Translations under genes and position numbers: made by a program
The notes under the pieces: generated by a model
Seen by the model: only the letters and a program-made list of their open reading frames with translations
What the model was told of the DNA's origin: nothing
Databases searched by the model: none
In this document: piece by piece, positions 1 to 46,560 of the stretch
How positions within the stretch are numbered: position 1 is the stretch's first letter
How the letters are laid out: each line of letters starts with the position of its first letter
Assembly: GCA_913009875.1 (NCBI GenBank)
Contig: CAJVYS010000010.1
Span: 1-46,560 of the forward strand
From: an uncultured Gammaproteobacteria bacterium
GTDB lineage: Bacteria > Pseudomonadota > Gammaproteobacteria > SZUA-152
Reading direction: 5' to 3'
Length of the DNA: 46,560 nucleotides

Positions 1-214
1 TTTACAGCCGCCTCGCCTGCAACACGCTGTTTCGGGCTAGGGGCGGGGAGGTGTGAAGATGTTGGGCATCAAGATGCCCGGCCGCTATGTGTGTGCTGAG
101 AAGATGAAGGCTGTCGCCAGCCTGCTGGAGGATTATTCATAGGATGATATGGCGAGGGGGACCACGCGCCAGGATCTGCATATGCACAGGATTCAGCTCG
201 CCGGTACCCCGTAG
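1..214 (+). pseudogene. N-terminal part of the sulfite reductase frame, interrupted by three TAG codons
   Basis: Frame 2 reads continuously into the gene that starts at 215 and looks like the N-terminal half-domain of a nitrite/sulfite reductase: recognisable pieces include LQHAVSG, IKMPG, the stretch from AEKM to EDYS, DDMAR, TTRQD and HMHRIQLAG. The frame is broken by TAG at 38-40, 140-142 and 212-214, and several other residues are not what the family has (for example DDMARG where V is expected before TTRQD). Because the errors are substitutions, with no frameshift, and sit only in the outermost 214 bases of a contig whose other end is adapter, error-rich edge sequence is the likeliest cause. 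A decaying gene is the alternative. TAG is used as an ordinary stop elsewhere in the window (for example at 1975), so amber recoding is unlikely. Confidence 0.6.
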
Positions 215-1975
215 GTGCTGGAGGAAATGGCGGCACAGGGACTGACATCACGTGAGGCCTGCGGGAACACCGTGCGCAACATCACCGCTTGCCCTCTGGC
301 CGGTGTCTGCCCGGCGGAACACACGGACGTGCAGCCGGTTGTCGATGCTGTGGCAGCGCGCTTTTTGCGTCACCCGTTGACCCAGCATCTACCGCGCAAG
401 TTCAAGATGAGTTTTTCCGGCTGCGAGTCCGATTGCGCCCAGGGGCTGTTTCATGACTTGGCTGTGGTGGCGGTACGCAGTGACGGGAAATTCGGATACA
501 AGGTGCTGGCGGCCGGTGGTCTAGGTCATAAGCCGCGTCCGGCCATCGTGCTGGAGGAGTTCATCGAGGAGCAGGATTTGCTGCCGGTGATCGAGGCTGT
601 GCTGGCCCTGCATCACCGTTATTCCGACCGCAAACGGCGGGCTCGGGCGAGGCTCAAATTTCTGTTAGATAAGCTGGGCGAGGAGGAATTCGTGCAGCGT
701 TATCAGACTGAGCTGCAGCGCACACGCGTGGCCTATGCCGATGAGTCACTGCCACCGGCTCAGTGGGTGGATGCCCGCGACGCCTCGGTGGGAGCGGCGG
801 GTGCACCACGAGAGGTGCTGGAGCAGAAACAGGCAAACAAGTATGTGTTTCCCGTCAGTCTGTCGCTGGGTGATCTGTCGGTGGCCCAGCTGCGGGGCAT
901 TGCCACGCTCTTATTGCAGCGCGATCTGCACGATGTGCGCGTGACCCAGGATCAGAACCTGATGCTGCTGAATATCCCGGCTGCAGAGCTGGAGGCCGTG
1001 CGTAATGAACTGGCGGCGCTGGGTCTGGACTCCCCCTGTGTCGGCGATGATGTAGTGGCCTGTCCGGGAACCTGGACCTGCCGCCTGGGAATCACCGCCT
1101 CACGGTTGGTGTGCGATGAACTGAGCGGCGGCGTGGACGATCTTCGCATTCGCGTCAGCGGCTGCCACAACGGCTGTGCGCAACCCTATGTGGGAGATAT
1201 CGGTCTGCATGGTGAAGGCCGGCGCAAGCACGGCAAGTTAATTCCACATTACCGGATGCATTTTGGTGGCGATGGCCGGGCCGGTGGCGCCATTGCCGTG
1301 CGCGGACCGGAAGTGCCAGCATCGCGGGCACCGCAGGCTGTACGGCGCGTCAAACAGGCATTTCAGGAAATGCGCCAGGAGAATGAATCGTTTCTGAGCT
1401 GGACACAGCGTCAGGAAGCGGATTACTTCCAGGATTTGCTGGGGGATCTGCAGGAAATAAGAGAAGCCGATATTCCCAATCTGTTGAAAGACTTCGGTGA
1501 AACGCAGGACTTCCGGGTATTGGCTCTCGGTGGTGGTGAATGCATGGGTGCGGTGCAGGAAACCGTGTCGGCCAATTTTTCTGAGGCGGCACATGAGCGT
1601 GAGTATCGCCGTGTCTTCCAACTGGCTAAGAAACATGAGCAGGCGCTGGACTGTGTCGAGGCTATTTCCCGCCTGATCGGGCATTCACTACTGGATGCGG
1701 TCGGTGACCAGTCGCAACCGGAGGCACTGGATGCCATTGCCGTGGGTTTGCTGCAGGCCTATCCCGACAAGGCCTATTTGTCTGAGTCGCTGAAGGGTTT
1801 TATTCATGATCTGGCGGGCTTGCAGGAGAGCTTTGACGAAACGGCGTTTCAGCGTCTGTCAGAAATGCAGGATGTCTGGGTAGTTCTTTCCGCCGATGCT
1901 TGCAGGGATGTCGATTCACAGTTGGATCTTCAGGCATTCCTGCCTGATGTTGGCCTGCTGGCCAAAGTAATCTAG
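215..1975 (+). CDS. nitrite/sulfite reductase, siroheme [4Fe-4S] hemoprotein (5' truncated)
   Basis: Siroheme-dependent six-electron reductase, most likely assimilatory sulfite to sulfide because an APS reductase follows 40 bp downstream. The visible frame begins at a GTG inside the protein; the true start lies upstream beyond the damaged contig edge. Motifs: MSFSGCESDCAQG in the first half, then a second ferredoxin-like half-domain and the metal-binding cysteines C283, C289, C317 and C321 in CPGTWTC and SGCHNGCAQP. From about residue 390 there is an extra C-terminal region of about 190 residues containing GGGECMGAVQE and a helical, HEPN-like part; I recall such fused tails in sulfite reductases of other gammaproteobacteria. 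Ends with TAG. Sulfite versus nitrite cannot be decided from sequence alone; the neighbour favours sulfite. Confidence 0.85.
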   Translation: MLEEMAAQGLTSREACGNTVRNITACPLAGVCPAEHTDVQPVVDAVAARFLRHPLTQHLPRKFKMSFSGCESDCAQGLFHDLAVVAVRSDGKFGYKVLAAGGLGHKPRPAIVLEEFIEEQDLLPVIEAVLALHHRYSDRKRRARARLKFLLDKLGEEEFVQRYQTELQRTRVAYADESLPPAQWVDARDASVGAAGAPREVLEQKQANKYVFPVSLSLGDLSVAQLRGIATLLLQRDLHDVRVTQDQNLMLLNIPAAELEAVRNELAALGLDSPCVGDDVVACPGTWTCRLGITASRLVCDELSGGVDDLRIRVSGCHNGCAQPYVGDIGLHGEGRRKHGKLIPHYRMHFGGDGRAGGAIAVRGPEVPASRAPQAVRRVKQAFQEMRQENESFLSWTQRQEADYFQDLLGDLQEIREADIPNLLKDFGETQDFRVLALGGGECMGAVQETVSANFSEAAHEREYRRVFQLAKKHEQALDCVEAISRLIGHSLLDAVGDQSQPEALDAIAVGLLQAYPDKAYLSESLKGFIHDLAGLQESFDETAFQRLSEMQDVWVVLSADACRDVDSQLDLQAFLPDVGLLAKVI

Positions 1976-2014
1976 CTGGAAATATACACCTAATTTACCG
2001 ACAGGAGAGTTTGC

Positions 2015-2701
2015 ATGTTATCGGAAAATAAAATCGAATCACTGGTCGACTTGTTGAAAGATATCGAGCGGGATTATGGGCCGGCTGCACTGGCCTCCAG
2101 TTTCAGTATTGAAGACATGGTGTTGACAGATGCCATTGTCAGACATACGCCGGGCATTAATATCTTTACCCTGGACACCGGGCGCCTGCCGGCGGAGACC
2201 TATGTCCTGATGCAGAAGACACATCAAAAATATGATGGCGTGGTGGGTGTCTATTCGCCTGATTGTGGCGTGCTTGCCGAATTTGTTCAGGCGTATGGCC
2301 CCAATGCCTTCTACGACAGCGTCGAGCAGCGCAAGGAATGCTGCCGTATACGCAAGTTGGAACCGCTGAATCGGGCGCTAAATGGACACGCCGCCTGGAT
2401 TACCGGGCTGCGCAGAGAACAATCCGTGACGCGTACCGATACCCAGCACAAGGAATGGGACGAAGCACATGGCATGCACAAGTTCAATCCTCTGCTGGAC
2501 TGGACGGAACAGGAAGTGTGGGCCTATATCCGCCGTTATGACGTGCCTTTCAATAAGCTTCATGAGAAGGGCTATCCCAGCATTGGCTGCGCCCCCTGCA
2601 CCCGGTCGGTCGCCGAGGGCGAGGATATTCGCGCCGGGCGCTGGTGGTGGGAAAACCCGGAAACCAAGGAGTGTGGCTTGCACGTGAAGACTGCCGGATA
2701 G
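2015..2701 (+). CDS. cysH: assimilatory adenylyl-sulfate (APS) reductase, CysH family
   Basis: Thioredoxin-dependent reductase that converts adenylyl sulfate to sulfite in the cytoplasm, feeding the sulfite reductase encoded just upstream. The 228-residue protein has the PAPS-reductase fold signatures (SSFSIEDMVL, TLDTGRLPAETY, TGLRREQS). The cysteine pairs C109-C110 (KECCRIRK) and C192/C195 (GCAPCTR) are the [4Fe-4S] ligands that mark APS-type rather than PAPS-type enzymes. The catalytic cysteine is C220 in the C-terminal KECGLHV motif. An AGGAGAG ribosome site sits 8-12 bases before the ATG. It is the last gene of the sulfur operon and is followed by a palindrome and a strong terminator. 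Confidence 0.9.
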   Translation: MLSENKIESLVDLLKDIERDYGPAALASSFSIEDMVLTDAIVRHTPGINIFTLDTGRLPAETYVLMQKTHQKYDGVVGVYSPDCGVLAEFVQAYGPNAFYDSVEQRKECCRIRKLEPLNRALNGHAAWITGLRREQSVTRTDTQHKEWDEAHGMHKFNPLLDWTEQEVWAYIRRYDVPFNKLHEKGYPSIGCAPCTRSVAEGEDIRAGRWWWENPETKECGLHVKTAG

Positions 2702-2754
2702 TTATTTGATCTATGTGGTTAATCTCTGAGGGTTTAATCACTTGGGGTTAAATT

Positions 2755-2774
2755 CCCCGCAGCTTGCTGCGGGG
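2755..2774. repeat. perfect 9-bp palindrome, CCCCGCAGC-TT-GCTGCGGGG
   Basis: Nine-base arms with a 2-base loop directly downstream of the APS reductase gene. I recall the same GC-rich palindrome between genes of many gammaproteobacteria, so it is probably a dispersed intergenic repeat; it may also help to end transcription, although no clean T run follows. Confidence 0.6.
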
Positions 2775-2796
2775 TGGTTTCTTAAGCCGTGTGAGT

Positions 2797-2839
2797 AAAA
2801 AGCCTGGGGTGACACCTGTGTCCATCCCCGGGCTTTTTT
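2797..2839 (+). terminator. intrinsic terminator of the sulfate-reduction operon
   Basis: A 13-bp stem (2797-2809 with 2826-2838, one G-T wobble) encloses a 16-base loop, and its 3' arm ends in six T. The 5' arm begins with five A, so the structure can work in both directions. It separates the sulfur genes from the copper island. Confidence 0.85.
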
Positions 2840-2889
2840 ATTTGTTTTTATATTTATTAATCCATGACTTTTTCGATCTTCATATAAAC

Positions 2890-2929
2890 CAAGTAATTTA
2901 CTTGACTATTGCTGGTTGCGCTCTATACA
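2890..2929 (+). promoter_or_regulatory. promoter with overlapping operator-like palindrome
   Basis: TTGACT (2902-2907) and TATACA (2924-2929) are separated by 16 bases, a good sigma-70 pair. A perfect 15-base palindrome, CAAGTAATTTACTTG (2890-2904), overlaps the -35 box, the position expected for a repressor or activator site. The ATG of the next gene is only 7 bases beyond the -10 box, so the transcript would be nearly leaderless. Confidence 0.55.
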
Positions 2930-2936
2930 TCAGGGT

Positions 2937-3272
2937 ATGAGGGGTTCACCAAGAGTTATCGTAACCTGCTTTCTCGTGCTGCAGTTTTCCCTGTTTTCGG
3001 CAGGCGACGTCTGGGCCATGACCATGCCGACGGAGGCCCTGTCTCATGCCGGGATGGCTCGTGACGTGAGCGGCATGGGTATGGAACACCACTGCCAGAC
3101 CGAACAAAAGAAACAGTGCAGGTGTGCTGGCTGCGCCTGCGTTCCCCTCATTCTTGTCGCTGCAGTTCAACCCGTTTTTCCTTCTGAGATGTTTGACCAT
3201 TTTTTTTCTGATCCCAATTCCCGATTTTATCGGCTACCTCTCGTGCCTCCTTTTCGCCCCCCCATCTTGTAA
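2937..3272 (+). CDS. small secreted Cys/His/Met-rich protein, probably metal-related
   Basis: A protein of 111 residues from the ATG at 2937; a TTG seven codons upstream is possible but would spoil the signal peptide and lies within the promoter. The N-terminus is a clear Sec signal (hydrophobic VIVTCFLVLQFSLFS, cleavage near VWA). The mature part has a Met/His stretch (GMGMEHHC) and a cluster of cysteines (CQTEQKKQCRCAGCAC), then ends in PFRPPIL. I do not recognise a named family. The same overall plan and a similar RPPI-type C-terminus are found in the protein at 4938-5339 just before the efflux genes, which suggests both serve periplasmic copper or silver sensing, binding or pump assembly. 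That role is inference. Confidence 0.55.
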   Translation: MRGSPRVIVTCFLVLQFSLFSAGDVWAMTMPTEALSHAGMARDVSGMGMEHHCQTEQKKQCRCAGCACVPLILVAAVQPVFPSEMFDHFFSDPNSRFYRLPLVPPFRPPIL

Positions 3273-3401
3273 TACGGAAAAATGACCATGCTTTATTCGC
3301 ATGGCTATGGCGTAAGCAATAGTAAAAATTAAATAAATATCCGCCAAGCGCCGACATATTGTCTAGGGGACATATGTTTTCCAAGCGTTTTCGGAGAAAA
3401 A

Positions 3402-3418
3402 ACATCCGAACCGGATGT
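3402..3418. promoter_or_regulatory. inverted repeat ACATCCG-AAC-CGGATGT next to a ribosome site
   Basis: Perfect 7-bp arms with a 3-base loop end one base before the GGAGGAG ribosome site (3419-3425) of the cytochrome-porin gene. It could be an operator or an RNA hairpin near the ribosome site. A second palindrome, GACATATTGTC, lies at 3353-3363. Confidence 0.4.
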
Positions 3419-3434
3419 GGAGGAGTTAAGTGAT

Positions 3435-4805
3435 ATGTATACTTTTAAAGGGGTTATTCGTGGTGCCATTCCGGTACTGATGGTACTGGCGGGTGTCGTC
3501 ATTGACATGGACAAGGCGGAAGCGATCCCAGCCTTTGCGCGCCAGACATCCCAGACCTGTACGGCCTGCCATACCCAGCACTTCCCGACGCTCAACAGCT
3601 TTGGTCGTTTGTTCAAGGCCCAGGGTTACACCATGGGCGGCAGCCAGGAGACCGTGCAGGGTGAAGGCCTGGATCTGCCCGGTGCGTTGAATGCGGCACT
3701 GGTCGGGACTTTGGGCATTCAGAACATGAAGGACAACAAGGCTGGCACCTCGGAGAAGGCGATAGGCTTCCCGGCTTCCCTGTCTCTCTACTTTGGCGGC
3801 CGCATCGGCACGAACTCGGGTTTCCTTGTCGAGATGCCTTTTGAAGGTGCTGCGGCAGAAGTCGGTGGCGTGGAAGGTGAGGTACACCCTGAAGCGGGGC
3901 CGTCCATCGCCCAGTTGGGTAGCCTGAAGTGGAACTATGTGAAGGACATGAGCGGCATCAATACCGGTCTCAATGCCTTTAGTTCCTCTATGGCGGGCCC
4001 TGCCTATGGCTATGAGCTGCTGAGTACCGGCGCCCTGGGCATGAATGTGGCAATCACCGGCGCCAACGCCATGGGTGCCATAGGTCTGCATATGGAACAC
4101 GGCACGACGCTCATGACTGCCTTCATGGATTCAATGGCAAGCTCCACGATGCCCATGCGCATGAACATGGCCGGTCAGGCGACGGGTCTGGGTGCCAGTG
4201 CCCAGAGCAGTGAGTGGTTCGTTTACTACAGTGCCTATTTTGGTGCGCAGGCCATGGATGCGGTAGCTGATCCCAGTTTTGGTCACTATCTGCGTGCGGT
4301 ATGGACTCCCTCAATTGCCGGCTGGGATTTGGGTATAGGTACGCAGATTTATGCCGGCAGCTTTGGTTATGGGGCTACAGGTAGTTCCGTGGAATACGAT
4401 GCGAAGGCCAACACCTTCGATTTCCAGGCCCAGGGTGACATTGCGGGTAGGGCGACCGGCATCTACATCACCTATGCAACGGCACCGAAGTCCAGTGCCG
4501 GCAAGCTGAACTGGTACAACTTCTCCGAGGGTGGCAGCAACGCCTCTTACGGTATCCTTTGCGAGATGGAGGTGATTTCGCGCCTGTCGCTCAACGTGGG
4601 TTACACGAGCGCCACGTACTGGGTTGACGTGCTGAATGGTAGCGGGGGTGTGATGGGTTCGAATGACCTCAAGGGCAATCTGGCCCAGCTGGGTGCCAAC
4701 TATTTACTGGCCCCCAACAAGCGTCTGGGCTTCAAGTATGCCAACTTTGGCGGCGCGGACCTTGATAGCAACACGCTGGCACTTGATCTCACGGTCGGGT
4801 TCTAG
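3435..4805 (+). CDS. Cyc2-like outer-membrane monoheme cytochrome-porin fusion
   Basis: A 456-residue protein: signal peptide (about residues 1-28), then a short heme domain and a long, Gly/aromatic-rich region of alternating polar and hydrophobic residues typical of a beta-barrel, ending in a terminal Phe (LALDLTVGF) as outer-membrane barrels do. The heme motif CTACH (residues 42-46) lies in PAFARQTSQTCTACHTQHFP followed by NSFGRLFKAQGY. This matches what I know of Cyc2, the outer-membrane iron-oxidising cytochromes of Acidithiobacillus and Mariprofundus: FARQTG-type motif, one CxxCH, then a porin of similar length. The ATG at 3435 is preferred over a GTG at 3417 because GGAGGAG lies 9 bases before it. 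It is its own transcription unit with a terminator behind it. Iron oxidation is inference; a role in copper or other metal electron transfer is equally open. Confidence 0.7.
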   Translation: MYTFKGVIRGAIPVLMVLAGVVIDMDKAEAIPAFARQTSQTCTACHTQHFPTLNSFGRLFKAQGYTMGGSQETVQGEGLDLPGALNAALVGTLGIQNMKDNKAGTSEKAIGFPASLSLYFGGRIGTNSGFLVEMPFEGAAAEVGGVEGEVHPEAGPSIAQLGSLKWNYVKDMSGINTGLNAFSSSMAGPAYGYELLSTGALGMNVAITGANAMGAIGLHMEHGTTLMTAFMDSMASSTMPMRMNMAGQATGLGASAQSSEWFVYYSAYFGAQAMDAVADPSFGHYLRAVWTPSIAGWDLGIGTQIYAGSFGYGATGSSVEYDAKANTFDFQAQGDIAGRATGIYITYATAPKSSAGKLNWYNFSEGGSNASYGILCEMEVISRLSLNVGYTSATYWVDVLNGSGGVMGSNDLKGNLAQLGANYLLAPNKRLGFKYANFGGADLDSNTLALDLTVGF

Positions 4806-4824
4806 CGTAGGTTAGACAATCGTG

Positions 4825-4855
4825 AAGGGCGGGCCATTGAGCCCGCCCTTCTTTT
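4825..4855 (+). terminator. intrinsic terminator of the cytochrome-porin gene
   Basis: A 10-bp perfect GC-rich stem (4825-4834 with 4841-4850) with a 6-base loop is followed by CTTTTAT. Confidence 0.85.
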
Positions 4856-4902
4856 ATAGGCTACGAAACTGTCGCAGGATTGTGTTTTCCCGACAACTTT
4901 TC

Positions 4903-4934
4903 TTGACATGGCCGAATGATCGGTTAGGCTTAAA
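4903..4934 (+). promoter_or_regulatory. promoter before the second small secreted protein
   Basis: TTGACA (4903-4908) is followed either by TAGGCT after 16 bases (4925-4930) or by CTTAAA after 20 bases (4929-4934). The 20-base reading would fit a MerR/CueR-type promoter, and the spacer has an imperfect dyad (TGGCCGA...TCGGTTA). The ATG lies 35 bases after the first T of the -35 box, exactly the same geometry as the promoter at 2902. Confidence 0.45.
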
Positions 4935-4937
4935 AAC

Positions 4938-5339
4938 ATGTTTACCTTGCACACAGGCCCTTTTGCCCGCTTGCTTGCTGCCTTGGCCGTCGTCGGCCTG
5001 CTGTTGGGCGGTGCGACGACGTCTGTGATGGCCATGCCGATGGGTAAGATGGCTGCACTGATGGACAGTGCTGATAACATCTCGTCTTACGATGTGACAC
5101 TGCAGGGTGACGTCTGTGAACATGCTGAACAGGCGCACAACAGTGATTGTGCCGATACCACGGATGCCTATCAGTGTAATACAGGTGTTGATTGCTGCCC
5201 CCATGCCAGTACTGCATTACCCGTGCAGATTGATGTGGAAGTTGGCAATTTGCTTGATGTACAGACCGCCGCGCCGCAATGGCGTCTTACCAGTGTGACG
5301 CCCGTCACCGAGATTCGCCCCCCCATTTCCACTCTCTGA
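4938..5339 (+). CDS. small secreted Cys/Met-containing protein at the head of the efflux operon
   Basis: A 133-residue protein with a long signal peptide (hydrophobic LLAALAVVGLLLGG, cleavage after SVMA). The mature part starts with a Met-rich segment (MPMGKMAALM), carries the cysteine pattern VCEHAEQAHNSDC and VDCCPH, and ends in EIRPPISTL. Proteins of this look often precede CusC/CzcC genes; no precise family is recognised. The resemblance to the 2937-3272 product lies in plan and C-terminus rather than overall sequence. Likely periplasmic metal binding or operon-leader role, as inference from position. Confidence 0.55.
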   Translation: MFTLHTGPFARLLAALAVVGLLLGGATTSVMAMPMGKMAALMDSADNISSYDVTLQGDVCEHAEQAHNSDCADTTDAYQCNTGVDCCPHASTALPVQIDVEVGNLLDVQTAAPQWRLTSVTPVTEIRPPISTL

Positions 5340-5377
5340 GCAGGACCGCCGGCCGCTGCCGGTAGTTGCTGATAGCT

Positions 5378-5396
5378 ACGTGCTGTTTTTGCACGT
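5378..5396. other. hairpin ACGTGC-loop-GCACGT in the gap before cusC
   Basis: Six-base arms flank a T-rich 7-base loop in the 158-bp gap between the small secreted gene and cusC. No T run follows, so it is more likely an mRNA structure or attenuator than a full terminator. Nothing else was seen in this gap apart from the GGAGAG ribosome site before 5498. Confidence 0.35.
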
Positions 5397-5497
5397 CTAG
5401 TTCTTGATTCCCTTGCTGATTATTTGTTTCGGCCTTGCCGAAGTCGCCGCGTTTTTTCAATGCTCGCGGTTCGTGACAGCAAAACGGAGAGTGATAC

Positions 5498-6898
5498 ATG
5501 TCAATTAGATTTCCCTGGATTGCCGGGCTTTGCCTGTTATCGGTTTCGGTCACAGTGGCCGCGGCTGACACCGGTTTGATGCTCGGCCGTAGCGCACCGA
5601 TGGAAGACAGTGTGCGGTCTGCCGTGGCGCCTTTGACGCTGGCCGATGCTGTTGCCATGGCCCTCAGAGACAATCCCGGCCTGGCCGCCATGCGTGCACG
5701 GGCCGAGGCTGCTGCTGCGGTGCCGGTGCAGGCTGCGGTATTGCCCGATCCGCGTTTGTTGCTTAATGCCGTCAATCTTCCGCTGGACTCATTCAGCCTG
5801 ACTCAGGAAGGCATGACCCAGTTGCAAGTGGGTGTGGTGCAGGCCTTGCCGTTCCCCGGCAAGCTGGCGCTGCGCGAGCGTGCTGCAGAGTATGAAAGTG
5901 CCGCCGCTCACGATGAAGTGGGCGAGATGCGCCTGCAACTGGAACGCGATGTGCGCAGCGTATGGTGGAATCTCTACTACCTCGACCGCGCATTGGACAT
6001 CCTGGCACGCAACCGCCAGCTGCTGCGGCAGCTGGTCGAAGTGGCGCAGACCAAGTACCGCGTTGGCCAGGGCCTGCAGCAGGATGTCCTGCTGGCCCAA
6101 CTGGAATTGTCCCAACTGCATGATCAGGAGATCGCCCTGCTGGGAACACGGCGTGGCGAGGAAGCACGGCTCAATGCCTTATTGAAGCGACAGGCGGATC
6201 AGGCCGTGCGCCTGCTTGCTGATATGCCGACAACGCTGGCGGAGTTGGCTGACGAAGAGGTGTTGCAGGCGCAGGCTTTGCAGCAACGTCCCTTGCTGGC
6301 CGCACAGCAGAATGTCATTGAGGCGGCGCGCGCGCGCCTGGATTTGGCGCGCAAGGATCGATCGCCCGATTTCAGTCTGGGGGCCAATTACGGCCTGCGT
6401 TCCGGCGAGAACCCCGATGGCAGCTCGCGCAGTGATTTTCTTTCCGTCATGTTCAGTATGAACATGCCCATTTTCACCAGCCGGCGACAGGATGCCGCCA
6501 TCGACCAGCGTGGTAGTCAGCTGCAGCAACAGCACTACAGTCTTGATGAGGCGCGCCTGCGCGTCAGTCGCGAGGTGTCCCGTGCCCTGGCCGATTATCG
6601 CGCTGCCCGCGAGCAGGCTGGTCTGCTGGAATTGGGCATCCTGCCCCAGGCCCGACAGACCGTGGCCGCCATGCTGGCTGCCTACCAGGTGGACAAGGTG
6701 GACTTTCTCAACTTGGTGCGCTCGCAGGTGACGCTGTTCAATTACGAGACGCGTTACTGGTATGTCGTTTCACGCGCCAATCAGGCGCAGGCCGCTTTGC
6801 AGGCCGCTGTGGGCAAGCTACCTGACGATAGCACTGCCACATCCCCGACTTTCCGAACTGAATCCGACATATCTCATGAAGAGGCACCCCATGAATAA
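5498..6898 (+). CDS. cusC: CusC-like outer-membrane channel of an RND efflux pump (set 1)
   Basis: TolC-family outer-membrane factor, 466 residues, with a signal peptide (residues 1-23, ending VTVAAA). It has the two OEP repeats of the CzcC/CusC group: the LTLADAVAMALRDNPGL opening, LPDPRLLLNAVNLPLDSFS, the KYRVGQGLQQDVLLAQLELSQ segment, and the matching second-half strands. It exports Cu(I)/Ag(I) across the outer membrane with the adaptor and RND protein that follow; its stop overlaps the adaptor start by 8 bp. A second, clearly related copy is at 32945-34243. Gene naming follows the RND partner, which carries the CusA methionines. Confidence 0.85.
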   Translation: MSIRFPWIAGLCLLSVSVTVAAADTGLMLGRSAPMEDSVRSAVAPLTLADAVAMALRDNPGLAAMRARAEAAAAVPVQAAVLPDPRLLLNAVNLPLDSFSLTQEGMTQLQVGVVQALPFPGKLALRERAAEYESAAAHDEVGEMRLQLERDVRSVWWNLYYLDRALDILARNRQLLRQLVEVAQTKYRVGQGLQQDVLLAQLELSQLHDQEIALLGTRRGEEARLNALLKRQADQAVRLLADMPTTLAELADEEVLQAQALQQRPLLAAQQNVIEAARARLDLARKDRSPDFSLGANYGLRSGENPDGSSRSDFLSVMFSMNMPIFTSRRQDAAIDQRGSQLQQQHYSLDEARLRVSREVSRALADYRAAREQAGLLELGILPQARQTVAAMLAAYQVDKVDFLNLVRSQVTLFNYETRYWYVVSRANQAQAALQAAVGKLPDDSTATSPTFRTESDISHEEAPHE

Positions 6899-8414
6899 GC
6901 AGACGCTCGTTTCCCTCGTGCTGGTTGCCATCCTTGCCGGTGGCGGTGGCTACTGGCTGGCCTTGAACCAGCCCGCCTCCACAACCGCGACAGACAGCGC
7001 CCCGGCGGGTGAACGAAAACCGCTGTTCTATCGCAATCCCATGAATCCCGCCATTACCTCGCCGGTGCCCGCCCAGGATGAAATGGGCATGGATTACATT
7101 CCGGTGTACGCGGACAACGATAAGCCGAAAGAGAAAAAGGTGTTGTTTTATCGCAATCCCATGAATCCGGCCATTACCTCGCCGGTGCCGGCTCAGGATG
7201 AAATGGGCATGGATTACATCCCGGTGTATGCCGATGGCGGCGCCAGTGGTGATGAGCCAGTGGGCACGGTCAGCATCGATCCGGTGACGGTGCAGAACAT
7301 CGGCGTGCGTACCGCGCGTGCTGAACAGCGCAGCCTGAGCCACGCAGTGCGCGCCGTGGGACGGGTGGACTTCAATGAGGAACGGCTGGCGCGTCTGCAT
7401 CCGAAGACCGAGGGCTGGATCGAGGTGCTGCGTGTTTCCACTACCGGTTCGGTGGTGAAGAAGAATGACATCCTGCTCAGCATCTATTCGCCGCAGCTGG
7501 TCTCCAGCCAGGAAGAATACTTACTGGCCCTGCATAACCTGCAGGTATTGAAGGACAGTCCCTACGAGGAAATCCGCCGCGGTGCGCAGGAACTGGCGGA
7601 TTCGTCGCGGGAACGGTTGCGTCTGCTGGACGTACCCGTGCATCAGATTCACGAATTGGAGACGACCCGCAAACTCATGAAGCGCATCCATATCCACTCG
7701 CCTTTTGATGGCACGGTGATCAAGGTGGGCGCGCGTGAGGGGCAGTATGTCACGCCAAAGACCGAGCTCTACATGCTGGCTGACTTGTCGCGGGTGTGGG
7801 TCTACGTGGATGTCTACGAAGAAGACCTGCCCTGGGTCAAGCAGGGAGACGAGGCTGAGATGCGTGTACGTGCCGTGCCCGGTCGCACCTTCCGCGGCAA
7901 GGTGGTCTACATCTATCCCTACATGGAGCGCAAAACGCGCACCGCCCGCGTGCGGTTGGAATTCGAAAATCCCGATTTGCTGCTAAAGCCGGAGATGTTT
8001 GCCAACATCACCCTGCGCTCCGGGCGAGTGGTCGACGCCGTGGTGGTGCCGAGTGAAGCCGTGGTGCGATCGGGTGAGCGTGATCTGGTCTTCGTCGTGC
8101 GTGAGCCGGGCAAGTTTGAGCCACGGCCGGTGACGCTGGGCCTGGCCTCTGGTGGCCTGGTGCAGATTATCGACGGCGTGAAGCCGGGCGAAGAGGTGGT
8201 GACCTCGGCGCAATTCCTCATTGACTCCGAATCCAAATTGCGTGAAGCCACGGCAAAAATGCTTGATGCTCTTGCCGGTGGTGCAGCGGGTGCGAACGGT
8301 GCCAGTGATGCCGAAATGGACATGGGTGATATGTCGTTAGATGACATGAAGATGGATGACATGAGCATGGATGAGCCGTCGATGAATGGCTCGAATTCGC
8401 ACGAAGGTCACTAG
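6891..8414 (+). CDS. cusB: CusB-like periplasmic adaptor with two tandem metal-binding domains (set 1)
   Basis: Membrane-fusion protein of the RND pump, 507 residues from the ATG at 6891, which has GAAGAGG before it and overlaps cusC; an in-frame ATG at 6876 and an earlier upstream frame are less likely. An N-terminal membrane anchor (SLVLVAILAGGGGYW) is followed by two nearly identical heavy-metal-binding domains (residues about 45-75 and 85-115, each with FYRNPMNPAITSPVPAQDEM). Then come the barrel-sandwich and hairpin region (KTEGWIEVL, SIYSPQLVSSQEEYL), beta-barrel (VWVYVDVYEEDLPWVKQG) and a Met/Asp-rich tail (DMGDMSLDDMKMDDMSM). CusB normally hands Cu(I)/Ag(I) from the periplasm to CusA. 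The domain duplication and Met-rich tail are unusual. Confidence 0.85.
   Translation: MNKQTLVSLVLVAILAGGGGYWLALNQPASTTATDSAPAGERKPLFYRNPMNPAITSPVPAQDEMGMDYIPVYADNDKPKEKKVLFYRNPMNPAITSPVPAQDEMGMDYIPVYADGGASGDEPVGTVSIDPVTVQNIGVRTARAEQRSLSHAVRAVGRVDFNEERLARLHPKTEGWIEVLRVSTTGSVVKKNDILLSIYSPQLVSSQEEYLLALHNLQVLKDSPYEEIRRGAQELADSSRERLRLLDVPVHQIHELETTRKLMKRIHIHSPFDGTVIKVGAREGQYVTPKTELYMLADLSRVWVYVDVYEEDLPWVKQGDEAEMRVRAVPGRTFRGKVVYIYPYMERKTRTARVRLEFENPDLLLKPEMFANITLRSGRVVDAVVVPSEAVVRSGERDLVFVVREPGKFEPRPVTLGLASGGLVQIIDGVKPGEEVVTSAQFLIDSESKLREATAKMLDALAGGAAGANGASDAEMDMGDMSLDDMKMDDMSMDEPSMNGSNSHEGH
7023..7235 (+). repeat. tandem duplication of the metal-binding domain within cusB
   Basis: Two 93-bp units (7023-7115 and 7143-7235) are nearly identical in DNA and protein, with a period of 120 bp. 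The differences are mostly synonymous, which points to a fairly recent duplication or to gene conversion. The second pump set has only one unit. Confidence 0.85.
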
Positions 8415-8423
8415 GAGCTCATC

Positions 8424-11400
8424 ATGGTACAAGCAATAATCAACGCTTCCCTGCGCGACAAGTTCCTGGTCCTGATTGCCACGGCAATTTTTGTGGCGGG
8501 TGGTATCTGGGCGGTAAAAGATACGGCGCTGGATGCTATTCCGGATCTTTCCGATGTGCAGGTCATCATCTTCACCGAATTCCCCGGTCAGTCACCGCAG
8601 GTGGTGGAAGATCAGGTGACCTATCCATTAACCACGGCCATGCTGGCCGTGCCCAATGCCAAGGTGGTACGAGGTTACTCCTTCTTCGGCCTGTCCTTTG
8701 TCTATGTCATCTTCGACGATGGCACCGATATGTACTGGGCGCGATCTCGTGTGCTGGAGTATCTGAATTATGTTAGCGGCCGTCTGCCGTCCGGCGTCTC
8801 GCCAGCCTTGGGGCCGGATGCCACGGGTGTTGGCTGGATCTATGAATACGCCCTGGTTGATCGCACAGGAAATCATGACCTGTCGCAACTGCGTTCGCTG
8901 CAAGACTGGTATTTGCGTTATCCCCTGCAGACTGTCGAAGGTGTGTCCGAGGTGGCCTCGGTCGGTGGTTTTGTCAAACAGTACCAGGTCGAAGTCGATC
9001 CGCAGGCGTTGCTGGCCTATAACATTCCCCTATCAACGGTGAAACGGGCGATTCAGCGCTCCAATAATGATGTGGGTGGCAAGCTGGTGGAAATGGCCGA
9101 GACCGAATACATGGTCAGGGCCAAGGGCTATCTGCGTGGCATCGAAGACCTCAAGTCCATTCCGCTGGCGGTGAGTGAAGACGGTACGCCGGTGCGCCTG
9201 GAAGATGTAGCCCAAGTGCACCTGGGGCCGGAGTTGCGCCGTGGTTTGGTGGAACTCAATGGTGAAGGCGAGGTGGCAGGGGGCATTGTCATCATGCGCT
9301 TCGGCGAGAACGCCCTTACCACCATTGAGGGGGTACGTAAAAAACTCGCCGAGCTGGCCAAGGGGCTGCCGGAAGGGGTGGAGATCGTGCCGGTGTATGA
9401 CCGCGGTGATCTTATTGAGCGCGCGGTAGACAATCTGATAGAGAAGCTGGTTGAGGAATCTATTGTGGTGGCCATCATCGCCATCGTTTTCCTGCTCCAT
9501 GCCCGTTCCGCACTGGTGGCTATCATCACCCTGCCGATCGGCATCCTGCTCGCATTTATTGTTATGCGCTGGCAGGGTATCGACGCCAATATCATGTCTC
9601 TGGGTGGTATCGCCATCGCCATCGGTGCCATGGTGGATGGGGCTATCGTGATGATAGAAAACGCCCACAAACATCTGGAACATGCCGTCGATCGCAAGGG
9701 CGGCAAGCTGGATAGCAACGAACGTTGGGAGGCGGTGGGCGAGGCCTCGCGTGAGGTAGGGCCGGCGCTGTTTTTTTCCCTGCTGATTATTACTGTGTCG
9801 TTCCTGCCGGTATTTACCCTGCAGGCGCAGGAAGGGCGATTGTTCGCACCGCTGGCCTTTACCAAGACCTATGCCATGGCCGCTGCGGCATTGTTGGCCA
9901 TCACCCTGGTGCCGGTATTAATGGGCTATTTTATCCGTGGCCATATCATGCCCGAGGCGAAAAACCCGGTGAACCGTGCATTGCACTGGTTGCATTCGCC
10001 CACACTGCAACTGGCCATCAACTGGCGCTGGTCGATGGTGATCGCCGCGGGGCTGCTGCTTGCCGTTACCTGGGTGCCGCTCAGCCAGCTCGGCAGTGAG
10101 TTCATGCCGCCGCTGGATGAGGGCGATATTCTCTACATGCCATCAACCTATCCCGGCATATCCATCACCAAGGCCAAGGAAATCCTTCAACAGACGGACA
10201 AGATCATCAAGACTTTTCCTGAGGTGCACCATGTGTTTGGCAAAGTGGGGCGTGCGGACACGGCTACCGACCCGGCACCGTTGGCGATGATCGAGACCAC
10301 GATACGCCTCAAGCCGAAGGATCAATGGCCGGATCCGACCAAGACCACCAAAGAGCTGATGACCGAAATGGATGCAGCGATCAAGTTCCCGGGCCTCGCC
10401 AATGCCTGGACCATGCCCATCAAGACGCGTATCGACATGCTCTCCACCGGCATCAAGACGCCCATCGGTATCAAGGTCAGTGGGCCGGATCTTAATGTGC
10501 TGGAAGATATCGCCACGGATATCGAGCAGGCCCTGAAACAGCTGCCCGATACCTTGTCTGCCTTTGGTGACAAGGCCGCCGGTGGTTACTATCTGGATTT
10601 CGATATTGATCGCGAAGAGGCAGCGCGTTACGGATTGACGACGGGTGATGTGCAGGATGTTATCGCCATCGCCATTGGTGGCATGAATGTGACGGAGACG
10701 GTGGAGGGGCTGGAACGCTATCCGGTCAATATTCGTTATCCGCGTGAGCTGCGTGACAACCTTGAACAGCTGAAAGAAGTGCTCATCCCCACGCCCACCG
10801 GTATACAGATTCCATTGACCCTGGTGGCGGAGTTAAAGCTGCGCCGTGGCCCGCCTTCCATCAAGAGCGAGAATTCGCGGCCCAATGCCTGGATCTATGT
10901 GGATATCAAGACATCGGATATTGGTGGTTATGTCGCCGAGGCCAAACAGGTTGTTGAATCCCAGGTGAAAATCCCACCGGGTTATACGTTGATGTGGTCG
11001 GGACAGTTTGAATACATGGAGCGTGCTGCGGAGCGTCTGCGCATTGTGGTGCCGGTCACTCTGCTGATCATTTTTCTGCTGCTGTATTTTAATTTCCGCA
11101 ATATCACTGAACCGCTGGTGGTCATGCTGTCCATTCCCTTTGGGTTAATCGGCGGCTTCTGGCTGGTGTACTGGCTGGGTTTTAATATGTCCGTTGCCGT
11201 GGTGGTTGGTTTCATTGCCCTGGCTGGGGTGGCGGCGGAAATCGGCGTGCTGGTGCTGACGTTCATCGACCATGAAGTGGCGCGCCGGCGCCGGGAATTT
11301 GGTGGCGTACTGACGTCAGAGCAGATCATGACCGCCGTCCACCGCGGCACCTCGGAACGTGTGCGCCCCATCGCCATGACGGCCACCGCGATTATTGCCG

Positions 11401-11615
11401 GTCTGCTACCCATTATGTGGGGTACGGGTACCGGTTCGGGCGTGATGCAACGCATTGCCGCCCCCATGGTGGGCGGCATGGTGACGGTGACGCTGCTCTG
11501 TCTGCTGGTGCTGCCGCTGATCTACGGCATGGTGATGCAGTGGCAGGAAAAAGGTCGCCGGAAACGTCTGCAAAAACAGGATGAGAAAACACTGCAATCT
11601 GAATCCGGCCATTGA
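8424..11615 (+). CDS. cusA: CusA-like Cu(I)/Ag(I) RND transporter (set 1)
   Basis: Inner-membrane proton-driven RND pump of the heavy-metal (HME) family, 1063 residues, twelve membrane helices around two large periplasmic loops. The three methionines that bind Cu(I)/Ag(I) in E. coli CusA are present: M572 (LYMPSTYPG), M622 (PLAMIETT) and M672 (RIDMLSTG). The proton-relay helix reads GAMVDGAIVMIENAHK, the monovalent-cation version rather than that of CzcA. Other family marks are DALPDLSDVQV-like DAIPDLSDVQV and YPGISITKAKE. It starts 9 bp after cusB and closes the pump operon; a long palindrome follows. The second copy at 35618-38818 is of almost equal length. Confidence 0.92.
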   Translation: MVQAIINASLRDKFLVLIATAIFVAGGIWAVKDTALDAIPDLSDVQVIIFTEFPGQSPQVVEDQVTYPLTTAMLAVPNAKVVRGYSFFGLSFVYVIFDDGTDMYWARSRVLEYLNYVSGRLPSGVSPALGPDATGVGWIYEYALVDRTGNHDLSQLRSLQDWYLRYPLQTVEGVSEVASVGGFVKQYQVEVDPQALLAYNIPLSTVKRAIQRSNNDVGGKLVEMAETEYMVRAKGYLRGIEDLKSIPLAVSEDGTPVRLEDVAQVHLGPELRRGLVELNGEGEVAGGIVIMRFGENALTTIEGVRKKLAELAKGLPEGVEIVPVYDRGDLIERAVDNLIEKLVEESIVVAIIAIVFLLHARSALVAIITLPIGILLAFIVMRWQGIDANIMSLGGIAIAIGAMVDGAIVMIENAHKHLEHAVDRKGGKLDSNERWEAVGEASREVGPALFFSLLIITVSFLPVFTLQAQEGRLFAPLAFTKTYAMAAAALLAITLVPVLMGYFIRGHIMPEAKNPVNRALHWLHSPTLQLAINWRWSMVIAAGLLLAVTWVPLSQLGSEFMPPLDEGDILYMPSTYPGISITKAKEILQQTDKIIKTFPEVHHVFGKVGRADTATDPAPLAMIETTIRLKPKDQWPDPTKTTKELMTEMDAAIKFPGLANAWTMPIKTRIDMLSTGIKTPIGIKVSGPDLNVLEDIATDIEQALKQLPDTLSAFGDKAAGGYYLDFDIDREEAARYGLTTGDVQDVIAIAIGGMNVTETVEGLERYPVNIRYPRELRDNLEQLKEVLIPTPTGIQIPLTLVAELKLRRGPPSIKSENSRPNAWIYVDIKTSDIGGYVAEAKQVVESQVKIPPGYTLMWSGQFEYMERAAERLRIVVPVTLLIIFLLLYFNFRNITEPLVVMLSIPFGLIGGFWLVYWLGFNMSVAVVVGFIALAGVAAEIGVLVLTFIDHEVARRRREFGGVLTSEQIMTAVHRGTSERVRPIAMTATAIIAGLLPIMWGTGTGSGVMQRIAAPMVGGMVTVTLLCLLVLPLIYGMVMQWQEKGRRKRLQKQDEKTLQSESGH

Positions 11616-11624
11616 ATACGCCAC

Positions 11625-11697
11625 GTAGGAGCGGACCCTTGGGCCGCGATAAACGCACCCTTGGGGAAATCATCGCGGCCCGGGGGTCCGCTCCTAC
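11625..11697. repeat. 73-bp palindromic intergenic repeat
   Basis: Outer arms of 14 bp (GTAGGAGCGGACCC at 11625-11638, complement at 11684-11697) and inner arms of 10 bp (GGGCCGCGAT at 11641-11650, complement at 11672-11681) form a long hairpin. The GTAGGAGCGG end is typical of REP-like repeats of gammaproteobacteria. It may protect the cusCBA mRNA or end it. Confidence 0.75.
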
Positions 11698-11773
11698 AGG
11701 GTATGACGGGTTCCACGCCGTGGAACCATTGAACGACAACCAAGTTGACAAGTTGAATAGAGGAGAAAGTACG

Positions 11774-12289
11774 ATGCGCAAGACACTGATGGCACTGACT
11801 ATTGCCGGACTCATGGGCGGGCTGTCCGTCACTCAGGCCTCGCAAGGCCATGACCATGATGGTGGTATGAAACACGATGATCGCGGCGGCATGAAACATG
11901 ATGGCATGAAGCATGACGATCATGAAGGCATGCAGCACAGAGATCATGCCAAGAGCGGCCACAAGTCGGACGGCATGTTTCTGAAAAAGAAGCAGATCGA
12001 TGGTTACGCCGTCAGCTTCCATGTCATGAAACCCGCCGACGGTCCCTCCATGGGCGGCACCCACCACGTCATGATCAAGGTGGAAAAGGGTGGCAAGCCG
12101 GTTGACGGCGTAGTTATCAACAGCAAGGTTGTCTATCCGGATGGGAAAAGTGACAGCAAAAAAACCATGAAAATGGGTGGTTGGTATATGGCCGGATACA
12201 ACATGCATGACAGCGGTAAACATCAGCTGATGATTTTATTCAAGACCCCCGATGGCAAGAAGCACAAGGGTGGTATTTATTATCCATAG
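11774..12289 (+). CDS. His/Met-rich periplasmic protein with YtkA/FixH-like domain
   Basis: A 171-residue secreted protein. The ATG at 11774 is preceded by GAGGAGA and begins a signal peptide (TLMALTIAGLMGGLSVTQA); the longer upstream frame runs through the palindrome and is not used. Residues about 22-60 are a His/Met/Asp repeat region (GHDHDGGMKHDD, MKHDGMKHDDHEGM), then an immunoglobulin-like domain (DGYAVSFHVM, GGTHHVMIKVEKGGKPV, GWYMAGYNM) resembling YtkA/FixH-type domains. It probably binds copper or silver in the periplasm and may replace CusF, which is missing here. This function is inferred from composition and position. Confidence 0.65.
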   Translation: MRKTLMALTIAGLMGGLSVTQASQGHDHDGGMKHDDRGGMKHDGMKHDDHEGMQHRDHAKSGHKSDGMFLKKKQIDGYAVSFHVMKPADGPSMGGTHHVMIKVEKGGKPVDGVVINSKVVYPDGKSDSKKTMKMGGWYMAGYNMHDSGKHQLMILFKTPDGKKHKGGIYYP

Positions 12290-12311
12290 TTTGCAGGTAC
12301 CCTCTCAATAT

Positions 12312-12336
12312 TGCAGCAAGGTAATACCTTGCTGCA
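12312..12336. other. perfect 12-bp inverted repeat downstream of the His/Met-rich gene
   Basis: TGCAGCAAGGTA and its complement are separated by one base. No T run follows, so it may be an mRNA-stabilising hairpin or a weak terminator. A second near-perfect dyad, TAACTAACGTTAATTA, lies at 12412-12427, 21 bases before the next ATG, and could be an operator. Confidence 0.5.
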
Positions 12337-12448
12337 GGCTGAGGCGGGTTGCTGAAAACAGTCAGCATGATAATGCATCCGATTATTCAATTATGAATGG
12401 ATCGATAGATTTAACTAACGTTAATTAGATGGTAATCAAGGAAAGAAT

Positions 12449-13147
12449 ATGCCCGAAATCATACCCAATTGGCACCCTATATTCGTGCATTTTACGGTTG
12501 CCCTGTTGTCGCTGTCGGTGATCCTGTTTGTTGTGGTCAATTTCATCAGCGGCCCCTTGCGTGAGCAATGGCTTGTCGTCGCGCGTTGGTCACTCTGGTT
12601 TGGCGCCGGCATTACCCTGTTTACCGCTGTGGCCGGGCTATATGCCTATAACACAGTGGCACACGACACCCCATCGCATGAGGCCATGACCGAACATCGC
12701 AACTGGGCCATTACCGTCATCATTCTGTTCCCGCTGCTGGCCGTCTGGGCGGCCTGGTGTGTGCGCAGTGGAAAGGAACTTGGCAAGGGCTTTGTCGCGC
12801 TGATGCTGGTTGGTGGATTGTTGCTGCTTTCCACTGCATGGCATGGCGGCGAGGTCGTATATCGCTATGGCCTGGGTGTGATGTCCCTGCCCAATGTCGA
12901 CTCGCATGGACATGGGAGTGACGATGGTGGTCAAGCCCATGGACATGGTGACGGTGAATCATCGGCTGGCGGTGATGAACATGCTCATGAATCGAAGGCG
13001 GGTGCACCGGCGGATGATGGGCATGACCATGCCCACGATGCGGGTGAGAGTGAAATGGATGATTCGATGATGGATTTCAGTGGCATGGATGAAGGTCTTG
13101 AAGAGGGCTCAACGGCCCACGGTGATACGGGCGATCATGCTCACTAG
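12449..13147 (+). CDS. DUF2231-type inner-membrane protein with His-rich tail
   Basis: A 232-residue protein with four predicted membrane helices in residues 10-140 (HPIFVHFTVALLSLSVILF opens the first) and a long acidic, His-rich C-terminus (GHGSDDGGQAHGHGDG, DDGHDHAHDAGESEMDD). The NWHPIFVHF opening is the mark of DUF2231, a family of unknown biochemical function often seen with metal-transport or cytochrome genes. The His/Asp tail could bind metal ions. It sits 9 bp before the metal-sensing MerR gene and probably shares its transcript. AAGGAAAG serves as ribosome site. Confidence 0.65.
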   Translation: MPEIIPNWHPIFVHFTVALLSLSVILFVVVNFISGPLREQWLVVARWSLWFGAGITLFTAVAGLYAYNTVAHDTPSHEAMTEHRNWAITVIILFPLLAVWAAWCVRSGKELGKGFVALMLVGGLLLLSTAWHGGEVVYRYGLGVMSLPNVDSHGHGSDDGGQAHGHGDGESSAGGDEHAHESKAGAPADDGHDHAHDAGESEMDDSMMDFSGMDEGLEEGSTAHGDTGDHAH

Positions 13148-13155
13148 GAGGTTTT

Positions 13156-13587
13156 ATGTTTACGGTTTCCGAGCTGGCCACGCGGGCCAGCGTGACACCC
13201 GATACGGTGCGTCATTATGTGCAGATCGGTCTTCTTCTGCCGCGGCGAAACCCTGATAACGGCTACAAGCTGTTTGAACCGGCCGACGTTCAACGGCTGC
13301 TTTTCGTGCGTCAGGCGAAAAGCCTGGGATTCACGCTGAGCGAGATTCGGGAGATTCTCGGTCATGCCCAGCAGGGCGAGTCCCCCTGTCCGCGCGTGCG
13401 TGAAATTATCCACCGGCGCATCACTGAAAATCGTCGTCACCTCGATGAGTTGATAGCTTTACAACAACGCATGGAGCTGGCACTGGATAGCTGGGAGGCG
13501 ATGCCTGACGGTATGCCGAGTGGAGATTCAGTGTGCCATCTCATCGAGGAAGTAATCATCCCTGCAAGCTCTCGATACGATGCTTGA
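13156..13587 (+). CDS. MerR-family metal-responsive regulator
   Basis: A 143-residue regulator: winged-helix DNA-binding domain (FTVSELATRASVTPDTVRHYVQIGLL), then the dimerisation helix and metal-binding elements with cysteines in SPCPRVRE (near residue 77) and SVCHLIEE near the end. MerR proteins twist promoters with 19-20 bp spacers; two such promoters lie close by, at 13584 (P-type ATPase) and 16100 (fatty acid cyclopropane synthase). Cu(I)/Ag(I) sensing is likely from the target genes, but the cysteine arrangement also resembles the broader CadR/ZntR group, so the inducer is not certain. Confidence 0.8.
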   Translation: MFTVSELATRASVTPDTVRHYVQIGLLLPRRNPDNGYKLFEPADVQRLLFVRQAKSLGFTLSEIREILGHAQQGESPCPRVREIIHRRITENRRHLDELIALQQRMELALDSWEAMPDGMPSGDSVCHLIEEVIIPASSRYDA

Positions 13588-13615
13588 CTTGTGGGCAGCG
13601 CATAGGTTCTAGACT
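13584..13615 (+). promoter_or_regulatory. MerR-type promoter of the Cu+ ATPase gene
   Basis: TTGACT (13584-13589) and TAGACT (13610-13615) are separated by 20 bp, the overlong spacer that MerR activators need. The spacer has an imperfect dyad, ACTTGTG-7 bp-CATAGGT. The -35 box overlaps the stop codon of the MerR gene. Confidence 0.65.
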
Positions 13616-13660
13616 GGGTTTGAACATCCTTTAATCGCCCATCGGGCTAAGGAGCTGGCA

Positions 13661-16069
<2,409 letters not shown>

Positions 16070-16099
16070 GTAGATAGGTTTTGATCGCTTGAGTATTGC

Positions 16100-16131
16100 T
16101 TGACCTGTGTCTTGCACCCATGTCCTAACCT
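16100..16131 (+). promoter_or_regulatory. MerR-type promoter before the cyclopropane fatty acid synthase gene
   Basis: TTGACC (16100-16105), a 20-bp spacer, then TAACCT (16126-16131). The layout and the CTTGACYTGTG start are shared with the ATPase promoter at 13584, so the same regulator may act here. Confidence 0.5.
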
Positions 16132-16176
16132 CTGAATATGAGCGTAAAACAGGCTTTATGAACAGGAGGATGAATC

Positions 16177-17505
16177 ATGCAAAAGGTGGTGAATCAAACA
16201 AATCTGAATCTCGGTGCAGTATCTTTGGATGCCCGTCATGTCAGTGTGCAGGTCGATGCCGGGCGCGCCATTGTTTCCCTTTTGCTGGCCGGATACACAG
16301 GTGAGGTGGCGGTTCAGCTGTGGGACGGTAATCTGGCTGCAGGCAACGAGGATGCAGCTTGCCGGCTGGTGTTCCATCACCCGGGCGCACTGCGTGACTT
16401 GATCTTGCGCCGCAATCTCGTTCGCCTGACCGAGTTTTATCTGGCGGGGCGGATCGATGTCATCGGTGACATGGAAGGTCTGTTCAGTCTTGCGCCGCAT
16501 CTGTCGGGATTGAAGCTGTCGTGGCGGGATAAGTGGCAATTAATCTCTCTCGCATTGCGTCTGCCGGCCAGCCGGATGCACTTGGCCCGGGAAGGTCTGG
16601 AGCATGATAATTCCCGCGCCACCATCGCTCATCATTATGACGTGGGAAATGCGTTTTACCAGCTGTGGCTGGATCCGGAAATGGTCTATTCCTGCGCCTA
16701 TTTTCTGCACCGGGATGAGTCACTGGCCGAGGCCCAACAGAACAAGCTGGACTATATCTGCCGCAAGCTGCGCCTGTCACAGGGGCAGACACTGCTGGAT
16801 ATCGGCTGCGGCTGGGGCGCACTGGCCATTTGGGCGGCACGTCATTATGGTGTCCAGGTGCATGGCATCACCCTCAGTGAGGCCCAGTACCGTTTCGCCC
16901 GCCAGCGGGTCGAGGAAGAGGGTTTATCCGATCAGGTCACCATTGAGCTGCGTGACTACCGTGATCTGCCGCAGGATGTCCAGTATGACCGCGTGGTCAG
17001 TGTCGGCATGTTCGAGCATATCGGGATAAAGAATTTCCCCACCTACTTCTCCCTGGTGAAGCGCGTGCTCAAACCCGGTGGTCTGTTCCTCAACCACGGC
17101 ATATCCAACGAGGCCGGCTGGCGACGCACCCAACTGACCCGTTTCATCAATCGCTATATTTTTCCCGACGGTGAGCTGACCTCCATCAGCAGGGTATCGC
17201 AGGCGATGGAAGGGGCGGGCTTTGAAGTGGTCGATGTTGAGGGACTGCGCAGACACTACGCGCTAACGTTACGCCACTGGGTCAAGGCCCTGGTCGAGAA
17301 AAAAGAACAGGCGGCCAAGCTTTCCAGCGAGGAAGCCTATCGCCTCTGGAAGCTTTACATGGCCGGCTGTGCCTACTTCTTTGATGCCGGTGAGATCAAT
17401 GTCTATCAGGTACTGGCCGGGCATGCCGGCCAACCACTCGATATGCCACTGACGCGCGATGATCTGTATTGCACCACTGTCAGTGTAATGAAGCGGGGAG
17501 AGTGA
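16177..17505 (+). CDS. cyclopropane-fatty-acyl-phospholipid synthase family methyltransferase
   Basis: A 442-residue enzyme that adds a methylene group from S-adenosylmethionine to unsaturated acyl chains of membrane phospholipids, a change made under stress. It has the N-terminal lipid-binding domain of the family (about residues 1-130), the segment HYDVGNAFYQLWLD, VYSCAYF, the SAM-binding motif LLDIGCGWGALAIWA and MFEHIG, as in Cfa. Longer than E. coli Cfa by about 60 residues. AGGAGGA is the ribosome site. The MerR-like promoter suggests control by metal stress. An HD-GYP gene follows after 36 bp. Confidence 0.85.
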   Translation: MQKVVNQTNLNLGAVSLDARHVSVQVDAGRAIVSLLLAGYTGEVAVQLWDGNLAAGNEDAACRLVFHHPGALRDLILRRNLVRLTEFYLAGRIDVIGDMEGLFSLAPHLSGLKLSWRDKWQLISLALRLPASRMHLAREGLEHDNSRATIAHHYDVGNAFYQLWLDPEMVYSCAYFLHRDESLAEAQQNKLDYICRKLRLSQGQTLLDIGCGWGALAIWAARHYGVQVHGITLSEAQYRFARQRVEEEGLSDQVTIELRDYRDLPQDVQYDRVVSVGMFEHIGIKNFPTYFSLVKRVLKPGGLFLNHGISNEAGWRRTQLTRFINRYIFPDGELTSISRVSQAMEGAGFEVVDVEGLRRHYALTLRHWVKALVEKKEQAAKLSSEEAYRLWKLYMAGCAYFFDAGEINVYQVLAGHAGQPLDMPLTRDDLYCTTVSVMKRGE

Positions 17506-17541
17506 CGTTAAGGCTCCCGATAATGAAGGAGGGCGTGAAAA

Positions 17542-18372
17542 ATGAATCAGCAAACTCAGACATGCCGCTGGTGCGGCCAACGAACATCTGAATCCAGTTA
17601 TGCCTCTGAGTATAACGGTGCATTTTGCTGCGAGGGATGTTTTCTGGGCTATATGAGTCAGCAGCGCTCCCTACGCGAACGCGATGCCACCCAGCTGGCC
17701 CTGGTCGAGGCGCTGGCGGCGGCGCTCGATGCGCGCGAACGGGAGACCGGCATGCACTCCAAACGGGTTGCCTGTCATACCCAGGTGCTGGCGCACCATT
17801 TCAGTCAGGATGATGACTGGCTGCAGCAGGTCTACTGGGGATCACTGCTGCATGATATCGGCAAGATTGCTATTCCTGATGCTGTATTGCTCAAGGAAGG
17901 TCCGTTGAGTGAGGAAGAGTGGTCGATCATGCGCAGTCATCCGCAACGCGGGCACGACATTGTCGCTGGCCTTCCCTTTATGACGAGAGCGGCGGAGATC
18001 GTGCTTTGTCACGAGGAACGTTATGACGGCGGTGGCTATCCGCAGGGCCTGGCTGGTGATGCCATCCCCTGGGGTGCACGGCTATTTGCCGTTATCGATA
18101 CCCTGGATGCGATGACCTCCGACCGGCCCTACCGCCAAGGTCTGCCATTTGATGAAGCGAAGGCTGAAATCCTGCACATGAGCGGCAGCCAGTTTGATCC
18201 CCGCGCAGTGGAAGCCTTTGTTGCCGAGGAAGCGATGTTGCGGGAAATGGTTGAGGTGAAATGCGCGATAACGCCCGAACCGTACCAGTCTGCGGAGATG
18301 CGCAGGGTGGACGGAGAGACTGTGGCGTACTACCACATGAAGACGCACCGTGGGCGTGGATATCACGTCTGA
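17542..18372 (+). CDS. HD-GYP cyclic-di-GMP phosphodiesterase-like protein with zinc-ribbon head
   Basis: A 276-residue cytoplasmic protein. Residues 8-40 have CRWCG and CCEGCF cysteine pairs, a probable zinc ribbon or metal-sensing head. The rest is an HD-GYP domain: SLLHDIGKIAIPD, IMRSHPQRGHDIV, the HHExxDGxGYP motif present as CHEERYDGGGYP, and FAVIDTLDAMTSDRPYR. The first His of the HHE triad is Cys, so metal binding and activity could be altered. HD-GYP proteins usually break down cyclic-di-GMP. An AAGGAGGG ribosome site precedes the ATG. Together with a PilZ protein at 21175 it suggests cyclic-di-GMP signalling linked to this island. Confidence 0.8.
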   Translation: MNQQTQTCRWCGQRTSESSYASEYNGAFCCEGCFLGYMSQQRSLRERDATQLALVEALAAALDARERETGMHSKRVACHTQVLAHHFSQDDDWLQQVYWGSLLHDIGKIAIPDAVLLKEGPLSEEEWSIMRSHPQRGHDIVAGLPFMTRAAEIVLCHEERYDGGGYPQGLAGDAIPWGARLFAVIDTLDAMTSDRPYRQGLPFDEAKAEILHMSGSQFDPRAVEAFVAEEAMLREMVEVKCAITPEPYQSAEMRRVDGETVAYYHMKTHRGRGYHV

Positions 18373-18396
18373 GGGAAACACGTTCCTTACCCTGTG

Positions 18397-18498
18397 ATGG
18401 CCTTCATTATGCTCTACGCTTATATGCACCAAGCCAGGGTAGAAAAGCACTGCGCGGAGGCGGAGTTTGGAGAGCCCTACAAAGACTATGTACGCTGA
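18397..18498 (+). pseudogene. C-terminal remnant of an isoprenylcysteine/phospholipid methyltransferase-type membrane protein
   Basis: A 33-codon frame in the 230-bp gap after the HD-GYP gene. Its product (AYMHQARVEKHCAEAEFGEPYKDYVR in part) looks like the conserved C-terminus of ICMT/PEMT-family methyltransferases, where an EE...FG..Y..Y motif follows the last helix. The rest of the gene is missing, and the segment CACGTTCCTTA at 18380-18390 just upstream matches a dispersed repeat seen at 30000, 30207 and 40104. It is followed by a hairpin (CTGAA...TTCAG, about 18494-18521). Probably a relic left by a deletion. Confidence 0.5.
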
Positions 18499-18602
18499 AC
18501 AGCGGCGTTTTTCGCCGTTCAGTCAGTGGAAGGCGTTTCTAACGGTAGAGACTCAGGATGTAGAGGCGCGCTAACTGAACCCTGAAAAGCAGGAGGTGAT
18601 AT

Positions 18603-18893
18603 ATGGAAGGCTTGGGTACGTTATTACTCTTTGCGGCTTTCTTTTATCTCATGATGCGCTTCGGTTGTGGTGCACACATGGTGCACGGCCATGGTGGCCA
18701 TTCTCATGGTACCGGCAAGGCTACGAAATACATCGACCCCGTTTGTGATATGGAGGTCGAGGCTGAGCAGGGTTACGGCAAGATGCACCAAGGGGAACTT
18801 TACCGCTTCTGTTCCAGAAGCTGCCTCGATAAGTTTGACGCTGATGCCGAGCGTTATCTCAATAAAGAGCGGGGAGAAGAGCATGAAATGTAG
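18603..18893 (+). CDS. membrane-anchored YHS-domain protein
   Basis: A 96-residue protein: one N-terminal membrane helix (LGTLLLFAAFFYLMM), a His-rich linker (HMVHGHGGHSHG) and a YHS metal-binding domain (IDPVCDMEVEAEQGYG, YRFCSRSCLDKF) close to that at the head of the P-type ATPase. The typical CGM is CDM here. It may buffer or deliver copper/silver near the inner membrane. AGGAGGTG is a near-perfect ribosome site, and the stop overlaps the next gene by 11 bp. Confidence 0.75.
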   Translation: MEGLGTLLLFAAFFYLMMRFGCGAHMVHGHGGHSHGTGKATKYIDPVCDMEVEAEQGYGKMHQGELYRFCSRSCLDKFDADAERYLNKERGEEHEM

Positions 18894-19176
18894 CCATCAT
18901 AGACAGGGTATTTCGTTGTTGGGTGTAGGCCACGCCACCAGCCTCACATTGGCGATCAGCTTTGCGCTCTGTGTCGCTTTCGATTTTCTCTTTCCGCAAC
19001 AGGCTATGTACGAGACTTGGCAGAAACTGCTACCAGGCTTCGAGTGGATCAGTTGGAAAAGTTTTTTTCTGGGATTGATCGAGGCCTATGGTTATGGCTG
19101 GTTTTTTGCGTTGATTTGGGTGCCGATCTACAACGTAGTCGTGTTGGGAAGAGAAAAACGGCAGCCGTCAAAATAA
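18883..19176 (+). CDS. DUF5676-type two-helix membrane protein
   Basis: A 97-residue protein with two membrane helices (SLTLAISFALCVAFDFLF and WFFALIWVPIYNVVVL) separated by LLPGFEWISWKSFFLGLIEAYGYG. This is the pattern of the DUF5676 family, small membrane proteins of unknown function found beside metal-resistance genes. The N-terminus MKCSHHRQ has Cys and His residues. The ATG at 18883 lies within the end of the YHS gene, so the two are translationally coupled. Confidence 0.65.
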   Translation: MKCSHHRQGISLLGVGHATSLTLAISFALCVAFDFLFPQQAMYETWQKLLPGFEWISWKSFFLGLIEAYGYGWFFALIWVPIYNVVVLGREKRQPSK

Positions 19177-19217
19177 CCCTGGGGTACTCCACCGTTAATA
19201 ATGAAGGAGAGATGATC

Positions 19218-19436
19218 ATGAGAAAACAACGCGGAAAAGACCGAAAAAAAAGTGCGGTCAGCCAACATGCCGCTTCCGAAGCAATACAGACCATCAGCGA
19301 TGATGAGCGGTACGCCATGATCGCCGAGACGGCTTATCTGTTTGCTGAACAGCGTGGCTTTCGTGGCGATGCCGCGCTGGACGACTGGCTGCGAGCGGAG
19401 GCGGAAATCAGTGCCCGTCTGCCTGGAATCGGCTAA
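19218..19436 (+). CDS. DUF2934-domain small protein
   Basis: A 72-residue soluble protein with a Lys/Arg-rich head and the DUF2934 core IAETAYLFAEQRGF followed by DDWLRAEAEI. Function unknown; such proteins are often encoded with stress and glycogen genes. The start at 19218 is chosen because GGAGA ends 7 bases before it; an ATG at 19212 is too close to that site. The glucan phosphorylase gene begins 9 bp downstream. Confidence 0.65.
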   Translation: MRKQRGKDRKKSAVSQHAASEAIQTISDDERYAMIAETAYLFAEQRGFRGDAALDDWLRAEAEISARLPGIG

Positions 19437-19444
19437 GTAGTGTC

Positions 19445-21145
19445 ATGGCCAACATAGACGCTTTCATCCATGAACCACGTGTGGCCTATTTTTCCATGGA
19501 GATCGCACTGTGCAATGAGATGCCCACCTATGCAGGCGGCCTGGGTGTCCTCGCTGGTGATACCCTGCGCTCCGCTGCCGATCTGGAGGTGCCCCTGGTG
19601 GCGGTGACACTGGCCAGCACGTCGGGCTACTTCCGCCAGACCATCGATGCCAAGGGCAGACAGGCGGAGCAAACGGATTCCTGGGATCCTTCAAAGTGGG
19701 CGGTCCCCCTGGGCGCCATCGTAGCGGTGACCATCGAGGGGCGGCGCGTTTGGGTCGGGGGTTGGCTCTACGTCCTCAAGGGCCACATGAACGGCACGCA
19801 ACCGGTGGTGTTGCTCGATACTGATCTGCAGCAGAACGATGTCGACGATCGTGCCATTACACGGCAACTATACGGTGGTGATGAAGCCTACCGGCTCAAG
19901 CAGGAGATCGTGCTCGGCATTGGCGGGACTCGTATGTTGCAAGCCCTGGGCTTTAAACTGCGTCAGTACCACATGAATGAAGGTCACTCGGCGCTACTGG
20001 CGCTGGAGCTATTGCGCCGCTATGCCCACCCACCGGAAGAAGTGCGGCCGGGAGAATCGGCTTACGACATTCTGCGTGTGCGCGAGCTGTGTTGTTTCAC
20101 TACCCATACACCGGTCGAAGCGGGACACGACAAGTTCAGCTACGACCTGGTGAGACGTGTACTCGGTGACTATATCGATCTGTCCACGTTACAGCATCTG
20201 GCCGGTGCAGAGCATCTCAACATGACGCGTCTGGCCTTGAACCTGAGCGAGTATGTCAACGGTGTCGCCCGGCGCCATGCCGAAGTCTCGCGCACCATGT
20301 TCCCCGGTTATCGCGTCCATGCCGTGACCAACGGCGTGCATCCCTTTACCTGGACCAGTGAGCCTTTTCGCCGGCTTTACGATGCGCGACTGCCGGGCTG
20401 GTGTCATGAGGCGGAACTGTTGATGCGTGCGGCGTGTTGTATCACCGATGAGGCTATCCAGGCTGCACACCTGGAGGCAAAGCAACGGCTCATCGACGAG
20501 GTTAAGACACGAACCGGGGTTGCCCTGTCGATGGACTGTTTCACCATCGGTTTCGCCCGCCGTATGACAGCTTACAAGCGTCCGGACCTGCTCTTCTCTG
20601 ATCTGCAACGACTCAAGAGTATGGCGCGGCGCCATCCCATCCAAATCGTGCTTGCGGGCAAGGCGCATCCACAGGATAGCGCGGGCAAACAGTTGATCGA
20701 AGTTTTGCACACACATATGCGTGAACTCAGCGATGTTATCCCCATGGCATTTTTACCTGACTACGATATGTCCACTGCGCTTACCCTGGTCTCGGGCGTG
20801 GATGTCTGGTTGAACACTCCGCTACGGCCGATGGAGGCGAGTGGCACCAGTGGCATGAAGGCCGCGTTCAACGGCGTACCGCATCTGAGTGTGCTGGATG
20901 GCTGGTGGGTTGAAGGCTGTCTCGAAGGGATTACCGGCTGGGCGATTGGCGATGATGATTCTTTTGCCAACGGTGATGATGCCGAACACCTGTATCAAAA
21001 ACTGCAAGAGACCATCCTGCCACTTTTTTATCAGGATCAATCGGGCTGGACGGCGGTGATGAAGGGAGCGATCACCCAATGTGCCTCCTACTTCAACAGC
21101 CAGCGCATGATGCGTCGCTACGCCAGCGAGGCCTACGTGCGATAG
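19445..21145 (+). CDS. glgP: alpha-glucan phosphorylase (short type, GT35)
   Basis: A 566-residue enzyme that splits alpha-1,4-glucans with phosphate to give glucose 1-phosphate. It has the family opening VAYFSMEIALCNEMPTYAGG, LGVLAGDTLRSAADL, the HMNEGHSA motif and the pyridoxal-phosphate lysine segment EASGTSGMKAAFNGV near residue 475. The length is that of the compact bacterial and archaeal phosphorylases, not the ~800-residue glycogen type. It forms a unit with the DUF2934 gene before it and the PilZ gene after it. No glycogen synthesis gene is present in the window. Confidence 0.9.
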   Translation: MANIDAFIHEPRVAYFSMEIALCNEMPTYAGGLGVLAGDTLRSAADLEVPLVAVTLASTSGYFRQTIDAKGRQAEQTDSWDPSKWAVPLGAIVAVTIEGRRVWVGGWLYVLKGHMNGTQPVVLLDTDLQQNDVDDRAITRQLYGGDEAYRLKQEIVLGIGGTRMLQALGFKLRQYHMNEGHSALLALELLRRYAHPPEEVRPGESAYDILRVRELCCFTTHTPVEAGHDKFSYDLVRRVLGDYIDLSTLQHLAGAEHLNMTRLALNLSEYVNGVARRHAEVSRTMFPGYRVHAVTNGVHPFTWTSEPFRRLYDARLPGWCHEAELLMRAACCITDEAIQAAHLEAKQRLIDEVKTRTGVALSMDCFTIGFARRMTAYKRPDLLFSDLQRLKSMARRHPIQIVLAGKAHPQDSAGKQLIEVLHTHMRELSDVIPMAFLPDYDMSTALTLVSGVDVWLNTPLRPMEASGTSGMKAAFNGVPHLSVLDGWWVEGCLEGITGWAIGDDDSFANGDDAEHLYQKLQETILPLFYQDQSGWTAVMKGAITQCASYFNSQRMMRRYASEAYVR

Positions 21146-21174
21146 CGGTTGTTGATGACGACGAGAGAGAAAAA

Positions 21175-21498
21175 ATGCTGGAACATCGATGGGGAAAGCG
21201 CCGCCAAGTGTCACTGGATGTTGTTGTCCGGGGCCGTAACGGCTTGAACCTGCACGGCAGAGCCCGGGATGTCTCCACCGAGGGCATGTTTATTCAGCTT
21301 GCAGCACAGGCTATATCGACAAACACCGTGGTGGAGATTGAGCTTTCCCCTCACGGTAGTTTGCACAGCTGGGTAGTGCATGCCGGAGACGAAGGTATCG
21401 GTGTCATGTTTCTTTCGACTGGCGATAGCGAGAAAGAGCTTCTCGAGCAACTGCTTTCGGGGAAGCCCGTGACGACCTTTACAAAAAGGAGTGTTTAG
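21175..21498 (+). CDS. PilZ-domain protein
   Basis: A 107-residue protein with the cyclic-di-GMP-binding PilZ pattern: HRWGKRRQVSLDVVV (RxxxR-type motif) and RDVSTEGMFIQL (D/NxSxxG motif), then the beta-barrel. The ATG at 21175 follows a purine-rich GAGAGAGA site 29 bp after the phosphorylase gene. It probably senses cyclic-di-GMP; the target is unknown. Confidence 0.75.
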   Translation: MLEHRWGKRRQVSLDVVVRGRNGLNLHGRARDVSTEGMFIQLAAQAISTNTVVEIELSPHGSLHSWVVHAGDEGIGVMFLSTGDSEKELLEQLLSGKPVTTFTKRSV

Positions 21499-21551
21499 TA
21501 CCTTAGAAATTATTTTCTGCGCATTTTGTAGAAAATTATTTCGTGAAGGTA
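21499..21551. repeat. AT-rich long inverted repeat after the PilZ gene
   Basis: TACCTT (21499-21504) pairs with AAGGTA (21546-21551). Inside, AAATTATTTTCT pairs with AGAAAATTATTT with one mismatch. The whole forms a 53-bp hairpin in the 114-bp gap before the glutamate dehydrogenase gene and could be a terminator-like or operator structure. The remaining gap holds only the AGGAGAG ribosome site. Confidence 0.5.
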
Positions 21552-21612
21552 CTTATCCAGTTTATTTGGGTTAGCTAAAGCGTATGAATATAGTGACAGA
21601 AGGAGAGAAGCA

Positions 21613-22866
21613 GTGACGGATAAAAAATGCATCTGCCAGGAGACCCAGCGCCATTTTCTCAACCGGGCGTTTGATCGTCTCAAGCTGAAGGGGACACAGC
21701 GGGAGCTGTTGCTATCGTCGTTTCGGGAGACACAGGTAACCGTGCCGGTCACCTTACGTCACAACGGTGAAAATACCCAGCACACCTTTCAGGGTTACCG
21801 CGTGCAACACAACCACGCCCGTGGGCCGTTCAAGGGAGGGCTGCGTTTTCACCCCGATGTCAATATGGGTGAGATACGGGCATTGGCACAGTTGATGACC
21901 TGGAAGACGGCTCTGGTGGATATTCCTTTTGGCGGCGCCAAAGGCGGTATCGCTGTTGATCCTGGACAGTTGAATGATACCGAACGGGAGGAGCTTACCC
22001 GGCGTTTCTGTCAGAAGATGGCGCCGATCATCGGTGTGCATGACGACATTCCCGCGCCGGATATTGGCACCAACCCACAGGTGATGGCGTGGATGCTGGA
22101 CGAATACAGCAAGACCCACGGCTTCAGAACAGCCATTGTTACCGGCAAACCCGTGGAACTGGGGGGCTGTGCCGGGCGGCTTGAGGCGACGGGTCACGGT
22201 GTGGCTCACCTGGCCCACACCGTGGCCACTGAAATGGCTCTTATCCCTGAGCAGAGCCGGGTGGTGATTCAGGGCTTTGGTAATGTCGGCTCCCATGTGG
22301 CCATCGGTATGGCGAACAAGGGATACAAGATCATCGCCCTTTCCGATGTTCACGGTGGCGTTTTTTCTGAAAAGGGGATTGATATCAGTCTTGCACTCGC
22401 ACATGTGCATGAAACCGGCACACTATCAGGCTTGGCGAGTGCCGCACCGATCAGCAATGCCGAGCTGCTCGAACTCCCCTGCGACATCCTGATCCCCGCT
22501 GCACTGGAAGCCACCATCACCTGCGACAACGTCGCTGCCATCCAGGCCAAGTTGGTTGTGGAAGCCGCCAACATGCCGGTGACCCATCGGGCGGATGAGC
22601 GTTTGCAGCAGCGGGGCATTGTCATTGTGCCGGATCTGTTGGCCAATGTAGGCGGTGTGCTGGCATCTTATTACGAGTGGGTACAGAACCTTCAGCAATT
22701 TCCGTGGGAGCGGGAGCTGGTGTTGAGCCGCCTGGAAAAACGACTCTCTTACACCTATGACACGGTGCGCGATCTGGCCCAAGAGCAGCAGGTGGACATG
22801 CGTCGTTCAGCCTATGAGCTGGCGATCAAGCGGGTGGAACGAGCAATTCGGCTGCGAGGATTTTGA
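21613..22866 (+). CDS. gdhA: glutamate dehydrogenase (Glu/Leu/Phe/Val family)
   Basis: A 417-residue enzyme interconverting glutamate and 2-oxoglutarate plus ammonia. Signatures: GPFKGGLRFHPDVN, the catalytic stretch TWKTALVDIPFGGAKGG, APDIGT and the nucleotide-binding VIQGFGNVGSHVA. The small-hexamer length is typical of catabolic NAD or dual-specific enzymes. The start is GTG with GGAGAGAAG before it. It stands alone between two palindromic repeats. Confidence 0.88.
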   Translation: MTDKKCICQETQRHFLNRAFDRLKLKGTQRELLLSSFRETQVTVPVTLRHNGENTQHTFQGYRVQHNHARGPFKGGLRFHPDVNMGEIRALAQLMTWKTALVDIPFGGAKGGIAVDPGQLNDTEREELTRRFCQKMAPIIGVHDDIPAPDIGTNPQVMAWMLDEYSKTHGFRTAIVTGKPVELGGCAGRLEATGHGVAHLAHTVATEMALIPEQSRVVIQGFGNVGSHVAIGMANKGYKIIALSDVHGGVFSEKGIDISLALAHVHETGTLSGLASAAPISNAELLELPCDILIPAALEATITCDNVAAIQAKLVVEAANMPVTHRADERLQQRGIVIVPDLLANVGGVLASYYEWVQNLQQFPWERELVLSRLEKRLSYTYDTVRDLAQEQQVDMRRSAYELAIKRVERAIRLRGF

Positions 22867-22870
22867 GTCT

Positions 22871-22902
22871 GGTAGGGTGGGCAGGTTTTTCATGCCCACG
22901 CG
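22871..22902. repeat. short REP-like palindrome
   Basis: GGTAGGGTGGGCA and TGCCCACGCGG flank a T-rich loop; GTGGGCA (22877-22883) pairs with TGCCCAC (22893-22899). I recall this GGTAGGGTGGGC...GCCCACGCGG unit as a dispersed repeat of many gammaproteobacteria. It lies 5 bp after the glutamate dehydrogenase stop. Confidence 0.65.
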
Positions 22903-22940
22903 GAATGCTGTTAGCGAATCAATAAGCCAAGTTGAACAAT

Positions 22941-23705
22941 ATGCCAACAGAACAGCGCAAAAATTGTAAGCCATCCCGTGGTATTTGGCGTCGTTTCCTT
23001 GATGGAAAACCAGAATATCTGGTGCGTCATTATTGGTGGGCTTATCTCTGGCCCTGGGGTGTCTGGTTTTTTGATCATCAGCCGATTATCAACGCCATTC
23101 TATTTGGGCAGTACAAGAAGCTCTCTCATCGGGCGCTACGCGACTGTATGAAAAACCGGCCGCAGGGGCGGTTTTTACAGCTCACCTGCGCTTATGGAAG
23201 TTTGACGCCCACTATGCTCAGAGCGATGGATGATGAACTCTATCTCATGGATGTGGCTGACATACAGTTAACTGAAACGCGTAATAAACTGGTGGATGCA
23301 GAGAAAGAGCGCCTGCTTTGTGCACGAATGAATGCGGAGTTTCTTGCCTATGGAGATGATCTGTTTGCCACTGTTTTAATCTTTTTTTTACTGCATGAAC
23401 TACCGCCTGACGCGCGTGAGCGCAGCCTTGGAGAAGCCATTCGGGTGTTGCGGCCCGGTGGTCGTTTTGTCATCACCGAGTATGGGGCTTGTCCTAAAAA
23501 ACATCTGCTGTGGCGGTTCCGGCTCACGCGTATTGTATTGCAGCGGTTGGAGCCATTTTTAGACAGTTTTTGGCATGTAGATTTGACCGCGATGTTGGAC
23601 AAACATGCACGAAGGCAGGGCAAGGTGATTCGACAAGTGGATGAATTCCACTGTTTTTCTGGTTTCTATCGTGTTTGTACTTTTGAATTGTTGGAGCAAA
23701 GCTAA
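22941..23705 (+). CDS. RquA-like class I methyltransferase
   Basis: A 254-residue SAM-dependent methyltransferase. Its order of motifs follows RquA, which makes rhodoquinone from ubiquinone: WWAYLWPWGVWFFDHQPI and ILFGQYKKL at the N-terminus, LQLTCAYGSLTP in place of the usual GxGxG, MDVADIQLTETRNKL, FFLLHELPPDAR, LRPGGRFVITEY and LEPFLDSFW. The start may be the ATG at 22941 or a TTG at 22932; no strong ribosome site helps. Its stop overlaps the next ATG (TAATG), so it is coupled to a membrane cytochrome. If it does make rhodoquinone, the host could respire fumarate or otherwise use a low-potential quinone. RquA-like relatives without that role exist, so the function is a proposal. Confidence 0.6.
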   Translation: MPTEQRKNCKPSRGIWRRFLDGKPEYLVRHYWWAYLWPWGVWFFDHQPIINAILFGQYKKLSHRALRDCMKNRPQGRFLQLTCAYGSLTPTMLRAMDDELYLMDVADIQLTETRNKLVDAEKERLLCARMNAEFLAYGDDLFATVLIFFLLHELPPDARERSLGEAIRVLRPGGRFVITEYGACPKKHLLWRFRLTRIVLQRLEPFLDSFWHVDLTAMLDKHARRQGKVIRQVDEFHCFSGFYRVCTFELLEQS

Positions 23706-24484
23706 TGGATCAAGAACATCACACAGAAACATGCCCGGCTACCCGGCCGCGCCGTTTTTATGATTGCAGCCTCAATGAGAAGCTGCTCTATAGCTCGTTC
23801 CTGTTGCTGGCGGGCTTGGCTTACCTGATGGCCCTGGCCTATCTCTATACCAGCTTCGACGGTATCGATGGTAAACCGGGACTGTCGGTGGAGGATATTG
23901 CGGACAACTACTACGGTAATCGCAGTGGTACACGCCTGGAGTCGGCGCTGCGTGGTCCCATGGCCGATTACATCGAGACCGGGCAACGCAGTCAGGTCGT
24001 TAAGTGGTTGAAATCAGGTGCCTCTGAAGCAGACTATGAGCGCCTTATAAAACCCATATTCGATGAACAATGCGTGACGTGCCACAGCGCTGCATCCGGG
24101 CTGGATGTTCCTGATTTTACCAGTTACCCAGGTATAAAAGAGGTCGCCAATGTCGACACCGGTGTTTCACTACACAGCCTGATGAAGGTGTCGCATATTC
24201 ATCTGTTCGGTATTGGCTTGGTCGCGCTGGGTATTGGCCTGGTGTTCCGTTTTGCCCTGTTGCCTGCCTGGTTTCAGCACACGCTGACACTTTTACCATT
24301 TATCGCTATTTTTTCTGATATCAGCGCCTGGTTTCTGACCAAGTGGGATCCAGTCTACGCCTACACCGTGATCATTGCCGGGGGCATGTTGGGTTTGTCG
24401 TGGGCGTTGCAGATCATCATCTCCCTCTACCAAATCTGGTTTCTTCGCTGTCGCCCGGAAACCGGGAGTATAGATGATGGATAA
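23705..24484 (+). CDS. membrane protein with a periplasmic cytochrome c (CxxCH) loop
   Basis: A 259-residue protein with one N-terminal helix (LLYSSFLLLAGLAYLMALAYL), a periplasmic loop of about 110 residues containing a single heme motif CVTCH (123-127), and about four helices at the C-terminus (LFGIGLVALGIGLVF, LTLLPFIAIFSDISAWF, YTVIIAGGMLGLSWALQI). I know no functional name for this architecture; it looks like an electron-transfer membrane subunit. It overlaps both neighbours, the RquA-like gene before and the ferredoxin oxidoreductase gamma gene after, which suggests one operon linking quinone, cytochrome and ferredoxin chemistry. Confidence 0.65.
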   Translation: MDQEHHTETCPATRPRRFYDCSLNEKLLYSSFLLLAGLAYLMALAYLYTSFDGIDGKPGLSVEDIADNYYGNRSGTRLESALRGPMADYIETGQRSQVVKWLKSGASEADYERLIKPIFDEQCVTCHSAASGLDVPDFTSYPGIKEVANVDTGVSLHSLMKVSHIHLFGIGLVALGIGLVFRFALLPAWFQHTLTLLPFIAIFSDISAWFLTKWDPVYAYTVIIAGGMLGLSWALQIIISLYQIWFLRCRPETGSIDDG

Positions 24485-25070
24485 GAAAGGGAAGAGCAAC
24501 ATGCCTATCTTCAAGGAGATCCGTTTTCACGGTCGTGGTGGTCAGGGCACGGTGTCGGCAGCGGCGCTGATGGCACTGGCGGCCTTTGAGGATGGCTTTG
24601 AATCTCAGGCATTTCCCAAGTTTGGTTCCGAGCGCCGTGGTGCGCCGGTAGAGGCCTATGTGCGCATCAGCAGCACGATTATTCGTGCCCATAACCAGGT
24701 GTATACACCGGATGCGGTGGTGATTCAGGATGTCGGCCTGCTGCGCTCTGAACCGTTGTTACGGGGGCTGAAACGGGGTGGCCTGATCGTCCTGAACAGC
24801 GAGCAGAACCCAGGTGGTGAGGACGATAATTTCCGTTGGATCTGTCTGCCGGCCAGCCAGATCGGCGAGCACCATTTAGGCCGCCCCCTGCCCAATACGG
24901 TGTTGTTGGGTGCGTTGGCGGCGAATACCGAGTGGGTGAGTTTGAGTGCGCTGGAGCAGGCGGTAACGAATCACCTGGCCAGCAAAGGTGAAACGCTGGT
25001 CAAGGCCAATATTGATGCCTTGCGTGAAGGGTACGGGTTTATTACGCAGGCAGAGGAGGTCATGGCATGA
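24474..25070 (+). CDS. porC: 2-oxoacid:ferredoxin oxidoreductase, gamma subunit
   Basis: A 198-residue subunit of the pyruvate (or 2-oxoacid) ferredoxin oxidoreductase. It has the gamma-domain opening IFKEIRFHGRGGQGTVSAAALM and FPKFGSERRGAPVEAYVRIS. The ATG at 24474 has GGGAG 6 bases before it; an internal ATG at 24501 (MPIFKE) is an alternative that fits homologue lengths. It overlaps the cytochrome gene by 11 bp and the alpha subunit by 4 bp (ATGA). The complex interconverts pyruvate, CoA and ferredoxin with acetyl-CoA and CO2; pyruvate as substrate is inferred from general subunit similarity. Confidence 0.85.
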   Translation: MMDKKGKSNMPIFKEIRFHGRGGQGTVSAAALMALAAFEDGFESQAFPKFGSERRGAPVEAYVRISSTIIRAHNQVYTPDAVVIQDVGLLRSEPLLRGLKRGGLIVLNSEQNPGGEDDNFRWICLPASQIGEHHLGRPLPNTVLLGALAANTEWVSLSALEQAVTNHLASKGETLVKANIDALREGYGFITQAEEVMA

Positions 25071-26254
25071 AAAAACTGCTGGAAGGTTCGCAAGCAGTGG
25101 CCGAAGCGGTGAGTTTGTGCCGACCACAGGTGGTGGCCGCCTATCCCATTACCCCACAGACACACATCATCGAACGCCTGGCACAGCAGGTGGCCAACGG
25201 CGAACTGGAGGCAGAGTTCATCAATGCCGAGAGCGAATTCGGGGCGGCATCTATCGTATTGGGGGCGGTCGCCGCTGGAGCACGGGCCTTTACCGCCACC
25301 GCCTCACAGGGCTTGTTGCTGATGACTGAGGTGCTCTACAACATCGCCGGCTTGCGCCTGCCGGTGGTGATGGTCTGTGCCAATCGGGCAGTGGGCGCAC
25401 CGATCAATATTTTTAGTGACCATCAAGACAGCATGGCGTTGCGCGATTCTGGTTGGATTCAGCTTTATGTAGAAAGTAACCAGGAAGCCGCTGACAGCAT
25501 GATCCAGGCGTACCGTATTGCCGAGGCGTGCGAACTGCCGGTGATGGTCTGCATGGATGGCTTTTTCCTCACTCATACTTTTGAACCGGTGGATCTGCCG
25601 ATACAAGCGGCAGTAGATGACTTTCTGCCCCCGTTTCACTTTGCCCGTGCCCTCGACCCGAGTCGTCCGATGACCTTGGGCGGGGCCAGCGAAGCCGACA
25701 ATTACCAGGAGTACCGTAGCGCCCAGCAAGCGGCGATGGAAGATGCCCAGCCGGTGATCGAGGCGTTTGATGCCGAATTCGACGACCAGTTTGGTCGCGC
25801 TCATGGGGGGCTGCTGCAGGCCTATCGTTTGGATGAGGCTCAGACTGTGTTGCTGGGGATGGGGTCGCTGATGGGCGCAGTGCGGGATGTGGTGGATAAA
25901 CTACGTGACCAGGGGCAGGCAGTGGGCGCGTTACGTCTACGCTGTTTTCGTCCCTTCCCGGCACAGGCACTGGCCCAGTATCTGAGTGGTGCTCAGCGCA
26001 TTATTGTGTTGGAAAAAGCCATTAGCATCGGTGCGGGCGGCATCGTCGCCGCCGAACTGCGAGCGGCGTTGCACCAAGCGGGCATTATGACGCCGGTGGA
26101 GAGTGTCATTGGTGGCCTGGGTGGCCGCGACCTGACCCCGGAGGTGATCGAGGCGGTGTTTCAAGAGACGACCCAGGATGAGGCGGGCGCCACCTTTCGC
26201 TTCGCACCGGATCACGTTACGCCGGATGAGCCTGTTCGTGAAGACTGTTCATAA
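25067..26254 (+). CDS. porA: 2-oxoacid:ferredoxin oxidoreductase, alpha subunit
   Basis: A 395-residue subunit with the pyrimidine-binding domain of the thiamine diphosphate site (VVAAYPITPQTHIIE, FINAESEFGAAS, TATASQGLLLMTEVLY) and the C-terminal transketolase-like domain (LRLRCFRPFPAQAL, IGAGG). It assembles with the gamma, beta and flavoprotein subunits encoded directly around it. Spacing to the beta gene is 13 bp. Confidence 0.88.
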   Translation: MKKLLEGSQAVAEAVSLCRPQVVAAYPITPQTHIIERLAQQVANGELEAEFINAESEFGAASIVLGAVAAGARAFTATASQGLLLMTEVLYNIAGLRLPVVMVCANRAVGAPINIFSDHQDSMALRDSGWIQLYVESNQEAADSMIQAYRIAEACELPVMVCMDGFFLTHTFEPVDLPIQAAVDDFLPPFHFARALDPSRPMTLGGASEADNYQEYRSAQQAAMEDAQPVIEAFDAEFDDQFGRAHGGLLQAYRLDEAQTVLLGMGSLMGAVRDVVDKLRDQGQAVGALRLRCFRPFPAQALAQYLSGAQRIIVLEKAISIGAGGIVAAELRAALHQAGIMTPVESVIGGLGGRDLTPEVIEAVFQETTQDEAGATFRFAPDHVTPDEPVREDCS

Positions 26255-26267
26255 GGACAAAGAGACC

Positions 26268-27266
26268 ATGGATAAACGCGACACCTTTCGCCATAACGTG
26301 CTCACCTCCGGTCACCGCGCCTGTTCCGGCTGCGGCGAGGCGATGGCGGCCCGCATGGTCACCGACCTGATCGGCCCCGATGCAATTTACATCAATGCCA
26401 CCGGCTGTTTGCAGGTGTTTACCACGCACAACCAACAGTCGGCCTGGCAAGCGCCTTGGATTCACTCGGTATTTGCCAATGCCGCCGCCGTGGCCTCGGG
26501 TGTCGAGGCGGCCCTGCGCGCCAAGGGCAAAGACACCCCCGTTGTGGTACAAGCCGGTGACGGCGGTACCTTTGATATCGGTTTGCAGTGCCTCTCCGGC
26601 ATGATCGAGCGCGGCCACGACGTGCTGTTTGTCTGTTACGACAACGAGGCCTATATGAACACCGGTGTGCAGCGCTCCAGCTCCACGCCTCATGCGGTGC
26701 GTACCACCACCTCACCGCCGGGGCGGCTCAGCCAGGGCAAGCACCATCTGAAAAAAGATGTGATCTCGATTATTGCCGCTCATCACATGCCCTATGCCGC
26801 CACCGCGACCATTGCCTACTTCCCCGATCTTAAAGCCAAGGTGGAAAAGGCGATGCGTATTCAGGGACCACGTTTTCTTCAAATCCTGTCGCCCTGCCCG
26901 CTGGGTTGGGCGCATGACAGTGCCCTGTCCGTGACGGTCTCTCGTCTGGCGGTGGAGACAGGCCTGTTTCCATTGGTTGAACTGGAACATGGCGAACTCA
27001 TCGGCGTGATGCGTCTGGCCGAGCAGAAACCGGTGGAAGAGTACCTGCGTCCGCAGGGACGCTTCAAACATCTGTTTGGCACCAAAACGGGGGCGGTGGA
27101 ACTGCGTCATCTGCAAGCCCTGGCCGATGCCCGTATCCGCCGCTATGGCCTGCTTGATGCGGATACGCAATGGGACACAGCGCGTGCGATGCAGAGCGCG
27201 CGCCACGGCCGTGGTGGTTACGCGTCTTCCATGCCGGCTTCGGAAGAGGTGAAAAATGATGCCTAA
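26268..27266 (+). CDS. porB: 2-oxoacid:ferredoxin oxidoreductase, beta subunit
   Basis: A 332-residue subunit that binds thiamine diphosphate and a [4Fe-4S] cluster. Cluster cysteines: C19 and C22 (RACSGCGEAM), C47 (ATGCLQV) and one in SPCPLGW. The thiamine-binding segment is GDGGTFDIG with the YDNEAYMNTG stretch behind it. The start at 26268 is preferred over an ATG upstream because the 90-bp longer frame overlaps porA and lacks family similarity. The end overlaps the next gene by 11 bp. Confidence 0.88.
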   Translation: MDKRDTFRHNVLTSGHRACSGCGEAMAARMVTDLIGPDAIYINATGCLQVFTTHNQQSAWQAPWIHSVFANAAAVASGVEAALRAKGKDTPVVVQAGDGGTFDIGLQCLSGMIERGHDVLFVCYDNEAYMNTGVQRSSSTPHAVRTTTSPPGRLSQGKHHLKKDVISIIAAHHMPYAATATIAYFPDLKAKVEKAMRIQGPRFLQILSPCPLGWAHDSALSVTVSRLAVETGLFPLVELEHGELIGVMRLAEQKPVEEYLRPQGRFKHLFGTKTGAVELRHLQALADARIRRYGLLDADTQWDTARAMQSARHGRGGYASSMPASEEVKNDA

Positions 27267-28935
27267 ACTCGACATCGAACCCGGCAGCAGCAATGCCTAT
27301 CACACCGGTGACTGGCGCACCCGGCAACCCGTCTACCGGAACAAATGGCCGCCCTGCAGTCAGACTTGCCCCGCCTCTGAAGACATCCAGGCCTGGTTGG
27401 CCCTGGCGACTGAGCGGCAGTGGCAGGCGGCGTGGCGAAAATTGACCGAACGCAACCCTTTTCCGGCGACCATGGGACGCATTTGTTATCACGCGTGTGA
27501 ATCGGCATGCAATCGCAAACATCTCGACAGCGCCGTCAACATCCACGCCATGGAGCGTTATCTCGGCGACATGGCCATATTGCGAGGATGGGATCATAAA
27601 TCGTCCCGCGGAACGCCACAGGCGCAACGGGTGGCGATCGTGGGCGCTGGCCCGGCCGGTCTCTCCTGTGCCTTTCAACTGGCGCGGCGCGGTTATCCGG
27701 TGACGATCTTCGATGCGCAAGCAGCGCCCGGCGGCACACTGAATAGCGCTATTCCTGATTACCGCTTGCCCAAGTCGGTGTTAGCCAAGGAGATCGACGC
27801 CATTCTCGCATTGGGCATTGAGCTGCGTCTCAACAGCCGTGTCGGTAAAGAGATCAGCGAAGATGATCTGCGTGATGAGTTTGATGCCGTGTTTCTCGCC
27901 ATCGGCACTCAACAGCCGCGCCCTTACCAATACGACAACAGGCCGAATGGCGACAAATCAAGCCACAGTGTCATGAGCGGCCTTGAATTTCTCCACCGCC
28001 TCAATCGTGGCGAACCAATGCCATTGCCAAAACACATTGCCGTGGTGGGTGGCGGCAACACGGCCATCGACGTGGCGCGTTGCATCCGTCGCCTGGGGGC
28101 AGAAGTCACGGTGATTTGCGCACAAGACTCGCACGGCAATCATCATCGTGAGTTGGGCACCGAAATGCCGGCATCATTGCAGGAGGTTATCGAAGCCGAA
28201 ACCGAGGGTGTTCAGCTGATCTATCGCGCTGGGGTGCGTCGTCTGGTGCGCAGCGGTGAGCATCTGTCAGGCATCGAAATAGCCCATGTGGATCAAGTGT
28301 ACGACCGTCACGGCAATTTCAATCCCGTGCTGTTTGATGGCACTGAGGAGTTTGTGCCCGCTGGCCTGGCCATCTTTGCCATCGGTCAGGAGGCGGATTG
28401 GCAGGGGCTGGAGCGCTTGAGTCAAGCCACGGAGTCGGATGGTGTTTGGCTCGGCGGCGATGCGGTCGGCAAGTCCAAGCTGGCTGCCACCGCCGTGGGC
28501 AGTGGCTACCAGGCGGCGATGTCGATCATGGCTCGTTTGAAAGGTGAACCGTTTGTTTTTGATGCCCACAAAAAGGCGCAAATCACCTTCCGGCAGATGC
28601 CGTTACACTATTACCCCAAACAGCCCCGCCATGAAGGTGAAATCAGTGAACAGCGACTTGATGGTTTCAAAGAAGTGGTAAAAGGGCTGGCTGACGACGA
28701 TGCCGCGCGTGAAGCAAAGCGTTGCCTGAGTTGTGGTGTCTGTTTCAGGTGTGATAACTGCTGGCACTTCTGCCCCGACGCGGCGGTGATCAAAACAACG
28801 GCGGGCTATGAGATCGATTACGACTACTGTAAAGGGTGCGGTATCTGTGCTCAGGAGTGCCCTTGCGGGCATATTGATATGGACCTAGATCCTGCAAGTG
28901 CTCGCACTTACTCAGCACAAGTTCTTGATCCGTAG
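27256..28935 (+). CDS. GltD-like FAD/NADPH oxidoreductase with C-terminal ferredoxin domain (PorD fusion)
   Basis: A 559-residue flavoprotein. Domains in order: Cys-rich N-terminus of the glutamate-synthase small-subunit type (CSQTCPASEDI, RICYHACESACNR), FAD site VAIVGAGPAGLSC (about residue 125), NADPH site VVGGGNTAIDVARCI (about 262) and two [4Fe-4S] clusters at the end (CLSCGVCFRCDNCWHFC, CKGCGICAQECPCG). It would pass electrons between NADPH and ferredoxin for the oxidoreductase encoded just before it; similar fusions stand in for PorD. The final ~17 residues and the TAG stop lie inside a 165-bp palindromic element, so the native C-terminus has been replaced or extended. Confidence 0.85.
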   Translation: MMPKLDIEPGSSNAYHTGDWRTRQPVYRNKWPPCSQTCPASEDIQAWLALATERQWQAAWRKLTERNPFPATMGRICYHACESACNRKHLDSAVNIHAMERYLGDMAILRGWDHKSSRGTPQAQRVAIVGAGPAGLSCAFQLARRGYPVTIFDAQAAPGGTLNSAIPDYRLPKSVLAKEIDAILALGIELRLNSRVGKEISEDDLRDEFDAVFLAIGTQQPRPYQYDNRPNGDKSSHSVMSGLEFLHRLNRGEPMPLPKHIAVVGGGNTAIDVARCIRRLGAEVTVICAQDSHGNHHRELGTEMPASLQEVIEAETEGVQLIYRAGVRRLVRSGEHLSGIEIAHVDQVYDRHGNFNPVLFDGTEEFVPAGLAIFAIGQEADWQGLERLSQATESDGVWLGGDAVGKSKLAATAVGSGYQAAMSIMARLKGEPFVFDAHKKAQITFRQMPLHYYPKQPRHEGEISEQRLDGFKEVVKGLADDDAAREAKRCLSCGVCFRCDNCWHFCPDAAVIKTTAGYEIDYDYCKGCGICAQECPCGHIDMDLDPASARTYSAQVLDP

Positions 28936-29047
28936 AGCGATATGAAACTTTTCGGCAATCACAATAAGGATTGCGCTCAAAGTTATCATTCGCTCTACGA
29001 ATCAATATCTCGCACTGCGCAAGCACGACCACTTGCAGGATCTAGGT
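28883..29047. repeat. 165-bp imperfect palindromic element (MITE-like) overlapping a gene end
   Basis: The ends are an exact 18-bp inverted repeat (ACCTAGATCCTGCAAGTG at 28883-28900, complement at 29030-29047). Symmetry continues inward with mismatches: CGTAGAGCGA at 28931-28940 pairs with a TCGCTCTACG-like segment around 28990-28999, and GCAATC (28955-28960) faces GATTGC (28969-28974) at the centre. No transposase is encoded. The flanks share only GG on each side. It supplies the stop codon of the preceding gene and fills almost the whole gap to the malate dehydrogenase gene. Confidence 0.75.
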
Positions 29048-29090
29048 GGAACGGTTGAACGCTTAAGCGATTGATTCACAGGAGCATGTC

Positions 29091-30026
29091 ATGAAAAAAA
29101 TTACCATTATCGGGCCGGGGCGGGTCGGTGAATCCACCGCCCAGATCATCGCCAAGATGGAGCTGTGCCGGGAGCTGATTTTGCTGGGACGGCAGGCGGG
29201 CAAGGCAAAAGGCATCGCCCTCGATATTCAGGAATCAGCACCCTTGTTCGGATTCGATACCCGGATTAGCGGCGGCGCGGATCCGGCCGCCATGGCGGAC
29301 TCGGATCTGGTGATTTTCACTGCGGGCCTGGCGAGGAAACCGGGCATGTCGCGCAGCGATCTGGTGGATGCCAATTTAGCGGTGTTGCATGAGGCGGTGG
29401 ACAATGTGATGCGCTATGCGCCCAACGCCCTGCTGCTGATTGTCACTAACCCGGTGGATGTACTGACCTACCACGCCTGGCGCCAGACCGGCTGGGGGCG
29501 GCACCGCGTATTCGGTCTTTCGGGCGTGCTGGACAGTGCCCGCATGGCGAGCTTTATTGCACTGGAAACCGGCTTTTCCGTCAAGGCGATCAACACCCTG
29601 GTGATTGGCGGCCACGGCGACGCCATGGTGCCATTAACCCGTTACGCCAGCATCAATGGCATTCCCATCAATCAGTTCCTGGATGCCGGCACCATAGAGC
29701 GCCTGGTGGAGCAAACCCGCAAGGGCGGCGCGGAGATCCTGGCGCTGAAAGAAAGCAGCAGTGCCTATGATTCACCGGCTGCATCCGTCGCCGCCATGGT
29801 GGATGCGGTGGTACGCAACCGGCGCCGTATTCTGCCCTGCGTGGCTATTCTGGACGGTGAATACGGCGAGCGGGACATCGCCATGGGCGTACCGACGGTG
29901 CTGGCGGGCAACGGTGTGGAGCGGGTGCTTGAACTGCCCCTGATCGCCGAAGAGTCGGAGGCGCTGGCGCGCTCCGTTGCTACGCTTCGGCAAACCCTCA
30001 GGAACGTGCACGAAATAAGTTCTTGA
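29091..30026 (+). CDS. mdh: malate dehydrogenase (LDH-like type), apparently NADP-type cofactor site
   Basis: A 311-residue enzyme interconverting malate and oxaloacetate. It has the nucleotide loop IIGPGRVGES, the substrate arginines in ARKPGMSRSD, TNPVDVLTY and the catalytic His near residue 175 in IGGHGDAMVP. The residue after the second strand, normally Asp in NAD-dependent enzymes (LLDxxEG), is Gly33 followed by Arg34 (LLGRQAG), which suggests NADPH preference. A GGAGC ribosome site precedes the ATG. The last residues (LRNVHEISS) come from the left end of the 226-bp repeat element that starts at 30000. Confidence 0.88.
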   Translation: MKKITIIGPGRVGESTAQIIAKMELCRELILLGRQAGKAKGIALDIQESAPLFGFDTRISGGADPAAMADSDLVIFTAGLARKPGMSRSDLVDANLAVLHEAVDNVMRYAPNALLLIVTNPVDVLTYHAWRQTGWGRHRVFGLSGVLDSARMASFIALETGFSVKAINTLVIGGHGDAMVPLTRYASINGIPINQFLDAGTIERLVEQTRKGGAEILALKESSSAYDSPAASVAAMVDAVVRNRRRILPCVAILDGEYGERDIAMGVPTVLAGNGVERVLELPLIAEESEALARSVATLRQTLRNVHEISS

Positions 30027-30225
30027 TATGGCGCTCGGCTTTATCTCCTGAGTCGCCCTGCCTCCCCCATCCATGGGGTCGTCATATTTAGTCTGTATTT
30101 GTTCGTTCTGATTGAACAAAAGCGCAGGAATAATTGTTCTATTTTGAGCTTTTGTGATTGAAGGATGGGCGAAGACGGGCTGAAGAGGAGATGCAAGATC
30201 GGGAAGTTATTTCGTGCACGTTCCT
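30000..30225. repeat. 226-bp element with 19-bp inverted terminal repeats (MITE-like)
   Basis: AGGAACGTGCACGAAATAA (30000-30018) is repeated in exact inverse at 30207-30225. The left end lies in the last codons of the malate dehydrogenase gene; the right end stops 21 bp before the citrate synthase ATG. Together with the AGTAGGAG ribosome site the element fills the 220-bp gap. Inside there is no gene. Related ends occur at 18380 and 40104, so it belongs to a dispersed family. Confidence 0.7.
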
Positions 30226-30246
30226 TAGCCAGTAGGAGAATTCAAC

Positions 30247-31542
30247 ATGCAACAAAAAACCACTCTCACCCTGACAGACCCCGCCAGCGGCAAGACGCTG
30301 GAACTGCCCGTGCTGACGGGGACGGAAGGCCCACCCGTCATCCCCATCGGCAACCTCTACCGTGAACTGGGTTACTTCACCTTTGATCCCGGTTTTCTGG
30401 CCACCGCCAGCTGCCGCAGCGCGGTGACCTTTATCGATGGCGAAGAGGGGGTATTGCTCTATCGCGGCTACCCCATCGAACAGCTGGCGGAGCGCAGCAC
30501 CTTTCTCGAAGTCGCCTATCTGCTGATGTACGGTGAACTGCCGTCTGCGCAGCAGCGTAATGATTTCACGGCCATGATTGCCCATCACACGATCATCAAC
30601 GAAAGCCTGAAGCGCTTTTACGATGGCTTCTATCACGATGCGCACCCCATGGCGATCATGGTCGGGGTGGTGGGTTCTTTGTCGGCCTTTTATCACGACT
30701 CCACCGATATCCATGACCCCCGCCACCGTGAGGTCGCCGCCCATCGCATGATCGCCAAGATGCCCACCATCGCGGCGGCCTGTTACAAACACTCCGTTGG
30801 CGAACCACTGGTCTACCCCAAAAATGATCTCAGTTACGCCGGCAATCTGCTGCATATGATGTTTTCCGTGCCCAGCGAGGAGTACCCGATCGACCCGGTG
30901 GCGGAACAGGCTCTGGATCTTATTTTTATGTTGCATGCCGATCATGAGCAAAATGCCAGTACCTCCACCGTGCGTCTGGCGGGCAGTTCCGGTGCCAATC
31001 CTTTTGCCTGCATTGCTTCCGGCATCGCGGCGTTATGGGGGCCGGCCCATGGGGGCGCCAATGAGGCCGCATTGAATATGCTGGAGGAGATTGGCGATGT
31101 GAAAAACGTGCCTGCCTATCTCGCCAAAGCCAAGGATAAAAACGATCCTTTTCGTTTGATGGGTTTCGGTCATCGCGTGTATAAAAACTATGACCCGCGG
31201 GCACGGGTGATACGGACGGCCTGTCACGAGGTATTGGCGAAACTGGGTGACCCTGATGATCCTCTGTTCGAGCTGGCGTTGGCGCTTGAAGAGGCGGCGC
31301 TCAAGGATGACTACTTTGTCGAACGCAAGCTTTATCCCAACGTCGATTTCTACTCGGGTCTTATCTACAAGGCACTGGGTATTCCCACCAATATGTTCAC
31401 GGTGATGTTTGCCATCGCCCGCACGGCCGGCTGGGTTGCGCAGTGGATGGAGATGATCGCCGAACCGCAGCAGCGCATCGGTCGGCCCCGGCAGCTGTAT
31501 GTCGGACCGGCGCGTCGGGATTACCCACCGAGGGTTGAATGA
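30247..31542 (+). CDS. gltA: citrate synthase
   Basis: A 431-residue type II citrate synthase joining acetyl-CoA and oxaloacetate. Catalytic residues are visible in [11 protein letters not shown] (His), [14 protein letters not shown] (His and substrate Arg) and YPNVDFYSG (Asp). The N-terminal extension of the hexameric type is present. Its position after ferredoxin oxidoreductase and malate dehydrogenase groups the enzymes of acetyl-CoA entry to citrate, or of the reverse route. Start ATG with AGGAG 8 bases before. Confidence 0.93.
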
Positions 31543-31552
31543 GGGATAAATT

Positions 31553-31672
31553 ATGGCGTGGTTAGCGGACTACTGGTTATTGATAGTGCTGTTGCTGGCC
31601 TGTGTCGGTATGCACTTTCTGCATGGCGGGCATGGCAAGTCAGGCGATAGTAACGATAAACACCGACACTGA
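31553..31672 (+). CDS. 39-residue membrane peptide with His-rich tail (DUF2933-like)
   Basis: A short gene 10 bp after gltA with GAGGGA before its ATG. The product opens with MAWLADYWLLIVLLLACVG, one membrane helix, then MHFLHGGHGK and a polar tail ending KHRH. This is the form of the DUF2933-type small membrane proteins that accompany copper and metal resistance genes. Its His residues may bind metal; function unknown. Confidence 0.65.
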   Translation: MAWLADYWLLIVLLLACVGMHFLHGGHGKSGDSNDKHRH

Positions 31673-31694
31673 TTCGGGGGGAGTTGTAAGCCGA

Positions 31695-31767
31695 GTAGCC
31701 TGGGTTGAGGTACGAAACCCGGGAAATGCTGGCGCTACCCCGGGTTTCGTACCTCAACCCAGGCTAC
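31695..31767. repeat. REP-like palindrome with 29-bp perfect arms
   Basis: The left arm (31695-31723, beginning GTAGCCTGGGTTGAGG) and right arm (31739-31767) are exact complements with a 15-base loop. GTAGCCTGGGTTGAG-type palindromes are common intergenic repeats in gammaproteobacteria, often mobilised by RAYT proteins. The rest of the 137-bp gap shows nothing else. Confidence 0.85.
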
Positions 31768-31809
31768 AGGGTGGCTGTGACATGAGACGAACAAGCAGGG
31801 ATACATTGA

Positions 31810-32952
31810 ATGACAAAAAATAATATGCACCCCGAAGTCCCCGTGGAAATCGCCGGTGCGGGTCCGGCTGGTTTGGCGGCGGCAATCACCCTGGCTCACG
31901 CGGGGCGCAAGGTGATTGTGCACGAAACATACAAAGAGGTAGGCCATCGCTTTGGCGGCGATTTTCAGGGGCTGGAAAACTGGACCACTAGGGAAAATGT
32001 GTTGTCGGTGTTTAAATCCATGGGATTGACGACGGATTTTAATGCCAGACCCTGCCGCGACGGCACCGTTTTCAATGCTGCAGGTAAACCTTATGAGATC
32101 AAAAGTGACGAACCGCTTTTTTATCTGATTGAACGTGGCCCCGGCCCTGACACCCTCGACAGTGCCCTGCTCAGACAGGCTCAATCCCTCGGTGTAGAGG
32201 TGCACTTCAACAGCCGTCTGCGCCACATGGCGGGGGAGGGTATTCTCGCGGCGGGCCCACGCGCTGCCGATGCCATTGCCGTGGGCTACCATTTTGAAAC
32301 TGATATGGCCGATGGTTACTGGGCTATTTGTGACAATGAGTTGGCCCCTCAGGGTTACGCCTATCTGCTGGTGATGAACGGCAGGGGCACGGTCAAGAGC
32401 TGTATGTTTTCCGGGTTTAAACAGGAGAAACTTTATGTGCAGCGAACAGTGGAGGCGTTTCAGCGACTCGTTGGTCTGGAGATGAAAAACCCTCAGCCCC
32501 ATGGTGGCAGCGGCAATTTTCGTATCCCGCAAAGTGCCTGCAGCGGCCCGCATCCTCTGGTGGGAGAGCAGGCCGGCTTTCAGGATACGCTGTGGGGATT
32601 CGGCATGCGCCTGGCGATCTCGTCCGGTGTGCTGGCGGCACAGAGTCTGTTGAATGGTGAAAACTACGACAGGCTCTGGCAGCGGGAGTTGAAACCTCAG
32701 ATGGAGACCTCCGTCGTCAATCGTGCGCTCTATAGCCTGGTGGGCAACAGCGGTTATCGCTGGTTTTTACGGCAGGTCGCCAAACCGAATCTACGCGAAT
32801 TACTGCGGCGGCAATATCAGCCATCGTTGATAAAACAACTACTGCGTCCTTGGGCCAAGCGGCGTTACCAGAGTCGGCGTAAGGATCTTACTTGCGACCA
32901 TATTGACTGTCACTGTATCTGGTGCCGGGGGGAGTGTTGTGTGCATGATTAA
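31810..32952 (+). CDS. FAD-dependent oxidoreductase with Cys-rich C-terminus
   Basis: A 380-residue flavoprotein related to the geranylgeranyl-reductase/monooxygenase fold. The FAD site VEIAGAGPAGLAAAITLAHAG is near the N-terminus, and a second conserved stretch GPHPLVGEQAGFQDTLWGFG holds the flavin. The last 20 residues are unusual: six cysteines and two histidines in TCDHIDCHCIWCRGECC, likely a metal or Fe-S site. It overlaps the cusC gene of pump set 2 by 8 bp, so it is the first gene of that operon. The substrate is unknown; a lipid or quinone reduction, or metal-coupled redox role, is possible. Confidence 0.65.
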   Translation: MTKNNMHPEVPVEIAGAGPAGLAAAITLAHAGRKVIVHETYKEVGHRFGGDFQGLENWTTRENVLSVFKSMGLTTDFNARPCRDGTVFNAAGKPYEIKSDEPLFYLIERGPGPDTLDSALLRQAQSLGVEVHFNSRLRHMAGEGILAAGPRAADAIAVGYHFETDMADGYWAICDNELAPQGYAYLLVMNGRGTVKSCMFSGFKQEKLYVQRTVEAFQRLVGLEMKNPQPHGGSGNFRIPQSACSGPHPLVGEQAGFQDTLWGFGMRLAISSGVLAAQSLLNGENYDRLWQRELKPQMETSVVNRALYSLVGNSGYRWFLRQVAKPNLRELLRRQYQPSLIKQLLRPWAKRRYQSRRKDLTCDHIDCHCIWCRGECCVHD

Positions 32953-34243
32953 GGGTTTGCAAAAGTGGCAATTTGCCGCCGTCATGTTGTTATTTTCCAG
33001 TGCTCCGCTCCATGCCTCTGCGCTCAATGGAGAGAAGCCCTTGTCGATAGCAGCTGCGGTGGCCGAGGTGGTGACGGCGAACCCGGGTCTGGCGGCGATC
33101 AGTGCCCGAGCCGAGGCCTTGGCGGCATTGCCGGATCAGTTGGGTACACTGCCCGACCCTCAGTTATCTTTCAAATTAATCAATCTGCCGATTGATAGTT
33201 TTTCTTTCTCTCAGGAGGGGATGACCCAAACCCAAGTCGGTTTCAGTCAGATGTTGCCCTTTCCCGGCAAGCTCGGATTGCGTCAAGAAGCTGCGGAGGC
33301 AATGGCCACAGCCGCCGGCTTTGGCGTGGAGGAATTGCGCCTGAAATTGATTCGGGATGTAAAAATGGTCTGGTGGAACCTCTTTTTCCTCGACCGGGCG
33401 CTGGAGGTTGTTGAAAACAACCAAATGCTGATGCGCCAGTTTATCGAAGTGGCTGAGAGCAAATACAGTGTTGGCAAGGGCTTGCAGCAGGACGTGCTGT
33501 TGGCGCAGCTGGAGCTTTCCAAATTGTTCGACCATCAGGTCGATCTTGAGGGGCAGCGGCGTAATGAATCGATTCGTCTCAGCACCCTGCTTGATCGTCC
33601 CACGACAGCGTTGTTAGTGCTGCCCAATGAAGTGGCGGAGGATTTTCCAACGTTACGTGATGAGGCGCAGCTGATGGTACTGGCTGCCGAGGCTCGTCCT
33701 CTGCTGGCTGCACGTGAACAACGGCTGGAAGCGGCGCGGCTGCGGGTCGAACTGGCGGAGAAAAACTATTACCCCGACTTTAGCGTTGGCGCGGCATACG
33801 GTCTGCGTTTGGGCGATAACCCCAACGGCTCCTCACGTGATGATTTGGTCTCGCTGATGTTTGGCATGAGTCTGCCCATCTATACCGCTACCCGGCAGGA
33901 TCGGGCCGTGGATCAACGCAATGCCGAACGCATGGGCCAGCGTTATGCCCTGGCGGATGACCACAATCGGGTCGAGGCCACCATTGGTCGGGCTTTATCT
34001 GACTATCAGCGTGGTCGAGAAAAGGTCGATCTCTTCAAGACAGGCATCATTCCCCAAGCCCAGCAAACTGTTGCTTCCATGTTGGCCGGTTATCAAGTCA
34101 ATAAAGTCGATTTTCTCAACGTAATGCGTGCTCAGATCACGCTCTACAATTACGAAACTCAATACTGGAATGCCTTCAGCAGGGCTCGTCAGGCAATTGC
34201 CCGGCTGGCTGCGGCGGTGGGTGAGGAGGCTATCTATGAGTAA
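32945..34243 (+). CDS. cusC: CusC-like outer-membrane channel (set 2)
   Basis: A 432-residue TolC-family protein, second copy of the channel at 5498. It shares ANPGLAAISARAEALAALP, INLPIDSFSFSQEGMTQ, LPFPGKLGLRQ and SVGKGLQQDVLLAQLELSK almost motif for motif. A signal peptide covers residues 1-25 (ending SSAPLHAS). The ATG at 32945 follows GGGGGGAG; the longer frame to 32903 would precede the signal peptide. The stop overlaps cusB by 8 bp, the same junction as in set 1. Confidence 0.85.
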   Translation: MIKGLQKWQFAAVMLLFSSAPLHASALNGEKPLSIAAAVAEVVTANPGLAAISARAEALAALPDQLGTLPDPQLSFKLINLPIDSFSFSQEGMTQTQVGFSQMLPFPGKLGLRQEAAEAMATAAGFGVEELRLKLIRDVKMVWWNLFFLDRALEVVENNQMLMRQFIEVAESKYSVGKGLQQDVLLAQLELSKLFDHQVDLEGQRRNESIRLSTLLDRPTTALLVLPNEVAEDFPTLRDEAQLMVLAAEARPLLAAREQRLEAARLRVELAEKNYYPDFSVGAAYGLRLGDNPNGSSRDDLVSLMFGMSLPIYTATRQDRAVDQRNAERMGQRYALADDHNRVEATIGRALSDYQRGREKVDLFKTGIIPQAQQTVASMLAGYQVNKVDFLNVMRAQITLYNYETQYWNAFSRARQAIARLAAAVGEEAIYE

Positions 34244-35621
34244 CAAATTGAATTTGATGGCGGTTGGTGCGGCGCTGGTGGTGGGGCTGGCTGGCGGTTA
34301 TCTGCTTTTTGGGGGTAGCGAGCCACCGCCGAGTGGTACGGGAGAGAGCCAGGCCGTCGCAGAGCGCAAGCCGCTTTTCTATCGCAATGCCATGAATCCC
34401 ACCGTGACCTCGCCGATACCGGCCAAAGACAGTATGGGTATGGATTACATCGCCGTTTATGCCGACGACGAGGGGGATAGCGACGCCCCTGCCGGTACGG
34501 TCAAAATTGATGCCGTCACGGTGCAAAATATCGGCGTGCGTACCGAGCGTGCGACCGAGGGGCCGCTATCGCGCAGCGTGCGGGCGGTGGGGCGTGTTGA
34601 TTTTGATGAGACCCTGTTGGCGCGTATCTATCCCAAGATCGACGGCTGGGTTGAAACATTGATGGTGGATAAAACCGGCGCCCAGGTGAAAAAAGGCGAT
34701 GTGCTGTTGAGCATCTATTCACCACAGATTGTCGCCAGTCAGGAAGAGTATCTGCTGGCGCTCAAAAACCGCAAGACGCTGGGTAACAGCTCCTTGGAAG
34801 ATATTCGCCGGGGTGCTGAAAGTTTGGTGAAATCGGCGCGCCTGCGTTTGCAACTACTCGATTTGCCACAACACCAGATTAAAGCCCTGGAGCAGAGTGG
34901 CGAGATCAATCGGGCCACGCATATTCACTCACCTTTTAATGGGGTGGTGATCAAACTGGGTGTGCAGGCGGGGCAGTATGTGACGCCGAAGACCCAGCTT
35001 TATCAGATTGCGGATCTCACCAAGGTATGGGTCTATGCCGAGGTGTTTGAATTTGAACTGCCGTGGATTAAGGAGGGTGATTCCGCACAGATCACCGTGG
35101 AAGGTGTGCCGGGGCGCGAGTTTCACGGTCACATTAGCTACATCTATCCCTATCTCGACCGCAAGACACGTACCGCCAAGGTGCGGCTGGAATTTGATAA
35201 CAGCGATGGTGCGCTGCGGCCGGAGATGTTCGCCAATGTCGTCTTGAAGAGTGCACGCAGTGAGCCGGCGGTACTGGTGCCTGCCCAGGCGATTGTGCGT
35301 TCCGGTACTCGCAAGCAGGTGTTTGTCGTGCGCGAGCCGGGCAAATTTGAGCCGCGTGAAGTGGTGGTGGGCATCACCAGCGAAGGTAAGACTCAGATTC
35401 TTGAAGGCGTTGAAGCGGGTGAAGAGGTGGTGGTCTCCGCTCAGTTCCTTATTGATTCGGAGTCTTCATTGCGTGAGGCGACAGCAAAGATGATGCGTGG
35501 CGCGCCAGGTGCTGCTACCGATGATGCTGAAATGAAGATGGACATGCCTCTGCCCGATGCGCCGGGAGCGCCCATGGATATGGGTGAGATGAATATGAAC
35601 CCTGAGAGCGCGCAACCATGA
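34236..35621 (+). CDS. cusB: CusB-like periplasmic adaptor (set 2)
   Basis: A 461-residue membrane-fusion protein from the ATG at 34236 (MSNKLNLMAVGAALVVGLAG, membrane anchor). It has a single heavy-metal-binding domain (FYRNAMNPTVTSPIPAKDSM), where set 1 has two, then the same barrel and hairpin segments (KIDGWVETL, SIYSPQIVASQEEYLL, KVWVYAEVFEFELPW) and a Met-rich tail (MKMDMPLPD, MDMGEMNMN). It overlaps cusC and cusA. Confidence 0.88.
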   Translation: MSNKLNLMAVGAALVVGLAGGYLLFGGSEPPPSGTGESQAVAERKPLFYRNAMNPTVTSPIPAKDSMGMDYIAVYADDEGDSDAPAGTVKIDAVTVQNIGVRTERATEGPLSRSVRAVGRVDFDETLLARIYPKIDGWVETLMVDKTGAQVKKGDVLLSIYSPQIVASQEEYLLALKNRKTLGNSSLEDIRRGAESLVKSARLRLQLLDLPQHQIKALEQSGEINRATHIHSPFNGVVIKLGVQAGQYVTPKTQLYQIADLTKVWVYAEVFEFELPWIKEGDSAQITVEGVPGREFHGHISYIYPYLDRKTRTAKVRLEFDNSDGALRPEMFANVVLKSARSEPAVLVPAQAIVRSGTRKQVFVVREPGKFEPREVVVGITSEGKTQILEGVEAGEEVVVSAQFLIDSESSLREATAKMMRGAPGAATDDAEMKMDMPLPDAPGAPMDMGEMNMNPESAQP

Positions 35622-38600
35622 TCGAACGCATTATCGAGCTCTCGATCCGCAAAAAATTCCTGGTGATGATCGCCACCTTTTTAATAGTGGTGGCCGGTCT
35701 ATGGGCAGTAAAAACTACGCCGCTGGATGCCATTCCCGACCTCTCCGATGTGCAAGTGATTGTCTTCACCGAGTACCCGGGACAGGCCCCTCAGGTGGTG
35801 GAGGATCAGGTCACCTATCCGCTCACCACTGCCATGCTGTCGGTGCCCAAGGCGAGTGTTGTACGGGGCTACTCATTTTTTGGTCTCTCCTTTGTCTACA
35901 TCATCTTCGAAGATGGTACTGATATGTACTGGGCGCGCTCGCGGGTGCTGGAGGCGCTCAACTATGTGGGGAACAGGCTGCCCGAAGGTACCAACCCAGC
36001 ACTAGGTCCCGATGCCACGGGTGTGGGTTGGATCTACGAGTATGCGTTGGTGGATAGAACCGGCCGCCACGACCTCTCGCAACTGCGCTCGATTCAGGAC
36101 TGGTATCTGCGCTATCCACTGCAGACCGTACCGGGCGTAGCCGAAGTGGCGGCGCTGGGCGGCTTTGTCAAGCAATATCAGGTGGAAGTGGACCCCAATG
36201 CGTTGGCGTCCTACAACATTCCGCTATCGAAGGTGAAACACGCCATTAAAACCTCCAACAACGACGTTGGCGGCAAGCTGATCGAGATGTCGGAGACCGA
36301 GTACATGGTGCGTGGCCGCGGCTATATTCGCAGCGTCGAGGATCTCAACGACATTCCCGTGGGTGCGGATGCGAACGGCACGCCGATCCGCCTCGCAGAT
36401 GTGGCCCATGTCCATATCGGGCCCGAGTTGCGGCGCGGACTGGCGGAGTTGGACGGTGAGGGCGAAGTGGTGGGCGGTATCGTCATTATGCGTTTTGGTG
36501 AAAATGCCCTGGCCACTATCGAAGGGGTGCGGGCAAAACTGGCGGAGTTGAGCAAGGGGCTGCCTGAAGGGGTGGAGATTGTGACCACCTACGACCGAGG
36601 CGCGCTGATCGAACGGGCGGTGGATAACCTGAGTGAGAAGCTGATCGAGGAATTTTTTGTCGTCAGCATCGTCTGCATTATTTTTTTACTACACGCCCGC
36701 TCGGCACTGGTGGCGATTGTTGCCTTGCCGGTCGGGATTTTACTGGCCTTTTTAGCGATGCGTTGGCAGGGACTCAACGCCAACATCATGTCTTTAGGCG
36801 GCATCGCCATTACCATTGGTGCAATGGTGGATGGGGCGATTGTGATGATCGAAAATGCCCACAAACATCTGGAGCGGGCGGGTAATCGCAAGGGGGCGGC
36901 GCTCACCACCACCGAACGCTGGGCCGCCACCACCGCTGCCGCCAAAGAGGTGGGACCGGCGCTGTTCTTCTCGCTGCTGATTATCACCGCCTCCTATCTG
37001 GCGATCTTTAGCCTGCAAGGGCAGGAGGGCCGCCTCTTCACACCGCTGGCTTTTACCAGTACCTACTCGATGGCTGCCGCCGCTTTGCTGGCGGTGACAT
37101 TGGTGCCGTTGCTGATGGGCTGGTTTATTCGCGGGAAAATCATGCCCGAGGCGAAAAATCCGGTCAATCGGCTGCTCCATTTTCTCCATACGCCGGCACT
37201 GAAACTGGCGATGGGGTGGCGCAAAGTAACGCTGATTGGTGCGCTGGTACTGCTGGCGGTGACCTGGTATCCGCTGTCGCAACTGGGCAGCGAGTTTATG
37301 CCGCCGCTGGACGAAGGGGATGTGCTCTACATGCCCACCACCTTCCCCGGCATCTCTATTACCAAGGCGAAGGAGCTATTGCAGCAGACCGACAAAATAC
37401 TTAAAACCTTCCCCGAGGCGGAGACGGTGTTTGGCAAGGTGGGTCGTTCCGAGAGCGCCACCGACCCGGCATCACTGTCGATGATGGAGACCATCGTCCG
37501 TCTTAAACCGCGTGAGGAGTGGCCTGATCCCGATAAAAAGATGCAGACCCTGATGTCGGAAATGGACAAGGCGATTCGTTTTCCCGGTTTGGCCAACGCC
37601 TGGACCATGCCGATCAAAACACGTATCGACATGCTCTCCACCGGTATCAAAACGCCCATCGGCATCAAGGTGATCGGCCCTGATCTTCAAGTGCTGGCCC
37701 GTCTCTCTGAGGAGATCGAGAAAGCCATGAAGACCATCCCCGACACCCTGTCTGCCTTTGGTGATCGTGCCGTCGGTGGTTATTTTATCGATTTCGACAT
37801 CGACCGCAAAAAGGCGGCCCGCTACGGCCTGACGGTGGGCGCCGTGCAGGACGCCATCACCTCGGCGGTGGGGGGCATGAACGTCACCTATACCGTGGAG
37901 GGGCTGGAGCGTTACCCGGTCAACCTGCGTTATCCGCGTGAGCTGCGTGATTCGCCAGAGAGCCTGGCGCGCATGCTGATTCCCACCCCTTCGGGTGCAC
38001 AGATTCCGCTGGCGCAGGTGGCGGAGATTGTCGAGCGGCGCGGCGCTCCTGTGATCAAGAGTGAAAATGCCACCCCCAACGCCTGGCTCTATATCGATAT
38101 CAAGGGTTCCGATATCGGCGGTTATGTGGCCCTGGCCAAAGAGGTGCTGGCTGACCAGGTGGAGATTCCCCCGGGTTACACCGTCGTCTGGTCCGGCCAG
38201 TTTGAGTATATGGAACGCGCGGCCAAACGACTTCAGGTGGTAGTGCCCGCCACCTTGCTGCTCATCTTCCTGCTGCTCTACTTCAATTTCGGCAACATCA
38301 GCGCGCCACTGGTGGTGTTGCTGTCGGTTCCCTTCGCTCTGGTGGGCGGCATCTGGCTGATCTACTGGTACGGGTTCAACATGTCGGTGGCGGTGGCTGT
38401 CGGTTTTATCGCACTTGCGGGGGTGGCTGCGGAGATCGGTGTGTTGGTACTCACCTTTATCGATCAGGAGGTGGCGCGGCGGCGTCAGGAGAAAGGTGCG
38501 GCTGAGCGAGATCGCTTTGCCACGCTAACCGCAGCTGAGATTATGGAGGGCGTGCGAGTAGGTACCTCTGAACGGGTACGCCCCATCGTCATGACGGCAG

Positions 38601-38818
38601 TTGCGGTGATTGCCGGTCTGCTGCCCATCATGTTTGGCGGTGGAACCGGCTCTGAAGTGATGCAACGGATTGCCGCACCGATGGTGGGTGGCATGGTGAC
38701 AACCACCTTGTTATCGCTGGTGGTACTGCCGGTGATTTATGGCTGGGTGTTACAGGCCAAAGAGAGCATTCATCAGCGCAAAAGAGAGTCGGAAGAAAAC
38801 GATTTGGCAAACGAGTAA
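35618..38818 (+). CDS. cusA: CusA-like Cu(I)/Ag(I) RND transporter (set 2)
   Basis: A 1066-residue HME-type RND pump, paralogue of the set 1 protein. The methionine triad is complete: M572 (LYMPTTFPG), M622 (SLSMMET) and M672 (RIDMLSTG), and the proton-relay helix GAMVDGAIVMIENAHK is unchanged. Starts with a 4-bp ATGA overlap on cusB. A PII-like gene follows after 16 bp. Compared with set 1 it lacks a His/Met-rich periplasmic gene downstream. Confidence 0.92.
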   Translation: MIERIIELSIRKKFLVMIATFLIVVAGLWAVKTTPLDAIPDLSDVQVIVFTEYPGQAPQVVEDQVTYPLTTAMLSVPKASVVRGYSFFGLSFVYIIFEDGTDMYWARSRVLEALNYVGNRLPEGTNPALGPDATGVGWIYEYALVDRTGRHDLSQLRSIQDWYLRYPLQTVPGVAEVAALGGFVKQYQVEVDPNALASYNIPLSKVKHAIKTSNNDVGGKLIEMSETEYMVRGRGYIRSVEDLNDIPVGADANGTPIRLADVAHVHIGPELRRGLAELDGEGEVVGGIVIMRFGENALATIEGVRAKLAELSKGLPEGVEIVTTYDRGALIERAVDNLSEKLIEEFFVVSIVCIIFLLHARSALVAIVALPVGILLAFLAMRWQGLNANIMSLGGIAITIGAMVDGAIVMIENAHKHLERAGNRKGAALTTTERWAATTAAAKEVGPALFFSLLIITASYLAIFSLQGQEGRLFTPLAFTSTYSMAAAALLAVTLVPLLMGWFIRGKIMPEAKNPVNRLLHFLHTPALKLAMGWRKVTLIGALVLLAVTWYPLSQLGSEFMPPLDEGDVLYMPTTFPGISITKAKELLQQTDKILKTFPEAETVFGKVGRSESATDPASLSMMETIVRLKPREEWPDPDKKMQTLMSEMDKAIRFPGLANAWTMPIKTRIDMLSTGIKTPIGIKVIGPDLQVLARLSEEIEKAMKTIPDTLSAFGDRAVGGYFIDFDIDRKKAARYGLTVGAVQDAITSAVGGMNVTYTVEGLERYPVNLRYPRELRDSPESLARMLIPTPSGAQIPLAQVAEIVERRGAPVIKSENATPNAWLYIDIKGSDIGGYVALAKEVLADQVEIPPGYTVVWSGQFEYMERAAKRLQVVVPATLLLIFLLLYFNFGNISAPLVVLLSVPFALVGGIWLIYWYGFNMSVAVAVGFIALAGVAAEIGVLVLTFIDQEVARRRQEKGAAERDRFATLTAAEIMEGVRVGTSERVRPIVMTAVAVIAGLLPIMFGGGTGSEVMQRIAAPMVGGMVTTTLLSLVVLPVIYGWVLQAKESIHQRKRESEENDLANE

Positions 38819-38834
38819 CCTGAGGGAATTAATT

Positions 38835-39158
38835 ATGAACTATCGAAAAGTAACCGCAATATTTCGTATTGAATTATTGGAAAAAGTAGAACACAAATTA
38901 CAGGATCTGGGGGTCAAGGGTCTCAGTGTTTCCAAAGTAAAAGGCTATGGTGAATACGCCGATTTTTATGCCAAGGACTGGCTGACGAATCATGCACGCA
39001 TCGAACTTTTTACCGAGGCGGACGATGCCGAAGCTATTGCCAAGGCAATTATGGATGCGGCCAGTCTTGACATGGAAGGGGACGGCATTGTGGCAATACT
39101 GCCGGTGGAAAAGCTCTATCGGATTCGAACCAAAACCGAGGTCAGTGGCGAGGGTTGA
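38835..39158 (+). CDS. PII-like (GlnB-family) protein with shortened T-loop
   Basis: A 107-residue protein with the PII fold pattern: MNYRKVTAIFRIELLEKVEHKL, VKGLSVSKVKGYGEY, then DGIVAILPVEKLYRIRTKTE near the end. The T-loop, where GlnB has the uridylylated Tyr, is short (YGEYADFYAKDW). That fits the PII-like proteins found next to CzcA/CusA pumps, not the nitrogen regulators. It may sense a nucleotide or metal state and act on the pump; this is inference from position. Confidence 0.75.
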   Translation: MNYRKVTAIFRIELLEKVEHKLQDLGVKGLSVSKVKGYGEYADFYAKDWLTNHARIELFTEADDAEAIAKAIMDAASLDMEGDGIVAILPVEKLYRIRTKTEVSGEG

Positions 39159-39270
39159 TTGGCTCGTATTGCATTTACTAATAAGCACATTGATCAGGTG
39201 ACATAGGCGAGTGGCCATGTCGCTTGGTCAGCGTACTCATTAGTATGAATAATCCGCAGGGTGAAAAAGA

Positions 39271-40062
39271 GTGAAGCTGTTTTCCAGAAAACGACGAGTA
39301 ATCATACTCCATACATTGGTTGGAGCCTTGATCGGTATACTCTTGTTGCACCCGGTGAGCAAAATTGTTTATTGGTTTGAATTCGGGCATGAGCTTGGTG
39401 TTGAGGGTGAAAGTTTGTGGAGTTTTCTTCTCAGCCGATTTGAATCGACCTTTGTTCTCGAGATGGTGCCGATGAGCCTGATCTTTGCTCTCATCGGCGG
39501 CAGTATCGGTTTGGCATTTGCCATCTACCATCTGGCGCTCGTCAGACAGCAGCGGACGGTGCACTATCTGGAAAAGGAGCTGGCCGAGGATCTGCCGGCC
39601 CTGATAAAAGGTGGCGAGGGTGAGCATCTGGAATTCAAGTCATCAGTACGCTGGGATTTTCGTCAGGGAAAAATCAATAAAGCACTCGAAGCGGTTATTG
39701 CAAAAACGCTGGTTGGCTTTATGAATCATCGAGGTGGCAGCCTGCTGATTGGTGTGGCCGATGATGGTGAGGTTGTCGGTCTGGAGCATGATTATAAAAC
39801 GCTTAAAAGCAAGGACAGGGATGGCTTCGAACTCTGTATCACGGATATTGTAACAAGCCGGATAGGTGCGGATATGTGCTCTTTTATCCATTGTGTGTTT
39901 TACGAAATAGAGGGAAAGGATGTCTGTCGAGTCATCGTCGAGTCTGTCATTGGGCCTGTTTATTTGAAGGATGGAAATACATCCAGATATTTTTTGCGTA
40001 CCGGAAATGGCACGCGTGAACTTGATGCACGTGAAGCGATGGCACATGTCACACGTCAGTGA
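39271..40062 (+). CDS. membrane-anchored AlbA_2/Schlafen-domain protein
   Basis: A 263-residue protein. Two membrane helices at the N-terminus (TLVGALIGILLLHPV; VPMSLIFALIGGSIGLAFAIY) are followed by a cytoplasmic AlbA_2 domain: EHLEFKSSVRWDF, KTLVGFMNHRGGSLLIGVADDGEVVGL and RYFLRTGNGTREL. AlbA_2/Schlafen domains occur in transcription regulators and in nucleases of some defence systems. The start is GTG at 39271. It stands alone, followed by the palindrome at 40104. Function unclear. Confidence 0.7.
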   Translation: MKLFSRKRRVIILHTLVGALIGILLLHPVSKIVYWFEFGHELGVEGESLWSFLLSRFESTFVLEMVPMSLIFALIGGSIGLAFAIYHLALVRQQRTVHYLEKELAEDLPALIKGGEGEHLEFKSSVRWDFRQGKINKALEAVIAKTLVGFMNHRGGSLLIGVADDGEVVGLEHDYKTLKSKDRDGFELCITDIVTSRIGADMCSFIHCVFYEIEGKDVCRVIVESVIGPVYLKDGNTSRYFLRTGNGTRELDAREAMAHVTRQ

Positions 40063-40103
40063 TGCGATTTCCAGGGTTGCCTGTGGTTGTTCCCGGGAGA
40101 GAG

Positions 40104-40127
40104 CTTAGGAACGTACACGTTCCTAAG
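40104..40127. repeat. palindrome CTTAGGAACGT-AC-ACGTTCCTAAG
   Basis: Perfect 11-bp arms. It shares AGGAACGT and ACGTTCCT with the terminal repeats at 30000 and 30207. The right arm supplies the AAGG that precedes the methyltransferase ATG at 40136. Confidence 0.65.
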
Positions 40128-40135
40128 GATTGATA

Positions 40136-40816
40136 ATGATGTTAAGGCATGACATGGCGAAACGAGGTGCTGATTTGAAAAACGACCATGAAAATCCCGT
40201 GCAAAAAGAGTACGCCCACTTGGCACAGGAATATGATGATAAGTGGAGTTTTTATGTTGAGGCAACGCTTCAGGAAACACTAAAAAGAGTTGACCTCCAT
40301 TCGGGAGAGCGCTTGCTTGATATTGGCTGTGGAACAGGCGCATTACTGTCGGCGATAGAAAGAAGGTATCCCGATAATATTTTGGCAGGTGTTGACCCTA
40401 CCCGGGAGATGCTCGATATCGCTGGCAAGCGATTGTCGAAAAAGGTTCATATAGAGCAAAGCTGGGCGGAAAGACTTCCATTTGAAGCCGAGACGTTTGA
40501 TGTTATCGTTTTTTGCAGCATGTTCCACTATATTCGCGAACCGATTGTTGCCCTCAAAGAAGGTGTGCGTGTCTTGAAACCAACAGGAAGGGTGGTGATC
40601 ACCGATTGGTGTGATGATTATATCACCTGTCAAATATGTGACCTGTTCCTTCGCGTTTTTAATGAGGCGCATTTCAAAACATATAAAAAAAGAGAGTGTT
40701 ATCAGATGCTGCTTTCATCAGGGTTCGATGATATAAAAATTGATAGTTATAGGGTCAATTGGTTTTGGGGGATGATGACAGCAACAGCGTGCAAAAAAAC
40801 AACCGTAAAAAGGTAA
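40136..40816 (+). CDS. class I SAM-dependent methyltransferase
   Basis: A 226-residue protein of the UbiE/Methyltransf_11 type: LLDIGCGTGALLSAIERRYP (SAM site), GVDPTREML, SWAERLPFEAETFDVIVFCSMFHYI and LKPTGRVVITDW. The substrate is unknown. Start: AAGG 7 bases before the ATG at 40136; ATG at 40154 (MAKRGADLKN) is another choice. The gene is clearly AT-richer than its neighbours, consistent with transfer. A truncated YHS frame begins directly after its stop. Confidence 0.8.
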   Translation: MMLRHDMAKRGADLKNDHENPVQKEYAHLAQEYDDKWSFYVEATLQETLKRVDLHSGERLLDIGCGTGALLSAIERRYPDNILAGVDPTREMLDIAGKRLSKKVHIEQSWAERLPFEAETFDVIVFCSMFHYIREPIVALKEGVRVLKPTGRVVITDWCDDYITCQICDLFLRVFNEAHFKTYKKRECYQMLLSSGFDDIKIDSYRVNWFWGMMTATACKKTTVKR

Positions 40817-40939
40817 ATGGCTATGATCCATGATCCCGTCTGTGTAATGGAACTTGATCCGCGCAACGCAAAAGCAGTAGCTGAATACAAACACCCCTCC
40901 TGTTTTGTCACGGCCCTTCACTGGCGGGTTAGTCCATGA
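40817..40939 (+). pseudogene. truncated YHS-domain gene
   Basis: A 40-codon frame starting immediately after the methyltransferase stop. MIHDPVCVMELDPRNAKAVA and EYK are the first half of a YHS metal-binding domain (DPVCGM...), then the sequence turns into HPSCFVTALHWRVSP and stops, so the Cys-rich second half (YYFCSxxC) is gone. It ends in an ATGA overlap with the patatin gene, so it may survive as a leader for translation of that gene. Full YHS domains are at 13661 and 18603. Confidence 0.6.
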
Positions 40940-41862
40940 GTAAAGCAATGAAGGTTGGTGTGGTGTTGAGTTCCGGTGGCGGGCGCGGGGTGTTCGCTCA
41001 TACCGGGTTTTTACTTGCATTGGAACAGCTGGGTGTCGAGATCGGCGCAATTGCCGGTTGCAGTGCAGGTGCCTTGGTGGGCGGGGTTTATGCCAGTGGT
41101 ACCGACCTGCACCAATGGGCGGAGCGTATTGCCAAGGTAGAAACACGCGAGTACTGGACCCCCGATTCATGGTCACGTTTCATCTGGCAGATGGCGGTGC
41201 GCAAGGGGCGTGGTTATACCGGCATTTCGGAGACTAAAGCGGCCATTGAGTTTGTCCGTAACAACCTCAGCGCGCAGACCTTCGAGACCTGCCCCATTCC
41301 TTTTTACTCTCTTGCCACCAACCTGACTCAGGGCAGCAAAACTCTCTTTTCGTCGGGCGAGCTGGCTCCACGTATCATGGCCAGTGCTGCCATGCCGGTG
41401 CTGTACCGGCCAGTGGAGATCGATGGTGAACTCTTCAGCGACGGTGCAACCATTGAGCTGGCTTCTACCGAGGCGATCTGTTGCCGGCATAAACTTGATG
41501 CGTTGATCGTTCACCACACATCGGTTTGCCGTGAAGGCCCGGAAGGACTGGCCCATGCGTTGCAGCAACCGTGGTCATTGGTGGAAATTCTCTACCTGTT
41601 GCTCTATCGCAAGCGCCCCTGGTATCTGAGCGATGAAGCGCTTGCCTTCCGCCACTGTCGTTGTGGTTGTGGTGCTCCTGTAGTGGTGATAGAGCCCGAT
41701 CTACCTGAAATTACCTGGCCGCTCAGCAAGGGCGGGGCAGAGGTGCAGATGGCTGCCAAGCAGCAGGTTGAAACGCTGCTGGAGCCATACCTGCCCATCA
41801 CGGGCAGCATGCCCCACAAATTGCGCACCCTGTTTACCCCATGGCGACATTGCGATCCTTAG
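40936..41862 (+). CDS. patatin-like phospholipase family protein
   Basis: A 308-residue serine hydrolase of the bacterial patatin (RssA-like) group. Oxyanion loop SSGGGRGVFAHTG, nucleophile S43 in GCSAG and Asp169 in DGA form the complete Ser-Asp dyad. No signal peptide. Probable phospholipid or acylglycerol hydrolase. C-terminal half contains the Cys-rich segment CRCGCGAP, unusual for the family. It begins a compact run of four genes. Confidence 0.82.
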   Translation: MSKAMKVGVVLSSGGGRGVFAHTGFLLALEQLGVEIGAIAGCSAGALVGGVYASGTDLHQWAERIAKVETREYWTPDSWSRFIWQMAVRKGRGYTGISETKAAIEFVRNNLSAQTFETCPIPFYSLATNLTQGSKTLFSSGELAPRIMASAAMPVLYRPVEIDGELFSDGATIELASTEAICCRHKLDALIVHHTSVCREGPEGLAHALQQPWSLVEILYLLLYRKRPWYLSDEALAFRHCRCGCGAPVVVIEPDLPEITWPLSKGGAEVQMAAKQQVETLLEPYLPITGSMPHKLRTLFTPWRHCDP

Positions 41863-41875
41863 GAGGTTATAGAAC

Positions 41876-42274
41876 ATGATTAAAACTGTTTTTTTTGTGT
41901 TTCTGCTAGCTGGCAGCGTGATGTTGCTGGGTTGTGATATGCCGGACTCGGAACAGGTTCAGCAACGGCAACATCTGCCAGGCTCTGATTTTGTCGCCGA
42001 TCCGCAGCGCGGTGACGCCCTGTTTCATGCTCACTGTGCACGTTGCCACGGTGGGAAAGGAACCGGCACCGACCTGGGGCCACCTTTGGTGCATCAGGTT
42101 TACCGCCCTGGCCACCATGCGGATCTGACGTTTCACTGGGCGGTAAAAGACGGTGTCAAACAGCACCATTGGCACTTTGGTGATATGCCGCCGATTGCCG
42201 ATGTTTCACCACAACAGGTCGGGCATATTATCGCCTACGTGCGCCGCGAACAGCGTAAGGTGGATATTCGCTAG
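41876..42274 (+). CDS. periplasmic monoheme cytochrome c lipoprotein
   Basis: A 132-residue protein with a lipoprotein signal ending in LLGC (Cys20 lipidated). The class I cytochrome has CARCH (54-58), GTDLGPPL and GDMPPI, whose Met is the likely sixth ligand. Many His residues lie around KQHHWHFGDM. AGGAGG before the ATG. The stop TAG is directly followed by the ATG of the next gene. Confidence 0.82.
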   Translation: MIKTVFFVFLLAGSVMLLGCDMPDSEQVQQRQHLPGSDFVADPQRGDALFHAHCARCHGGKGTGTDLGPPLVHQVYRPGHHADLTFHWAVKDGVKQHHWHFGDMPPIADVSPQQVGHIIAYVRREQRKVDIR

Positions 42275-43846
42275 ATGGATGAGATGGAAAAAGGGATTCA
42301 GCACCTGCTGGACGAAAGAGAGAGCAGGGTTATGCTTTCCGACTGGGTGCTGCACGGTCTGGAGTTCATGGCCACCATTTTTGTTTTTGCCGTTGGCATT
42401 GCGGTACTTGTGGTGGTTGTTTTGTTCATTGTCGATGTCACCCAGACCCGCAATGCCATTCGGCGTAATTATCCGGTACTGGGTCACTTTCGCTATCTGT
42501 TCGGCCGGCTTGGGGAATTTTTTCGGCAATATTTTTTTGCCATGGATCGCGAAGAAATGCCTTTCAACCGGGCCGAACGGGAGTGGGTTGAACGTGCCGC
42601 CAGGGGTGAGGAAAGTACCGTTGCCTTCGGTTCAACAAAAAATCTGAATGTTGAGGGGACGCCGATTTTTCTGAGCTGTCCTTTTCCCACCCTGACGGAG
42701 GACACCGTTGAGGCAGTACCGTTGGAGATCGGCCCATATTGCCGTCAGCCATACCTGGCGCCTTCAATCTTCAATATATCGGGGATGAGTTTTGGCGCAC
42801 TCTCCGTGCCTGCGGTACAGGCTCTTTCCCACGGTGCAAAGTTGGCGGGATGTTGGTTGAATACCGGCGAGGGCGGCCTCTCTCCCTATCATCTGGAAGG
42901 AGGCTGTGACTTGGTTTTTCAGATCGGCACTGCCAAGTACGGTGTACGCAATCAGGACGGAGTTCTGAGTGACGAGAAACTGCACAGTATCGCTTCACGA
43001 CCAGAAGTTAAATTATTTGAGATCAAGCTCAGCCAGGGCGCCAAGCCAGGCAAGGGTGGAATTCTTCCCGGTGCCAAAGTCACCCGTGAAGTGGCCGAGG
43101 TACGCGGCATCAAAATGGGCGAGGACTCCATCTCACCCAACCGTCATCCAGAGATAGACTCCGTGGAAACGTTACTCGATGTTATCGCCCATGTTAGAAC
43201 CGTTACCGGTAAGCCAGTGGGCATTAAGACGGTGATAGGGAACCGTGAGTGGCTGGATCGACTGTGCGAAGAGATTGTTGTGCGAGGGTTGGAAAGCGCA
43301 CCTGATTTTATAACCGTGGATGGCGGGGATGGGGGCAGCGGTGCCGCGCCCATGGCATTGATGGACAATGTCGGACTGCCACTGCGAGAAGCGCTGCCCA
43401 TGGTGGCCGATATCCTGGTCAAATACCGGCTCAAGCATCGGGTGCGTCTGATTGCCTCGGGAAAACTGATTACCCCCGCCAATGTTGCCTGGGCTCTGTG
43501 CGCCGGGGCGGACTATATCAATGCTTCACGTGGTTTTATGTTTGCGCTGGGCTGTATTCAGGCACTCAAGTGCAACAGAAATATCTGTCCGACGGGGGTC
43601 ACCACCCACAACCCTCGGCTTCAGGCCGGCCTTGATCCGCAGGTTAAATCGGTCCGGGTGGCCAGCTATTGCCGGAGCATTGTGCACGAGGTGGAGATGA
43701 TAGCCCACTCCTGCGGTACAGCGGAACCACGCGCCCTGCGGCGTCGCCATGTACGGATTGTGGGCGGTGATGGTCTGTCACGGTCAATGGATGAGCTTTA
43801 TCCACCTGCTGAGTGCTCACACGAAGGGGACAAAGATGGATTCTGA
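42275..43846 (+). CDS. membrane-anchored FMN-binding glutamate synthase-like protein
   Basis: A 523-residue protein with one N-terminal helix (FMATIFVFAVGIAVLVVVVLFIV) and a glutamate-synthase central/FMN domain: ISGMSFGALSVPAVQAL, NTGEGGLSPYH, SQGAKPGKGGILPG, DGGDGGSGAAP, and the [3Fe-4S] pattern C-x5-C-x4-C in GCIQALKCNRNICPTG. It lacks the glutaminase and GltD parts, so it is not a full glutamate synthase. Such stand-alone proteins have no settled function. A membrane redox role with the neighbouring cytochrome is inference. It overlaps the next gene by 11 bp. Confidence 0.82.
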   Translation: MDEMEKGIQHLLDERESRVMLSDWVLHGLEFMATIFVFAVGIAVLVVVVLFIVDVTQTRNAIRRNYPVLGHFRYLFGRLGEFFRQYFFAMDREEMPFNRAEREWVERAARGEESTVAFGSTKNLNVEGTPIFLSCPFPTLTEDTVEAVPLEIGPYCRQPYLAPSIFNISGMSFGALSVPAVQALSHGAKLAGCWLNTGEGGLSPYHLEGGCDLVFQIGTAKYGVRNQDGVLSDEKLHSIASRPEVKLFEIKLSQGAKPGKGGILPGAKVTREVAEVRGIKMGEDSISPNRHPEIDSVETLLDVIAHVRTVTGKPVGIKTVIGNREWLDRLCEEIVVRGLESAPDFITVDGGDGGSGAAPMALMDNVGLPLREALPMVADILVKYRLKHRVRLIASGKLITPANVAWALCAGADYINASRGFMFALGCIQALKCNRNICPTGVTTHNPRLQAGLDPQVKSVRVASYCRSIVHEVEMIAHSCGTAEPRALRRRHVRIVGGDGLSRSMDELYPPAECSHEGDKDGF

Positions 43847-44549
43847 TCAATATATTTGGTTACTCTGGTCGAGTGCGTTTTTAATTCCCTGGGGAGTGGT
43901 TTATTGGTGGTTTCCTGCACAACGAAAAGCGATGTTGTGGGCAAGCCTGTTCACTACGCCGTTTGGCCTAAGCGAACCTTTGTTTGTGCCGGAATACTGG
44001 ATGCCGCCGAGTCTGTTTGATTTGGCTGAAAATACCGGGTTTGATATCGAAAGCCTGATCTTCTGCTTTGGCATTGGTGGAATTGGTTCTGTATTTTATA
44101 ACCTTCTGAGCAAAAAAATCCCCCAAACGGTAGGGGCCAGTGTACGCCATCACTCTTTGCATCGGCATCATTACAAGGCGCTGTCAGCACCGTTTGTTGT
44201 TTTTATAGCGCTTTACTTCTTTCCCTGGAATCCAATTTACCCTTCCATCATTGCCATGTTTGCGGGTGCGATGGCAACGATGCTTTGCCGACCGGATCTG
44301 AAGCGAAAAACATGGATTGGCGGTCTGCTCTTTTTGGCTTATTACGCTATCTTCCTGGCGGGGCTGGAATGGAGTGCGCCAGGTTATATCGACCGGGTTT
44401 GGAATATGGAGGTGCTGTCAGGTATCACCGTTTGGTTTATGCCCATTGAAGAGCTGCTGTTTGCCATTGGTTTTGGCATGTACTGGTCGGGGGTGTATGA
44501 GCACTTTACCTGGCGAAAATTGGCAGCTGCTGACCAGGATGCCGGATGA
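43836..44549 (+). CDS. lycopene-cyclase-domain-like integral membrane protein
   Basis: A 237-residue protein with about seven helices, from the ATG at 43836 (AAGGGGA ribosome site). YIWLLWSSAFLIPWGVVYWW, WFMPIEELLFAIGFGMYWSGVYEH and the PxEE motif resemble the lycopene cyclase (CrtYcd/CarR) fold. No other carotenoid gene is in the window, so cyclase activity is not supported. Last gene of the patatin-cytochrome-FMN run. After it, 44550-44660 shows no other gene. Confidence 0.6.
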   Translation: MDSDQYIWLLWSSAFLIPWGVVYWWFPAQRKAMLWASLFTTPFGLSEPLFVPEYWMPPSLFDLAENTGFDIESLIFCFGIGGIGSVFYNLLSKKIPQTVGASVRHHSLHRHHYKALSAPFVVFIALYFFPWNPIYPSIIAMFAGAMATMLCRPDLKRKTWIGGLLFLAYYAIFLAGLEWSAPGYIDRVWNMEVLSGITVWFMPIEELLFAIGFGMYWSGVYEHFTWRKLAAADQDAG

Positions 44550-44660
44550 GGAGCATTTAGATGGTCAGGTATCGTATGGCTGTGTGTGGATGATGGATAG
44601 TAGATTTTTGAGGATTGAAAACCCTGAGGTTGCGGGGTACCCGTTGAGAAGAGGCCGTAT

Positions 44661-45971
44661 ATGAAAGATCATTCGCAGCACAACAAATCATCACAGTACA
44701 AAGAAAACAGCCTGACATTGGTGGGTGCTGTATCGATGGGCACCGGAGTCATGATCGGTGCGGGCATCCTTGCTCTGACAGGACAGATTGCTGAACTTGC
44801 TGGCTCACTATTCCCTCTCGCTTTTCTTGCAGCGGCAGTGGTTACCGCATTTAGTGCATATTCCTATGTGAAATTATCCAATGCCTATCCTTCTGCGGGA
44901 GGCATTGCCATGTTTCTGAAAAAAGCCTATGGAAAGGGGGTGATGACGGCTGCCGGCGCACTACTCATGTATTTTTCGATGGTCATCAATCAGAGCCTGG
45001 TTGCAAAAACCTTTGGCACTTATAGCATACAATTGTTCGATGTTGATTCCGGCAGCTGGATAGTATCTGCGTTGGCAGTTGGGCTGCTCATTTTTGCCTT
45101 TCTACTCAATGTCTCTGGTAATCGTGCGATTGGCCTTTTTTCCCTGCTGATGGCCTTTATCAAAATTGGCGGTATTGTCATATTTGCCGTTGGTGGTTTG
45201 TGGATTGCCGATTTTTCGTTGGAAAGTAGCCCGGTCGGTGTGGCAGATACATCTGTAACAGGGTTCATAGCGGCGATGGCCCTGGCTATTCTGGCTTATA
45301 AGGGATTTACCACGATCACAAATAGTGGCTCCGAAATTGTTGATCCACATCGTAATGTGGGGCGTGCGATAATAATTTCGATTGCGATTTGTGTGGTTAT
45401 TTATCTCCTGGTCGCACTGGCTGTAGCGGGCAACCTCAGTTTGCCTGAAATCATCGCAGCAAAAGATTTTGCCCTTGCAGAGGCAGCGCGCCCGGCGCTT
45501 GGTGATTACGGTTTATGGTTCACCGTTGCATTAGCGATTGTCGCCACGGCCTCAGGCGTTATCGCGAGTATATTTGCGGTGTCACGCATGCTGGCAATGT
45601 TGACCGACATGAAGCTGGTTCCACATCGTCATTTCGGCATGCCGGGTAATATCCAGAATCATACGCTGGTTTACACCATTGTAATCGCAATTCTTCTGAC
45701 CCTGTTTTTCGACTTGAGCCGTATCGCATCGCTGGGTGCCATTTTCTATTTATTGATGGATATTGCGGTGCATTGGGGTGTTTTGCGCCACCTCCGTAAG
45801 GAAATAAAGGCCAACGCAGTTATTCTGATGACGGCAATTGCTTTTGATGTCATCGTGCTTGGTGCATTTTTAATGGTGAAAGCATCCACCGATATGATGG
45901 TTATCTACGCGGCAGTGGTAGGGATTCTGTTTGTATTTATTGGCGAGAGATTATTTTTACGTCAAAAATAA
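44661..45971 (+). CDS. APC-family amino acid permease
   Basis: A 436-residue integral membrane protein with about 12 helices. VSMGTGVMIGAGILALTGQIAEL is the signature of the first helix of the amino acid-polyamine-organocation family; YKGFTTITNSGSEI is the conserved helix-6 region. The substrate cannot be told from sequence. Weak ribosome site; the GC content is lower than that of the copper genes. Confidence 0.8.
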   Translation: MKDHSQHNKSSQYKENSLTLVGAVSMGTGVMIGAGILALTGQIAELAGSLFPLAFLAAAVVTAFSAYSYVKLSNAYPSAGGIAMFLKKAYGKGVMTAAGALLMYFSMVINQSLVAKTFGTYSIQLFDVDSGSWIVSALAVGLLIFAFLLNVSGNRAIGLFSLLMAFIKIGGIVIFAVGGLWIADFSLESSPVGVADTSVTGFIAAMALAILAYKGFTTITNSGSEIVDPHRNVGRAIIISIAICVVIYLLVALAVAGNLSLPEIIAAKDFALAEAARPALGDYGLWFTVALAIVATASGVIASIFAVSRMLAMLTDMKLVPHRHFGMPGNIQNHTLVYTIVIAILLTLFFDLSRIASLGAIFYLLMDIAVHWGVLRHLRKEIKANAVILMTAIAFDVIVLGAFLMVKASTDMMVIYAAVVGILFVFIGERLFLRQK

Positions 45972-46006
45972 AATTATTGGACCACTAGACAAAAGGAAAC
46001 AGTTGT

Positions 46007-46480
46007 ATGAGAAAAATTCCACCCAATGCTTTGGCATTGCCTGATTCTTCACGACGTCGGTTCCTGCAGGGGCTTGCCGCAGGCGGTGTACTGATGGGGG
46101 TGTCATCGTGGGGCAGGCCGGTCTGGGCCGGGCAGACGGCCGCCACGCAGACCGGCATGGCGCCGGTACTCAGTGGCACGGAGTTTGACCTCACCATCGC
46201 CGAAACCCCGGTCAACTTTACCGGCAACCCGCGCATGGCGACGACAGTCAACGGCTCCCTGCCGTCGCCCATTCTGCGCTGGCGCGAGGGAGACACGGTG
46301 ACCATCCGTGTCACCAATCGCCTCAGCGTGTCGACCTCCATTCACTGGCACGGCATCATTCTGCCCTATCAGATGGACGGGGTGCCCGGTGTCAGTTTCA
46401 ACGGCATCGCACCCGGCGAGACCTTTACCTATCGCTTCAAGGTGGAGCAGGCCGGCACCTACTGGTATCACTCCCACAGT
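46007..46480 (+). CDS. copA: CopA-type multicopper oxidase, Tat-exported (3' truncated by contig end)
   Basis: Only the first 158 residues are real. A twin-arginine signal (SRRRFLQGLAAGGVLMG) is followed by the first cupredoxin domain: SIHWHGIILP (type 2/3 copper His113, His115), YQMDGVPGVSF and TYWYHSHS (His155, His157). This is the N-terminus of the periplasmic Cu(I) oxidase of the CopA/PcoA group. The open frame appears to run on to 46540, but from 46481 it is adapter sequence, so no stop codon is known. Not the same family as the P-type ATPase also called CopA. Confidence 0.85.
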
Positions 46481-46560
46481 AGATCGGAAGAGCGTCGTGG
46501 AGGGAAAGAGTGTAGATCTCGGTGGTCGCCGTACCATTAAAAAAAAAAACAAAACATAGA
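46481..46560. other. Illumina adapter read-through and poly-A tail (sequencing artefact)
   Basis: From AGATCGGAAGAGCGTCGTG onward the sequence is the reverse complement of the Illumina universal adapter with two substitutions, followed by a run of A. The translated RSEERRGGKECRSRWSPYH tail is the well-known protein form of this contamination. It is not genomic DNA and should be trimmed. Confidence 0.97.

Follow-up and report, generated by a model that had tools for sequence, protein, structure and literature searches.

A patatin-like gene and a lycopene-cyclase-like gene recur together in putative copper-resistance islands

The window, a stretch of 46,560 nt, contains at positions 40936–44549 four intact open reading frames, all on the forward strand, which encode a patatin-like protein (PAT), a cytochrome c lipoprotein (CYT), a membrane protein with a glutamate-synthase-type FMN domain (FMN) and a lycopene-cyclase-like protein (LCY); a short piece related to YHS-domain genes precedes them (Table 1). 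A gap of 13 bp separates PAT from CYT, the TAG stop codon of CYT directly abuts the ATG of FMN, and FMN overlaps LCY, whose ATG lies at 43836, by 11 bp. These coordinates bear out the tight junctions and shared strand described in the first-pass annotation, and its family calls for the four proteins also hold, all Pfam matches exceeding their gathering scores. The limits that it set to the run, 40817–44549, do not: the same-strand run continues past both, with a methyltransferase (MT), an AlbA_2 protein, a PII-like protein and CusCBA on the 5′ side and an APC permease and the multicopper oxidase CopA 3′ of LCY. The methyltransferase is also the upstream neighbour of PAT in five other genomes (G002, G003, G222, G224 and G326), and an APC-type permease follows LCY in two (G001 and G005). 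Comparison with relatives gave dN/dS values of 0.04–0.18 for the four reading frames (PAT, 0.05–0.12; CYT, 0.14–0.18; FMN, 0.12; LCY, 0.04–0.07), which are thus real genes under purifying selection. A scan for promoters and terminators was uninformative, counts being the same as in shuffled sequences.

Table 1. Features of the window discussed in the text
Feature	Position	Strand	Evidence
Cu-type P-type ATPase with YHS and HMBD domains	13661..16069	+	TIGR01511, 1.5e-180
Cyclopropane fatty-acid synthase-like protein	16177..17505	+	Pfam CMAS, 2.9e-104
MT2, RquA-like methyltransferase	22932..23705	+	NF038261, 9.8e-50; 169.3 bits (cut-off 175)
GGR, FAD oxidoreductase distantly like geranylgeranyl reductases	31810..32952	+	TIGR02032, 5.7e-12, below cut-off
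MT, class I methyltransferase	40130..40816	+	PF08241, 1.3e-21
YHS piece, pseudogene remnant of YHS+SLOG (LDcluster4) gene	40818..40937	+	Comparison with intact and decayed copies
PAT, predicted patatin-like acyl hydrolase	40936..41862	+	PF01734, 5.6e-24
CYT, lipoprotein (LLGC lipobox), one CXXCH haem site	41876..42274	+	PF13442 (Cytochrome_CBB3), 1.3e-10
FMN, N-terminal membrane segment and glutamate-synthase FMN domain	42275..43846	+	PF01645, 2.5e-85
LCY, polytopic lycopene-cyclase-like protein	43836..44549	+	PF18916 (Lycopene_cyc), 3e-14
APC-type amino-acid permease	44661..45971	+	PF13520, 2.7e-32

PAT scores 85.8 bits against the Pfam patatin profile (gathering score 27.7). Its nucleophile S43 (in GCSAG) and D169 (in DGA) are conserved in an alignment of 27 sequences, as are four cysteines, C182, C183, C241 and C245, and no signal or membrane segment is predicted. 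The catalytic core resembles that of RssA (NF007623; 1.3e-23 across residues 3–174), but the score of 83.7 bits is far from the cut-off of 272, and the conserved CC and C-x3-C cysteines are missing from the RssA-like paralogue L172. A survey of plasmids for PAT returned distant patatins only.

The piece upstream of PAT had been regarded as a YHS remnant taking part in an operon. It is indeed a remnant, but not a functional part: comparison with an intact counterpart (L004:4923-5678) shows the head and tail of a YHS+SLOG gene fused through an internal deletion, after which the frame was lost. YHS+SLOG copies in G002, G003 and G222 have each decayed differently, and G224 has none. A small metal-binding protein was considered for this piece and is ruled out by its being a deletion remnant. 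CYT::nhaA is a further deletion scar.

FMN has a membrane segment at residues 35–53, according to hydropathy. Its relatives in the PDB are glutamate synthases only, and it shares with them the FMN domain and a C-x5-C-x4-C motif, as do proteins named 'FMN-binding glutamate synthase family protein'; the motif, read directly in the sequence, is the basis of the 3Fe-4S cluster previously assigned to the protein. Unlike glutamate synthase, FMN bears a membrane anchor and has no amidotransferase domain, and identity as the large subunit was rejected: it scores 125.9 against 1047 bits for the GltB equivalog and matches positions 861–1157 only of the 1490-position profile.

Gene order was surveyed in congeners, the sister genus g6, other families and f207, a group outside the class. 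The complete order was found only in this genome (G000) and in G003, whose patatin carries an in-frame internal stop, and a conserved five-gene operon was therefore rejected. PAT and LCY occur together in 7 of 369 genomes against 1.6 expected, in statistics that ignore phylogeny, and in all seven they share a contig and lie at most 3 kb apart. Their neighbourhood recurs in other genomes, that of PAT and CYT less regularly, and the adjacency of FMN does not recur. Many PAT loci have no LCY, and many LCY loci no PAT. These data establish PAT and LCY as a recurring association, often with a c-type lipoprotein, inside copper/stress islands. For the earlier proposal, which hinged on whether the genes are found together beyond this contig, the outcome is mixed: the PAT–LCY pair recurs, FMN stands apart almost everywhere and the YHS gene is dead.

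The survey also bears on a dedicated membrane redox system, in which CYT would exchange electrons with an FMN/3Fe-4S protein whose substrate, a lipid or isoprenoid, PAT and LCY also handle. The tight junctions with one overlap, purifying selection on all four genes and the identical order in G003 are what such a system would predict. However, FMN is missing in five of seven congeners, which mostly retain PAT and LCY; neither PAT, CYT nor LCY was found at any of 80 FMN loci elsewhere; the patatin of G003 is interrupted; and by general topology the FMN domain would be cytoplasmic and CYT periplasmic. We consider such a system very unlikely, and the idea of five parts working together is not upheld. 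The FMN protein of the window clusters with island copies L003, L004 and L007. Its gene is probably an optional addition derived from islands of a similar type, in which it can be directly preceded by a YHS-SLOG gene; the YHS piece is what is left of such a gene.

In LCY, the second half matches PF18916 over its entire length (1–92 of 92; 53.8 bits, gathering score 27), and its PxEE motif is conserved in an alignment of 25 sequences. Translation from an in-frame ATG further upstream (43749) is less probable, since homologues start at or near 43836. The AlphaFold model, obtained without an alignment, has a mean pLDDT of 44.6. In these respects of profile and motif LCY resembles lycopene cyclases of the CarR/CrtYc-d type, and SQS_PSY proteins are encoded in 27 of 30 LCY genomes, so that a true cyclase, with the island protecting through carotenoids, deserves consideration. 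LCY differs from those enzymes in its diverged first half, with FDIES at the place corresponding to PxEE, and in its neighbourhood, profile searches detecting no crt gene in the window. Moreover, three LCY genomes have no SQS_PSY protein (G027, G087 and G104, the last a single contig, 99% complete), which indicates that the substrate is probably not lycopene, and several of the SQS_PSY matches in the others are adjacent pairs, presumably hopanoid HpnC/HpnD. Carotenoid-based protection is accordingly improbable, and a carotenoid locus is ruled out by the lack of crt neighbours in the window together with the three genomes devoid of SQS/PSY.

The surroundings of PAT and LCY point elsewhere. The window holds a Cu-type P-type ATPase, a MerR-family regulator, Cus efflux genes and a multicopper oxidase; most LCY and PAT loci carry such genes, and on gene content the window is a putative copper-resistance island. 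Differently from known islands of this kind, it adds unusual membrane-lipid/isoprenoid and central-metabolism genes. The Cu-ATPase is the commonest neighbour of LCY (15 of 33 loci), and GGR lies near 10 of 33 LCY and 13 of 30 PAT loci. A cyclopropane synthase-like gene is found near PAT in g6, G216 and G080. PAT–LCY islands also carry MerR, DUF5676, a PEMT/ICMT-type methyltransferase and a cardiolipin-synthase-like PLD. RquA-like proteins co-occur with both LCY and PAT, and in g6 an MT2-type gene lies directly 5′ of the pair. MT2 matches the rhodoquinone-biosynthesis profile of RquA over its full length, but the window copy falls below the cut-off, in a lower-scoring mode separate from canonical RquA; its homologues reach 168.7, 174.2 and 178.4 bits, one from g6 lying above the threshold. 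None of the recurrent neighbours (Cu-ATPase, MerR, DUF5676, PEMT/ICMT-type methyltransferase, GGR, cyclopropane synthase and RquA-like proteins) was found in 20 random control stretches.

A shared neighbourhood of this kind is common island membership and not proof of a common pathway. The genes could even be functionally unrelated and merely travel together on a shuffling island, as the rearrangements, scars and pseudogenes of the stretch would allow. This is unlikely, given that PAT and LCY remain adjacent across families, including f207, and that both show low dN/dS. We favour the reading that the stretch is probably the variable 3′ part of a large island that moves horizontally and serves in copper/heavy-metal and low-oxygen stress, whose membrane genes would remodel lipids or isoprenoids; the low-oxygen role is proposed because of the enzyme kinds present (KorABC, phosphoketolase, acetate kinase and the RquA-like protein). 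Since PAT and LCY recur among other membrane-lipid and isoprenoid/quinone genes, the lipid or isoprenoid theme of the first-pass annotation is supported for the island, and what falls away is its five-part redox system.

As judged from gene content, PAT and LCY would be the island's recurring membrane-acting pair, with CYT a frequent companion. PAT, with an intact Ser/Asp acyl-hydrolase core, would act from the cytoplasm to free acyl chains from membrane lipids, its conserved cysteines possibly allowing tuning by metal or redox state, and LCY may bind and modify a membrane polyprenyl or polyene lipid. The GGR-like flavoprotein, the cyclopropane synthase, the cardiolipin-synthase-like PLD and the PEMT/ICMT-type and RquA-like methyltransferases are linked to the pair in these islands, and jointly all these proteins would re-tailor lipids or quinones, so that under copper stress and at low oxygen the membrane does not leak and respiration goes on. 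CYT and FMN would be dispensable, auxiliary redox proteins. A more specific scheme, which we regard as doubtful, is a quinone/isoprenoid-tail pathway where the RquA-like enzyme alters the head group, the GGR-like protein saturates and LCY cyclises the tail, and PAT remodels acyl chains, yielding a modified quinone under metal stress.

A literature search found no account of LCY or the patatin in copper islands, nor of a low-oxygen-activated locus with phosphoketolase. The survey places the lycopene-cyclase-like family, together with a subfamily of cysteine-bearing patatins, not in carotenoid loci but in islands for copper stress, and does so for more than one class of bacteria, which offers a testable tie between metal resistance and membrane lipid/quinone remodelling. 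The locus also cautions that a tight cluster in a single genome is not necessarily a machine: here one member is an insertion that is optional, and a second has decayed into a pseudogene. LCY is found on plasmids as well, adjoining Cus efflux and ars genes in Methylophaga and ICMT in Croceicoccus.

The four intact genes of the cluster encode a patatin (PAT), a monohaem c lipoprotein (CYT), a membrane protein with a glutamate-synthase FMN domain (FMN) and a lycopene-cyclase-like membrane protein (LCY). The tight junctions reported by the first-pass annotation were confirmed: PAT and CYT are separated by 13 bp, the FMN start directly abuts the CYT stop, and FMN overlaps LCY by 11 bp. Comparison with relatives gave dN/dS values of 0.04–0.18 for these genes, indicating that all four are maintained by selection.

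Intact genes of the cluster, all on the same strand, with Pfam matches above the gathering score
Gene	Position	Pfam family	Match
PAT	40936-41862	Patatin	5.6e-24
CYT	41876-42274	Cytochrome_CBB3	1.3e-10
FMN	42275-43846	Glu_synthase	2.5e-85
LCY	43836-44549	Lycopene_cyc	3e-14

A YHS piece had been counted as a fifth operon member. On comparison of copies, this 40-codon ORF (40818-40937; DPVCVMELDPRNAKAVAEYKHPSCF) is instead a pseudogene, a remnant in which the head of a YHS-SLOG gene is fused to its tail and is out of frame thereafter. The intact counterpart at locus L004 (4923-5678) starts with DPVCLMELDPRKAKAVAEYKG and ends with EHYQHPSCFCHDTLPAG, and the part in between encodes a complete YHS domain together with a Rossmann domain of SLOG cluster 4; an FMN gene lies 75 bp downstream. 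The congener G003 retains the YHS domain and has lost SLOG, its congener G002 keeps a different scrap, and no remnant was found in G224 (family f75).

The order PAT-CYT-FMN-LCY was found in G003, where PAT carries one in-frame TAA. Other congeners showed PAT-CYT-LCY-APC without FMN (G001; APC, amino-acid permease), PAT-LCY (G006), PAT fragments-LCY-APC (G005) and PAT-CYT at a contig end (G002); since most of these sequences come from draft assemblies, an isolated stop or a contig end could be an artefact. At E ≤ 1e-40, searches of G001, G002, G004, G005 and G006 yielded no FMN homologue, and PAT, CYT or LCY was present at 0 of 80 FMN loci on genome contigs. FMN copies at L003, L004 and L007 are situated in metal/stress islands and share one clade of seven with the window copy (support 100/99). 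FMN is an optional insertion. In the gene-order survey PAT-LCY recurred and the linkage of FMN did not hold.

Beyond the genus, G224 has the order GDH-RquA-like-P23705-KorCAB-GltB_s-GGR-PII-CBS-MT-PAT-LCY (P23705, counterpart of the window gene at 23705-24484; GGR, geranylgeranyl-reductase-like FAD oxidoreductase; MT, class I methyltransferase), its genes being 75–92% identical to their window counterparts. Of CYT it keeps only the first 23 codons, which contain a stop and run into the 3' end of an nhaA gene (L113:9577-9816), a deletion scar. The sister genus g6 shows Cu-ATPase-ICMT-DUF5676-(CFA synthase)-RquA-like-PAT-LCY-P23705-HDGYP-(CYT)-GGR (ICMT, PEMT/ICMT-type methyltransferase), and G404 (family f207, outside the class) PAT-cytochrome c lipoprotein-cytochrome b561-Cu-ATPase-ICMT-LCY. 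P23705 itself is an unannotated membrane protein with a single CXXCH haem site.

Of 369 gammaproteobacterial genomes, 29 carried LCY and 20 carried PAT at E ≤ 1e-40; the two genes occurred together in 7 against 1.6 expected, with each genome treated as independent, and in all 7 lay on the same contig less than 3 kb apart. LCY was scarce in a phylum-wide sample (4/398). The neighbours of 33 LCY and 30 PAT loci were compared with 20 random stretches from LCY-bearing genomes. The most frequent were Cu-ATPase (15 LCY loci, 12 PAT loci), ICMT/PEMT methyltransferase (14, 10), DUF5676 (12, 14), MerR (11, 7), GGR (10, 13) and P23705 (9, 9), each of which scored 0/20 in this control. LCY also adjoins Cus efflux and arsenic genes on a Methylophaga thalassica plasmid, and the Polaromonas plasmid pPNAP02 has it close to an RND efflux operon and to genes for phosphoketolase and acetate kinase.

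The RquA-like methyltransferase of the window (22932-23705) scored 169.3 against the curated RquA cut-off of 175, and its g6 homologue 178.4. The lower-scoring mode occurred with LCY in 8 genomes (2.0 expected) and with PAT in 7 (1.4 expected), genomes again being treated as independent; canonical RquA showed no co-occurrence with LCY or PAT in the same count. This lower-scoring subfamily is common in gammaproteobacteria. RquA has been described as rare and patchy, being found in 2 of 2493 gammaproteobacterial genomes as of 2017 (PMC5953543).

The FMN protein has a single strong membrane segment, N-terminal (residues 35-53), and a sequence comparison with the PDB linked it to glutamate synthase large chains and to nothing else. 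It contains the motif C-x5-C-x4-C, in which the cysteines are spaced as in the [3Fe-4S] cluster of glutamate synthase. PAT retains S43 and D169, and has conserved cysteines (C182, C183, C241, C245) that the RssA-like paralogue L172 lacks. LCY retains PxEE in its second half, with FDIES at the matching position of the first, and HRxH and CRPDLK are conserved. A sequence search of the PDB found no relative of LCY, and its single-sequence AlphaFold model was of unusably low quality. No SQS_PSY protein was found in three LCY genomes, one of them a single contig and 99% complete, so that lycopene is probably not the general LCY substrate.

The PAT-CYT-FMN-LCY cluster probably represents one of several gene arrangements in a copper/low-oxygen stress island that shuffles fast and moves horizontally. 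In this island PAT and LCY form the recurring core, surrounded by membrane-lipid, isoprenoid and quinone genes, and CYT is a frequent companion. The lipid/isoprenoid theme of the first-pass annotation stands in outline; its five-gene unit does not, FMN being optional and the YHS piece a remnant. PAT and LCY may share in membrane-lipid or polyprenyl-lipid remodelling under metal stress.

Other features of the island were noted. One block (24474-31542) encodes a KorC-KorA-KorB 2-oxoacid:ferredoxin oxidoreductase, a GltD-like flavoprotein, malate dehydrogenase and citrate synthase, and is kept in G002 and G003 and mostly kept in G224. GGR (31810-32952) has a cysteine-rich C-terminal tail, CDHIDCHCIWCRGECC, possibly metal-binding. 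The window holds two distinct CusCBA-type efflux operons within 46 kb (5498-11615 and 32903-38818), the second being an insertion that, by comparison with G224 and G002, separates GGR from PII. Upstream of MT-PAT lies a membrane-anchored AlbA_2 (Schlafen-type) domain protein (39271-40062), kept in G002, G003 and G006. A second island of this kind in the same genome (L174:15874-18941) carries a PAT-type paralogue, 57% identical, that adjoins a cyclopropane fatty-acid synthase and lies near transketolase and other sugar genes. The contig of L174, C70, has translated adapter at each end, and the end of the window (46481-46560) is Illumina adapter (AGATCGGAAGAGCGTCGTG...GGTGGTCGCCGTACCATTAAAA) joined to a truncated CopA gene.
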